Positions 1 to 64,000 of a DNA stretch of 64,000 bases are shown here, piece by piece (position 1 is the stretch's first letter; the number at the start of each line of letters is the position of its first letter). The notes beneath the pieces are model-generated. The model saw only the letters and a program-made list of their open reading frames with translations. It was not told the DNA's origin and ran no database searches. The translations under genes and the position numbers were made by a program. This stretch comes from Siphonodentalium dalli (lineage: Eukaryota > Mollusca > Scaphopoda > Gadilida > Siphonodentaliidae), in NCBI GenBank assembly GCA_032622095.1, contig CP136066.1:54092609-54156608 (forward strand). The letters run 5' to 3'.

Positions 1-130
1 GCGGTGACATGCGGTAACCAACGGTAAAAATACCGTACCAGTACCGCGGGTCAACCGCACTCCGTCGCGGTACAGAATGATAACCGCGGTAGTTTGGTGG
101 TATCACCGCGGTAAGTACCGGCCCATAACC
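1..130. repeat. CGGTA/GCGGT-rich degenerate repeat at the window edge
   Basis: The motifs ggtaacc, cggta, ccgcggt and taccg recur on both strands across about 125 bases, unlike the AT-rich surroundings. Probably the end of a repeat that extends outside the window. No gene is seen between here and position 456. Confidence 0.5.
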
Positions 131-456
131 TCGTTAAACAGGTCGCTTACTGAGAGCATAGCTGTATGTAACATAACTTTATCAGATAAATCAATTGTAA
201 CTGGTAAATTCAAACTCAAATTCGTAAAAAAAAAATTATCTGATGTAACGCATGTAACACAATTCATAAGATTTTTTTCTGTGTGAATCATAAGGACAGT
301 CTTAAAATTCCAAAACCTGTTTTTTAAAGCTAAACTTAATTCCTTATTCATATCCTGAAATTTTCCCCCCAGTTTCTACCCAATTAAAGAAGATTCTACA
401 CTGACAATCTCTGTAACGCACGTAACATTACATATCACTCTGACCAGATAACAAAC

Positions 457-528
457 CTTGTATTATCTTCTTGTAGCTGAAGTTTCTCTCGCTCTGAGTT
501 GTGTAGAGCCGTTGTTTCTTCGGTAAGC
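457..528 (-). CDS. KIF15: KIF15-like exon z: last exon seen, gene continues before position 1
   Basis: 72 bp, acceptor tgattttag, donor AAG|gtttgt, ends after two bases. It encodes LTEETTALHNSEREKLQLQE and DNT. Charged coiled coil, in phase with the previous exon. Remaining exons and the stop codon are expected to the left of the window. Confidence 0.78.
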
Positions 529-727
529 CTAAAATCATTGTATTAATAAATTTAGTGGCTGTTTCAATATATGAAACTGGGTCTATGAGAACCCTACAGT
601 AGTTTTCAATCGAGCAGAATACACCAGGAACTTGTCCCCTTTCCAGAATGCCTCCCTAAGCGTTGAGTAACCGACTTCAGTCTACGAAAATGTAATTTTT
701 CAATCCTTTCCAGGCCTGGTCTTTTAA

Positions 728-1004
728 CCCTTTCAGAATGGGGTTCATGATGGGAGCTGTGCTGGTGAAGTATTAAAAGATCCTGTGCCAGCGAATTTCT
801 CTTATATATGCGAGTCTTCCATAGGGGGCCTTGCATATATATAAGAGAATACATTGGCCTAACAATATTTACATTGATTTTGTAAGCCATGCATCCTCTT
901 ATATATGCGAGGCTAGCTATAGGAGACTCGCATATATAAAAAAAATGCAATGGCACTGAATCTTTAATTCTGCACCAGCTCAGCTCCGGTCATAAACCCC
1001 GTCG
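728..1004. mobile_element. TTAA-flanked hairpin MITE, family D, degraded
   Basis: The left end is TTAACCCTTTCA (724-735). Inside are two palindromes of the ctcttatatatgcgag type, and the right end (gctccggtcataaacccc) is decayed. Family D carries the hairpin loop TCTCCCATAGGGAGC instead of TCGACCATAGGTCGC. Confidence 0.65.
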
Positions 1005-1065
1005 CAGTTTGATGCCTGGAATTATGCTCGCATTTATTACATCACAGTAATCAGTGTGTGTTTAA

Positions 1066-1303
1066 CCCTTTCATGACAGATAGTGCAGCTGCACTGGTGC
1101 AGCATTAAAGACCATGTGCCAATGCATTATCTTATATATGCGAGTCTCCCATAGGGAACCTCACATATATAAGAGAATGCATTGGCTTATATGGTGAATA
1201 TTACTAGGCCAATGTATTCTCTTATATATGCGAAGCTCCCTATAAGAGAATGCATTGGCACAGAGTTTTTGAAAAATTTCAGGAATCTCCAGGCATGGAA
1301 GGG
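1066..1303. mobile_element. TTAA-flanked hairpin MITE, family D
   Basis: Bounded by TTAA at 1062-1065 and 1304-1307, with termini CCCTTTCATGAC and CATGGAAGGG. It holds two inverted hairpin cassettes, the second shortened. The ends and TTAA duplication fit piggyBac-type non-autonomous elements. Confidence 0.75.
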
Positions 1304-1344
1304 TTAAGGGGGGAAATTGGTCAGGCTCCCCTCTCGGCCCTCCT

Positions 1345-1443
1345 AAAATCTGAAATGTTCAGATATAATGACACTCATTTGTTGAACTTATTATCTGAAC
1401 ATTTCCTAAGAGAACTACACGTCAATCAGTATAGAAAGGGTTA
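1345..1443. repeat. Family C MITE fragment
   Basis: The inverted pair GAAATGTTCAGATA and TATCTGAACATTTC, followed by CAGTATAGAAAGGGTTAA, matches the right end of the family C elements. From 1445 to about 2570 the intron shows nothing I recognise. Confidence 0.6.
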
Positions 1444-2731
1444 AGGAAAATACTCATCAATAATATGAATCGTACGTGGCACGTAGTGGAGCAACCACGC
1501 ATGATGTGCCTCAAATTTCCCTTTTTTCGGCGACATAACGCTAAGTATAATTTATGTAACATCATGCAGTGGTGACGACGGAGACGACATGGCAAATTTA
1601 CAAGAATTGTCGTGGATTGTAAAATCTTGTCTGGATTATCGTCATGACTTCTTCATTTTCTTTTTCATTAAGCTGACCTACGAAATTAGTATAAATGAAA
1701 TTAATAGACTTAAATCACATGTGAATTCTTCGTAAGTTGTGAAGTAGCTACTTTCATTTGTATCGCGATGCTTCATTTCCAATTCCGCATTTTTTGCAAT
1801 CTCCACACGGTTGCTAACCGGAAGTCACGTGACAATTTCTCCAAAATCTATACCCGCGATCTTGAAAAATCACTGATGGATATAGAAAAAATTATATGAC
1901 GTCAACCATTGGCGGTTGCTATAACTGGGGCAGGGTGCAATCAAAAGTTTGAGATATCAGTTGGAAAATTCCAAGGGATAGCTCCAAGAATTATAGCATA
2001 TAATTTCTAGAACAATAAATTGATAAGCTATCTCCTGGTTTTATTTAAGGGGAGCTATTATTGTGGCTATCATGCAGTTTCCAAACATCCAGGCCTGCCT
2101 TTCACTAGTAAAACCATACTACTTAAAGACTATGAGAATAACTATAAGAGAATTCATTCTCTTGATGGCAGCGTTTCTTCTCAAGTCATCTAATCTTATG
2201 AACTCAGGTCTTCTTCAGTGAAGATGATATCACCTCTCAGATATACTACATTTGCATCACAAACAGTCACCAGCCTCCTTTGTGTTATCAAGTGCAATAT
2301 TACATCTTCTTGTCTGTCACTTGGGACATACACAGTGCATGTCTGTTTTTAGTCTTTGTCTTTTGTTTTATGTTTTTTTTCTCTCTCGAAATATCCATTT
2401 GATAATTGATGCGCTCATACAGTTGTGAGATATATGGTAAACGTTATTGTCAGTACTAATGTAGTATGCATTACTATGTATATCTTGTATTGAATCTATC
2501 ATGTAAATATTGTTCAGCACAATTGGAGGCAATAAAGATATATATAGAGAACACAAGTGACAAAATGTTATCTTCGAAGTGACCCCCCCCCCCCCTCTTT
2601 TTTGAGTGTTAATCTGAAAGGGTTGAAATTAACTTGAACCTCCAAACAAAACTTACTTTTCTTTGAGTGTCGTTTGAGTGAAAATTTGAAAGGGCTGAAA
2701 ATGAACTTGAATCTCCCGAACAAAAACCTAC

Positions 2732-2857
2732 TTGTCTTTGAGTGTGGTCGTTTCATCGAATGCTTTGCCGACGTTTATCTCCAGGAATTTATTGGCCTCC
2801 AGCTGCCGACAGAGTTCATCTTTATGATCTTCTATCATCATTTCCAGATTAACAATT
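2732..2857 (-). CDS. KIF15: KIF15-like exon y: distal coiled coil
   Basis: 126 bp, acceptor ttttctcag. One base completes Glu, then 41 codons including NLEMMIEDHKDELCRQLEAN and AFDETTTLKD. The donor is AA|gtaggt. Read through, the frame gives Lys and then a TAG stop at 2728-2730, so an alternative C-terminus here is possible. The spliced reading is favoured because the next exon completes Lys and stays open. Confidence 0.83.
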
Positions 2858-2939
2858 CTGAGAAAAATAACAAAGATTTAAATTATCAAACAAAACAAAA
2901 CATTCTTGACAACATGGATAAACCAAAGGGTGTGACAGG

Positions 2940-3130
2940 CTAACCCTCTCTATACTAAATACTAAATACTCATTGATGAGTAGTTACTAGTGCCCTTAGG
3001 AAATGTTCAGATAATAAGTTCAACAAGGGACCATAGGTTATTTGTTGAACTTATTCTTATTATCTCAACATTTCCCTCCCAATGAATATGAATCCTTCTG
3101 CACTTGTATTATCTTTTCGTCTGTCCAGTC
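2940..3130. mobile_element. Family C MITE, partial
   Basis: It starts CTAACCCTCTCTATACTAAATACT, holds the palindrome TTCAGATAATAAGTTCAACAA with its inverse, and then the family C text (aatgaatatgaatccttctgcac). The right end is lost. Confidence 0.6.
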
Positions 3131-3942
3131 CAGATTGACATTTTTGAGGAAAAGTATCAATGACCCAATAAAAAAAATTGAAGTCAATTTCCAATTTCTG
3201 GTCCTGAAACCTGGTACATGCAACTTTTTTATTAGTGTTTAACCCTCTCAACACTGTTAGCCAGCTCCAAAGCTATAGTTGGATATTATTAAAATTTTAG
3301 TTCCAAATAAGAAATAATAAGAAACAACCACCAATGTATTACATATTGTTTAGTTTGCCTTGTTCATATTTCTTGGATTATCATACAGGGTTGTGACATC
3401 ATGGTTAGTTGATCACGATGCCAACATTGGCATTGTTGCCAAATTCTCTGTTGGAAAGTAGGTGGCATTATTATAATTTTATAATATTGATCAGTGCTGT
3501 GTTCACAACTTCATTCCACTATTTGTAAAGCCAATGTGACTTGGACCTGGGTTTCTGCTTGAGGAGCCATGGGCCCCTTTTAGGGTCCCTTTCCCCAAGC
3601 ACAAATTCCCTCTCCCACAGATACGCTACCCATACATGTCCCATTCCAAAGATTAATGCTTATAAACAGGGAATGATAAACAAGGTCATGTGTTTTCCAA
3701 CTAACACTGACCACTAGAGAACCATCTCATGGAAAAATAAGGCTATCCAAGGATACGCATATTAAAAATTATTACATCAAGGATATACATATATATATTT
3801 TTACCTATTTTACCTATACATATATATTTTTACCTATTTTACCTATTGTATTGCCAATGAAAACACACTTGCATTACTTAACCTTTCAGTTTGTTATAAA
3901 TAAAACCGCAATTACAATACATTGACTTTAAATCCAGGTTAA

Positions 3943-4325
3943 CCCTTTACCCAACAGAACGGCCCTGTGCCAATGCATTCTCTTATATATGCGAGTCGAC
4001 CATAGGTCGCCTCGCATATATAAGAGAATGCATTGGCTTAACACATTAAAAATGATAAAATTGTTAAAGAATGTAAGAAAAAATGGTAAAAAGTGTTAAA
4101 AAAAGATTTTTTTTTAGGCCAATGCATTCTCTTATATATGCGAGGCGACCTATGGTCGACTCACATATATAAGAGAATGCATTGGCACAGGGCATAACTG
4201 TAACTATCACAATGTGGTCAAGGAGCCGGTTCCAATGATATCCATATTTGTATGGTTCTATTGAGACAGACCGAAGATATTTTAGGCTGTTGAAGCTTTA
4301 TTTGGCCGGTTTGTTGGATAAAGGG
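3943..4325. mobile_element. Family A hairpin MITE (piggyBac-like), full length
   Basis: 383 bp between TTAA 939-942 (3939-3942) and TTAA 4326-4329. Termini are CCCTTTACCCAACA and TGTTGGATAAAGGG. It contains two 67-bp palindromes: arms of 26 bases starting CCAATGCATTCTCTTATATA and a 15-base centre TCGACCATAGGTCGC. The second palindrome is the reverse complement of the first. Between them is an AT-rich spacer; outside is a conserved tail (aatgtggtcaaggagccggt). No coding capacity. Confidence 0.85.
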
Positions 4326-4354
4326 TTAATCCACTTATATTACAATAGAAGCTC

Positions 4355-4492
4355 AGTATTTAGACATATAATATGGGCTGATTTACAAATACTATATCAT
4401 GGGTTAATGTACTAATAATAGATAGTATTTAGACATATAATATGGGCTGATTTACAAATACTATATCATGGGTTAATGTACTAATAATAGAT
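4355..4492. repeat. Tandem duplication of 69 bp
   Basis: Two identical copies (4355-4423 and 4424-4492) beginning agtatttagacatataatat. Very recent by identity. Confidence 0.9.
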
Positions 4493-4689
4493 ATTTGCAG
4501 TTGGTTGCATGGATTGACATTTTCCCCCAGTAACTATAGGGAACACGTTCCTCCAACCCTTGTGGAAACCCTTCTTAGACAGTATGTTCCATTGTAGTTT
4601 TTGGATTGGAAACATCACAATTATCTAGTGCTGTGTGTATATTTTTGTTTATGACAATTGTACTTTCGTTCAATCACAAATTGTTCTAT

Positions 4690-5800
4690 GTCTGACATGG
4701 GGCCCCCCAGAGGGTGAATTTAGTAATACAGTCCCACACAGTGGGCTAGCATCACCAAATTCACCCTCTGGGGACCTCATTCTGCTTAGGCCTTATCTTC
4801 GGGGAAGTATCTTAGTCTCAAACATTGTTTTTAGTTACTTTTTCTATATCCCCCAAGGCCAAAAAAAAAAAGTGTTTTGGTTCTCGGGCAATTTTTTTCT
4901 TCAAATCAATGAGGGAGGGAGGGTTTTATTTTTATTTTATTTTATTTTTTCTGCGCATAGTAAGCATGGACAAAGATACCTTCCTCTGTCTAGTAATAAC
5001 CAGAAAGGTAGAGGGAACTATTATGCATATAAACTCATTTAGTCTTATATAAAAATGACATTGTACTACCAGTGTATGACTGGGATTACCTAACATTATA
5101 CAAATGCATAATGCCCCTGACATTAACTACTGTTATTGCTGTCTAAAAACTGATACCTCCCCATTCTAATATGTGATCCTGAATTTAGTCCTGTGCTTTT
5201 CAATTGTATAAAGTTACAATTAGTGTAAGTTGTTCACAATGACTAATTGTAAGAAGAGCATGAGGATCAGCTAATCATTTTCTTAATTGTAGTCATCTAC
5301 TTCATGTTGTAAGCCTGCAAGTCACTTTTTAACACATTACATGTTAGAGCTCAATGCACACTAATATTCAACACATATCTGCTATGGACATATTGATAAA
5401 ATCCACAAAAAAAATTTTCTTCTTTTTTTTTCAAATTGTTTTTTTCGTAAGTTTTTTTGTCATAACATCAGGCATTGCAATAAAAAGGCCTAATACGGCC
5501 CTTTTTATTCAATGCGGCGTGGCCTGAGAACCAAAACCTTTTTTGTTTTGCCCTAATTTGCAGAAGATAAAATGCATAATCAAGGTGACTAATGGGTGAA
5601 CATCACTAACTTCAACCTGGGGAAGGGGGGGGGGGGGAGGGGGGCTTCAATCTGATCGTAGGTCTCCCATAGTAGTTGAGGCATAAGCAAAATGAGGTCC
5701 CCAGAGGGTGAATTTGGTGATGCTAGCCCACCATGCAGGATAGCGTCACTAAATTCACCCTCTGGAGACCTCATTCTGCAAATGACAGACACACTAATTG
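4690..5800. mobile_element. Family B double-palindrome MITE, split by a nested element
   Basis: Palindromes at about 4699-4790 and 5690-5783 (GGTCCCCAGAGGGTGAATTT and inverse) are the two halves of one family B element. The middle is interrupted at CCCYAA by another element (4857-5550). A poly-G run lies at 5625-5645. Confidence 0.7.
4857..5550. mobile_element. Family H element nested in family B
   Basis: The imperfect terminal inverted repeats read GGCCAAAAAAAAAAAGTGTTTTGGTTCTCGGG on the left and the inverse of GAGAACCAAAACCTTTTTTGTTTTGCC on the right. The flanks CCCCAA and CCCTAA may be the target duplication. No transposase seen. Confidence 0.6.
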
Positions 5801-6042
5801 CAGACTTGGAACATAAGCGACCATATGGTTGATGTTTAACTAGGTCACAGACACACTAAATTCAGGCTTGGAACATAAGCGACCATATGGTTGATGTTTA
5901 ACTAGGTTACAGACACACTAAATTCAGGCTTGGAACATAAGCGATTATATGGTTGATGTTTAACTAGGTTACAGACACACTAAATTCAGGCTTGGAACAT
6001 AAGCGACCATATGGTTGATGTTTAACTAGGTTACAGACATAC
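5785..6042. repeat. 62-bp tandem repeat, four copies, ending at a splice donor
   Basis: Units start with acagacac at 5785, 5847, 5909 and 5971, with a partial fifth at 6033. Each contains cttggaacataagcgaccat. The first unit grows out of the family B terminus. The last, partial unit contains the donor of the exon at 6043-6119. Confidence 0.9.
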
Positions 6043-6119
6043 TCTTTCATCTTTGTCTCCAGCTGAAGCTCAACACAAGCTTTCTCAGTCATCAGATCCT
6101 CCATCTTCTGAATCTGGAC
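6043..6119 (-). CDS. KIF15: KIF15-like exon x: coiled coil
   Basis: 77 bp, acceptor tgatttcag, donor AAAGA|gtatgt, ends after two bases of a codon. It encodes VQIQKMEDLMTEKACVELQL and ETKMK. A 62-bp tandem repeat begins at the donor itself. Confidence 0.85.
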
Positions 6120-6207
6120 CTGAAATCATTCATACATTAATAGAAATAAATGAGATATTTTGATCATGCACATTCTATATTGAGGAAGATTGTAAACAAG
6201 AAAGTTA

Positions 6208-6620
6208 ACAAGAGCATCGCTAGGGCGTGGCAAACTACGTCCGTGGTAATTCCAACAAAGGTCCATAACTCTGGCGAAAATTTACGAGCAGACCCCAAAT
6301 TGAACTTGACCTGTATTTTGGGCTAGTCAGCTCGCATACCAAATTTCATTTAATTCAGTTCAGACTTTCTAAAGTTAATAGCTGGAAACGAAAATTTAGT
6401 ACAATTTCCAAAAAAAGGGCCATAACTATGGTGAAAATTAGCGGGCTGAACCGGAATTCGAACATGACATATTTTTTTGTGCCAGTAAACACAAATACCA
6501 AATTTCATTCTCAGTTCAGACTAACTAAAGTTATCATCTGGAAATGAACAAATGTGAATGGAGGGATGGCTCAAATTGACAATAACATAATCCTTCCCGT
6601 TTTAAAAAAACGGGCATATA
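6208..6620. repeat. Interspersed repeat of a type I associate with molluscs
   Basis: It begins aacaagagcatcgctagggcg and contains 'ccataact(c/a)tgg(c/t)gaaaatt' twice, 'gaacttgacctgtattttggg' and 'accaaatttcatt'. It is related to 18495-18880 and 49835-50130. Probably a tail or body of a short interspersed element; class not determined. Confidence 0.6.
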
Positions 6621-6820
6621 AAAATGGATACAAATGTTCTGCCTCCAGTAAGAAACAGGATCTTTGATTGGTCAATGAGCTGCATAATAAATCAAGATTA
6701 CATCTCCAGCCAACAAAATAAGGAAACAAGACAACAGTTCGCATATAATGTTAGTATGAAAAGATTTTAACATTTTCATGTTGTGCTGATCATTCTTCTG
6801 GAATAAATGTCAAATTACTA

Positions 6821-7144
6821 TGAATGACCAGAACTGTCGGCATAACATATACGCTATGAATGACCAGAACTGTCGGCATAACATATACGCTATGAATGAC
6901 CAGGACTGTCGGCATAACATATACGCTATGAATGACCAGAACTGTCGGCATAACATATACGCTATGAATGACCAGGACTGTCGGCATAACATATACGCTA
7001 TGAATGACCAGGACTGTCGGCAGAACATATACGCTATGAATGACCAGAAATGTCAGCAGAACATATACGCTATGAATGACCAGAAATGTCAGCAGAACAT
7101 ATACGCTATGAATGACCAGAAATGTCAGCAGAACATATACCTAA
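6821..7144. repeat. 36-bp minisatellite, nine copies
   Basis: Unit atgaatgaccagaactgtcg plus 16 bases, nine copies, with single-base variants that group into an early (ggcataac) and a late (agcagaac) type. Because 36 is a multiple of three, reading frames stay open on both strands. I do not regard these as genes. Confidence 0.95.
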
Positions 7145-7330
7145 TTGTGGTTGTTAGACGGCAGGGTGACATGACATTGACAGCTGACCCTATGTTCAAC
7201 CTCGTTGCCCCGGAATCGGTTGAACACATAAGTGCCAAGCCGTCAATGTCACACCATGTTAATCACGCCAATCAACTACAACCATAACAACCATTCAAGC
7301 TGATCTAAAAACCAACTCCATGCAGAATAC

Positions 7331-7534
7331 CTTCATAGTTTGGATTTCATTATTCTTTTCTTTGATCTTGTTCGCGAATTCAGCATTCATAGCAGACATC
7401 TTAATCTGATCGCTCTTTATTGCTGCGATTTCAGTGTCCTTCCCTTGGACCAGACTCATCAGGTCTTCATACTCAGTCGACCGATTCTCTAACTCAGATA
7501 TCTTGCTCAAGTAACATTCTTCTTTCCTTTTGGC
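7331..7534 (-). CDS. KIF15: KIF15-like exon w: coiled coil
   Basis: 204 bp, phase 0 to 0, acceptor attttttcag, donor AAG|gtattc. It encodes 68 residues, including YLSKISELENRSTEYEDLMS and ANKIKEKNNEIQTMK. Strong coiled-coil character. A 36-bp minisatellite lies in the intron about 190 bp past the donor. Confidence 0.87.
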
Positions 7535-7884
7535 CTGAAAAAATAATTGTCATTAGAACAGAGCCCATGCACTAAAATATCTCACTTGGCATTAATGGCA
7601 CATTGTAAACTTACTTCAGGGAGATCAAACTGATTCTTAAAATACTTAACAATTCTTAGTTATCAAATACACATGTCTAAGAGAACAATTCTGGTACAGC
7701 CGGCACATATAACAGTATTTCTCCAATGCATATATTAGATCCTTGCATATCTCAAAGTTTCCCTGCATTGTTCATTCAAATTATGTAATTGGAAAAATTC
7801 AAATTCTTGTTTCACAACAATTACAAAATTAATTGAATACTTACATGCTTCGGTAAGAATTTAAATTATGAACTACAAGGCCAT

Positions 7885-8430
7885 CCAAATTTATTGTTTC
7901 TCAGGCAATTTGTTTGGAAATCAGTAAGGGAGGGGGGGGGGGGGGCTTTTATTTATGTTTTTTATTTGTTGTGCACATAGTAAGCATGGAGTACTATGAT
8001 CTGATATAAAAATGACATTGTACTAGTACATGACACAGGGTTACCTATAATGTTACCTATAAGTTGACACCTCTCCATTATAACATGTGATCCTAAATTT
8101 CCTCCAGTGCCTTTCAATTTTTCTGGAGTTACAGTATACTACACCACATTATGAGGATCAGCTAATCATTTTCTTCACTGTAATCATCTACTTCATTTTC
8201 TATGTAATTATGCAAATACATGATGGCCACTCTTCACATATTACAGATATGTTAAGAGTTCATGTATTTTTCAATTAATGCTCAATAATTACAGACATGT
8301 TGGTGAAAACATACCGGTACCAAAACAAATTTCTAAATTTTTTGGTCATAATTTGAAAAATTTAATTAAAACGTACAATGTGGGCCATTTATTTCAATGT
8401 GGCATTGGCTGAGAAACATATGTTTAATTT
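7885..8430. mobile_element. Family H element, second copy
   Basis: It shares with 4857-5550 the text ttctcaggcaattt, the poly-G tract, cacatagtaagcatgga, aaatgacattgtact and the end 'tggctgagaaaca'. It lies in the intron between the exons at 8503 and 7534. Confidence 0.6.
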
Positions 8431-8502
8431 TGGATGTCCAAACTGACCATCAATTCAAAGCAAACGACCAAATATTGGGAGATATTCATTCTCAAATCTT
8501 AC

Positions 8503-8550
8503 CTCTCCTGTAATGGCTTCAATTTGACTCTCTAACCTCATGTTACCCGC
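8503..8550 (-). CDS. KIF15: KIF15-like exon v: short coiled-coil exon
   Basis: 48 bp, phase 0 to 0, acceptor tatttcag, donor GAG|gtaaga. It encodes only 16 residues, AGNMRLESQIEAITGE. Short, but flanked by good splice sites and in phase with both neighbours. Confidence 0.75.
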
Positions 8551-11500
8551 CTGAAATAAAGGATAGAGTTTACCAAGTCACACAGAGCAAGAAGTCCAAA
8601 ATTATAATACCAGAAGTAGACTTTGGATTGATAGGCAACCCTTGAAATAATTATTTTCACAGTGCCTGTCATTTTCTGGGCGGTGTCTGTCAAAATTATG
8701 TGCTGTCAATTGTTCTCATATCTTATTTGTATGTGATAAATAATGTCTGAATACATGTACCATGTAAAATAATCTTCTGTGACCTTAAAAAGTGACTCAG
8801 TGCTAATGCTACCATCATGCTTTGTTTTTAATAGAAATTTGTTGATCCATCAACCCAAGTTCTATTAAAGACCAGCTGAATAATACAATTAATTTAGCTC
8901 CAAACATATCTAAACATGTCTTAACTCATGCTAAATAAGGTTTATAACATGTATCCTTTCCATTTTGTTCACATTTTTACAAAAAAGTACTATTTCCAGA
9001 CATTTGAATAAAACGGCTTCTTTGTTTACAATAGTCATTTTTGAATCGGGTGTTTCCGTCGCGACTCGGAAATGACGTCACCGAGGGTACCAAGACGGAA
9101 GAAATTTTATGCGCCGTTTTTAAAATCACGTATTTTGAAATCGTCTTTTTTTATTGTTTATTTTTTTAAAGTGCTGCAACCTGTAGCCATAAATGTTCAA
9201 GTGGCACAATAATTAATGCAGCCATTTAACAACAGTGGACGGCGTTTGTCCACAACGAGAGTTTGGAATGGGCTGTCACAATACAGCTGCTTGTGTTCCA
9301 AGCACTTTGAAGAATAATAAGGATCTTTCACAAATATTGTGAAATGCAAGCTGGGACATACACAAGTGTGATTCACATTGTCAAACAAAATGTTATCTAC
9401 GTGAATACCGGTACCAATAAACACCCATGCACTCACGGTCATTGTGGGGGGGGGGGGGGGGGGGGGGTGGTATCAGTAGTCTAGTACTAGACCTACGGCT
9501 ACATCGCAGTACATGGATCATACATGAGGATTTACTTTCGGCGATGTGTGAATCGTGACTTGTTCTACTCAAGCGTGAATACATAAATCGGCACCTTGAC
9601 AATACAAAATGTCAGCTATGCATGACAATATGCAAAATTAAGCATGATTTACAAGGCTACCAATCAACAAATTGAACAATCTGTGTAATATAAGTGACTG
9701 TTCTACGTTAATTCTAGTCTAACGTGACGTAAACATCGATTAGAACCTGAACTTGAAATCATGAAATGTAATGATTCAATGAAAATCATTAGTAAGTCTA
9801 CTCACCAGATTGAATGTTTCGAATAATTAAAATCCAATACGAATCACCAATGTATTAATCCATTTGTGAAAGCATATATTGCCATATAAATGAAATCAGA
9901 CGAAAATGTACCGCACTGCATCCACGTATTACGAGCCGTGTCGATCATGTCAGTTTGTCACGATTTTTCGCCAATATTTCCACCAACAAAACATAAATTC
10001 CTTGTATTCCAATCGAATTGTTGAGAGAAATTCTTGATGGTACTTCGAATTATATACATGGCTACGAATTTATATGACTACATCAGTCATTAAGCAGTAA
10101 CCGAGCATTAACAAACTGGTATTTGAACTATAAACACAAACAAATATTATGCAGGTGATGTGACCTATACATCTGACCTAACCTCAACGTCATACACGTG
10201 CGTGTGCATATCCATACTCGACAATAATGTGTCTAAAGTTGACTATGAAACACCTACTATCGTAAAAGATAGATCAATTATGGAATTATGTTACCTTTTA
10301 ACATGCCTTCAGTCCACTGTATGGGTATTATTTTTAAAATAAGAGCAGCAATCGCGAGGGACTATTTTGTTATTGCGAACGTAGCTTGCGTAAAATATCG
10401 TTCGATTTGTGATCAAAGCGCAGTACCGTAGTAGGCCTAGTAAGTACTACGTTCGTCATATGCGCAGGAACGCCCACATTTCCACCGAGTGTGGTAGATA
10501 TAGGCCTATATAGGCCCTAGATAGTTGGTCCGTGTGGAGATTGTGCGTTACTGGTCTTGATTCATTTGAAACAATAAATTGAATAAACATAATACATACT
10601 GAAAATAATATATATACGTACGCCTTTTGCGGTTTTTGTTTTGTTGACAGATTGTCAAAAAATGTGTTTTATATGATAATCTAAAGGCCATGCATGATAC
10701 TGCATTTAGACTTCAGGTCAGTATCGGTACGTAGACAGCAGTTTGGAAATTCTTGATAGTATAAAATGTTTGATGTTTCACACCTAGCATACCTACCATT
10801 AGTGACCAGACATTCTCAATGAGAACTTGGGTGTCTATATAAAGCCAGTTGAAAAATTTAAACATAAAGAGCATTTAATTGGAGGATTATATATAGGGCC
10901 TACTAGTATTAAATGGAATATATAGGTCAAGCTTTTGCGGATTTCTGCTCACTATGTTCATGACTGACTAGATGAAATAATTACATACCAACAAATCTAA
11001 TACCCAGTATCGTGAATATCAAGTTAAAACATAATTGTTTATTTAATCATGGAGCGATCTACTTGTGATATGCAGTTTCTGCATAAATGGTGAAAGGAGT
11101 GAAAGGATGTGTCCCCCCCCCCCCCCGCAATTAACTGCTTGACACAATATAAGTTGAAAATTATACACCACATACAGGCTGAACTGTCTAACTGTTTGAA
11201 TTTCAATTCAGTTATTGTTGTGGATTGGGAAATGTGTTGACGTTTAGACCAACGTACAGCAGCCTATCTTTCTACTTTTGGTCCGAAAGAGGGGGAACCG
11301 GTGCAAATGCATGGTCCATGGATGCGATGATTTATTGTCGGATCGTCGGTCACCGGTCTCTCGCCGATATGTGGAGGATCATTGTCATCAGGCTCGAATG
11401 CAGCAAGATCAAAATCATCTTTACAACGTTAGCGCTGACCTGCCATCGCCATTATAGCCGCACGTTGTCAATGACGCAAAGCAGAACTGTGCATTTGTGT

Positions 11501-14500
11501 TCCCTCCGTGACGTCATGTCACGTGCTCCTCCAGTAGCCATGTGCGCGCAGTGCAAAATGAAAACAAATCTTCGGCGACTGTTTCGTTACCAAGATATAA
11601 AAAATAATTGCAGGGTATTTTGACGGGATTTTTTGCGGATTTGTGTTAAGGGGACTTTGATACACACGGGACGATATATCAATACTCAAATTAGGTTACA
11701 GTTCAGCTGGACTTTAAAGTCCTTTCGAATTTCATTTTTCCTTGACTTCGGAGATTCAGTATTTGCATTTTAAAGTGGGTAACAACCCCCTTCTGGTCTG
11801 CCTCGAATTGTGAACTGTGGTTACGTTTACTTTTCGACCAGTGATCCCCCGTTTCATTATTTCATTTCATTAAATACTGCTTTAAACCGCCGTAGAACTA
11901 TCGTACTGCTAGACAATGAGTACAGGCATTTTTTTGTTTCTTAATTCTTATTTTAAAAATCTTTTAACTGACCTTGATTTAAAACGGAAGTGTTAAAAGG
12001 TGAACGGTAAGCCAATAATTACGAACCGCACTTAAAACGAAACTTCTGAGTTGCTGACGCGATTAAAGAACGCGAAATCTGATATAGTCATAAGAAACTA
12101 CACTATACATTCACGTATCTAATGGTTTTGTTCTATCCAGATTTGCAAAGAAGCAAAAATAAATTGACAGAAATGTCTTATCAAGTTATATTTTATCTGA
12201 TGGGAGTAGAAATATGCTGTCGGACAAAATGTCCGACCAGACGCAAATTGTGTCGGTCAAAGCTGTTTTGGTGACTGTCATTGACCGTGACCGACCACTT
12301 ACTTCAAGCCTTGTTGATAGGCCCTTAGTCTGCTAACGGACTGAAAAAAATTAAGGTCGGAAGGCAGATAAAACTTTTTTTTCCTCAATATTTTCCAATT
12401 ATTTCAACAACATTGCCCATTTATTGCCCACTCCCAAATTTTTAACCCCCTAGCAGGCTGGTTAATACAGTGTATAAAGAAACAATCATCTCGTTCACAG
12501 TTAATTATTCTTCATTTATATTGGTTGAAATCTGCCAGATCTTCAAGCATCATGTCCGTATCAAGATCGAACGCATCCGAGTCCAAATCTGTCACAGTCA
12601 AATTCTGACCATTCACAGAGAAATCCGTGCATTTTCATATGTATTAATTTATTCACCGTTGACATATTTGTTACAGAGACAGTGACACACATTCTCTCTA
12701 GACGTCACCATTCTAGAGGTCGAGATGACTCCTGTTTCACTCTAAGGGTCACAACTCTGCAAACAATGGATGGATGAAACCGTTTCCATGTGGATATCCT
12801 TTCCCCCGTGGTTCAAGAGTATGCCAAAGATGATTCAAATCTAGCCGATGAGATAGAAAGCACAAAAGTTGTTACGGATGGACGGCTGGCCGAACAAACA
12901 GAAGGCTAGACAGACAGACAGACGGACAGATGGAAGAACAGATGGAAGGACAGACAGAATCCACTTTTATACCGATTTTATTTGATTATGATGTTTAACC
13001 ATCGGAGCTGTGCTGGCGGAACATTAAAGGAATTAGTCTGTCAAATTTTTTATTTTTTTATCGTCATAATACTAATAATATATGTCTAACAGACCCATTT
13101 CGCCAAGAAAATTCAAAATCGAGCATATAGTATTTTTATTATTATATTTTAAAAATCGCGTGTAAATCACGTGAGTGCGATCACATGACCACAACGCAGT
13201 CACGCAGTCTGCATCGACGCTTACCAGTGACAGCGGTGGGTGGAGCTTGAAATAATTCCGCCAATCACGTAACGAGTTGATAAATTACGTATAAAATATT
13301 GCAGTCAGCGGTTAATTAGCTAGGCCTTTACGATAAATAGCGATCACGGAATAAAACTGTTTGAATGTGCTGAATTATGAATTGGATTTGCTAGAATGTT
13401 GGATTATATAATGAATAATGATGGCTAAAATGCACTTTGAGGCGATAAAAGTTGTGTGAAATGAGATTAATTTATGAAGAAATGCAATGAGCGAGCGAAA
13501 TTTCGTGCAAAACTAATTTAACTGTTTCTGAAAGAATACAAGTTAGGCCATATAGCTTCTTCTTCGTTGTATGGTCCCAATTTCGGAAGCTAGTTCACAC
13601 ACTAGTGTCATCCCGTTGTGCGCTATAGGAGTACAATTAAACACAAATGGGGTGTGACTAAAAAGGTGATGGTTATTATACTAGTACATGTATCATGATG
13701 GCTTATATTCGTCATAATAATGTTCTTGTCTGTTTATTCACACGAAACATATTGTGTGGAGAAGTGCACGACTGTGAACAGCTTGATAAAATCCTTCCAG
13801 TCAAGATCGATAAGTGCGTAAACAAAATAATTCACTCGAATACACAACAGACTGTCGAAACTACAATAATTATTAATTAGGCTGCAGTTTGGCATAACAA
13901 CATTTTTTTAATTGAAGGATCGCCTGGCATTGTTTTTCAGTTTGTGTTTGTTGTTCGTTTATTTTGTTCCGTTTTATTTTACGTTTTGATGCAGATATTG
14001 ACTTTCTAGAGAGGATTTTTTTTTAATTGTTAGCCTAGAAAAAATCCAATGATTGCCTCTAATAAAGAGCGTCCATGTTTTCGTCGCGGTATAGACAATA
14101 AAGAGCATTCTCAATTATGAACGTGCTCTATTTTGATATGTCATGGGTGATTTTGTATGGTGTCCATGCTTCCGTTTCCCAAAAGCGGTAGACAATAAAG
14201 AGCGTCTAAATTACGCACTGTGTTGTCTTTTTGGAGGTACCGAACACACTACATCTACTAGGCATCTTGGCATAATTACATTATTCAGCACAGTGTTTAT
14301 ATAACATTTGGGCGCTTCTTATGTATGACCAGGTGAATGGGATCCTCCGTCGTACTTTCTATTCACTTTGGGGCATTTTACAGTGCAAACAAGTTCGCGA
14401 CTGACACTGATGAATAGTCACTGAGTGATTACAAATCACCGAGTGATTACGAGACAATCGAAGCACTACTGCCATCTATTCAACAAATCAGACACGTGGC

Positions 14501-14900
14501 GGCATGTTATTAATGGCTACAAAAACAACCATTCTAGGCGCTACTAATTACTTTATTCACATAATTATTGTTTTCTATTCCAGATAAACGGCCAAAGCGG
14601 CCACACTATCTTCTTTAATTAGATAACACATTGAATAGCGACGTAATCTATACACCACACGCGCACATACCACTCCGCATTTTAGTATCGGCTGACTTAC
14701 GATTACGTCATCGTAATCAGCATAATAAACTCCGGCTCCGAATCAGTATTTTTAATTTGCTCGCCCAACAACTACGTCACTTGTAGTCAAGTCATGGAAA
14801 TCTCTGAATATCGGTGGTAGTATTATTTATTTATTTTACGGGTTATTTATTATGCGATCGGAATGGGCCCATTGCGTTTTGTAGTTTCTAGACCGAATAA
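8551..14900. other. Long intron with no recognised gene
   Basis: Intron between the exons at 15038 and 8550. It has poly-G/C runs (9446-9468, 11113-11126), CRE-like tgacgtca sites at 9073 and 11510, a GACA/GACG simple repeat at 12905-12958, and a 'gtcggacaaaatgtccgac' palindrome near 12219. On the minus strand, 12497-12620 and 11288-11420 can be read as short acidic peptides (DSDAFDLDTDMMLEDLADF; DDFDLAAFEPDDNDPP). They may be relics of an old coding element. Nothing else is supported. Confidence 0.5.
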
Positions 14901-14908
14901 ATCCTTTA

Positions 14909-15026
14909 ACATTAAAAACCCTGTGCCAATGCATTCTCTTATATATGCAAGGTGACCTATATATAAGAGAATGCATTGGAAAAGGGTGATGCAAAAATTC
15001 AGGAAGCTCCAGTCATGGAAGGGTTA
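14909..15026. mobile_element. Family D MITE remnant next to a splice donor
   Basis: One hairpin (ccaatgcattctcttatata with inverse) plus the family D right end aggaagctccagtcatggaagggtta. It ends 11 bases from the exon/intron border at 15038. Confidence 0.75.
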
Positions 15027-15037
15027 TTGTCCATTAC

Positions 15038-15127
15038 CTCTAAAGCAGATACACGCTCCTCGTGTTCCATTTCTGTATAGTGTGCCATTGCACTCGACTG
15101 AGCAATTTCTTCTTGTAATGTCAAGAC
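15038..15127 (-). CDS. KIF15: KIF15-like exon u: coiled coil
   Basis: 90 bp, phase 0 to 0, acceptor aaatttcag, donor GAG|gtaatg. It encodes 30 residues, VLTLQEEIAQSSAMAHYTEM and EHEERVSALE. A hairpin MITE ends 11 bases into the following intron. The 6.5-kb intron after this exon is the longest one bounded on both sides in the window. Confidence 0.84.
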
Positions 15128-15487
15128 CTGAAATTTAGAAGGAAAGCTTCACTAAATAAATTTAGTTGCCTCCAGTGTCATCACGAATTGGCAGATGATA
15201 CTCATGTGGCAGACGACACTCATGTTCACAATAACTTTTTTGGAGGCGGCTCCTCTCATGCATTGTAAATCCAGTTCCAGGCGAGAAATATGACTCAGCC
15301 CCACACAGCAGGCTAGCTTAGTGAGTACTAAGATTTTTGAAATTATCAGAGCTAAAAGATAAATAGTTTGATCCAGAAAACAGAACTATGGTAGTTGTGT
15401 CTTTTAATATCTTTTTTCCACTCCATAGGGTAAAAGTCTTTTCCTGGTAACAAGTTCGGCCATTTTTACTGCCATTTTTGCTTTTAA

Positions 15488-15818
15488 CCCTTTGGAGAGT
15501 ATCTGTAACGTCATATACATGACGTCATGAGTAAATTTAATGTCAACGTCATAGCAATAATTATTAACAAGTTTGAGTCAAAAGGGTCCAATAATTTGTT
15601 TTAATTTATGTGCATTTTTTTTAACGTGTGTTATTTTAATCGATTGCGCTTATACATTTGGGACATTATATTAATAAAAATAACTCCTATAAAAATTATT
15701 TATAAAGATGATTTATTGAAGTTATGTCTACATAAAATAACACTTCCTGAAACGACATATATGTCGTTCTACTCCTCAACCGATAGACAACATATATGTC
15801 ATTCTACTCGCCAAAGGG
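15488..15818. mobile_element. TTAA-flanked MITE, family I
   Basis: 331 bp between TTAA 15484-15487 and TTAA 15819-15822. Termini are CCCTTTGGAGAGTA and TACTCGCCAAAGGG. The internal palindrome acgtcatatacatgacgtca and the pair acatatatgtcgttctact/acatatatgtcattctact are seen. No hairpin cassette. Its 72-codon open frame is not gene-like. Confidence 0.75.
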
Positions 15819-15939
15819 TTAACTAAATGCATACTACCGCTGCTACCGTAGTTTTTTTTTGAAAGGACACCACAGACCACCGGAATCCATTGAGAAAAAA
15901 ATGATTACATCCAGGGACCAGCCTAGAGGGCGATTTGGG

Positions 15940-16390
15940 TGACCAAATAGGGTGTCTGTCATTTGCAGAATGAGGTCCCCAGAGGGTGAATTTAGTGATA
16001 CTATCCCGCAGTGGGCTAGCATCACCAAATTCACCCTCTGGAGACCTCATTCTGCTTAAGCCTCATCTTCTGGGAAGTATCTATAGTCTCAATTAACATT
16101 GTTATTAGTTATGTTTTCCCTTCTGAGAAGTTTCTACTGGTATATGCCCTAATTTGCAGAAGATAAAATGCATAATCGAGGTGCCCAATGGGTGAACATC
16201 ATCAACTTCAACAGGGGAACTTCAATCTCATCCTAGGTCTACCATAGCAGTTGAGGAACTAAGCAGAATGAGGTCACCAGAGGGTCAATTTGGTGATACT
16301 AGCCCGCTATGCGGGGTAGCATCACTAAATTCACCCTCTGGGGATCTCATTCTGCAAATGACAGACACGCTATTTGCAGGCTTGTGGGTG
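15940..16390. mobile_element. Family B double-palindrome MITE, full length
   Basis: It runs from aatagggtgtctgtcatttgcagaatgagg to cctcattctgcaaatgacagacacgctatt. Palindrome 1 is at 15972-16057 and palindrome 2 at 16267-16357, with a spacer containing 'ctaatttgcagaagataaaatgc'. This is the best uninterrupted long copy. Confidence 0.8.
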
Positions 16391-17389
16391 ACATCTCACT
16401 AAAATGAGCCACGTCTCCCTATTCTTGTCCTAGGGAGAAGTGACTTCTCTCTTCTATACTAGTATGCATATTACAAAACAGCATATTTAAAGTGCATAGT
16501 TTACAGATTGTAATGGTGTATCTACTCATTATAAAGGAATTATAAGGCAAAACAAAAGTGTTTTGATTCTCGGGCATAGCCGCGTCTGGAAAAAAGGCCT
16601 GCGTTGAACCATTTTATTACGATTTTCGACCGATGCTGTCAAATGATAACACGAAAATAGGAAACTAGAAAACGGAAATTAGTTATGTTTCAAACATCGA
16701 ATATGATAGACATACAATGGTGTATGTGTTGGTATTCAAAAACAGACACTAGGCAATGATAACTACCAGGTATTTTGTCACCACAAGCTGCATAAACCAT
16801 AAAGTTTATTATGTCAAATGGTGGGTTGGTATAAATTGGACGTTGCTAAACGATCACCTCTGCGTACGAAATTACGGACGCAAAACGCACCGGAACAGCG
16901 GAATATAATGTTCTAATATTTCGGCAAGGTAGATAACCCACTTTTCGTAAACAATTCTGAGATTTCCAATTTCGGGAATGCAAACAGGAAAGTAATAATT
17001 ATGGTGCGTATTGGCGATGTGTATGCTGGTTTAATATAATAGTATTTGAAGTTTTTATGGCTAGCATGTATAGTTACTATAGTTTAGATGGATAAAAATT
17101 GAAGTATATAAATAGATATAAATAGATATATACCATAAAAAGGTACATACATATATCAAATATATCAACAACAGTTAATTGAAATATTCATTGTACATAT
17201 ATATCATTCTGGTAAATCCCTATATGATGTACGGAGAGTACAATGTCATATATTTATGTAATTCTTTATTCCAGATTTGATGTACAGGTAGTACAATGTG
17301 ATAATTGGCCAATTATTATAGTGGAATACATTAGTTTATATCAAAACAATCAAAACAATGTTCTCCTCACATTTTATTAACCTGGGAAG

Positions 17390-17522
17390 GCATAATAACC
17401 CATTCTAACTATAGGCATTATCCCCATAACAAAAAATAAAAAATAAAAATAAATCCCTCGCTCCCTCATCGATTCTCAAAAAAAATTGCCTGAGAATCAA
17501 CACTTTTTTTTTTGGCCTAAAT
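17390..17522. repeat. Family H fragment
   Basis: Inverted copy of the family H end: ccctcgctccctcatcgattctc ... ttgcctgagaatcaacacttttttttttggcc. Confidence 0.55.
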
Positions 17523-17725
17523 GGGCTCTTGTATTGCAAAACTTATTGGATCACAGAAAGGTGAGGATGGAGAGTAAATATAACTTCAGCCTTTATGACT
17601 TCTCCCTGATAACAGTCCATTTCTCCCTAATAACCTATTAGGGAGAAGTCACTTCTCCCAATTTGAATTCTCTGGGCTGGTCCCTGACCGCACCAATCAA
17701 GGAATCAAATTTGTACTATGATTAC

Positions 17726-17941
17726 CTCATCCTGATAATTAATTCCATCCAGCATGAGTTGGTCGATCTTTGATCTGTATGTGTTGACCTCAACCAGTTG
17801 TGTATCAAACTCTGACTGGAGGTATGAGTTTTGATGATTCTGGCTCTCCAGCTGGTGTTTCAGGGCGGCCATCTCATCAGCCTGTTCTTCAAGTAGAGCT
17901 CGGGAATTCTGTACCTGTAAGCTTAATCCCTGGATAGCTTC
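17726..17941 (-). CDS. KIF15: KIF15-like exon t: coiled coil
   Basis: 216 bp, phase 0 to 0, acceptor ttttgacag, donor GAG|gtaatc. It encodes 72 residues that begin EAIQGLSLQVQNSRALLEEQ and include QSEFDTQLVEVNTYRSKIDQ. The 5' end of this exon, with part of its acceptor region, is repeated twice in degraded form in the preceding intron at about 17985-18135. Confidence 0.87.
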
Positions 17942-17984
17942 CTGTCAAAATCAAAAGAAACAAGCCGAGTCAGCAATAGTTAAC

Positions 17985-18135
17985 AAAGAGCTCGGGAATT
18001 CTGTACATGTATACTCAATCCCGGGATAGTTTCTTGTCAAAAGTAGAAGAAACATGTACGGTCAGCAATAGCAGATAACAGAGAGCTCTGGAATTCTGTA
18101 CCTGTAAGCTCAATCCCTTCCTGTGAAATCAGAAG
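17985..18135. repeat. Degraded tandem copies of an exon's 5' end
   Basis: The text gagctcgggaattctgtacctgtaagctcaatccc from the exon at 17726-17941 recurs at about 17990 and 18082, including part of the acceptor (ttcctgtgaaatcag). Both copies carry changes and are shorter than the exon. Confidence 0.75.
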
Positions 18136-18285
18136 AAACTGGAGCCGTTTTAAGCTAATGTTGACTGTACATGATTAGCGATTTTCAGAAGTAGACTAGT
18201 CAACAGGTGAAATCAACTACAATTTGATTAGTTGAGCCCAAAAATAATAGAATAATGGTTTGAACACTATGTGGGGCTGTCATAC

Positions 18286-18435
18286 CTTCTGCTCGAGAGC
18301 GTCCTTCTCACATCTATGGATTTCTTTGACCGTTTCTCGTTGTGACTTTTGAATAGTCTCCTTGTCATTTTTCAGACTGTTATTCTCGTTATGCAAATCT
18401 TTAACCTCTGCAGATAAGGCAAGCAGCTGGTCTTC
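18286..18435 (-). CDS. KIF15: KIF15-like exon s: coiled coil
   Basis: 150 bp, phase 0 to 0, acceptor gctttgtag, donor AAG|gtatga. It encodes 50 residues including LLALSAEVKDLHNENNSLKN. Clear leucine heptads. Confidence 0.85.
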
Positions 18436-18494
18436 CTACAAAGCATGTTATAAACAAATTTAAACTACAATAATCGGCAAATATTAACAAGGAC

Positions 18495-18880
18495 AAGAGC
18501 TCCACCATGGTGGCATCATACACCTGTTTGTTTCAAATTACATCTCAAGAGATTCCATAACTTTGAGTTATCAGCCAAAAACCAATCAAATAAAAACATA
18601 CCAAGTTTGGTGATGATTAACCAAACCTAAGTCAGCTATCTATCATCTGGAAATAAGGAAACCCAAGTCGAAGAGGGCCCCGTCGCTCTGGTAATAATGG
18701 GGAAAATAGAAATTTACCTGTGGTACATTCCAAATTTCATTCCATTTAGTTCAGTGGAACTAAAGTTATGATCCGAAAAATGAAATATGAATGGACAGAC
18801 TAATTAAATGAAATATGAATGGACAGACTAAATACATAATGAATTTTTAAGCGGGATGGACTCCCGATTCAAAAATGTTC
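18495..18880. repeat. Mollusc-type interspersed repeat, second copy
   Basis: It starts aacaagagctccaccatggtgg and contains accaagtttggtgatgatt, a short tandem 'aaatatgaatggacagacta' twice, and the end 'gcgggatggactcccg'. Related to the copy at 6208. Confidence 0.5.
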
Positions 18881-19194
18881 ATTTTTCAGACTGTTATTCT
18901 TGTTATACAGTCAAATCTCGATAACTCGTTTTCTGGGGGACCAGTAGTTTAAATTCAGTTTTCAAAATAATTGAGAGATTGAAAACGGCTCCTGGATGAC
19001 TGGTCTATCAAAGTCACCGATCTCCTCATTTCAGTCAAATTTAATAATGACAAAATAATATATTTATTTGTAGTTTATCCCATCAGACGAACATTTATAT
19101 ATGTTTTAAAAAAAAATTTAAAATCAAAACGGCTTTGAGTTAGAGACTTGATTGGTGATGTAGGTTCATGGCCCTGAATATACAGATTTCTTAC

Positions 19195-19263
19195 CAGTTC
19201 TTTGCCTTCTGTTTTCAATCTATTTTTTAGGATGTCATTTTGTTCTTTTTCATGATTCATTTC
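19195..19263 (-). CDS. KIF15: KIF15-like exon r: coiled coil
   Basis: 69 bp, phase 0 to 0, acceptor tctttcag, donor CTG|gtaaga. It encodes 23 residues, EMNHEKEQNDILKNRLKTEG and KEL. Assigned by splice signals and unbroken phase. Confidence 0.82.
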
Positions 19264-19355
19264 CTGAAAGAAATAAGAACATTTGGTTCATTTGTAATTT
19301 ATATATGTAATGTGAGTGAGTTCATTCGACCCCAATACCCGGGATAACACATTAA

Positions 19356-19718
19356 AGACATATTATGGACTTGTCCGGGTGTGTGAAACTGATAAGATAG
19401 AATCCAGGCGCTATGCCAACTGGAGGAATGCAGCATTCTACTGACATCGTCGAAAATCTCAAAGAAATCGACCATCCTCCACAGAAATCATCGTCTGAAC
19501 TATGCGCAATTGTAAATATTTACATCTCGATTCTGGACACAACTATCGGTGATAAACCAACGCAAATGATTTCGCCATCGAAAGTCATTGCATTTAATTA
19601 ATATATAAGAATGACTGTGTATGTTGTAAATTTGGATTAATATTCGTAAAAATAACTACTTTGAGCAAGATTATTCTCCATTTCTATTTGATCACCTACC
19701 GGAGTGTTTCATATCACT
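19356..19718. mobile_element. TTAA-flanked element, family G
   Basis: Between TTAA 19352-19355 and TTAA 19719-19722. It begins AGACATATTATGGACTTGTC and ends CCGGAGTGTTTCATATCAC. Two further full copies (28832-29194 and 40722-41080, inverted) define the ends. The inner part contains atcggtgataaaccaacg. No hairpin cassette. Confidence 0.75.
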
Positions 19719-19722
19719 TTAA

Positions 19723-19971
19723 CCCTTCCAAGACTGGAACTTAATGAAATTTTTTGAAGACACTGTGCCAGTTCATTCTCTTATATATGCGAGTCTCTCA
19801 TAGGGAGCCTAGCATATATAATAGAATACATTGGCCTATCAATATTTACCTTGTAAGCCAGTGCAATCTCTTATATATGCGAGGCTCCCTATGGGAGACT
19901 CGCATATAAAAGAGTATGCACTGACACAGTATGTTTAATGCTGCACAAGCGCAGCTCCCGTCATGAAAGGG
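19723..19971. mobile_element. Family D hairpin MITE sharing a TTAA with its neighbour
   Basis: Between TTAA 19719-19722, which is also the right TTAA of the family G element, and TTAA 19972-19975. Two inverted hairpins with the centre TCTCTCATAGGGAGC and its inverse. Terminus CCCGTCATGAAAGGG. Confidence 0.8.
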
Positions 19972-20222
19972 TTAAAGGGTCATACTAGTGCCTTATCAAT
20001 ATTTCCACTGTGGTCCTGTGAGTCCTATGACTCCATTTTGGCCAGCTCATTTTGCCATAAACCAATGCATTCATCGCTATGGTAGGGTTCATTAACGTAC
20101 AAACATTGTTGCACATGGATTGCCATTAATATTGGGTCCCAACATGATGGGTGCACCTGGGACAGTGTCATCCCTGGACATGACACAATGAGAGGAAGAA
20201 AATTTTGAAGACAAATCCTTAA

Positions 20223-20420
20223 AGGGGTACTGTACACTAAATCCAGCCATTAATGGGACCATCTCCTATTATACTCAACAGAATATGTGCAACAAATGAA
20301 TGAATTTGAGCCATGGATTAGTGCAAAATACACTCATGTGCACTATGAACCATGCAAACAACATGGTAATTATAATGAAAATGAGTTAATGAATAGAGTC
20401 ATTTGCATAAACTTGTTTTT
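20223..20420. mobile_element. Family F element, left part
   Basis: Starts at TTAA 20219-20222 with AGGGGTACTGTACACTAAATCC, then ggaccatctcctattatactca and accatgcaaacaacatggtaat. It corresponds to the left half of the full copy at 39639-40085. Confidence 0.65.
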
Positions 20421-20445
20421 TATAATGTATTGAAAGCAAATTTAC

Positions 20446-20562
20446 CTGAACTTCAAGCTCAAATGTCTTTGCTTTGTGAATTTCTGTCTGTATTCTTGAT
20501 TCCAAATCTTTGATTAGGTCCTCATTAAAAGCACTGTTTGCATATGCTCTCTCACATTCTTC
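20446..20562 (-). CDS. KIF15: KIF15-like exon q: coiled coil
   Basis: 117 bp, phase 0 to 0, acceptor catttcag, donor CAG|gtaaat. It encodes 39 residues including FNEDLIKDLESRIQTEIHKA. Coiled-coil composition; assigned by frame and position. Confidence 0.83.
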
Positions 20563-20677
20563 CTGAAATGATAAGACACAATGTAAACTTGTTGATATTT
20601 TTAAAATCCAATTTTAGAAACTACTGTAAATTAATCAGTGCAGCTGAGGTAAATTAATATAAAACAATTATCATTAA

Positions 20678-20937
20678 CCCATCCATGACTGGAGCTTTCT
20701 GAAATTTGACGAAAACCGTGTGCCACTGTATTCTCTTATATATGCGAGTCTCCCTTAGGGAGTATCGCAGATATATAATAAGAGAATACATTGGCCTAAC
20801 AATATTTGACTTGACATTGTAAGCCAGTGCATTCTCATATATATGCGAGGCTCCCTATGGGAGACTTGCATATAAAAGACAATGAACTGGCACAGGATCA
20901 TTAATGCTGCACCTGTGGAGCTCCCGTCATGAAAGGG
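20678..20937. mobile_element. Family D hairpin MITE
   Basis: Between TTAA 20674-20677 and TTAA 20938-20941, with two hairpins around ttagggagtatcgc and ctccctatgggag. Termini CCCATCCATGACTGGAGC and GCTCCCGTCATGAAAGGG. Confidence 0.8.
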
Positions 20938-21789
20938 TTAAAGTGATTATTACTGTAAATGTCATTTTTCCGTGGTGGCCCAAATTTAGTGCTTTTCGTG
21001 GTTCTTGAAATCAACAAAATTAAAAAACCCTCAAAAATTGTTCGAAAACAAAAATTTTGCTGACTCATATAGTAGTCACCATTTTTGGATATTCTATGCA
21101 GCAGATAACTCAATTGACATAGCAAACATTCAAAATCCAGGCGACGTAGTTGCATAATGCGGTTGGTGAATTTTATATGGTGTAGATTAATCAGATGCTG
21201 GCATCGCTAAATAAACCCCATCTTCACTGATTATTTTCAGAAACAGTACTTTCACCAAGCTAAATTAAACTTTCAAGATGGATTATCTCTTTAAATAACA
21301 AATTTGAAATAGTTGCGTGGGTATAAAATAAATAAATATGAATTGAAGACCCCATCCAGAAATGCTTCTGCCAATTAATATTGATTTTATTTCGAATATT
21401 TTGTTATGAAATGAGATGATTAAATGGGACAGACCATTCAGGCTATACCATATAGTGATAGAGATCATTAGGGTGTTCCCATAGCTACCTTCTGAATGTC
21501 AAATGTCCCAGATTGATTGGTTGTATTGTTTTATTCCATAGTTATAAGCAATAATGAGTCTAATTAACATTTATTTATGACAAAATTACCCAATAAAATT
21601 TCTGGTCTCTGTTAACAGTAACTAATATTGTTCGTTAGCTAAACAACCACACCTTTTTAGACCAGAAAATATTAAACATATAATCAATATTAAACGATAG
21701 AAGTATTTTCAGACAGGAGTCTTCGATTCGTATCTAATATTTTATATTAACTATATAGCACATGTTTACAAAGAGATAGATCATCTTAA

Positions 21790-22015
21790 ACCATTTCTTT
21801 ACTAAATACTCATTGATAGGTTGTATGTTGAACTTATTATCTGAACATTTCCCCCAACCAATGAATATAATCCATCTGCACTTGTATTATCTTTTCGTCA
21901 GTCTGTCGTCTGCTTTTATAAATTTATTGCCTGAACATCCTTTCAAATGAATAATAGACCGTTCCGATGTATAATATTATAACTGAATGTGAGAATCCAT
22001 TTAGTATTAAGAGAC
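21790..22015. mobile_element. Family C MITE, diverged
   Basis: It runs from 'taaaccatttctttactaaatactca' to 'gagaatccatttagtatta', carrying gttgaacttattatctgaacatttccc. The left half of the central palindrome has been deleted. Confidence 0.65.
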
Positions 22016-22047
22016 TTAATATGTAATAAAACTTATTTATTTGTTAC

Positions 22048-22125
22048 CTGTAATATAACTTTCTCCTCACACACTTGTTCATGTTGTGTGGTCAACTCGT
22101 CCAGGTGATTAGCTACTTGCATCAG
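22048..22125 (-). CDS. KIF15: KIF15-like exon p: coiled coil
   Basis: 78 bp, phase 0 to 0, acceptor atttattgtag, donor CAG|gtaaca. It encodes 26 residues, LMQVANHLDELTTQHEQVCE and EKVILQ. Short charged coiled coil; assigned by frame, splice sites and position. Confidence 0.82.
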
Positions 22126-22231
22126 CTACAATAAATAAAATGGGTCCTTGTATTAAACGAACATGGATCATTCGAGCTTCCCAATTTTGCCTACGTAATT
22201 TGGAAAGAGATATCAGATAGTGTGTTCCAAT

Positions 22232-23098
22232 CAGAGCTGTTAAGTTTCACGGATTGTCCGTGAGACTCACGGATTGCTATGGACAAAACCTCCAAAACAC
22301 GGAAGACCAGACAATTCTCCCGCATTGTGCAGATGTACTGTTGCCGTCGGTAACAACAAGAGTAATTTCATATTCATCATTATTCAGTACTAATCAGCAG
22401 TACTAATTGAGACTAATTAATGTTCACACCCCTTCGTAGCCGTGCGAGCTGTCGTAAAAGTATAAACAATAGATTTAATAACGCGACTCTTAAATAACTA
22501 CTAAGTCACAAACCATGCGAACGGATATGTTCATTTCGTTTGCGGGTAAAACTGTATAGACGAGTCCATTTTGTACTTTCGGTTTAACTTATGTCCGATT
22601 GTATATCCGGCCGTATCTGGTGGAACACATACATGTCTGGTTGTGACCTTTGTAACTTGGGTTCGTTTTTACTTATTTTAAGTTTCTGCTTCTTAATTTT
22701 GTTAATAAATGGTGGAAAGTGTGCATTTCTTTTGGGGATTAAACAGTAAGATGAGTCAATTTATTCAGATTTTGTACTTTCGTTTTCACGCATATCCGGT
22801 TGTATCCGGTGGAATTCTGAGTATTTTCACTTAGTTTATACGAAGTGTCTGCTGTTTTCTCTTCATAAATGGTGGTACCTCCCACTCACATCAGCTCTAT
22901 TACATTTACCAATAGGACATTCATTACCATTTTATTTATGTATATATATTTATAAAATAAACAGAAATAGAAACTCATAAAAACTATGTAATCTTCATCA
23001 TTAAAATGATTTTTGGAACATGAACAAAATTGGGCATACCTACCTGTACCTACCGCAAAAATCTCCCGGATTGACATTTTCAAAACTTAACAGGTCTG
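22232..23098. mobile_element. hAT-like non-autonomous transposon with perfect 8-bp duplication
   Basis: The element starts CAGAGCTGTTAAGTTT and ends AAAACTTAACAGGTCTG (inverse CAGACCTGTTAAGTTTT). It is flanked by GTTCCAAT at 22224-22231 and 23099-23106. An 8-bp duplication and CAG start are hAT features. The 867-bp body holds internal repeats (gtccattttgtactttcggtt and cagattttgtactttcgtttt; ttgtatccggtggaa twice) and no transposase. Confidence 0.8.
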
Positions 23099-23463
23099 GT
23101 TCCAATAATAATTATGCGATGCATGGTTATTATATTTCCTTCACCCATTGTTGATTTGTGATTGGAATTTTAAACAATTTTAATATTTCCACCCGTCATT
23201 TTTGACAGCAATCACTTAGTCTAGAATTATCTTCTTAAATGCATTAAAAAATATTTGAAATGTAATTTAGAATACACAATATTTCACAAGTACAATACCA
23301 ACCGAAAATGACTGCAATCCTTTCAAATTTGTGAAGAGGAAATTTCTTGAATTAATCAGTTTAAATTAATGGACTTCATATTAGTAATTTTGTATGCTTT
23401 TCAACAAATACATAACAGTTATATCTTGAAAATTCAAATTACAAACACCATGAATGCCTTTAA

Positions 23464-23855
23464 CCCTTTACCCAACAGAAGGGCCCTGTGCCAATGCATT
23501 CTCTTATATATGCGAGTCGACCATAGGTCGCCTCGCATATATAAGAGAATGCATTGGCTTAACACATTAAAAATTATAAAATTGTTAAAGAATGTAAGAA
23601 AAAATGGTAAAAAGTATTAAAAAAAGATTTTTTTTAGGCCAATGCATTCTCTTATATATGCGAGGCGACCTATGGTCGACTCGCATATATAAGAGAATGT
23701 ATTGGCACAGGGCATAACTGTAACTATCACAATGTGGTCAAGGAGCCGGTTCCAATGATATCCATATTTGTATGGTTCTATTGAGACAGACCGAAGATAT
23801 TTTAGGCTGTTGAAGCTTTATTTGGCCGGTTTTGGCCGGTTTGTTGGTTAAAGGG
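23464..23855. mobile_element. Family A hairpin MITE, full length
   Basis: Between TTAA 23460-23463 and 23856-23859. Two perfect hairpin cassettes in inverse orientation; spacer aaaattataaaattgttaaag. The tail has a duplicated 'ttggccggtt'. Nearly identical to 3943-4325 in the same orientation. Confidence 0.85.
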
Positions 23856-23994
23856 TTAAATCAGCCCTTGCAATTTAAATCTACATTCAGAAGAGCTATA
23901 AGTTTTGCCACATAAAAATATTTATATGGTTTATAACACTAGTATCAAGTGGTAATATGACAACCAAGTCTGGATATAAAGTCTTATAACATTT

Positions 23995-24350
23995 GCAGAA
24001 TGTAATCTCCCACACAGTGGGGCAGCTTCACCAAATTCACCCTCTGGGGACCTCATTCTGCATAGACTTCATCTTCTGGGTAGTATCTCGAGTCTCAAAT
24101 TAACATTGTTTTTAGTTCCCTTCTGTTAAGTTTCTATATCCCCTAATTTGAAGAAGACAAACTGCAAAATCGAGGTGACTAATGGGTGAACATCCAACTT
24201 CAACGGGGGAATTTCAATCTGATCCTAGGTCTCCCATAGCAGTTTATGAGCAGAATGAGGTTCCCAGAGGGTGAATTTGGTGCATCTAGACTGCTGTGCG
24301 AGATAGCATCACTAAATTCAACCTCGGGAGACCTCATTTTGCAAATATCA
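23995..24350. mobile_element. Family B MITE, partial
   Basis: The first palindrome is truncated (24004-24062) and the second is complete but diverged (24245-24345). It includes the usual spacer text 'cctaatttgaagaagac'. Confidence 0.65.
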
Positions 24351-24399
24351 CTCTCTATCCAGGCTTGGGGACAGCTTATTAAGATTACTGTATACTTAC

Positions 24400-24530
24400 T
24401 TTTGTTTCAAGAACACCACAATCTTTGGCCTTCGCTTCAACCAGAACTTTACACTTATTTTTTACTTCCTTCAATTCTCTGTCTGCTCCACGCAAGAGAA
24501 TATTCAAGTCATGAACTTCTCCAATTTTTA
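24400..24530 (-). CDS. KIF15: KIF15-like exon o: coiled coil with EVHDL block
   Basis: 131 bp, acceptor gttttcag, donor AAA|gtaagt. Two bases complete Leu, then 43 codons beginning KIGEVHDLNILLRGADRELK. The EVHDLxxxLxxADxEL block is conserved in KIF15 and was an independent check on the exon order. Confidence 0.9.
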
Positions 24531-24759
24531 CTGAAAACATGAGAAACATTAAGTATATTGTTTTAAAGCATTCCTTTCCTAACCCCAGAAACATGAAATT
24601 CAAGTTAATTCAAAATTCCTTTTTCTCTTATATTACTGGAAGTGGCAAATTTAAATTATACATACTGATTTCTCTGGTTTTTTTGTTTGTTTTATGTTTG
24701 TTTTTTTTTAATTAGAAATTTAGTACTTTATAAATAAAATTTTAGCTGTTGTCAGTTAG

Positions 24760-24930
24760 GTATTTTAATTATGATTCAACTTATTTTAATTTGCATAAAA
24801 TTGATATGCTACCCTGTGCTATGTATGTGTTTATTTATATATGTATTTGTTTTACAGTCGGTCAAAAGCTCTTAATATGTTTAAATACCTCCGACTTTTT
24901 AAATAAAATTTATCTTATCTTATCTAATGA
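24760..24930 (+). repeat. Possible 3' tail of a non-LTR retrotransposon
   Basis: It ends in aaataaaatttatcttatct followed by tatct, a short tandem tail typical of LINE 3' ends. No reverse transcriptase frame is seen upstream. The preceding text (acagtcggtcaaaagctctt) is consistent with a 3' untranslated end. Low certainty. Confidence 0.35.
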
Positions 24931-25121
24931 AGAAAGTTAAAGGAATTAGAAATTAGATGATAATTAATAATTAGCTTCTAATTATGTACCATCTCAAAAC
25001 TTCTATCTCACAACTGTTTGCATAGTCTTATTATTAGATCAAAATTTCTTGTTTTGGCATCTCTGTGATTGATCATCAACTGTCACTTCTATTGGGTGTA
25101 GTTTTGGAGATCCTGGGTACC

Positions 25122-25185
25122 TTAACCCTTTCAGTGCCAAGTCTGATTTTTGTATCAACCCATATTTCCTTGATCATTTTTCAAA
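25122..25185. repeat. Family E MITE left-end fragment
   Basis: TTAACCCTTTCAGTGCCAAGTC followed by tgatttttgtatcaacccatat, as in the family E elements at 26545, 40361 and 49510; the rest is missing. Confidence 0.6.
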
Positions 25186-25500
25186 TTTATTGATTACAAT
25201 AATGTTAATTCAGTTTGAGATTCGATGCAATTCCAAATGTTTCGCCCAAATCGATTTTAGATTTTATTAAAATTAAAAACACCAGATTCACTGGGTCTTA
25301 GTAAATATACACTATTGAGTATCTGTATCTATATCGTTAGGCTGCAGAACTGGTAAGAAAGAGGTTGCGCATGTTCTACATACATGATCACTTGAATGAA
25401 CACAGGAATTGATGTGTGTTACAGATGTGGTGTTTGTTAGGTTAGGTTTTAGTGTCATTTTAGTTGCTGGACCATGCCCATATCACGATGAGTAACATAC

Positions 25501-25606
25501 AGTTGAGATTCTCAGCTGCTTCCTCCGCATTCTTGTGCATATCCACCACTTTGTGATTCAGTATCATCGACTTTTCCATCCAGTCTTTTGATTCTTTTTT
25601 GGACAA
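25501..25606 (-). CDS. KIF15: KIF15-like exon n: coiled coil
   Basis: 106 bp, acceptor tcttgtcag, donor AACT|gtatgt, ends after one base. It encodes LSKKESKDWMEKSMILNHKV and AEEAAENLN. The ExxDWxxK pattern resembles the KIF15 stalk segment before the SEVHDL block, and the split codon becomes Leu with the next exon. Confidence 0.86.
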
Positions 25607-25758
25607 CTGACAAGAAAAAAAGTTTAATATATCACATTTTATAGACGGAAAGAATATTTTCAAATTTTATGATTATTTTAGTATTCAGTGAGTCATTATT
25701 TGTGAAACAAGCTAAATGGTCAATAGAAGCAAATGGTAGTTTCCACAATCTGGTTTAA

Positions 25759-26215
25759 CCCTTTACCCGACAAAACGGCCAAAAACACCCAAATAAAGCT
25801 TCAACAGCCTAAAATATCTTCGGTCTGTCTCAATAACACCATACAAATATGGATATCATTGGAACCGGTTCATTGACCACATTGTGATGGTTACAGTTAT
25901 GCCCTGTGCCAATGCATTCTTTTATATATGCGAGTCGACCATAGGTCGCCTCGCATATATAAGAGAATGCATTGGCCTAAAAACATTCTTTTTTTAACAC
26001 GTTTTACCATTTTTTCTTACATTCTTTAACAATTTTATAATTTTTGCTTACATTTTTTAACAATTTTTATAATATTTTTCTACATTCTTTGACAATTTTA
26101 TCATTTTTAATATGTGTTAAGCCAATGCATTCTCTTATAAATGCGAGGCGACCTATGGTCGACTCGCATATATAAGAGAATGCATTGGCACAGGGCCGTT
26201 CTGTTGGGTAAAGTT
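25759..26215. mobile_element. Family A hairpin MITE with lengthened spacer
   Basis: TTAA 25755-25758 and 26216-26219. It is in inverse orientation to 3943. The spacer between the two hairpins is expanded by repeats of 'ttttacattctttaacaattttata'. The right terminus has decayed (ggtaaagtttt). Confidence 0.8.
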
Positions 26216-26544
26216 TTAAAGTGGAGAAGCCGTTTATTTGAGTTTATGTGTAATTGGCACTGCACTGCCCTCAAAATAAAGTGTTAAAGCCAAAATACAT
26301 CTAATAATATTCGCTTTTGAATTTTTCCTGATATCGACATAGGTCGATAAATACCTGAACTACCTTTTTTATGAGAATTATATGTCACACAAGGACGCAT
26401 TGAAGTCATAAAAAATACAACTTCAAACACAATGTAAGAGGCCCCCATATAAAAACGGTGCCATTTGAATTCATCAGAATTCTGGAAATGGAAACGGAAT
26501 AACCAGAAAAAGTTTATTGCATTATCTCAACATGAAACTATTAA

Positions 26545-26775
26545 CCCTTTGAGTGCCAGGTCCGATTTTTGTATCAACCCATATATCCTGTGCCAATGCA
26601 TTCTCTTATATATGCGAGTCAACCATAGGTCGCCTCGCATATATAAGAGAATGCATTGGCCTAACAATTTTTCATCATTTGTTATTATTTTTGACAATTT
26701 TTTTCAATTTTAATAATTTTTTCTTATATTCTTTAACTCTTTCAGTATTTTGTAGGTTTAGTGCCAGGGAATCTT
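26545..26775. mobile_element. Family E MITE carrying one hairpin
   Basis: TTAA 26541-26544, left end CCCTTTGAGTGCCAGGTCCGATTTTTGTATC, a single 67-bp cassette (26586-26660), and a decayed right end (ttgtaggtttagtgccagg). Confidence 0.75.
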
Positions 26776-27369
26776 ACGTTTTTCATGGGCATCAAAATTA
26801 TTACTATGAATAATTGGTAATAGTTTTGAGTTATAACATGCCCCTAAGGTTTTATCCAGTTTGTTTTTAAATTCGCTATAGCATGCTTAAGCATACCCAA
26901 ACAAAATTCAACCCAAATTTAAAAAAAAAAATTTAGGGCCGATTTTACAGACCGTATCGTGTAGGAATGTTTGGAGATACCTCTTACCATATTAGTTATA
27001 CATAATTTGGGGGGTATCGAACAAGCCATGTCCTTTTATAACAGTGATTATAACAATAACCAGCTTTATGCTTTGGCGATGTCTTGGTAGCTTATATCTA
27101 CCTATAATTATTTCTTCCAATTTACTGCTTAGACCCAGTTGATACTTTTATATGGTATGTACATATACACCAACACTATATCTGTTGAAGTCTGAGCACT
27201 ACTTAAGGCTTTAAACAATTGTAGCGGTCGAATTGTAAATATAGAAGGCTGATGACTTCTCTGCTCAAGAAGAGGACTCGGGTGAGATTCAGTGAATCTC
27301 AAAAAGAACGGGGAGTAGTGTAGCGGTCTCATTGTATGACTTCTCTGCTCGAGAGGTCTAGATCTCTTG

Positions 27370-27473
27370 GTCACAGCCATAGACGCTTTGTGTGCTCACC
27401 AAAGTTAAGCAAAGTCAAGCTCGGTTAGTCCTTGGATGGGTGACCGGCTTGGGATTCCGGGTGCTGCCAACTT
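27370..27473 (+). pseudogene. 5S rRNA-derived sequence (pseudogene or head of a 5S-derived SINE)
   Basis: The text gtcacagccatagac, then AAAGTTAAGCAAAGTCAAGC, CGGTTAGTCCTTGGATGGGT and GACCGGCTTGGGATTCCGGG matches eukaryotic 5S rRNA in order, including the box A and box C positions of its internal promoter. About 104 bases against 120: part of the middle (the loop B to loop C stretch) is missing and the 3' end is altered. I infer a pseudogene or a 5S-derived SINE rather than a working gene. Confidence 0.75.
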
Positions 27474-27540
27474 TCGGTGCGACTTCCGCACTTCTTTCTC
27501 TCGTTTTGTTTACTACTCAAAATTTATTCTGATTCAGAAG

Positions 27541-27990
27541 TAGGCCCGAGAATATGGTGCCGGACATTTGCACAATGAGGTCCCCGGAAGGAGAATTTAG
27601 CGAGGCTACCCCACACAGTGGCCTAGCATCACTAAATTCACCCTCTGGGGACCTCATTCTGCATAGACCTCATCATCTCTGAAACGTATCTTTATTATCA
27701 AATTAACTATTTTTTTTAGTTTCTTTAGAAAGTTTCTTTTTTAGTTTAGGTTCTCGATATCCTCAAATTGTCAGAAGACACATTGCATAATCGAGGTGTA
27801 CAATGGGTGAACATCACAATATTCACCATCTGAAAACTTAAATCTGAGTCTAGGTCTCCCATAGCAGATGAGGTCTAAGCAGAATGAGGTACACAGAGGG
27901 TGAATTTAGTGATGCTACCCCGCTGTATGGAGTAGCATCACTAAATTCACCCTCTGGGGACCTCATTCTGCATGTCTGGCATATTCTCAG
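27541..27990. mobile_element. Family B MITE, full length, ending near an exon
   Basis: Outer inverted ends are TAGGCCCGAGAATATGGTGCC and the inverse of GGCATATTCTCAGGCCTG. Flanks ttcagaag and tttagaat resemble an 8-bp duplication with mismatches. Palindromes lie at 27575-27662 and 27880-27970. The element ends about 25 bp before the donor of the exon at 28023. Confidence 0.7.
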
Positions 27991-28022
27991 GCCTGTTTAG
28001 AATTGAACTGTGTTTGACTAAC

Positions 28023-28130
28023 CTCATTAAATTGGTCGAGTTGCTGGTCCAAATTATTCTTCTGCTGTTTGAGATTTACAATTTGAGCTTCCATCTGCTT
28101 CATTGTTTGTTCATATTCAGTGTTCTTTAT
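28023..28130 (-). CDS. KIF15: KIF15-like exon m: coiled coil
   Basis: 108 bp, phase 0 to 0, acceptor ttttgcag, donor GAG|gttagt. It encodes IKNTEYEQTMKQMEAQIVNL and 16 more residues rich in Gln, Asn and Leu in heptad spacing. A palindromic repeat ends about 25 bp beyond the donor. Confidence 0.85.
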
Positions 28131-28289
28131 CTGCAAAAAAAATCATGCATTCAGATACTTATAATGAATCTTGTCCACCAAAGTAGACTCAATGAGAAAG
28201 AATCCAATTGGTAATTTTTTATTTATGCCATATTTAAAAAATAATTTGTTTTCCCTCTCCCGACCGAAACATTTTTTTTTTGCTGCCGA

Positions 28290-28412
28290 AAAGTCAGATG
28301 AGTGTATTTTGCACTAATCCATGGCTCAAATTCATTCATTTGTTGCATATATTCTTTTGAGTATTATAGGAGATGGTCCCATAAATGGCCGGATTTAGCA
28401 CACAGTACCCTT
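28290..28412. repeat. Family F fragment
   Basis: The text attttgcactaatccatggctcaaattcattcatttgttgc to ggatttagcacacagtacccttttaa corresponds to the right end of the family F copy at 39639-40085. It runs directly into the TTAA of the next element. Confidence 0.65.
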
Positions 28413-28416
28413 TTAA

Positions 28417-28793
28417 CCCTTTACCCAACAAACCGGCCAAAACCGGCCAAATAAAGCTTCAACATCCTAAAATATCTTCGGTCTGTCTCAATAGAACCAT
28501 ACAAATATGGATATCATTGGAACCGGCTCCTTGACCACATTGTGATAGTTACAGTTATGCCCTGTGCCAATGCATTCTCTTATATATGCGAGTCGACCAT
28601 AGGTCGCCTCGCATATATAAGAGAATGCATTGGCCTAAAAACACTTTTTACCATTTTTTCTTACATTCTTTAACAATTTTATAATTTTTAATGTGTTAAG
28701 CCAATGCATTCTCTTATATATGCGAGGCGACCTATGGTCGACTCGCATATATAAGAGAATGCATTGGCACAGGGCCCTTCTGTTGGGTAAAGG
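28417..28793. mobile_element. Family A hairpin MITE, right end truncated
   Basis: TTAA 28413-28416 on the left. Two perfect cassettes and tgttgggtaaagga on the right without the closing TTAA. Orientation opposite to 3943. Confidence 0.8.
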
Positions 28794-28831
28794 ATGGCCT
28801 TACTGTGTTTGCTTCTCTATGAGTTTATTAA

Positions 28832-29194
28832 AGACATATTATGGAATTGTTCGTGTGCGTGAAACTGACCAGTTGGTATTCAGGAGCTATGCCTACTGGA
28901 GGAATGTAGTATTCCACTAACATCGCAAAATTTCAAGTAAATCGACCGTACCACTCCATAGAAAACATTGTCCGAACTACGCTCAATTGTAAATATTTAC
29001 TTCTTTATTCGGGACGCAACTATTGGTGATAAACTAACGAAAACAATTTCACCGCCAAGAATCACTGCATGTAATTAATATATAAGAATGACGGTGTGTT
29101 GTCAATTTGGATATAATGCTTGTAAAAATAACTACTTTGAGCAAGATATTCTCCATTTCTATTTGATCACCCTACCGGAGTGTTTCACATCACT
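28832..29194. mobile_element. Family G element
   Basis: TTAA 28828-28831 and 29195-29198; AGACATATTATGGAATTGTT to CCGGAGTGTTTCACATCAC. Its right TTAA is also the left TTAA of the following family C element. Confidence 0.75.
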
Positions 29195-29198
29195 TTAA

Positions 29199-29450
29199 CC
29201 CTTTCTTTACAATATAGTCAATGACGAGTAGTTGCCCTAGAAAATGTTACGACAATAAGTTCAACAAATGACCATAAACTGTTTCTTGAACATATTATCT
29301 GAGCATTTCCCACCAATGAACAGGTATCCTTCTGCACTTGTATTATCTGTCATCTTCTTATATTTCCTCATTATCCCTCCAGATGAATAATTGACAATTC
29401 CAATGTACTTTTCTGACTGAAAATGGGAGAATCCATTCAGTTAAGGGTTA
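29199..29450. mobile_element. Family C MITE
   Basis: CCCTTTCTTTACAATATAGTC to gggagaatccattcagttaaggg. The palindrome around aataagttcaacaaatgacc has partly decayed. It shares a TTAA with the family G copy on its left. Confidence 0.7.
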
Positions 29451-29535
29451 TCCCTTTTCTCAATCCCACTGCAATGAGCATCACCTTTACATGTTGAGTG
29501 GGCATCGCAAACTAGAAATTATTGTCACAACATAC

Positions 29536-29733
29536 CTGTAATTGTTTTACATCTTCCAGTAGAGTTTCATTGACTCCCTCAGCGATCTCGGCAGGAATGA
29601 CCTCATCTGACACCAGCTCAGGTGTAAAGTCGGCCTCAGAAAACAATGCTGCCCTGAGACAATCGCCAGCAGCTATAAAGTGATTGGATTTGCTCCTGAG
29701 ATCATAACTGGTCCTCCTGGGAGTTGAGAGTTT
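29536..29733 (-). CDS. KIF15: KIF15-like exon l: non-helical linker and next coil
   Basis: 198 bp, phase 0 to 0, acceptor atatttcag, donor CAG|gtatgt. It encodes 66 residues starting KLSTPRRTSYDLRSKSNHFI, with PELVSDEVIPAEIAEGVNET later. This matches the acidic proline-containing linker of KIF15 (a PVPPEM-like region) before the second half of the stalk. The STPRR segment is a possible phosphorylation site by inspection only. Confidence 0.87.
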
Positions 29734-30533
29734 CTGAAATATATGCAGCTAACATTTAAACATGGTCAAAATGACTCAATGTTTATATTGATCAGCTGAC
29801 TCTGCAATTTGTATCTTACTATAATTACAATCCACTTCATTTCCATAGTATTTTGCCATTAATTTCCAACTCATAAACCAAAAATCTTTGAAACCCATTG
29901 ATAATTGTTCACAATAACCCCGGGACAACGTTTCGGGACGGACAGATGGACAGACAGACGGAACCCATTGCTATATTCAGTGTATGGAACATATTGCTGC
30001 AGACATTGTCTTAGTTTCGCACTGTGGAAGTCTGCAGATTGTAAATTTGTTGAATGAGAAAAAATGACTACACATGTACCTTGATTATCAGCAATTTTAA
30101 ACCAGACACAAGCAGGGTCTAGGTTTAGGGGAGCAAACTAATTTATATTATTCTATACTCCTGTAAAATGTCTGTTAAATGTTTATATATGTTATTATTT
30201 TGATTGGAATAAAATATGTTTACACTAACCAAGGTCTGCCATGATAAAGAGCAAAGTTCTTATTTTAAACTTATAAGTTATACATCCAAGTCAAGAGCAT
30301 GCAACAATGTGGGTACCAGGCTTTTTAGTCGACGAAAATAATTCTGGCGACAACAATATTTTAGCCTAGGAATTTTGTTTTCTTATTAACAGCAGGGACT
30401 AGCCTATTGGGAGACATCTTCTTCCTATTTTTGTCCCAGGGTGAAGTGACTTACCTCTCAGTAAACATATGCCCCAACATAATAAACTGTATATAAAAGA
30501 TTATAAACTGATTACAATGGTGTTGTAACTCAC

Positions 30534-30827
30534 TATAGTGGTTTTATAAATGGGCTCTTTATGTTGTATAATACTTATTGGATCAGGGAGACGTGACTTC
30601 TCCGAATTTGATACATCTATGCTGGACGCTGACATATCTATACAAACCTCAACAGCTTTCATGTGATTATCATTTAAAGTCTGTTTCTCGATTTTAGAGT
30701 TGAGCTGCTGAGCATCCATCAATAGGTTAAGTTCTGCTATAGTCTGATTCAGCGACTGTATTTCAGAATCTTTTTTCATCAGCACTTTCTCCGTTTCCTG
30801 TTTCACTTCCTGTGATTCTTGTCTCAC
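30534..30827 (-). CDS. KIF15: KIF15-like exon k: coiled-coil stalk, largest exon
   Basis: 294 bp, phase 0 to 0, acceptor atacaaag, donor ATA|gtgagt. It encodes 98 residues that begin VRQESQEVKQETEKVLMKKD, run on as coiled coil to NDNHMKAVE, and then become a Ser- and Pro-containing linker (SASSIDVSNSEKSRLPDPIS). The linker corresponds in position to the non-helical break of KIF15. The acceptor lacks a long pyrimidine tract and is the least certain boundary. Confidence 0.85.
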
Positions 30828-30859
30828 CTTTGTATCAGAAAATAAGATGGAGATTCTAT

Positions 30860-31720
30860 TTAACCATTTCTATACTAAATGGAATCTCACTTTCAGTCAT
30901 AACAGTATTTATTAAACATCACTTTACTAACACTATTTCTGATTGGGCAAAAACAGTCACATGATAATCTGGGGAAAAGTCATATTGGACTCCCGAAAAT
31001 TTCACAGATTCATTTGGCAATCGAGTTATTTTTGACATCACATAGTCCTGATAAAAAAAAGTCATACTTGACTTGATTGAGTCGATTGATGAATTATTTA
31101 TTGAGACTCTGTTACGTCACGAAGTAACTCTATTGGCAAACGAAACGGTGACATTGTGATGCACACGCAATACCCTGGTGGATTTAGCAGATGTTTCAAT
31201 TCCGCATAGAGTTTTTTTTCACATCCGTGTTTACTGTTCCAAGTCATGCTTTCTGATGATCAAATACAAGCTTTTACAGGGAATTCAAAAAATAACCATG
31301 CACAAAAGATTTATTCCCAAAATTTGGATAAACATACAGATGGATAATAAAAATGTCATTATACAATGTTGTATCTGCGTGTCTCGTTCAATATGAATTT
31401 TCACCACAACCTGGACTTGTACAAGAAAAACACATACTGTACACAACATGGTATAATATCTTTATATTATTATACATCACTATTTCTGATTGAGAAAAAG
31501 TCATACTGGACTCCGAAAATGTCAAGAATATGCTACCTGACATCATGCGAGTCACGAAAGTTATATTGGACTGAGTCCAAAATGAAGTCCAATATGACTC
31601 TTCAAGGTTGTGGTGAAGACATATTGGACTTTTCACCACAACCTGAACTTGTACAAGAAAAACACATACTGTACACAACATTGTTTAATAACTTTATAAT
31701 ATTGGAAGGGTCTATTATTC
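30860..31720. repeat. Repeat-rich intron segment with duplicated block
   Basis: A family C terminus at 30862-30890. A block 'ttttcaccacaacctg(g/a)acttgtacaagaaaaacacatactgtacacaaca' occurs at 31398 and 31630. The motif 'gtcatattggactc' recurs in both orientations. The open frames here on both strands follow from this duplication and are not gene-like. Confidence 0.55.
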
Positions 31721-31724
31721 ATCT

Positions 31725-31822
31725 GTAGGGATGCTCATGAAATAAAGCAGATGGCAGATAATAACAAGTGCAGAAGGAATCCTATTCAAATGGGAAATGT
31801 TGAGATAAGTAGAAAGGGTTAG
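31725..31822. repeat. Family C fragment, inverted
   Basis: Inverse of the family C text: aataacaagtgcagaaggaatcc, then gagataagtagaaagggtta, joined directly to the next element. Confidence 0.55.
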
Positions 31823-32054
31823 CCCTTTCATGACATGAGCTGCGCTGGTACAGCATTAAATATCATCTGCCAGGGCATTCTCTTAAGATATGCAAGTCTC
31901 CCATAGGAGCCTCGCATATATAAGAGAATGCACTGGCTTGTAAGATCAAAGTAAATATTGTTAGGCCAATGCATTCTATGGGCGACTCGCATATATAAGA
32001 TAATGCACTGGCACAGGGTTTTTGCAAAAATTCAGGAAGCTCCAGTCATGAAAG
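31823..32054. mobile_element. Family D hairpin MITE, second hairpin shortened
   Basis: CCCTTTCATGACATGAGCTG to GCTCCAGTCATGAAAGGGA. The first hairpin is diverged; the second lacks most of its left arm (gcattctatgggcgactcgc). Confidence 0.7.
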
Positions 32055-32631
32055 GGATATTAATGCATTTAAAGATGTATTCAAGGTGCCAACTTCTAGG
32101 ATGACAATCTTCATATGACTCAGTTTAGCTCCACTACTAACTTATTTATCTAGAAAACAGCACTCGAAATTAATAATAAATCGCCACGGCAACATGTTGC
32201 CATGGTTATCATTTACCACGGCACTTCCGTAATGAGGGGTTCCATTTGTAATACACCGTGTATTGTTATTAAAATAATTTCTCAATTCCCGATGCTGATA
32301 GGAGAGCATGATGATCAATGGTACAGTATCTAACAATCCTCCTGTGTTAGAAATATGCGAAACAATTTTAGTTATGCGGGGATGGACGTGGTCACATTCC
32401 TATTTTCGTGATATGTTTAACATTCGGTATTAACTGGTTCAGTGCTGAAAGCTTAAATAGAGTTTGTCAGGTAATATTTTTGAAATATTGTTACATGTAT
32501 AATTAAATTGGGACACTCTGAAGTTTGAATGGATGCCGAATGATAAAATTGTCAGAAAAGGTACTTCTATTGCGAAAAGTTTGAGACAAATGACTAATTG
32601 TTTTGCCCAATGGTGTCCGACAACCAAGCCT

Positions 32632-33094
32632 AATGAGGCATCCAGGCTTATAACCATAGCCTATATAATAAGACATCCAGGCCCATAACCATAGCCTAAT
32701 GAGACATCCAGGCCTATAACCATAGCCTAATGAGACATCCAGGCCCATAACCATAGCCTAATGAGACATCCAGGCCCATAACCATAGCCTAATGAGACAT
32801 CCAGGCCCATAACCATAACCTAATGAGACATCCAGGCCCATAACCATAGCCTAATGAGACATCCAGGCCCATAACCATAGCCTAATGAGACATCCAGGCC
32901 CATAACCATAGCCTAATGAGACATCCAGGCCCATAACCATAGCCTAATGAGACATCCAGGCCTATAACCATAGCCTAATGAGACATCCAGGCTCATAACC
33001 ATAGCCTAATGAGACATCCAGGCCCATAACCATAGCCTAATGAGACATCCAGGCCCATAACCATAGCCTAATGAGACATCCAGGCTCATAACCT
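32632..33094. repeat. 31-bp minisatellite, about 13 regular plus degraded copies
   Basis: Unit aatgagacatccaggcccat plus aaccatagcct. Regular 31-base register from 32698 to 33100, with less regular units before it. Few variants (cccat, ctcat, cctat), so recently homogenised. Confidence 0.95.
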
Positions 33095-33199
33095 AATCAC
33101 AATGACCCCCCAATAAAGTTGACAAGAGCAGCGCAAAAAAGTCAATGCGGCGCTGTCTGAGACTCAAATAATATATTTGTTTTGGCCTTATTACTTATA

Positions 33200-33386
33200 C
33201 AGTAATGCTCTAAGTTATCGACTCCTTAACCACAGCAGAATTATGGGTAACTTTTCAGGATTTAGTTGGAAATATGGCTTGTTGCCATTTCCGATGAATG
33301 GCAACAAGCCATATTTCCGACGAAATCCTGAAAAGTTACCCATAATTCTGCTGTGGTTAAGGAGTCGCTTACTTAGAGCATTACTG
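33200..33386. mobile_element. TA-flanked fold-back MITE (mariner-like)
   Basis: 187 bp, flanked by TA (33198-33199 and 33387-33388), with arms of about 90 bases: CAGTAATGCTCTAAGTTATC to its inverse GATxxCTTACTTAGAGCATTACTG. The arms nearly meet at a short centre (tccgatgaa). TA target and CAGT start fit Tc1/mariner-type non-autonomous elements. Confidence 0.75.
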
Positions 33387-33559
33387 TAACTGAAATTTAC
33401 AAGAAAGATAGGTATCGATTGTCTCCCGATTTTTAACATCAAACACACCTCAACCATTTAATAGATGTTCTTAAAATGCACGTAACCCCTTTCACTCATA
33501 AATACAATAATTGCTGCAACAAATATCTAGCTCAAACACTGCATGAGTTCCAGATAGCA

Positions 33560-33910
33560 GCAATCCGAATGTCTGATGTGACGGTTTAGAGATCACGTTA
33601 GTGACGTAGGTTTCCGAATGTCTGATGCGACTGTTTAGAGATTACATTAGAACGTAGGTTCCTGAATGTCTGATGCGACGGTTTGAGAGATTACGTTAGT
33701 GACGTAGTTTCCTGAATGTCTGATGCGACTGTTTAGAGATTACGTTAGTGACATAGGTTCCTGAATGTCTGATGCGACGGTTTAAAGATGACGTTAGTGA
33801 TGTAGGTTCCTGAATATCTAATGCGACTGTTTAAGAGATTACATTAGTGATGTAGGTTCCTGAATGCCTGATGCGACGGTTTAGAGATTACGTTAGTGAC
33901 ATAGGTTCAT
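33560..33910. repeat. 49-bp tandem repeat, about seven diverged copies
   Basis: Units of the form gaatgtctgatgcgacggtt tagagattacgttagtgacg taggttcct, with one- to two-base indels. It ends about 70 bases from the exon at 33981. Nothing coding. Confidence 0.85.
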
Positions 33911-33980
33911 GGCCCTGATTCTGGATAGCTGGAAAGGACATAGTGGGGACTTCTAGATACAATTTAAGATAATTCCATAC

Positions 33981-34075
33981 CTCATCTAATTCAGCCTGAA
34001 GACTTGTAACATGTGCTGTTGCTTTGTCGAGCTTCGCCTTTGTTTCGAAGTCTGCTTGTTGTGGTCTCTGTTGAT
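33981..34075 (-). CDS. KIF15: KIF15-like exon j: coiled-coil stalk
   Basis: 95 bp, acceptor ttcttacag, donor GAG|gtatgg. Two bases complete Asp, then 31 codons: QQRPQQADFETKAKLDKATA and HVTSLQAELDE. Heptad-like and highly charged. Frame and splice sites fit both neighbours. Confidence 0.85.
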
Positions 34076-34204
34076 CTGTAAGAATGCATACAAACCGACT
34101 GGTGACATTATTTCTATGTTTCAATGTTTATTATGCCTTTATAGCCATAAATGAATATGTAACATAAGCGAATTAGTAAGTTAACAAACAGATAATTTGT
34201 TACA

Positions 34205-34245
34205 TGATGATGATGAAGATGAAGATTATGATGATGACAATAATA
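34205..34245. repeat. ATG/GAT microsatellite
   Basis: Imperfect (atg)n/(gaa)n run: gatgatgatgaagatgaaga followed by ttatgatgatgac. Confidence 0.85.
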
Positions 34246-35404
34246 TATTGTGGTTATTGGCGGTGTATATACACTTATTTACATTGTTGGATCCCCGGTA
34301 TGACATATATCTAATAATTCACACATGTGTGTAGTCAGGATCAAATAATTTGTTTAACATTCAAAGAGGCCGAAATATTGTGTGCATTATACACTAATGA
34401 GTCTAGAAAGGTGTTATCATTCAATTCATGTCATCTTATAACTTTATCACGACTCATAAGGCTATACATATACATCATCATGACAGGAACTGTGCTTGGC
34501 AGCTGTAAAGATCCTGTGCCAGTGAAATTTTGTGAAAAGTCAAAAACCCTGTGCATTCCCTAAAATATGTGAGTATGACATATATCTACTAATTCACACA
34601 TGTGTATACTCGTGTACAGCAGATTTGCAAATTATTGCAGCCTCGAGATCGGATAACATTAGCATCCATCAGAATCCTGATGACCGCAGTTGGTTGCCAT
34701 TCAATGGCCGTGTTTGATTGGGCAGAGCACTTGGCTACTACAATAGAATGTCTTGTTTTCTTTCACACAAGTTTCGTCCAGCGATGGACATGAACATTAT
34801 TTATATTCCTCTTTAATTACATCAATAGTTTTAATTCAGATATAATATTATACATTGTACATATTTATCCAATACCAAAGTAGTTTAAAATTATTTTTTT
34901 GGGAATGTAAAGGGAAACTGAATAAATATGTTGACACACAAAAGAGATATTGTTTTTAAATCAAATCAGCTGGCTTTAATTATCAAATCTATATCGCAGT
35001 AGATAGCATAAGTATGCTTTCATATTCCCCTAATTTGGGCACACACTGAAGGATCAATGAGGTCTTTCCCTCGAGCTAATTGGCCATGTCTTTACATCGC
35101 GCTAATTATACATGTATGGACAGTTTGTCATTCTAAGCAAAATACATGCTTCAGAAAATATGAAACAAGCAGCATATAGTTGAAATTGGAAAAACCTTGG
35201 GCTATGTATCATAAAAGTGCACATTCAAACTCTAATGGAATAAACTTTTTGGATGATTTTACTTTTGTGTTCCGATTATTTTTTCCAAACAGTAATTTGT
35301 GTCTTTTTTCAATAAGAAACATGTCTGCACTAATTCGGGCAAAATTTTGTATTTTTTGCACACTATTTACCAGCTTAGTTTAGGGAAATTTTAAGAGCTG
35401 GTAT

Positions 35405-35637
35405 AACCCCTTTCTATACTAAATACTCACTGACAAGTAGTTCATTTATGAAATGTTCAAATAATAAGTTCAACAAACGGCCACCAATGAAAAGAAATCC
35501 TTCGGAACTTATATTATCATTTCATGTGTCGTCTGCTTACACTTCATGAAAACCCCTCCCAATGAATAATAGACCATTCCAATGTATACTTTTATAACTG
35601 ATGGAAAAATCCATTTAGTAAATAAGAGATATGACCT
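35405..35637. mobile_element. Family C MITE, decayed
   Basis: AACCCCTTTCTATACTAAATACTCAC to aatccatttagtaaataag, with the right arm of the central palindrome deleted. Confidence 0.65.
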
Positions 35638-35752
35638 GTAGGGTGTGCTAACGGAAATTGTTGATGGACAGACAGCTAGATGCACATACAGAAGGATGGA
35701 CAGATGCCAACCCGTCAAGTTGAGGTAAAAAGGGATAAACAATGACATCTGG

Positions 35753-36018
35753 AAGGACCATACCATTTGTGGTCGACACGAGCTGTGTATAAGGACCATA
35801 CCGCTTGTGGTCCACACGAGCTTTGTATAATGACCATACCGTTTGTGGTGGACATGAGCTGTGTATAAGGACCATACCGTTTGTGGTGGACATGAGCTGT
35901 GTATAAGGACCATACCGTTTGTGGTCCACACGAGCTGTGTATAATGACCATACCGCTTGTGGTGGACATGAGCTGTGTATAAGGACCATACCGTTTGTGG
36001 TGGACATGAGCTGTGTAT
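35753..36018. repeat. 38-bp tandem repeat, exactly seven copies, overlapping exon i
   Basis: Units start at 35753, 35791, 35829, 35867, 35905, 35943 and 35981 (aaggaccataccgtttgtgg and 18 more bases). The unit nearest the exon forms its last 27 coding bases and its donor. All seven keep the minus-strand motif GGTATGG. All three minus-strand frames are open through the array. Confidence 0.95.
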
Positions 36019-36199
36019 AAGCTTTCTGCAGCTGTTCCCTCCTCTGTTTATCTGCCATGAGGTTTTGATGAGTCACATTCTGTTCTCTTAGGCGCTTGTT
36101 TTCGCCTTGTGCCACTTTAAGTTCATGCATTAGTCGACACATGTCCGGATGGTGCTCTACCTGTTCCTGTAGCAATTTAGTCTCTGCCATTAAATCATC
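35992..36199 (-). CDS. KIF15: KIF15-like exon i: stalk; 3' end embedded in a minisatellite
   Basis: 208 bp, acceptor ctgttacag, ends after one base at AACG|gtatgg. It encodes LLQEQVEHHPDMCRLMHELK, then a coiled coil, and ends LQKAYTQLMSTTN. The EQ(I/V)EHHP block is a KIF15 landmark. The last 27 bases and the donor belong to the first unit of a seven-copy 38-bp tandem repeat, so six more identical donor motifs follow at 38-bp steps. The first donor was chosen because the leftover G joins the next exon in frame as Asp. Confidence 0.87.
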
Positions 36200-36278
36200 C
36201 TGTAACAGAAAAGAAGTCAATATCCCATCAATTGTTTTGAATGAAAATGTCAAAAACAGGATCAAACAATTTGTTTAA

Positions 36279-36613
36279 CCCTTTACCCACCAAAACGGCC
36301 AAAACAAGCTTCAACAGCCTAAAATATCTTCGGTCTGTCTCAATAGAACCATACAAATATGGATATCATTGGAACCGGCTCCTTGACCACATTGTGATAG
36401 TTACAGTTATGCCCTGTGCCAATGCATTCTCTTATATATGCGAGTCGACCATAGGTCGCCTCGCATATATAAGAGAATGCATTGGCCTAAATTTTTTTTA
36501 TAATTTTTAATGTGTTAAGCCAATGCATTCTCTTATATATGCGAGGCGACCTATGGTCGACTTGCATATATAAGAGAATGCATTGGCACAGGGCCGTTCT
36601 GTTGGGTAAAGGG
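36279..36613. mobile_element. Family A hairpin MITE, short spacer
   Basis: TTAA 36275-36278 and 36614-36617. Two perfect cassettes with only about 35 bases between them. It continues directly into a family D left-end fragment (36618-36665, ccctgtaatggcgtgagctggg) that uses the same TTAA. Confidence 0.85.
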
Positions 36614-36839
36614 TTAACCCTGTAATGGCGTGAGCTGGGCTGGCGCAGCATTAAAGGCATGGATGGCCTTCATTGCAGGTTATAATTTAGAAATAAAAGT
36701 TACCAAATTATGACAATTTCCTCAATATATATGAATAGTTTCGTATAACGATAGTTTTTGCATTACTGGTTTGATGGTTTAGTTATTTTACAAAGCTGTG
36801 AATGTTCACAATCAATCCTGGATTTAGTGTGTCTGACAT

Positions 36840-37130
36840 TATAAGTATCTATAGTCTCAAATTAACATTGTTTTTAGTTACTTTTTCCTTTCTGTTCAGT
36901 TTCTATATCCCCTAATTTGCAGAAGATAAAATGTATAATCGAGGTGACTAATGTATGGCCATCACCAACTTCAACAAGGGAACTTCAATCTGACCCTAGG
37001 TCTACCATAGCAGTTGAGGCCTAAGTAGAATGAGGTTCAGATGGTGAATTTGGTTATGCCAGCCCACTATACGGGATAGCGTCACTAAATTCGCCCTCTG
37101 GGAACCTCATTCTGCAAATGACAGACACAA
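36840..37130. mobile_element. Family B MITE, partial
   Basis: Spacer text (taatttgcagaagataaaatg; caaggcttgcc at the end) and one diverged palindrome at 37025-37115. The left palindrome is missing. Confidence 0.65.
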
Positions 37131-37823
37131 GGCTTGCCAACACTCAGCCTATAGGAAAATAGCCCAATTTCTCTCCTCTGCATTTTGTCATCTGCACTTT
37201 CAATGTCTCAATGCCAAATAATAGTGATCGTTTGGGAATTTTCTCCAAAATTAATAATTGTTCAGACACTACAATTAGGCATGTGAGAGTAATAACCTCG
37301 ACTTTGATCTCTGAGTTCTCAAATAAAACACAAGTAACAGAGTAACAGAGTTGGTAAAACTCAGCATATTTTCTGAAATTTTGTAGCAAATTAATGAGAT
37401 TGAACTTATGAAATCATTCCTGGTATGTTTACACTATCAGATATTGACCAGAAGAGGCAGTCGTACCAGTACCATGTTTTACTTCTGTATTACCTCGTCA
37501 AAATTTTCCAACAATTACCTCTCATAAGAGCATTTAGCCTTGTGTTGCCCCAATATAAATATTCATTAATTAGTTAAAAATAAAGAACGTTTTTACTGAT
37601 ATACTGTTATGGTTATTTTCAACTGTATAAATAATAATAATTTTGTTTTCACTTTGAAATAATGAATTATGTTTCTTATTTTTGGTTTCTTCAAATTGTA
37701 TAATTTTCAAATAGTTTATATCATGAAACACATGTTAAGAGTCAGGTGTTTAAACCAAGAACACTGTCCATACAGATGTTAGATACATACAATGCTTGGG
37801 TGTGCACACTCTCCGCACTTTAC

Positions 37824-37937
37824 TTTTGGAACCTTAAGCTTGGCGATGTGGCTGTCCCGGAATTTAACTATCATCTTCGTGGTCTGAAGAGCTTTCTGGC
37901 ACTTGCACAGCTGTTCTTGTAGGTCCGATGTGGTCTC
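37824..37937 (-). CDS. KIF15: KIF15-like exon h: stalk with MIVKFR motif
   Basis: 114 bp, phase 0 to 0, acceptor ttttcag. It includes CQKALQTTKMIVKFRDSHIA; the KMIVKFRxxxI block is shared with vertebrate KIF15. The donor is ambiguous: AAA|gtaaag (chosen) or AAG|gttcca nine bases earlier at 37833. Both keep phase 0. Confidence 0.88.
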
Positions 37938-38002
37938 CTGAAAAGATTCAAATCCCTTCATCAGAACTAAAGCACTGAGGCCATGATATAACATATTGTT
38001 AA

Positions 38003-38274
38003 ACCCTTTATAAGTTTCTATACTAAACACTCATTGATGAGTAGTTCCCTTAGGCAATGTTCAGATAATAAATTCAACAAACAACCATAGGTCGGTGGTT
38101 GAACATATTATCTGAAGATTTCCCATCAATGAATATGAATCCTTCTGCACTTTCATTACCTTTCTTATGACTGTTGTCTGTCATTTTTTCTGAACGCCCC
38201 TCCAAATGAGTAATAGACCATTCCAATGTATACTTTTATAGCTGAATGGGAGAATCCATTTAGTATAGAAAGGG
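38003..38274. mobile_element. Family C MITE, near full length, beside a splice donor
   Basis: It runs from about 37999 (ttaaaccctttataagtttctatac) to TTAA 38275-38278. The palindrome ttcagataataaattcaacaa and its inverse are present. The right end is 4 bases from the gtaagt donor of the exon at 38288. Confidence 0.8.
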
Positions 38275-38287
38275 TTAAAATACTTAC

Positions 38288-38394
38288 ATGTTTTTCTCTT
38301 TCCGTATTCTCTCGGAATGACATAGCATAGAAAAACATCGGCTTCCATTCTGAGGAGTCTTCAGTCTCTTTCGATTGAAGTACAGATTCTGAAC
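38288..38394 (-). CDS. KIF15: KIF15-like exon g: neck and proximal stalk
   Basis: 107 bp, acceptor attttcag, donor CAT|gtaagt. Two bases finish a Gly codon, then 35 codons including EWKPMFFYAMSFRENTEREK. The FxxAMxFxxxxExEK pattern resembles the KIF15 segment after the neck. A TTAA-flanked repeat ends only 4 bases past the gtaagt donor hexamer. Confidence 0.88.
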
Positions 38395-39638
38395 CTGAAA
38401 ATAGTAAAATGTCACATTTGCTCTAATATCAGATATAAAACTTCCCATTGTTTTTGAAAGGTCACATTTACTGATGTATCAACAAAAAGGCACCAACCTG
38501 CTGCATGTAAGTATGTTTGGTGTCAAGCTACCCAACACTGATTAATCTATGAGGGTGTAAATCTCTTGATTGGATAATTCTATGCAGCGGCGATATCTTC
38601 CCATGCCTAGATGACTGCAGATAGCTCCACATTGAGCTTCGCCCTATTAAAACTATGTGGACTATATATAAACCGAGTTGGTGAATACCAGCCCTGATTT
38701 ATTAACATGAATGCAATAGGCAGACAGAGATTGTTACACAATGGCTCATAACTCAATAGTTGTTAAATATATTCTGTCTGTGTCATCACTTATGGGCACT
38801 GATACAAGGCTTCAGGCATTGTATAGCCAAATCCCCCCCACCATCAAGTTTATGCAGTACGTTCATTAATGTGTTCCTCAAATATATGCATAATAATATC
38901 GTATTACAGGTTGTGAGAGTACTCTGCTACAAGTTATATTTAAAGTTCTCCACACATATCAGTGACTCCCTCAAAAAGGTAAACGCTCTTCATATTAAAA
39001 CGCATTACCATTTCGATGTAATTTATCGGAATGCAATCATCGGCTGTGTCTCAATCTCACCATTTTATATATATTTCTAGAAGCTTCTTGAATCAATGGC
39101 CAGACTGTATCATAGTTTCATCAACTGGTCCATATTCTATCATGATAGTATTATATATGACGAATGTAACCAGACAATGCTTATACTCTAACAAATGTCA
39201 AACAGACATATAGAGAATAACAAGGGGAAGGGGTAGAAAAAGAGAGAGAGATAGGTATGTCGAGAGCACTTGTGTATGAGTTGTCACAACTTATATATGC
39301 AGGGCAGAGCCAGAAAATTGTTACAAAATGGGTTCAAAACTCAGGCATAATTTCATACTTAATAATGGCTTATTCTGAACATACATATAATCGTTATCAA
39401 GAGTTTGTATATATATGTTAAATCCCGAGGGAGGGTGCAATGGTACCCCCCATCAGCTCCCGGATTATGACAGAATTGGTTGATAACAGGGTTGCAATGA
39501 TTCATCACAGTTTCATTGCATATCATTTCTGTCTCTGCATTGCATAGAAAAATTGTCTTCAAGATACATATATTTACTGTGTAGAGCTGTCCAACATTCA
39601 TTATTCTGGAGTGACAATTATCAGGTTCATCAATTTAA

Positions 39639-40085
39639 AGGGGGACTGTAAACTAAAACCAGCCATTTTTGGGACCATCTCCTTTTATACTCAACATAAT
39701 ATGCAACAAATGAATGAATTTGAGCCATGGAATAGTGCAACATTCACTCATGTGCTCTAAGTATGATACAAACAACATGGTAATTATGATGAAAATGAAT
39801 AAATGGCTGGAGTCATAAATTCATTTTCATTATAATCACCATGTTGTTTGCATCGTTCATAGAAGAAAAAAAACATAGAAAAAAACAAAACAAGTTTATG
39901 CTAATGACTCGATTCATTAACGAATTTTCATTATATTACCATGTTGTTTGCATCGTTCATTGAGCACATGAATGTATTTTGCACTAATCCATTAATCCAC
40001 TAATTCATTCATTTGTTACATATATTACATTGAGTATAAAAGGAGATGGTCCCAATAATGACCGGAGTTAGTGTACTGCACCTCT
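39639..40085. mobile_element. Family F fold-back element, full length
   Basis: 447 bp between TTAA 39635-39638 and 40086-40089. Long inverted ends: AGGGGGACTGTAAACTAAAA, ggaccatctccttttatact, aacaaatgaatgaat and atgttgtttgcatcgttcat all recur in inverse on the right, so the arms reach well over 150 bases. No coding capacity. Confidence 0.8.
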
Positions 40086-40180
40086 TTAAGTTTGCATTGC
40101 AATTTGCATCATAGGGGAAAAATCATGATGCTCATCATGAACCCTCCTCCGCATTGTTGCAGTCATAGTTGATAACATAC

Positions 40181-40295
40181 CTTCGACTGAGATGGACTGG
40201 ATATGTTGTTGCTGAGAGTTCACCAGGTCATTCAGCCTTCTAATCTCATTCCGAAGATGCTCCACATTTCCCTGTGTATCTTCATTCACGATAGC
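40181..40295 (-). CDS. KIF15: KIF15-like exon f: motor end and neck
   Basis: 115 bp, acceptor ttttgcag, donor GAAG|gtatgt, ends after one base of a codon. It begins AIVNEDTQGNVEHLRNEIRR. The block VNEDTQGNV followed by a basic coiled coil is, as I know the family, highly characteristic of KIF15, and it is the strongest evidence for the subfamily. The coiled-coil stalk starts here. Confidence 0.94.
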
Positions 40296-40360
40296 CTGCA
40301 AAATAATATCAGCCAGTTGTTGAACTTTACGAAAACCCTGTGCCAATGGAGCCTCGCATA

Positions 40361-40612
40361 ACCCTTTGAGTGCCAGGGGCCGATCTCATCGGCCCTAAAC
40401 CTACACAATAAGTCTGTTAAAGAATATAATAAAATATATTAAAATTGTAAAAAACTGTATAAAAAAAAAAATTAAAAAACAAAAAAAATGTTAGGCCAAT
40501 GCATTCTCTTATATATGCGAGGCGACCTATGGTCGACTCGCATATATATAAGAGAATGCATTGGCACAGGGTATATGGGTTGATACAAAAATCGGACCTG
40601 GCACTCAAAGGG
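40361..40612. mobile_element. Family E MITE with one hairpin cassette
   Basis: CCCTTTGAGTGCCAGGGGCC (left) to GACCTGGCACTCAAAGGG and TTAA 40613-40616 (right). The internal cassette at 40497-40564 carries two extra bases in one arm (tatatata). The end 'gtatatgggttgatacaaaaatcgg' is the inverse of the left end of 26545. Confidence 0.8.
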
Positions 40613-40616
40613 TTAA

Positions 40617-40717
40617 GAGAATACATTGGCATAAAAATATTTATCTTGACATTGTAAGCCAGTGTATTCTCTTATATATATGTGAGGCTCCCTCTGGCAG
40701 CTCCCGTCATGAAAGTG
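40617..40717. repeat. Family D right half
   Basis: The sequence gagaatacattggcataaaa to gcagctcccgtcatgaaagtg is the right half of a family D element. It lies between two TTAA sites (40613-40616 and 40718-40721) shared with its neighbours. Confidence 0.7.
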
Positions 40718-40721
40718 TTAA

Positions 40722-41080
40722 AGTGATGTGAAACACTCCGGTGGGGTGATCAAATAGAAATTGAGAATAATCTTGCTCAAAGTAGTTATTTGTTACTAAT
40801 ATTAATCCAAATGGACGATACACACTGTCATTCTTATATATTAATTAAATGCAATGACTCTTGATGTCGATATAATTTGTGTTAGATTATCGCCGATAGT
40901 TGCGCCCCGAATCGAGATGTAACTATTTACAATGTTCAGACAATGTTTACTATGGAGTGGTATGGTCGATTTCTTGGAAATTTCCCGCGATGTTAGTAGA
41001 ATGCTACATTCCCCAGGTTGACATAGCGCCTGAGTACTAACTTATCAATTTCACGCACCGAACAAGTCCATAATATGTCT
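40722..41080. mobile_element. Family G element, inverted
   Basis: TTAA 40718-40721 and 41081-41084; AGTGATGTGAAACACTCCGG to AAGTCCATAATATGTCT. A diverged relative of the same family lies at about 42088-42435. Confidence 0.75.
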
Positions 41081-41437
41081 TTAAGCCAAATAAATAAAAA
41101 TATCCATATGTTCTATTGGACTAATTGGACTTTTATCAATAATTCCACTGTAACAGTATTGTTTACCTAACAATGGTTTGATATGTGAAATATTGCTATT
41201 GGAGAGTTATTAATAATGAAAATAGTAACAAAATTGATCCATTTTTACATGTACTTGTTGAGGATAGTTGTTTTACAGACTTTTATAAAAATCTTATGTC
41301 GCACAAACTTACTTTGAAGGTTTTGAGCTCCTTTAACAAATTTACGGTGACTAAAAGAATACATAGAAAGTATACAAAAGCAAGATTATGTTATGATACA
41401 AGATGTCATCTGAGCAGGATAACTTGAGTAGACTTAC

Positions 41438-41501
41438 CTTATTCCTTATTAACTTCGCCCTGCTCGCAAACTGTAGGGTCGACATAGTTTCACTGAAACA
41501 T
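41438..41501 (-). CDS. KIF15: KIF15-like exon e: motor domain, last helix
   Basis: 64 bp, acceptor atttgcag, donor AAG|gtaagt. One base completes the previous codon, then 21 codons: CFSETMSTLQFASRAKLIRN and K. ETxSTLxFAxRAK is the closing motif of the kinesin motor domain, leading into the neck. Confidence 0.94.
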
Positions 41502-42004
41502 CTGCAAATAAAGGAAAACACACTTTTAAGGATATGATTTCATTTACAGTGAAATTCATTCACAAGGACATACAAGTATAGAGGCAATAATCGAAGGAAA
41601 GGTCTTGGGTCACTCCTAGATCTTATGGCAAAGTGACTGCACTGGGCTCTCTATCACTAAAATGAAAGTGAGTTGTCTTTCTTCATGGACAAAGTGTGTG
41701 TTAGAAAATTGAACGACAAAAATGGGAAAAGTAAATTAGAACTGAAATGTGGAAACCATTGTTGAGGTAATCAAATATTTGTGATCATAGCATGCCTTCA
41801 ACAGTTAAAGGAACTTAAGACATTCATAGTGGGTTCATACAAAATAAAATAGAAGTCTGTAAAACAACTATTATCAACAATACATGAAAAAATAGATCTT
41901 ATTTTCATTATTGAATTACTCTCCAATAATGAGATTTCCCATATGGAAACAATTGTTATGAAAACATTACTGTTATATTGGAAAAGGTCCAGATACCAAC
42001 TCAC

Positions 42005-42063
42005 TTATGTCCGGGGTGAACACATGCTATAACACTGGTTTTGGCATTGCCTCCAAGGGAATC
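42005..42063 (-). CDS. KIF15: KIF15-like exon d: motor domain, LGGNAKT
   Basis: 59 bp, starts in phase 0 after ttttcag and ends after two bases of a codon at AA|gtgagt. It encodes DSLGGNAKTSVIACVHPGH. LGGNAKT is a universally conserved kinesin motor motif. The split codon is completed as AAA (Lys) by the next exon. Confidence 0.93.
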
Positions 42064-42087
42064 CTGAAAATGAAAAGAAAAATGCCG

Positions 42088-42435
42088 TAAAGTGATATGA
42101 AACACTCTGCTGAGGTGATCAGAACGGAATAACAAATAATCATGCCATATGTGATATCCATATAATCAGAAAACAGCGTCATTGTTATAAACAAATCACA
42201 CAATCAGTATTTTATTCATGGAATCATTTCCATAATGTTTACGCCCAATGTGTCCCGAATAAAGTAGTAAATATTTTAATTTGTGCATACCGGTAGTTCA
42301 ACCGTTGTTTTCTCAGAAATGTTACAGTCGATGTGGTTGGAATTTTCGATGATCTTAGTTCATTGCTACATTCTTCCAGTGCGGACAGTGTTTGGATACT
42401 AACTTATCAGTTTTATTCATTGACATAAGTCCACC
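42088..42435. repeat. Diverged family G copy
   Basis: It begins 'gtaaagtgatatgaaacactctgctgaggtgatcag' and continues with scattered matches (tcccgaataaag, ggatactaacttatcagtttt). A short CAGTGTTCACACTG stretch follows at about 42440. From 42500 to 43940 I see no gene. Confidence 0.55.
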
Positions 42436-43948
42436 ATCAGTGTTCACACTGTCGGTGGCCAATGGCTACTTTTTTTTTTTTCGAAAGTAGCCACAAAAAA
42501 TTTCATTTGGCCAAACTTTTTTTCATCACTAAAGGAGTCAGCAAATCCAATTCAAAAAGGGCTGAATAGATCGACGATGTTATGCGACAAAATATCGCTG
42601 GTTTTGGACACGCCGGTTTCGTACTTCAGATATATCATGCGATGACAACCCAAATTTATTTTGTAAGGGGAGCGTTGATTGAATGGTGATGGTTGTACAA
42701 AGGCGATAACTATTCAACAAAAACCTTAATCTCTGCACTGGTTATATCATGTTTTGTTGATCAGGCGGACTGTGAGATGAAGTACGTAAATGCATTGTCC
42801 CATTAGATCTACAAGCGATGGCATGTCAGTTACATAGAGGATCTCACATGAGTTTATACGGAATTTATCAATCGAGTTCACTAAATTCGATTTGAGCCGA
42901 GGTTTACCGAGGCTAAAATAGAATTTAGAGGACGAGGTTGATAAATTACGTATAAAATAGGACAAGTGTGAGATACCTTTTATCACATGATCAAATAAAC
43001 CCGAAGCAATGCGCAATATTCATCGAAAACAACAATCATAAACTACAGCGATCGCAAGTTATTTGAAGAACGCCGTGACGTCATCGCACGTGCTGATATT
43101 AAACGTGTCTATTACCGATAATTATGAAACTGCTTTTATGGCCAAATTATGTGATAAATAAAGTGTTGTAAACTGCCTCCCGTCATATAACAACCAGGCT
43201 TCACACCATAAACAATAGGTATTCAACACCTCACGATAATAATCAACAGAATTGTCGTTTTATTTCGGCGAAAATAGTGATGACAACTAACACACCCCAT
43301 AACTTGATTATATGTCTTTAGGATATCAGAAAGAGAACGAGAGCACTGCCGGAAATGGCATTGGACACCCGATGGTCTGTTTCAAATTGATAATAAAGGC
43401 ATGAAGCTTTGTTGATTTCAAGCTGTTATTCCTGGGATGGGTATGGAATGACGTGAGCAAATAGAGAGAAATGTTTTCCCTGACTGAGGCCTTTGATATA
43501 TAAGTTGGGTTGCCAATCCGAGGGACCCCAAATAAAAAATTGTTATTATTTTTATGCTGCTGGTCACATAGTTTGATCAAATTTTATAATCGATTTTAAA
43601 AAATCACTAGTAGAAATTTATACTCTGCAAATAGCATTAAAATTCAATCCCATATCGTGAGTACAGTACAGTACGCAAAGCAAAACACCAGGGAGACCAC
43701 ATTGTGTGAACTTTGGTTAACACTGCCACCCTGTGTTAGCAACACAGCTGTACAGCGCTTGCTAATCCTCAACACTTAAGATTTTAGTGTTGAATGGGTC
43801 ACCGTGAATCAATCTCCGAAAAAAAATTGCCATGGTGTTGAGTGTCTTGCTTATCTCACACGCTTTACGTGCTGTATATAAACAAACGATTTACGTATAT
43901 AATCAAACGATTCTGTTGATAATATTTATTTATATATTAGTATATTAA

Positions 43949-44291
43949 CCCTTTACCCAACAAACCGGCCACAACCGGCCAAATAAAGCTTCAACAGCCT
44001 AAAATATCTTCGGTCTGTCTCAATAGAACCATACAAATATGGATATCATTGGAACCGGCTCATTGACCACATTGTGATGGTTATAGTTATGCCCTGTGCC
44101 AATGCATTCTCTTATATATGCGAGTCGACCATAGGTCGCCTCGCATATATAAGAGAATGCATTGGCCTAAAAAAAATCTTTTTTTAACACTTTTTACCAT
44201 TTTTTCTTACATTCTTTAACAATTTTATAATTGGTCGACTCGCATATATAAGAGAATGCATTGGCACAGGGCCCTTCTGTTGGGTAAAGGG
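43949..44291. mobile_element. Family A MITE, second hairpin half deleted
   Basis: TTAA 43945-43948 and 44292-44295. The first cassette is perfect. The second lacks its left arm and begins at ggtcgactcgcatata, so it cannot fold. Confidence 0.85.
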
Positions 44292-44366
44292 TTAACTTTT
44301 ATTTCGAAATTATACCTACAGCCAAGGCCATCCGTGCCTTTGAAAATTATTATTAATATAACTTAC

Positions 44367-44492
44367 CCGCAGCAGGAAGGTTAGTTTTGAGTCCCTGTAA
44401 GGCACGTGTGATTTCTTCTGATTGGCTTTCGCTACTAGCGACATGATAACATTGCCAAGTGTTGACAAACTTCTGTTAATATTGCCTGCTTC
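44367..44492 (-). CDS. KIF15: KIF15-like exon c: motor domain, helix 4 to YRDSKLT
   Basis: 126 bp, phase 0 to 0, acceptor ttaacag, donor CGG|gtaagt (perfect). It encodes [20 protein letters not shown] and ends [18 protein letters not shown] and the [10 protein letters not shown] block are the microtubule-facing helix 4 and loop 12 signature of kinesins. The sequence is close to the kinesin-12 pattern. Confidence 0.94.
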
Positions 44493-44529
44493 CTGTTAAA
44501 AACAAATGCCATTTTAATATTAACAATAT

Positions 44530-45116
44530 CTTCACTAAATACTCATTGACGAGTAGTTCCCTTATAAACCATCTCTTTACTAAATACTCATTGACAAGTT
44601 GTTCCTTTAGCAGCCCTGGGAATTAGCCTAGGCAATAGGCAATGCCTAGGTAAAAGCAGAGGCAAAATCTGTTTGCCTAGGCAATTATATTTCCTAGGTA
44701 AAACAAGTACATTGGGTTACTAAAATTGATTTGTGTCTATCAGAAATAGAACCTCTTTAGCCAAATTGACTTCTTTAAATCACTCTTTACATATATTGTC
44801 CTACAATTGTTTCCATGGCACTGGGCCATTAACTAGCTACCCGGTATAAGGACACTTATTTTGGAGATGATTTGTGGAATTGTACATATTGTTGAGTAAT
44901 GGCCTGGAAATAATGTTCCTCAAAATAACTAAGCATTTCAGGTTATTATTGAATCATTGATTTGAGATGGCAATATTGTTGCAAAATTGCCTAGGTTAAA
45001 TCTGTTTTTGCCTAAGCCGATTTCTTTCACCTAGGAAAATATACTGCCTAGGCGAATTTTCCTTAACTCCCAGGGCTGCTTTAGGATATGTTCAGATAAT
45101 AAGACGGCCATCTACA
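44530..45116. mobile_element. Family C remnant split by a nested element
   Basis: Left part 44530-44604 (actaaatactcattgacgag, repeated once as actaaatactcattgacaag), right part 45085-45116 (gatatgttcagataataag). The gap is the element at 44611-45078. Confidence 0.65.
44611..45078. mobile_element. Nested MITE with GCAGCCCTGGGA ends
   Basis: 468 bp. Starts CAGCCCTGGGAATTAGCCTAGG and ends CTTAACTCCCAGGGCTG; flanks are CTTTAG at 44605-44610 and 45079-45084. The motif GCCTAGGC recurs many times near both ends in both orientations. The superfamily is unclear because the duplication is 4 to 6 bp, depending on where the ends are set. Confidence 0.75.
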
Positions 45117-45732
45117 TCCTATAATATGTTACCCGATTTAGGGGTGATATCGCCCCAAGCAATATACATGTATATTCTATTATATTTAATTTTATCTTGC
45201 ATTTCCTATGAAATTCCCTGATAAAATTGGCAATAACTTATTGGCTATAAAAACATATGTATCATTACTGCAGTTGTGGTACAAGCCACGCATGACGTCA
45301 TTGATTGGTCAAAATCATAGATGAATTGACGTCACATCAATCATGTGAAAATTACAACAACATTCCAACGTTTATTCTTGCACACTATAAACAAATAGTC
45401 CCTAGATTTTAACATTATTTGATTGCCTCCCATTGTGGATATTACTGTAAAAGATATCGCAAAGTATCCAATATACATATTTGTTGAGTAATTATTAATT
45501 TATTTATAAAAAGGCAGATGTAAGATTGTCCATTGAATTCAATTTCTGTTAGGCATAATCGCGTGAACTTGCAGGTTGTGAGAATTTAGCAAATCGAAAT
45601 AATCGCGTGATACTGTTATATTTGCATGTTGGGAGAATTTATTCAAAAAAGCTAATTTTCGAACACAAATCCAATGATTTTGGAATTTAAATCACTCCTA
45701 ACATGTAATGGTAAATACGCAATGTGATTGTA

Positions 45733-45847
45733 ATGATTCATGTATCACGACTCAGCTAGTTTTCGAGGCCACATAGCGACTCAGTGACTGAGTCCGCCTC
45801 ATCGGTATATGGCCATGAAAACTAGCCTTTTCGTGATACATGAATCG
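45733..45847. repeat. Fold-back sequence of about 115 bp
   Basis: gattcatgtatcacga ... ctagttttc ... gaggccacat pairs with atatggccatgaaaactag ... tcgtgatacatgaatc. The centre, actcagtgactgagt, is itself a perfect palindrome. Confidence 0.75.
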
Positions 45848-45999
45848 ATACAAGTAAATTGTGTATAGAACACATATGTATTTATACTTTCCAAGTGTGT
45901 ATATTGTAAATAAAAATATCCTCAGTTTCAACAAATGACTATAGCCTAGGCTGTTTGTTTGAACTTATTATTTGAACATTTCCCACCAATGTCAATTAA

Positions 46000-46382
46000 C
46001 CCTTTACCCAACAAAACGGCCAAATAAAGCTTCAACAGCCTAAAATATCTTCGGTCTGTCTCAATAGAACCATACAAATATGGATATCATTGGAACCGGC
46101 TCCTTGACCACATTGTGATGGTTACAGTTATGCCCTGTGCCAATGCATTCTCTTATATATGCGAGTCGACCATAGGTCGCCTCGCATATATAAGAGAATG
46201 CATTGGCCTAAAAAAAATCTTTTTTTAACACTTTTTACCATTTTTTTCTTACATTCTTTAACAATTTTATAATTTTTAATGTGTTAAGCCAATGCATTCT
46301 CTTATATATGCGAGGCGACCTATGGTCGACTCGCATATATAAGCGAATGCATTGGCACAGGGCCCTTCTGTTGGGTAAAGGG
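46000..46382. mobile_element. Family A MITE nested in a family C element
   Basis: TTAA 45996-45999 and 46383-46386. Two cassettes, the second with one change (aagcgaatgc). Flanks on both sides (tttgaacatttcccaccaat; aggaatccttctgcaca) are adjacent parts of family C, so family C was there first. Confidence 0.85.
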
Positions 46383-46804
46383 TTAATAGGAATCCTTCTG
46401 CACATGTATTATTAATTAGTCAATCCATCATCTGTTTGTATTTCCTGAATATCCCTCCATATGAATAATAGACTTGTTTTCGGACACACGATTAACTCTC
46501 TATCTGCCAAAGAATTCTTCATTGTACTTCACTAAATACATTTAGCATGCTTAAATCGTGACACAGAAACCGATCGTCGTTCATCAAACTATAGTTCAAG
46601 TTTTGTTACAGAACTCAACAAAATTGAATAAAAACATAATTTCAATTGACAGAACTTCCAGAAGTGTCTCTTGACAGGTGAATTTGACTCAAAATTTTAC
46701 AATCCATAAGATACATAATTAGTGCAAGGAAAAACGATAAACGATGACTTCAAGTGCTGACTAGTTGTTTTCCAGTAGTTTGTGAGATTGGCTAAATTAC
46801 ATAC

Positions 46805-46912
46805 CTTTAGTCTGAGGCCGACGGCATTGGTATGCTTCTGACATTCTGAGCCAGCCAGATCTACCAGATGAAGATGAGACGTTCTCACATTAGCAACACC
46901 ACCTTTTGTTTC
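46805..46912 (-). CDS. KIF15: KIF15-like exon b: motor domain, switch II
   Basis: 108 bp, phase 0 to 0, acceptor tttttcag, donor AAG|gtatgt. It encodes HLHLVDLAGSECQKHTNAVG and then LRLK. DLAGSE is the switch II loop that senses the gamma phosphate. The residue after SE is Cys where almost all kinesins have Arg, and the usual Glu of the A-E-G motif in the following helix is Val. Both differ from the family consensus. The frame continues perfectly into the next exon (EAGNINRSL). Confidence 0.93.
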
Positions 46913-47049
46913 CTGAAAAAAAAAGTCAATTGAAAATAGAGTTATATGAAGTAATTCTGATATACAAGAATAAAAAATCAAATATCCAATAGTTCAGCCA
47001 AAAAAATTTAATAGACAGATGGTATTTTTTATGGATATTCTGAATAGAG

Positions 47050-47303
47050 CAAGCCTTGAAATAGGGTGTCTGTCATTTGCAGAATGAGGTCCCCAGAGGG
47101 TGAATTTAGTGATGCTACCCTGCATAGCGGACTAGCATCACCAAATTCACCCTCTGGTGACCTCATTCTGCTTACACCTCAGCAGAATGAGGTTCCCAGA
47201 GGGTGAATTTGGTGATGCTAGCTCACTATGCGGGGTAGCATCACTAAATTCACCCTCTGGGGACCTCATTCTGCAAATGACAGACACCCTATTTCAAGGC
47301 TTG
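47050..47303. mobile_element. Family B MITE with 8-bp target duplication
   Basis: Flanks GAATAGAG (47042-47049) and GAATGGAG (47304-47311). Ends CAAGCCTTGAAATAGGGTGT and its inverse, perfect over the first 17 bases and beyond. It holds two palindromes directly joined with almost no spacer, so it is a compact form (254 bp). Duplication size suggests hAT-type mobilisation. Confidence 0.8.
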
Positions 47304-47689
47304 GAATGGAGCAATATTCATAATTAATATAAATAAAAAAATGTCTGACTATTTTATCTTGATCTTACGGCTTCACTGTTTTTCGATATTCAGTCTTATC
47401 GCGATATCTTTTTAAAAACGTGGAGTCTGTTTTGAAAAAAATTAATAGTTGGTATATCGTGGGTGATGATATGCCAATTATTAAGTCACTTTTCAATTTA
47501 AAACAGACAACAAATTAAGTATGTAATTGAAATGTCTTCCTATGCACAAGGGAACAAAGAGACAGAAGTTTCAGATCAAAGGGTTGTATCAGCATAAAGA
47601 CATGAATAGCATCAACATCTTTGTTCATCCACGTGTGTTGGTGGAAATAATAAAACAATTTCATTGCGCCTAAATCATATCCATGGCCT

Positions 47690-48012
47690 CATCTGCTATG
47701 GGAGACCTAGACACAGATTTAAGTTCCCAGATGGTCATGTGCACCCTTGGTCACCTCAATTATGCATTGTGTGCTAAAATTGGGGATATAGAGAAAATAA
47801 AATAAAAAAGGAAATAATATTTCTCAAGAAGTTTCTATAGGAACTAAAATACTTGTTAATTTGATAATAAAAATACTTCCAGAGAAATGAGGCGCAAGCC
47901 GAATGGGGTCCCCAGAGGGTGAATTTAGTGATGCTAGCTGTGTGGGGAGCATCACTAAATTCACCCTCTGGGGACCTCATTCTGCAAATGACAGACATCA
48001 TACTTTCAGGCC
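47690..48012. mobile_element. Family B MITE, one palindrome lost
   Basis: Inverse of the family spacer (ctatgggagacctagacac; ggtcacctcaattatgcatt), then a complete palindrome at 47907-47985 and the end ctgcaaatgacagaca. Confidence 0.65.
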
Positions 48013-48149
48013 TGCTTCTTACCAGGAATAAATTATATTTTGTGAATGACTTTGAAGGCTCATTTCATCAACAAATAATACTTGTTGCCTGATCCTCATT
48101 TCCATACATTATCTTTTCTATTTATATATTTGTATCATCTGTATATTAA

Positions 48150-48540
48150 CCCTTTACCCAACAAACCGGCCAAAACCGGCCAAATAAAGCTTCAACAGCC
48201 TAAAATATCTTCGGTCTGTCTCAATAGAACCATACACATATGGATATCATTGGAACCGGCTCCTTGACCACATTGTGATAGATACAGTTATGCCCTGTGC
48301 CAATGCATTCTCTTATATATGCGAGTCGACCATAGGTCGCCTCGCATATATAAGAGAATGCATTGGCCTAAAAAAATCTTTTGTTAACACTTTTTACCAT
48401 TTTTTCTTACATTCTTTAAATTTTTTATAATTTTTAATGTGTTAAGCCAATGCATTCTCTTATATATGCGAGGCGACCTATGGTCGACTCGCATATATAA
48501 GAGAATGCATTGGCACATGGCCCTTCTGTTGGGTAAAGGG
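48150..48540. mobile_element. Family A hairpin MITE, full length
   Basis: TTAA 48146-48149 and 48541-48544. Two perfect cassettes; tail sequence duplicated as ccggccaaaaccggccaaat near the left end. Confidence 0.85.
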
Positions 48541-48635
48541 TTAAGTTATGTTGGATTTGGAAATAAAAATAAGTTTACACTAACAAATAATACTTGTATC
48601 TCAATAATTTAATGTTATGAACATAATGTGTGACT

Positions 48636-48868
48636 TTAACGCTTTCTTTACTGAACACTCATTGATGAGCATCTATGAGTAATTCCCTTCGGAAATTTTC
48701 GGATCATTTCCCCACCAATAAATAAGTATCCAAAAGCACACGCATTATCTGTTTTTCTATCTGCCATCTGCTCATATTTCCTGAACATCCCTCCAAATGG
48801 ATAATATACAATTCCAATGTATACATATATAACTGATGGGAGATTCCATCTAGTTAAGAAAGGGTGGT
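48636..48868. mobile_element. Family C MITE, decayed
   Basis: ttaacgctttctttactgaacactca to gattccatctagttaagaaaggg. It ends 26 bases from the donor of the switch I exon. Confidence 0.65.
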
Positions 48869-48894
48869 GAGAAATGCAGACGTGATTTCATTAC

Positions 48895-48996
48895 CTTTGA
48901 TTCGATATGAACTGTAAATACAGCGTGACTTCTGGAACTCTCTCTGTTCATTGATGTCGATGCCACCCTCCTATTCAATGATCCATTTGTTAGAAC
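48895..48996 (-). CDS. KIF15: KIF15-like exon a: motor domain, switch I
   Basis: 102 bp, phase 0 at both ends. Acceptor is ttttag before GTTCTAACA and the donor is AAG|gtaatg. It encodes 34 residues containing RRVASTSMNRESSRSHAVFT, which is the kinesin switch I region (NxxSSRSH) that contacts the nucleotide and closes on ATP binding. All key switch I residues are present. The upstream coding exons with the P-loop are not between here and 64000 as far as I can see. A TTAA-type repeat ends about 27 bp beyond the donor. Confidence 0.93.
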
Positions 48997-49389
48997 CTAA
49001 AATTCAATCAAATATAGATTGAAAAGCATAATTTGGAAGGACATTGGGTTATCTTGTATTTATATATATATATATAACCCTTCATCTGTGTGTAACTAAT
49101 ACTTTTTGCACATTTATAATGCTTCAATCATATGACCATTACAATTTCTATATACGAGCATAATTTTTAATCACGCAACAACCCAGTCATTGAAAACTCC
49201 CCACCACTGTCATCATTTCACGACTTCATCTGGCCCTCTCTCCTCTTCTAGTTTCTCCTTCCACTCCCTTTCTCTCTTTTTTTTTCTCTCTCTGCCTACT
49301 GCTATCCCCAACACTAACTTCGTCCTTTTTTCCATCCCTAGCACAAATTCTGTTATAAATCTCCAATTGTAAAAAAAAAAACACTATTT

Positions 49390-50215
49390 CCAACCCTTCC
49401 CATCTGACCTATACCCCTCCCTCACTTATAAGGGATGGGGCATGTAGCCAAAGATGAGAAGACTTCACATAAGCCCTCGGGCTTGTTGTCTGATCCTCGT
49501 TTCCATATACCCTTTGAGTGCCAGGGGCCGATATTATCGGCCCTAAACCTACACAATAAGTCTGTTAAAGAATATAATAAAATATATTAAAATTGTAAAA
49601 AATTAAAAAAAATAAAAATTAAAAAAAAATTGTTAAGCCAATGCATTCTCTTATATATGCGAGGCGACCTATGGTCGACTCGCATATATAAGAGAATGCA
49701 TTGGCACAGGGTATATGGGTTGATACAAAAATCGGACCTGGCACTCAAAGGGTTAACACTTCTATTTTGTTTATATGTGTCAATCTGTATACTTTGGATT
49801 TGGAAATAAAAACATGTTTGCATTAACTCACATGTGACCAAATTTCTTACCATTCAGTTCAGACTTACCAAAGTTATCATCCGGATAAGAAAATTGAGTC
49901 CAAATTCCAACAAAAAAAATACAACTCTGGTGAAACTTGGCATGCAGAACTCAAATTTGAACTTGATCTGTATTTTGGGCTAGTAAACTCACATACCAAC
50001 TTTGTTTCCATTCAGTTCAGACTTACTAAAGTCATCATCCAGAATAAAAAAAACAAACAAACGGACAGCAACAAAGACAAATGAACCAATAACATAATAC
50101 GTCCATTTATTTTTTTTAAAAGGATGTAAAAAATCAATTATTTCCACTACTTCCCATCTGAACAACCCCCTTCCTCACTTATTGGGGACGGGGAATGTAG
50201 CCAAAGGGGAAAAGA
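49390..50215. repeat. Repeated flank segments in the upstream intron
   Basis: Two related blocks (49390-49470 and 50142-50215: tcccatctga, cctcacttat, ggggatgtagccaaag) and a copy of the mollusc-type repeat at 49835-50130 (accaaatttc, aactctggtgaaact, gaacttgatctgtattttggg). No exon of the kinesin motor is seen. Confidence 0.5.
49514..49752. mobile_element. Family E MITE with one hairpin cassette
   Basis: Left end ATACCCTTTGAGTGCCAGGGGCC, right TTAA 49753-49756. One perfect 67-bp cassette at 49635-49705. Almost identical to 40361-40612. Confidence 0.8.
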
Positions 50216-50394
50216 CTTCATATATATATTTATTTTATTACACATGATATATTGCTAATGGGACCCACGTAATCCATGAAGACTCCTACCTACTTCATAT
50301 AATATAATTATTGACTTTGAATTGAACATTATATTTTCTCCTGTTCTAAAGCGGTGCCCATTTGCCGGTACTCTGAGTGAATTTTTTTTGTTCA

Positions 50395-51237
50395 GCAATG
50401 AAAACTAGCACTAGTCATTAGTGGTACTGGACTGGGAACCAGTCATCTTATAGTTGAGTTATCAGTCGACGTTTATATATGTTTGCCATTTTTTATAGAT
50501 CTTTCGATATAAAATATTATAACACCACTGGCTAGTGCTAGTCAAAACATTATAATTTCTGGGATGCTTCAAAGTTCAAAGAAAATAACAACTTTGTTAA
50601 CAACAACAGTATTAAAAATATATATAAAAAAGTCAGGAATGGACAAGATAAACTGTCAATTCTATATGATGAGCTGATACATGGCATTAACAGCTTAAGA
50701 TGCTAATGTTTTTTGTCACATTGATTAGGTATTGTTTTGACAAGTTAACAACCACTGACATCAAAGCTGGAGCATTATGTGTCATTAGTCTATTGTTTGT
50801 CACAAGGTGAGAACTTTTCACATCATTAGCAAGTTTGGAGTGAGGGTTTAAATATTCTGCAGAAACAAAATTTACAGCATAACATCAACTGTAGTGGGCA
50901 GGAAAGCAGCTAGGATTTAATATTATAACAACTGGTTTTTTTTTCAACATTGGATTATTTTAGGCATCCAAGCTTAAGGTAAGGTATATTAATTTTTTAT
51001 AATCTTAGATTTGTGTTTAAAATCAATCACAACACATTTTGTATTTCGATTGTAAAATTTAAGGATTTACATTTAATATCATTCATCCAAAAGTAACTTT
51101 TAAAATTAAACAAATGTCCAAAATAAAAGTTAAATTTTAGTAAAATTAAAAAAAATATTAAATTGAAATGTTTGACATTAAAATTTAAGTTTAAATAGAA
51201 ACATTCAATTGAAATTGTTCTGACATTCTAATTGGTT
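50395..51237. repeat. Satellite spacer 1
   Basis: It starts with a partial monomer (atgaaaactagcactagtca) and passes at 'cttatagttgagttatcagtcgacg' into non-satellite sequence (taacaccactggctagtgctag; tgacatcaaagctggagcat; taaggtaaggtatatt). This is the ancestral form without the insertions seen in spacers 2 and 3. Confidence 0.9.
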
Positions 51238-54185
51238 GATATAAAGTTGATATATATATATATATTAGTTAATCGATTTTCAAGTTATTTTGACAGAGAA
51301 AAGCTTCCTAGTCAGTCCCACTATTTGGTTAGTTCAGGTGTGAAATGAAAACTAGCACTGAGTTAAAAGTTGATGTATATATTGGTTAATCGATTTTGAA
51401 GTTATTTTGACAGAGAAAAGCTTCCTAGTCAGTTCCACTATTCGGTCAGTTCTAGTGCAACATGAAAACTAGCACTAGTCAGTAGTGGTACTGGACTGGC
51501 AACCAGTCATCTTATGGTTGAATTAAAAGTTGATGTATACATTGGTTTATCGATTTTCAAGATCTTTTGACAGAGAAAAGCTTCCTAGTCAGTTCCACTA
51601 TTTGGTCAGTTCTGGTGTGATATGAAAACTAGCACTAGCCAGTAGTGGTGTTGGACTGGGAACCAGTCATCTTATGGTTGAGTCAAAAGTTGATGTATAT
51701 ATTGGTTTATCAATTTTCAAGTTCTTTTGATAGAAAAGCTTCCAAGTCACTCCCACTATTTGATCAGTTCTGGTGTGATATGAAAACTAGCACTAGCCAG
51801 TAGTGGTGTTGGACTGAAAACCAGTCATCTTATGGTTGAGTCAAAAGTTGATGTATATATTGGTTTATCTATTTTCAAGATCTTTTGACAGAGAAAAGCT
51901 TCCTAGTCAGTCCCACTATTTGATCAGTTCTTGTGTGACATGAAAACTAACGCTAGCCAGTAGTGGTCATGGACTGGGAACCAGTCATCTTATGGTAGAG
52001 TCAAAAGTTGATGTATATATTGGTTAATCGATTTTCAAGTTAGTTTGACAAAGAAAAGCTTCCTAGTCAGTCCCACTATTTGGTCAGTTCTGGTGTGAAA
52101 TGAAAACTAGCACTAGCCAGTAGTGGTGTTGGACTGGGAACCAGTCATCTTATGGTTGAGTTAAAAGTTGATGTATACATTGGTTTATCGATTTTCAAGA
52201 TCTTTTGACATAGAAAAGCTTCCTAGTCAGTTCCACTATTTGGTCAGTTCTGGTGTGAAATGAAAACTAGCACTAGTCAGTAGTGGTGTTGGACTGGGAA
52301 CCAGTCATCATATGGTAGAGTCAAAAGTTTATGTATATATTGGTTAATCGATTTTCAAGTTATTTTGACAGAGAAAAGCTTCCTAGTCAGTCCCACTATT
52401 TGGTCAGTTCTAGTGTGATATGAAAACTAGCACTAGTCAGTAGTGGTGTTGGACTGGAAACCAGTCATCTTATGGTTGAGTCAAAAGTTTATGTATCTAT
52501 TTTCAAGATCTTTTGACAGAGAAAAGCTTCCTAGTCAGTCCCACTATTTGGTCAGTTCTGGTGTGACATGAAAACTAGCACTAGGAAATGGGAACCAGTC
52601 ATCTTATGGTTGAGTCAAAAGTTGATGTATATATTGGTTTATCTATTTTCAAGATCTTTTGAAAGAGAAAAGCTTCCTAGTCAGTCCCACTATTTGGTCA
52701 GTTCTAGTGTGACATGAAAACTAGCACTAGTCAGTAGTGGTACTGGACTGGGAAACAGTCATCTTATGGTTGAGTTAAAAGTTGACGTATACATTGGTTT
52801 ATCGATTTTCAAGATCTTTTGACATAGAAAAGCTTCCTAGTCAGTTCCACTATTTGGTCAGTTCTGGTGTGATATGAAAACTAGCACTAGCCAGTAGTGG
52901 TGTTGGACTGGGAACCAGTCATCTTATGGTTGAGTCAAAAGTTTATGTATCTATTTTCAAGATCTTTTGACAGAGAAAAGCTTCCTAGTCAGTCCCACTA
53001 TTTAGTCAGTTCTGGTGTGACATGACAACTAGCACTAGTCAGTAGAGGTGTTGGACTGGGAACCAGTCATCTTATGGTTGAGTTAAAAGTTGATGTATAT
53101 ATTGGTATATCAATTTTCAAGTTATTTTGACAGAGAAACGCTTCCTAGTCAGTCCCACTATTTGGTCAGTTCTAGTGTGATATGAAAACTAGCACTAGTC
53201 AGTAGTGGTACAGGACTGGGAACCAGTCATCATATGGTTGAGTCAAAAGTTGATGTATATAATGGTTTATCTATTTTCAAGATCTTTTGACAGAGAAAAG
53301 CTTCCCAGTCAGTCCCACTATTTGGTCAGTTCTAGTGTGACATGAAAACTAGCCCTAGTCAGTAGTGGTACTGGACTGGGAACCAGTCATCCTATGGTTG
53401 AGTTAAAAGTTGATGTAGACATTGGTTTATCGACTTTCAAGATCTTTTGACAAAGAAAAGCTTCCAAGTCAGTTCCACTATTTGGTCAGTTCTGGTGTGA
53501 TATGAAAACTAGCACTAGCCAGTAGTGGTGTTGGACTGGGAACCAGTCATCTTATGGTTCAGTCAAAAGTTGATGTATATATTGGTTTATCTACTTTCAA
53601 GATCTTTTGACAGAGAAAAGCTTCCTAGTCAGTCCCACTATTTGGTCAGTTCTGGTGTGAAATGAAAACTAGCACTAGCCAGTAGTGGTGTTGGACTGGA
53701 AACAGTCATCTTATGGTTGAGTCAAAAGTTGATGTATATATTGGTTTATCAATGTTCAAGTTATTTTGACAGAGAAAAGCTTCCTAGTCAGTCCCACTAA
53801 TTGGTCAGTTCTAGTGTGACATGAAAACTAGCACTAGTCAGTAGTGGTACTGGACTGGGAACGATTCATCTTATGGATGAGTTAAAAGTATGTCGTATAT
53901 ATTGGTTTCGCAATTTTCAAGCTCTTTTGACAGAAAAGCTTCCCAGTCAGTCCCACTATTTGGTCAGTTCTGGTGTGACATAAAAACTAGCACTAGTCAG
54001 TAGTGGTACTGGACTGGGAACCAGTCATCCTATGGTTGAATGAAAAGTATATATTGGTTTATCGATTTTCAAGTTCTTTTGACAGAGAAACGCTTCCTAG
54101 TCAGTCCCACTATTTGGTCAGATCTGGTGTGAAATGAAAACTAGCACTAGTCAGTATTGGTACTGGACTGGGAACCAGTCATCTT
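51238..54185. repeat. 160-bp satellite array 1, about 18 monomers
   Basis: Monomer marker gaaaagcttcctagtcagtc (with a HindIII site) recurs at 160-base steps, with common 10- to 25-base deletions. Each monomer has tggtcagttctggtgtgata, aaaactagcactagccagta, ggactgggaaccagtcatct and ttggtttatcgattttcaag. Two monomer types alternate in part (gtactgg and gtgttgg). Confidence 0.95.
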
Positions 54186-55365
54186 ATAGTTTAGTTATCA
54201 GTCGACGTTTATATATGTTTGCCATTTTTTAAAGTTCTTTCAATAGAAAATATTATAACACCACTGGCTAGTGCTAGTCAAAACATTCTAATTTCTGGGA
54301 TGCTTCAAAGAAAATAACACCTTTGTTCTTATTAACAACAACAGTATTAAAAATATATATAAAAGTCAGGAATGGACAAGATAAACTGTCAAATCTACAT
54401 GATGAGCTGATACATGGCATTAACAGCTTAAGATGCTAATGTTTTTTGTCACATTGATTAGGTATTGTTTTGACAAGTCAACAACCACTGACATCAAAGC
54501 TGGAGCATTATGTGTCATTAGATAGTCTATTGTTTGTCACAAAGTGAGAACTTTTCACATCATTAGCAAGTTTGAAGTGAGGGTTTAAATATTCTGCAGA
54601 ACTAAATTTTCGGCATAACATCAACTGTAGTGGGCAGGAAAGCAGCTAGGATTTAATATTATAACAACTGGTTTTTTTTTCAACATTGGATTATTTTAGG
54701 CATCCAAGCTTAAGGTAAGGTATATTAATTTTTTTTATTACACTCCTGTGCGCGATTTCCTTTGAAAACGCTGTTAATTAAAAATGGTAATGTCACTAGT
54801 GAATTATGTAATTTTCCGTGACGTCATTGACGTTACGTCACTTACTGATCTAGACTGAATTTTCGATGGTTGATCTTTCTCCACATCGGGACATTCATGC
54901 ATTAATTATGTGTGTTTTAATCATATTTGGCGAACCAAATTGATGCAGAAGTGTAATAAATAGAGTAAACAATTAGTTCCGAAAATTACGTTCAATAATT
55001 CACTCGAGGCGAGAGACGTTCGGGTAAGAAACTCGTGCGCTAACGCTCACTAGTTTCTTACCGAATCTCTCACCTCTTGTGAATTATTTAACGTAATTAT
55101 TGGAACCAATTGATTACTCTCTATATAATCTTAGATTTGTGTTTAAAATCAATCACAACACATTTTTTTTTTCGATTGTAAAATTTATGGATTTACATTT
55201 AATATCATTCATCCAAAAGTAACTTTTAAAATTAAACAAATGTCCTAAAAAAAGTAAAATTTAAGAAAAAATTTAAGAAAAATATTAAATTGAAATGTTT
55301 TGACATTCAAATTTTAGTTTAAATAGAAACATTCAGTTGAAATTGTTCTGACATTCAAATTGGTT
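54186..55365. repeat. Satellite spacer 2, carrying an insertion
   Basis: Homologous to spacers 1 and 3 but interrupted at 'tattaatttttt' by about 390 bases (roughly 54737-55128). The insertion contains an imperfect fold-back: ttccgaaaattacgttcaataattcac pairs with gtgaattatttaacgtaattattggaa around a taagaaactcgtg/tagtttcttac centre. Confidence 0.85.
54737..55128. mobile_element. Fold-back insertion in spacer 2
   Basis: Absent from the equivalent sites in spacers 1 and 3. Richer in CpG than its surroundings (cgtgacgtcattgacgttacgtcac; cgaggcgagagacgttcggg). Imperfect inverted arms at 54970-55112. Exact ends and target duplication are hidden by the T run. Confidence 0.7.
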
Positions 55366-57846
55366 GAGTTAAAAGTTGATATATATATATTGGTTAATCG
55401 ATTTTAAAGTTATTTTGACAGAGAAAAGCTTCCTAGTCAGTCCCACTATTTGGTCAGTTCAGGTGTGAAATGAAAAATAGCACTGAGTTAAAAGTTGATG
55501 TATATATTGGTTAATCGATTTTGAAGTTATTTTGACCGAGAAAAACTTCCTAGTCAGTTGCACTATTTGGTCAGTTCTGGTGCAACATGAAACTAGCACT
55601 AGTCAGTAGTGGTACTGGACTGGGAACCAGTCATCTTATGGTAGAGTCAAAAGTTGATGTATATATTGGTTAATCGATTTTCAAGATCTTTTGACATAGA
55701 AAAGCTTCCTAGTCAGTCCCACTATTTGGTCAGTTCTAGTGTGATATGAAAACTAGCACTAGTCAGTAGTGGCACTGGACTGGGAACCAGTCATCCTATG
55801 GTTGAGTCAAAAGTTGATGTATACATTGGTTTATCGATTTTCAAGATCTTTTGACATAGAAAAGCTTCCTAGTCAGTTACACTATTTGGTCGGTTCTGGT
55901 GTGATATGAAAACTAGCACTAGCCAGTAGTGGTGTTGGACTGGGAACCAGTCATCTTATGGTTGAGTCAAAAGTTTATGTATCTATTTTCAAGATCTTTT
56001 GACAGATAAAAGCTTCCTAGTCAGTCCCACTATTTAGTCAGTTCTGGTGTGACATGACAACTAGTCAGTAGTGGTGTTGGACTGGGAACCAGTCATCTTA
56101 TGGTTGAGTTAAAAGTTGATGTATACATTGGTTTATCGATTTTCAAGATCTTTTGACAAAGAAAAGCTTCCAAGTCAGTTCCACTATTTGGTCAGTTCTG
56201 GTGTGATATGAAAACTAGCACTAGCCAGTAGTGGTGTTGGACTGGGAACCAGTCATCTTATGGTTGAGTCAAAAGTTGATGTATATATTGGTTTATCAAT
56301 GTTCAAGTTATTTTGACAGAGAAAAGCTTCCTAGTCAGTCCCACTAATTGGTCAGTTCTAGTGTGACATGAAAACTAGCACTAGCCAGTAGTGGTACTGG
56401 ACTGGGAACCAGTCATCTTATGGTTGAGTTAAAAGTATGTCGTATATATTGGTTTATCAATTTTCAAGTTCTTTTGACAGAAAAGCTTCCCAGTCAGTCC
56501 CACTATTCGGTCAGTTCTGGTGACATAAAAACTAGCACTAGTCAGTAGTGGTACTGGACTGGGAACCAGTCATCCTATGGTTGAGTCAAAAGTTGATGTA
56601 TACATTGGTTTATCGATTTTCAAGATATTTTGACAGAGAAAAGCTTCCTAGTCAGTCCCACTATTTGGTCAGTTCTAGTGTGATATGGAAACTAGCACTA
56701 GTCAGTAGTGGTACTGGACTGGGAACCAGTCATCTTATGGTTGAGTCAAAAGTTTATGTATATAATGGTTTATCAATTTTCAAGATCTTTTGACAGAGAA
56801 AAGCTTCCTAGTCAGTCCCACTATTTGGTCAGTTCTAGTGTGACATGAAAACTAGCACTAGTCAGTAGTGGCACTGGACTGGGAACCAGTCATCCTATGG
56901 TTGAATCAAAAGTTGATGTATATAATGGTTTATCTATTTTCAAGATCTTTTGACAGAGAAAAGCTTCCTAGTCAGTCCCACTATTTGGTCAGTTCTAGTG
57001 TGACATGAAAACTAGCACTAGTCAGTAGTGGTACAGGACTGGGAACCAGTCATCCTACAGTTGAGTTAAAAGTTGATGTATACATTGGTTTATCGATTTT
57101 CAAGATCTTTTGACAAAGAAAAGCTTCCAAGTCAGTTCCACTATTTGGTCAGTTCTGGTGTGATATGAAAACTAGCACTAGCCAGTAGTGGTGTTGGACT
57201 GGGAACCAGTCATCTTATGGTTGAGTCAAAAGTTGAAGTATATATTGGTTTATCTACTTTCAAGATCTTTTGACAGAGAAAAACTTCCTAGTCAGTCCCA
57301 CTATTTGGTCAGTTCTGGTGTGAAATGAAAACTAGCACTAGCCAGTAGTGGTGTTGGACTGGAAACAGTCATCTTATGGTTGAGTCAAAAGTTGATGTAT
57401 ATTTGGTTTATCAATGTTCAAGTTATTTTGACAGAGAAAAGCTTCCTAGTCAGTCCCACTAATTGGTCAGTTCTAGTGTGACATGAAAACTAGCACTAGT
57501 CAGTAGTGGTACTGGACTGGGAACCAGTCATCTTATGGTTGAGTTAAAAGTATGTCGTATATATTGGTTTATCAATTTTCAAGTTCTTTTGACAGAAAAG
57601 CTTCCCAGTCAGTCCCACTATTCGGTCAGTTCTGGTGACATAAAAACTAGCACTAGTCAGTAGTGGTACTGGACTGGGAACCAGTCATCCTATGGTTGAG
57701 TCAAAAGTTGATGTATACATTGGTTTATTGATTTTCAAGATCTTTTGACAGAGAAAAGCTTCCTAGTCAGTCCCACTATTTGGTCAGTTCTAGTGTGATA
57801 TGAAAACTAGCACTAGTCAGTAGTGGTACTGGACTGGGAACCAGTC
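55366..57846. repeat. 160-bp satellite array 2, about 15 monomers
   Basis: Same monomer as array 1. Order of variant monomers (deletions; aaaagtatgtcgtatatatt; gtgacataaaaactag) largely repeats that of array 1, as expected if spacer plus array was duplicated as one unit. Confidence 0.95.
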
Positions 57847-59139
57847 ATCTTATAGTTTAGTTATCAGTCGACGTTTATATGTTTGCCATTTTTTAAAGTT
57901 CTTTCAATAGAAAATATTATAACACCACTGGCTAGTGCTAGTCAAAACATTCTAATTTCTGGGATGCCTCAAAGAAAATAACACCTTTGTTCTTATTAAC
58001 AACAACAGTATTAAAAATATATATAAAAGTCAGGAATGGACAAGATAAACTGTCAAATCTACATGATGAGCTGATACATGGCATTAACAGCTTAAGATGC
58101 TAATGTGTTTTGTCACATTGATTAGGTATTGTTTTGACAAGTCAACAACCACTGACATCAAAGCTGGAGCATTATGTGTCATTAGATAGTCTATTGTTTG
58201 TCACAAAGTGAGAACTTTTCACATCATTAGCAAGTTTGAAGTGAGGGTTTAAATATTCTGCAGAAACTAAATTTTCAGCATAACATCAACTGTAGTGGGC
58301 AGGAAAGCAGCTAGGATTTAATATTATAACAACTTGGGTTTTTTTTCAACATTGGATTATTTTAGGCATCCAAGCTTAAGGTAAGGTATATTAATTTTTT
58401 ATAATCTTAGATTTGTGTTTAAAGGCACGTGTGGCCTTAATTGTCGAAAATATTCATATTTGTTCCAAACACCGTAAACAGAAAAACAGTAAAACGCACA
58501 CAGTTCCGTTCATATATACCATGACCATCGCGTAAACAGCATGTTATCATAAAGACCTACTACATTTTACCTAATCAAGAGCCTGAATGTGTTACAGAAG
58601 ACAGCACAATGCTACTGGCTAATCACACACAAATGGCATAAACGCTCTTTATTAGTTCCATATCAGGTATTCACCAACAAAGAACGCTCTTTATGTTTAC
58701 CATCATAATATAAACAAACACCAGAAAAGTAACTTTTTACGCTTTTGTTTACATAACAATGGTCAAGCATATGACCATAACATACTGTTTATGCGATATT
58801 TCTTATTTGTATACGGACAAAGTCTATCTACATTTTGATGTTCTTTCTGTTTGTGGCGGTTTTTGACGGGTGGAGATATTTTCACAGGATACCCACCGCC
58901 AAGGCCAACAGTACCTTTAAAATCAATCACAACACATTTTTTTTTTCGATTGTAAAATTTATGGATTTACATTTAATATCATTCATCCAAAAGTAACTTT
59001 TAAAATTAAACAAATGTCCTAAAAAAAGTAAAATTTTAGAAAATATTTAAGAAAAATATTAAATTGAAATGTTTTGACATTCAAATTTGAGTTTAAATAG
59101 AAACATTCAGTTGAAATTGTTCTGACATTCAAATTGGTT
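57847..59139. repeat. Satellite spacer 3, carrying a different insertion
   Basis: Spacer sequence nearly identical to spacer 2 outside the insertions, with an extra element at 58424-58915 and without the spacer 2 insertion. Confidence 0.9.
58424..58915. mobile_element. MITE inserted in spacer 3
   Basis: 492 bp flanked by TTTAAA (58418-58423 and 58916-58921). Ends GGCACGTGTGGCCTT and AAGGCCAACAGTACC (imperfect inverse). It contains gaacgctctttatgtttac and similar repeats of 'aacgctctttatt'. A relict end of the same family may lie at 44320-44341 (gccaaggccatccgtgcctttga). Confidence 0.75.
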
Positions 59140-62100
59140 GAGTTAAAAGTTGATATATATATATTGGTTAATCGATTTTAAAGTTATTTTGACAGAAAAG
59201 CTTCCTAGTCAGTCCCACTATTTGGTCAGTTCGGGTGTGAAATGAAAAATAGCACTGAGTTAAAAGTTGATGTATATATTGGTTAATCGATTTTGAAGTT
59301 ATTTTGACCGAGAAAAGCTTCCTAGTCAGTTCCACTATTTGGTCAGTTCTGGTGCAACATGAAACTAGCACTAGTCAGTAGTGGTACTGGACTGGGAACC
59401 AGTCATCTTATGGTTGAGTTAAAAGTTGATGCATACATTGGTTTATCGATTTTCAAGATCTTTTGACATAGAAAAGCTTCCAAGTCAGTTCCACTATTTG
59501 GTCAGTTCTGGTGTGAAATGAAAACTAGCACTAGTCAGTAGTGGTGTTGGACTGGGAACCAGTCATCATATGGTAGAGTCAAAAGTTGATGTTAATCGAT
59601 TTTCAAGTTATTTTGACAGAGAAAAGCTTCCTAGTCAGTCCCACTATTTGGTCAGTTCTAGTGTGATATGAAAACTAGCACTAGTCAGTAGTGGTACTGG
59701 ACTGGGAACCAGTCATCTTATGGTTGAGTCAAAAGTTGATGAATATATTGGTTTATCTATTTTCAAGATCTTTTGACAGAGAAAAGCTTCCTAGTCAGTC
59801 CCACTATTTGGTCAATTCTGGTGTGATATGAAAACTAGCACTAGCCAGTAGTGGTGTTGGACTGGAAACCAGTCATCTTATGGTTGAGTCAAAAGTGTTA
59901 TTTATCTATTTTCAAGATCTTTTGACAGAGAAAAGCTTCCTAGTCAGTCCCACTATTTGGTCAGTTCTGGTGTGACATGAAAACTAGCACTAGGAACTGG
60001 GAACCAGTCATCTTATGGTTGAGTCAAAAGTTGATGTATATATTGGTTTATCTATTTTCAAGATCTTTTGAAAGAGAAAAGCTTCCTAGTCAGTCCCACT
60101 ATTTGGTCAGTTCTAGTGTGATATGAAAACTAGCACTAGTCAGTAGTGGCACTGGACTGGGAACCAGTCATCCTATGGTTGAGTCAAAAGTTGATGTATA
60201 CATTGGTTTATCGATTTTCAAGATCTTTTGACATAGAAAAGCTTCCTAGACAGTTACACTATTTGGTCGGTTCTGGTGTGATATGAAAACTAGCACTAGC
60301 CAGTAGTGGTGTTGGACTGGGAACCAGTCATCTTATGGTTGAGTCAAAAGTTTATGTATCTTTTTTCAAGATCTTTTGACAGAGAAAAGCTTCCTAGTCA
60401 GTCCCACTATTTAGTCAGTTCTGGTGTGACATGACAACTAGCACTAGTCAGTAGTGGTGTTGGACTGGGAACCAGTCATCTTATGGTTGAGTTAAAAGTT
60501 GATGTATACATTGGTTTATCGATTTTCAAGATCTTTTGACAAAGAAAAGCTTCCAAGTCAGTTCCACTATTTGGTCAGTTCTGGTGTGATATGAAAACTA
60601 GCACTAGCCAGTAGTGGTGTTGGACTGGGAACCAGTCATCTTATGGTTGAGTCAAAAGTTGATGTATATATTGGTTTATCAATGTTCAAGTTATTTTGAC
60701 AGAGAAAAGCTTCCTAGTCAGTCCCACTAATTGGTCAGTTCTAGTGTGACATGAAAACTAGCACTAGCCAGTAGTGGTACTGGACTGGGAACCAGTCATC
60801 TTATGGTTGAGTTAAAAGTATGTCGTATATATTGGTTTATCAATTTTCAAGTTCTTTTGACAGAAAAGCTTCCCAGTCAGTTCCACTATTCGGTCAGTTC
60901 TGGTGACATAAAAACTAGCACTAGTCAGTAGTGGTACTGGACTGGGAACCAGTCATCCTATGGTTGAGTCAAAAGTTGATGTATACATTGGTTTATCGAT
61001 TTTATCAGTAGTGGTGTTGGACTGGGAACCAGTCATCTTATGGTTGAGTCAAAAGTTGAAGTATATATTGGTTTATCTACTTTCAAGATCTTTTGACATA
61101 GAAAAGCTTCCTAGTCAGTCCCACTATTTGGTCAGTTCTGGTGTGAAATGAAAACTAGCACTAGCCAGTAGTGGTGTTGGACTGGAAACAGTCATCTTAT
61201 GGTTGAGTCAAAAGTTGATGTATATTTGGTTTATCAATGTTCAAGTTATTTTGACAGAGAAAAGCTTCCTAGTCAGTCCCACTAATTGGTCAGTTCTAGT
61301 GTGACATGAAAACTAGCACTAGTCAGTAGTGGTACTGGACTGGGAACCAGTCATCTTATGGTTGAGTTAAAAGTATGTCGTATATATTGGTTTATCTATT
61401 TTCAAGTTCTTTTGACAGAAAAGCTTCCCAGTCAGTCCCACTATTCGGTCAGTTCTGGTGACATAAAAACTAGCACTAATCAGTAGTGGTACTGGACTTG
61501 GAACCAGTCATCCTATGGTTGAGTCAAAAGTTGATGTATACATTGGTTTATCGATTTTCAAGATCTTTTGACAGAGAAAAGCTTCCTAGTCAGTTCCACT
61601 ATTTGGTCAGTTCTGGTGTGATATGAAAACAAGCACTAGCCAGTAGTGGTGTTGGACTGGGAACCAGTCATCTTATGGTTCAGTCAAAAGTTGATGTATA
61701 TATTGGTTTATCAATTTTCAAGATCTTTTGAAACAGAAAAGCTTCCTAGTCAGTCCCACTATTTGGTCAGTTCTAGTGTGACATGAAAACTAGCACTAGT
61801 CAGTAGTGGTACTGGACTGGGAACCAGTCATCTTATGGTTGAGTTAAAAGTTGATGTATACATTGGTTTATCGATTTTCAAGATCTTTTGACATAGAAAA
61901 GCTTCCTAGTCAGATCCACTATTCGGTCAGTTCTGGTGTGATATAAAAACTAGCACTAGCCAGTAGTGGTGTTGGACTGGGAACCAGTCATCTTATGGTT
62001 GAGTCAAAAGTTGATGTATATATTGGTTTATCTATTTTCAAGATCTTTTGACAGAGAAAAGCTTCCTAGTCAGTCCCACTATTTGGTCAGTTCTAGTGTG

Positions 62101-64000
62101 ACATGAAAACTAGCACTAGTCAGTAGTGGTACTGGACTGGGAACCAGTCATCTTATGGTTGAGTTAAAAGTTGATGTATACATTGGTTTATCGATTTTCA
62201 AGATCTTTTGACATAGAAAAGCTTCCTAGTCAGTTCCACTATTTGGTCAGTTCTGGTGTGATATGAAAACTAGCACTAGCCAGTAGTGGTGTTGGACTGG
62301 GAACCAGTCATCTTATGGTTGAGTTAAAAGTTGATGCATACATTGGTTTATCGATTTTCAAGATCTTTTGACATAGAAAAGCTTCCAAGTCAGTTCCACT
62401 ATTTGGTCAGTTCTGGTGTGAAATGAAAACTAGCACTAGTCAGTAGTGGTGTTGGACTGGGAACCAGTCATCATATGGTAGAGTCAAAAGTTGATGTTAA
62501 TCGATTTTCAAGTTATTTTGACAGAGAAAAGCTTCCTAGTCAGTCCCACTATTTGGTCAGTTCTAGTGTGATATGAAAACTAGCACTAGTCAGTAGTGGT
62601 ACTGGACTGGGAACCAGTCATCTTATGGTTGAGTCAAAAGTTGATGTATATATTGGTTTATCTATTTTCAAGATCTTTTGACATAGAAAAGCTTCCTAGT
62701 CAGTCCCACTATTTGGTCAATTCTGGTGTGATATGAAAACTAGCACTAGCCAGTAGTGGTGTTGGACTGGAAACCAGTCATCTTATGGTTGAGTCAAAAG
62801 TGTTATTTATCTATTTTCAAGATCTTTTGACAGAGAAAAGCTTCCTAGTCAGTCCCACTATTTGGTCAGTTCTGGTGTGACATGAAAACTAGCACTAGGA
62901 ACTGGGAACCAGTCATCTTATGGTTGAGTCAAAAGTTGATGTATATATTGGTTTATCTATTTTCAAGATCTTTTGAAAGAGAAAAGCTTCCTAGTCAGTC
63001 CCACTATTTGGTCAGTTCTAGTGTGATATGAAAACTAGCACTAGTCAGTAGTGGCACTGGACTGGGAACCAGTCATCCTATGGTTGAGTCAAAAGTTGAT
63101 GTATACATTGGTTTATCGATTTTCAAGATCTTTTGACATAGAAAAGCTTCCTAGACAGTTACACTATTTGGTCGGTTCTGGTGTGATATGAAAACTAGCA
63201 CTAGCCAGTAGTGGTGTTGGACTGGGAACCAGTCATCTTATGGTTGAGTCAAAAGTTTATGTATCTATTTTCAAGATCTTTTGACAGAGAAAAGCTTCCT
63301 AGTCAGTCCCACTATTTAGTCAGTTCTGGTGTGACATGACAACTAGCACTAGTCAGTAGTGGTGTTGGACTGGGAACCAGTCATCTTATGGTTGAGTTAA
63401 AAGTTGATGTATACATTGGTTTATCGATTTTCAAGATCTTTTGACAAAGAAAAGCTTCCAAGTCAGTTCCACTATTTGGTCAGTTCTGGTGTGATATGAA
63501 AACTAGCACTAGCCAGTAGTGGTGTTGGACTGGGAACCAGTCATCTTATGGTTGAGTCAAAAGTTGATGTATATATTGGTTTATCAATGTTCAAGTTATT
63601 TTGACAGAGAAAAGCTTCCTAGTCAGTCCCACTAATTGGTCAGTTCTAGTGTGACATGAAAACTAGCACTAGCCAGTAGTGGTACTGGACTGGGAACCAG
63701 TCATCTTATGGTTGAGTTAAAAGTATGTCGTATATATTGGTTTATCAATTTTCAAGTTCTTTTGACAGAAAAGCTTCCCAGTCAGTTCCACTATTCGGTC
63801 AGTTCTGGTGACATAAAAACTAGCACTAGTCAGTAGTGGTACTGGACTGGGAACCAGTCATCCTATGGTTGAGTCAAAAGTTGATGTATACATTGGTTTA
63901 TCGATTTTCAAGATATTTTGACAGAGAAAAGCTTCCTAGTCAGTCCCACTATTTGGTCAGTTCTAGTGTGATATGAAAACTAGCACTAGTCAGTAGTGGT
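59140..64000. repeat. 160-bp satellite array 3, at least 30 monomers, open at the window end
   Basis: Same monomer, longer than the other arrays and without a new spacer by 64000. Contains a second-level repeat of about 2.9 kb: the variant gttgatgcatacattggttt at 59425 returns at 62330, and 'aaaagtgttatttatctatt' at 59892 returns at 62797. Consistent with unequal exchange. Confidence 0.95.

Follow-up and report, generated by a model that had tools for sequence, protein, structure and literature searches.

Palindrome-bearing elements in the window

The window examined here is a stretch of 64,000 nucleotides on contig 6 of the nine-contig, 2.23-Gb genome of Siphonodentalium dalli. The following MITEs and related sequences were identified in it.

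3939-4329, plus strand: family A MITE of opposite orientation, termed family A in the initial annotation
19719-19975, plus strand: MITE of the older family C, with two palindromes and the C-type centre TCTCCCATAGGGAGC
20674-20941, plus strand: family C MITE with two palindromes
23460-23859, plus strand: family A MITE, oriented as 3939-4329
25122-25167, plus strand: end of family E type that lacks the cassette, with divergence setting in no more than a few bases from the usual junction
25755-26219, minus strand: family A MITE whose spacer is longer and whose short-end tip has decayed
26541-26960 (limit approximate), plus strand: long-form family E element (compare L003), a single palindrome at 26593-26659, right end truncated
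28413-28798, minus strand: family A MITE, short-end tip without its TTAACC
36275-36617, minus strand: family A (formerly also D) MITE running from TTAA to TTAA, with inverted palindromes at 36419-36485 and 36520-36586
40358-40616, minus strand: family E MITE with a single palindrome at 40496-40564 and tips CCCTTTGAGTGCCAGG
43945-44295, minus strand: family A MITE with an intact left palindrome at 44099-44165 and a right palindrome of which half is deleted
45996-46386, minus strand: family A MITE with palindromes at 46140-46206 and 46289-46355
48146-48544, minus strand: family A MITE with palindromes at 48300-48366 and 48447-48513
about 49507-49756, minus strand: family E MITE with a single palindrome at 49638-49704, far TTAA decayed

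Palindromes were found where the initial annotation had placed them, in the family A elements at 36275-36617, 43945-44295, 45996-46386 and 48146-48544 and the family E elements at 40358-40616 and about 49507-49756. They are copies of one cassette, a near-perfect palindrome of 67 bp with 32-bp arms, a 3-base ATA loop and one conserved T/C mismatch. Positions 1 to 32 pair with positions 36 to 67 around the loop, with T27/C41 as the only exception. The palindrome as originally described, with 26-base arms and a 15-base centre, is thus real, and its stem is longer than was stated. As RNA, the 67-mer is predicted to fold into a 31-pair stem (-50.9 kcal/mol). Searches with the cassette returned no matches in Rfam and none in viral contigs.

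Within the window, the 20-base arm sequence CCAATGCATTCTCTTATATA was matched 53 times at up to three mismatches (shuffle mean, 0.01), and TTAACCCTTT was matched 47 times at up to one mismatch (8.4 in shuffles). The search of the whole genome that had been proposed for the cassette identified 274,154 exact copies of the 26-base arm in 2.23 Gb, 131,887 outer arms with CTGTG directly before them and, with three positions left open, 118,425 A-type centres; the reversed control gave zero in each case. An arm pattern ending in TATATAAG rather than TATATATGCGAG is a minor variant, and its 30 loci are not a random sample. The stretch shared between elements exceeds the palindrome, beginning with (C)CCTGTG and extending approximately 50 to 60 bp into the AT-rich spacer. 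A comparison of 86 outer-arm flanks showed that the junction, CC followed by CTGTGCC, is common to all families. The distance from the tip to the start of the cassette is 31 bp at the short end of family A, approximately 49 to 52 bp in families C, E and F, and 144 to 154 bp at the tail end of family A.

Families that carry the cassette

Clustering by flanking ends, as had been suggested, sorted the 86 flanks into a few kinds with unrelated ends. Family A has the tips TTAACCCTTTACCCAACA and two inverted palindromes per element, in agreement with the opposite orientation originally reported for the paired cassettes, and the genome contains 41,512 exact copies of its short-end junction. The separation of A from a family D with unrelated ends was rejected, as the element at 3939-4329 and the reverse complement of that at 45996-46386 agree at 383 of 390 positions (98%). 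Family E has the tips TTAACCCTTTGAGTGCCAGG and a single palindrome, at one end only, with 12,610 occurrences of its junction genome-wide. Family C, with the tips TTAACCCTTTCATGACTGGAGC or CATGACGGGAGC, is older, showing on average 7.4 of 67 sites changed versus 1.3 in the A type, and in places (L002) it forms a 97-bp tandem array. A further type, G, of which an example lies in L010, probably carries the cassette as another family.

In the window, six copies of A and one of C are flanked on both sides by TTAA with matching tips, and each of the two E copies has one decayed TTAA. CCCTTT is present at both tips of A, C and E, in line with the CC[C/T]T tip of piggyBac-type MITEs.

Family F, with ends GTGACCCGCCATATCAAATCCAGTCG (10,118 exact 37-mers genome-wide), contains the same palindromes. 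Its end motif is GTGACCCGCCATATC and its tip is GTGACCC, unlike the tips of the TTAA families. When both borders of ten copies were inspected, a 4-bp target duplication was found, which was ATAT in seven; one locus, counted twice among the ten because it was found in opposite orientations, gave ATTT/AAAT, and one copy was degenerate. F was accordingly rejected as a TTAA (piggyBac-type) element, and its mobility seems to depend on another kind of transposase than that of the TTAA families. Sola2 elements generate AWWT target duplications (PMC3627910), which the ATAT and ATTT duplications of F fit; the likeness is one of duplication length and composition only, and F was not filed as Sola2. F elements were also found inserted into palindrome-bearing elements.

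The cassette is therefore common to truly distinct families, namely A (including D), E, C and F, the ends of which are unrelated; the claim that distinct families share it stands, with A versus D removed as an example. Descent of all families from one ancestor by decay of the flanks does not fit these observations, as the tips and target duplications differ and the E-type end at 25122-25167 lacks the cassette. This end shares 93% identity over 44 bp with cassette-bearing E ends. It fits modular gain or loss, and as a single example it is compatible with either direction. Replacement of the tips around an old core is a possible alternative to independent gain of the cassette.

Conservation of the palindrome

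Families A, E and F have one and the same consensus palindrome, whereas their aligned spacers differ at 7 of 53 positions between A and F, 7 of 57 between E and F and 10 of 54 between A and E (82 to 88% identity). The contrast between palindrome and spacer divergence gave Fisher P values of 0.003, 0.004 and 0.0002, respectively; there are three such comparisons, they rest on local alignments and so understate spacer divergence, and the AT-rich spacer may simply have a higher mutation rate than the palindrome. Homology extends beyond the palindrome, as the A-F, A-E and E-F spacer alignments each scored above all 500 dinucleotide shuffles (P ≤ 0.002).

Between the A palindrome and the left palindrome of C, the four differing sites form two compensating pairs, with 29/39 changing from G-C to T-A and 30/38 from A-T to C-G. 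The consensus of the right C palindrome adds a third compensating pair (4/64), and no unpaired consensus change separates the A and C types. Individual copies do carry one-sided mutations and decay like their flanks. Among 22 A copies picked without using the palindrome as a criterion, shared variants numbered zero in the palindrome versus four in the 56-bp tail (P = 0.04, from a small sample), and private changes were equally frequent in both. Taken together, the absence of shared variants from the palindrome and the equal private mutation imply that copies decay neutrally and that the lineages giving rise to new copies maintain symmetry. The pattern thus supports a constraint that acts on source elements and not on each copy. 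Of the original suggestion that the module is selected, conservation is supported at the level of source elements; single copies decay as freely as the sequence around them. Of the A-type centres, 100/100 and 97/100 retain the T27/C41 mismatch, with all three exceptions being E copies that carry G; of the C-type centres, 97/100 and 94/100 retain it. This retention speaks against routine correction of one arm by the other.

Resident piggyBac elements

None of 50 piggyBac transposase loci examined carries the cassette, and at 5 mismatches in 20 these loci gave few matches, about the chance level for that length. An exact terminal-repeat partner for the MITEs was likewise absent from the 50 loci (116 of 649 candidates scored). 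One intact piggyBac, L041 (about 3.41 kb, with an open frame of 606 aa), has TTAACCCTTTATCTGCTATA at both ends and the palindrome CGCGACATAAGTCGCG at +20. Its tips overlap those of the MITEs in TTAACCCTTT only. The intact 2.5-kb element L060 carries palindromes of the CACGAGTTATCTCGTG type at +20 and at +59, and a further two close to its 3' end. In L031, also intact, whose tip agrees with that of E at 16 of 19 positions, three palindromes lie between +50 and +218. The palindromes of these three elements are 12 to 20 bp long, are in excess over shuffles at the 5' end and differ in sequence from one element to another.

The piggyBac transposase binds, through a dimer of its C-terminal domains, a palindromic internal repeat (PMC7351741), and an imperfect palindrome serves piggyBat in the same way (PMC11707139). 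As in Trichoplusia ni piggyBac and in piggyBat, the palindrome described here lies just inside the tip; the known repeats are 14 to 19 bp, however, compared with 67 bp for the cassette, and their sequence is different (PMC7351741, PMC11707139).

A candidate transposition module

By analogy with these systems, we tentatively prefer to read the cassette as a cis-acting transposition module of nonautonomous DNA transposons, probably a subterminal palindrome to which transposase binds. Its position is compatible with such a site, and binding itself is plausible. For the TTAA families (A, which includes D, E and C), piggyBac-class transposases would cut at the TTAACCCTTT tips, and the long palindrome, 31 or approximately 49 to 52 bp inside one or both tips, would be a putative dimer-binding or transposition-enhancing site. 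Elements with a symmetrical palindrome would leave more copies, and the same palindrome would thereby survive while the tips and spacers around it diverge or are exchanged. The identical module in F would imply that it works with several transposases or through a host factor, or that it is a passenger acquired by recombination. The ATAT-type duplication and unrelated tips of F count against a piggyBac reading and weaken it in its pure form. Also counting against it are the absence of the cassette from all 50 transposase loci examined, the length of the cassette, 67 bp versus 12 to 20 bp in resident and published sites, the one-ended arrangement in E and the range of cassette-tip distances, from 31 to 154 bp. 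A broader version, in which TTAA piggyBac-type and ATAT-duplicating transposons both acquired a selected, transposase-independent cis palindrome, so that the module and not the tip unites the families, is speculative and seems to us unlikely.

Two other explanations remain serious rivals to a transposition module. Passive sharing, in which recombination, template switching or the replacement of tips on an old core moved the module between families, would mean fairly recent exchange and no function. It is suggested by the homology that runs past the palindrome into the spacer, by the cassette-less E-type end, by the F insertions in palindrome-bearing elements and by the palindromes being hotspots of internal deletion and rearrangement (L104, L121, L124, L126 and L127). 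It accounts poorly for an identical palindrome beside spacers that differ by 12 to 19%, for consensus changes between types that are all paired and for shared variants that avoid the palindrome in A copies, and we regard it as somewhat unlikely. The hairpin might instead be the functional unit, as a DNA cruciform, a host-factor site or an RNA stem or small-RNA precursor, and aid persistence under any transposase. The retention of pairing despite sequence change in the upper stem, with one mismatch also retained, and the stability of the predicted 31-pair fold agree with this idea, which would also explain the cassette of F. Against it are the lack of an Rfam match and the long AT stretch, which shows no other change, as would be expected if recognition were sequence-specific; it is less probable than passive sharing.

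Paired changes can also arise without selection, as quasi-palindrome mutation can produce them through arm-to-arm correction. Template switching at a hairpin, with one arm serving as the template for the other, could yield changes such as those at 29/39 and 30/38; one-sided mutations are nevertheless kept in single copies, and the two corrected forms of T27/C41 together account for 3 of 100 C-type centres and for none of 100 A-type centres, making mutational upkeep of the palindrome quite improbable. Least probable is that the module, with ends CCCTGTGCC...GGCACAGGG, is itself a mobile element inserted into several MITEs. Its outer junction is abrupt and identical across families, as insertion would predict, but no solo module was found in the 86 flanks, which are family sequence and in some cases decayed, and its own edges lack a duplication. 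TTAA directly before the module (TTAACCCTGTGCC, exact) occurs 316 times, compared with about 132,000 outer arms.

Relation to known elements

As far as its description allows comparison, the closest precedent for this arrangement is the CMITEs of the coral Acropora (Wang et al. 2010, PMC2872659), with approximately 1,600 copies and a 75-bp core in elements of approximately 100 bp. Its authors call the origin of the core unexplained and suspect a role in transposition (PMC2872659). As in S. dalli, there are TTAA families with CCCTTT-type tips, interiors more conserved between families than the TIRs, tandem arrays and piggyBac-like transposons in the same genome. A 67-bp palindrome with compensating changes and a family with a non-TTAA duplication, both present here, are absent from that description, and at more than 118,000 centres the copy number in S. 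dalli is approximately two orders of magnitude higher.

The tips are what normally defines a MITE family. In these elements, conservation is stronger in an internal palindrome than in either the tips or the spacer; the palindrome keeps its pairing through compensating changes, and it crosses from TTAA elements to a carrier with another target duplication. If the palindrome drives mobility, it would offer a direct and testable answer to how some MITEs come to exceed 100,000 copies, and the unexplained core of the coral CMITEs would become an instance of a general principle.

Variation and arrangement of cassette copies

Internal deletions have broken or fused the palindromes in the copies at five loci (L104, L121, L124, L126 and L127), as expected for unstable palindromes. 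Three copies of family E (C1:2989845, 4235044 and 5158450) constitute an E subfamily in which palindrome position 41 is G rather than C, so that the conserved T/C mismatch has become T/G. Elements of family F possess a third, palindrome-like segment in the middle of the element, with the consensus CCCCATACAGAGCCCC...GGGGCTCTGTATGGGG (for example, at L007, 1350-1950), and a segment related to it was located outside the element at L009.

On contig C1, at approximately 0.54 Mb (L002, 1350-2110), palindromes of the C type form a tandem array with a period of 97 bp. Within C1:794000-926000, E and A elements recur approximately every 11.2 kb and therefore seem to lie inside the units of a large tandem repeat.

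Other inverted repeats in the window

A second palindrome family, GCAGAATGAGGTCCCCAGAGGGTGAATTTAGTGATGCTA..., unrelated to the cassette, was found in the window, where one of its occurrences is a double palindrome. The 24-base core of this family has 42,505 exact matches genome-wide. Its copies and a further inverted repeat are as follows.

Inverted repeats unrelated to the cassette (window positions)
5682-5784, GCAGAATGAGGTCCCCAGAGGGTGAATTTAGTGATGCTA family
15965-16055, GCAGAATGAGGTCCCCAGAGGGTGAATTTAGTGATGCTA family
16263-16355, GCAGAATGAGGTCCCCAGAGGGTGAATTTAGTGATGCTA family
27879-27971, GCAGAATGAGGTCCCCAGAGGGTGAATTTAGTGATGCTA family
47050-47303, GCAGAATGAGGTCCCCAGAGGGTGAATTTAGTGATGCTA family
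47898-47985, GCAGAATGAGGTCCCCAGAGGGTGAATTTAGTGATGCTA family
33198-33388, 92-nt inverted repeat, 7-nt loop, arms 96% complementary

Resident piggyBac transposases

Loci L031 to L080 harbor many intact, near-identical piggyBac transposase copies, falling into at least nine clusters, for example with 606-aa frames and copies approximately 99% alike. Given the number and near identity of these intact copies, piggyBac may still be active in the S. dalli genome.
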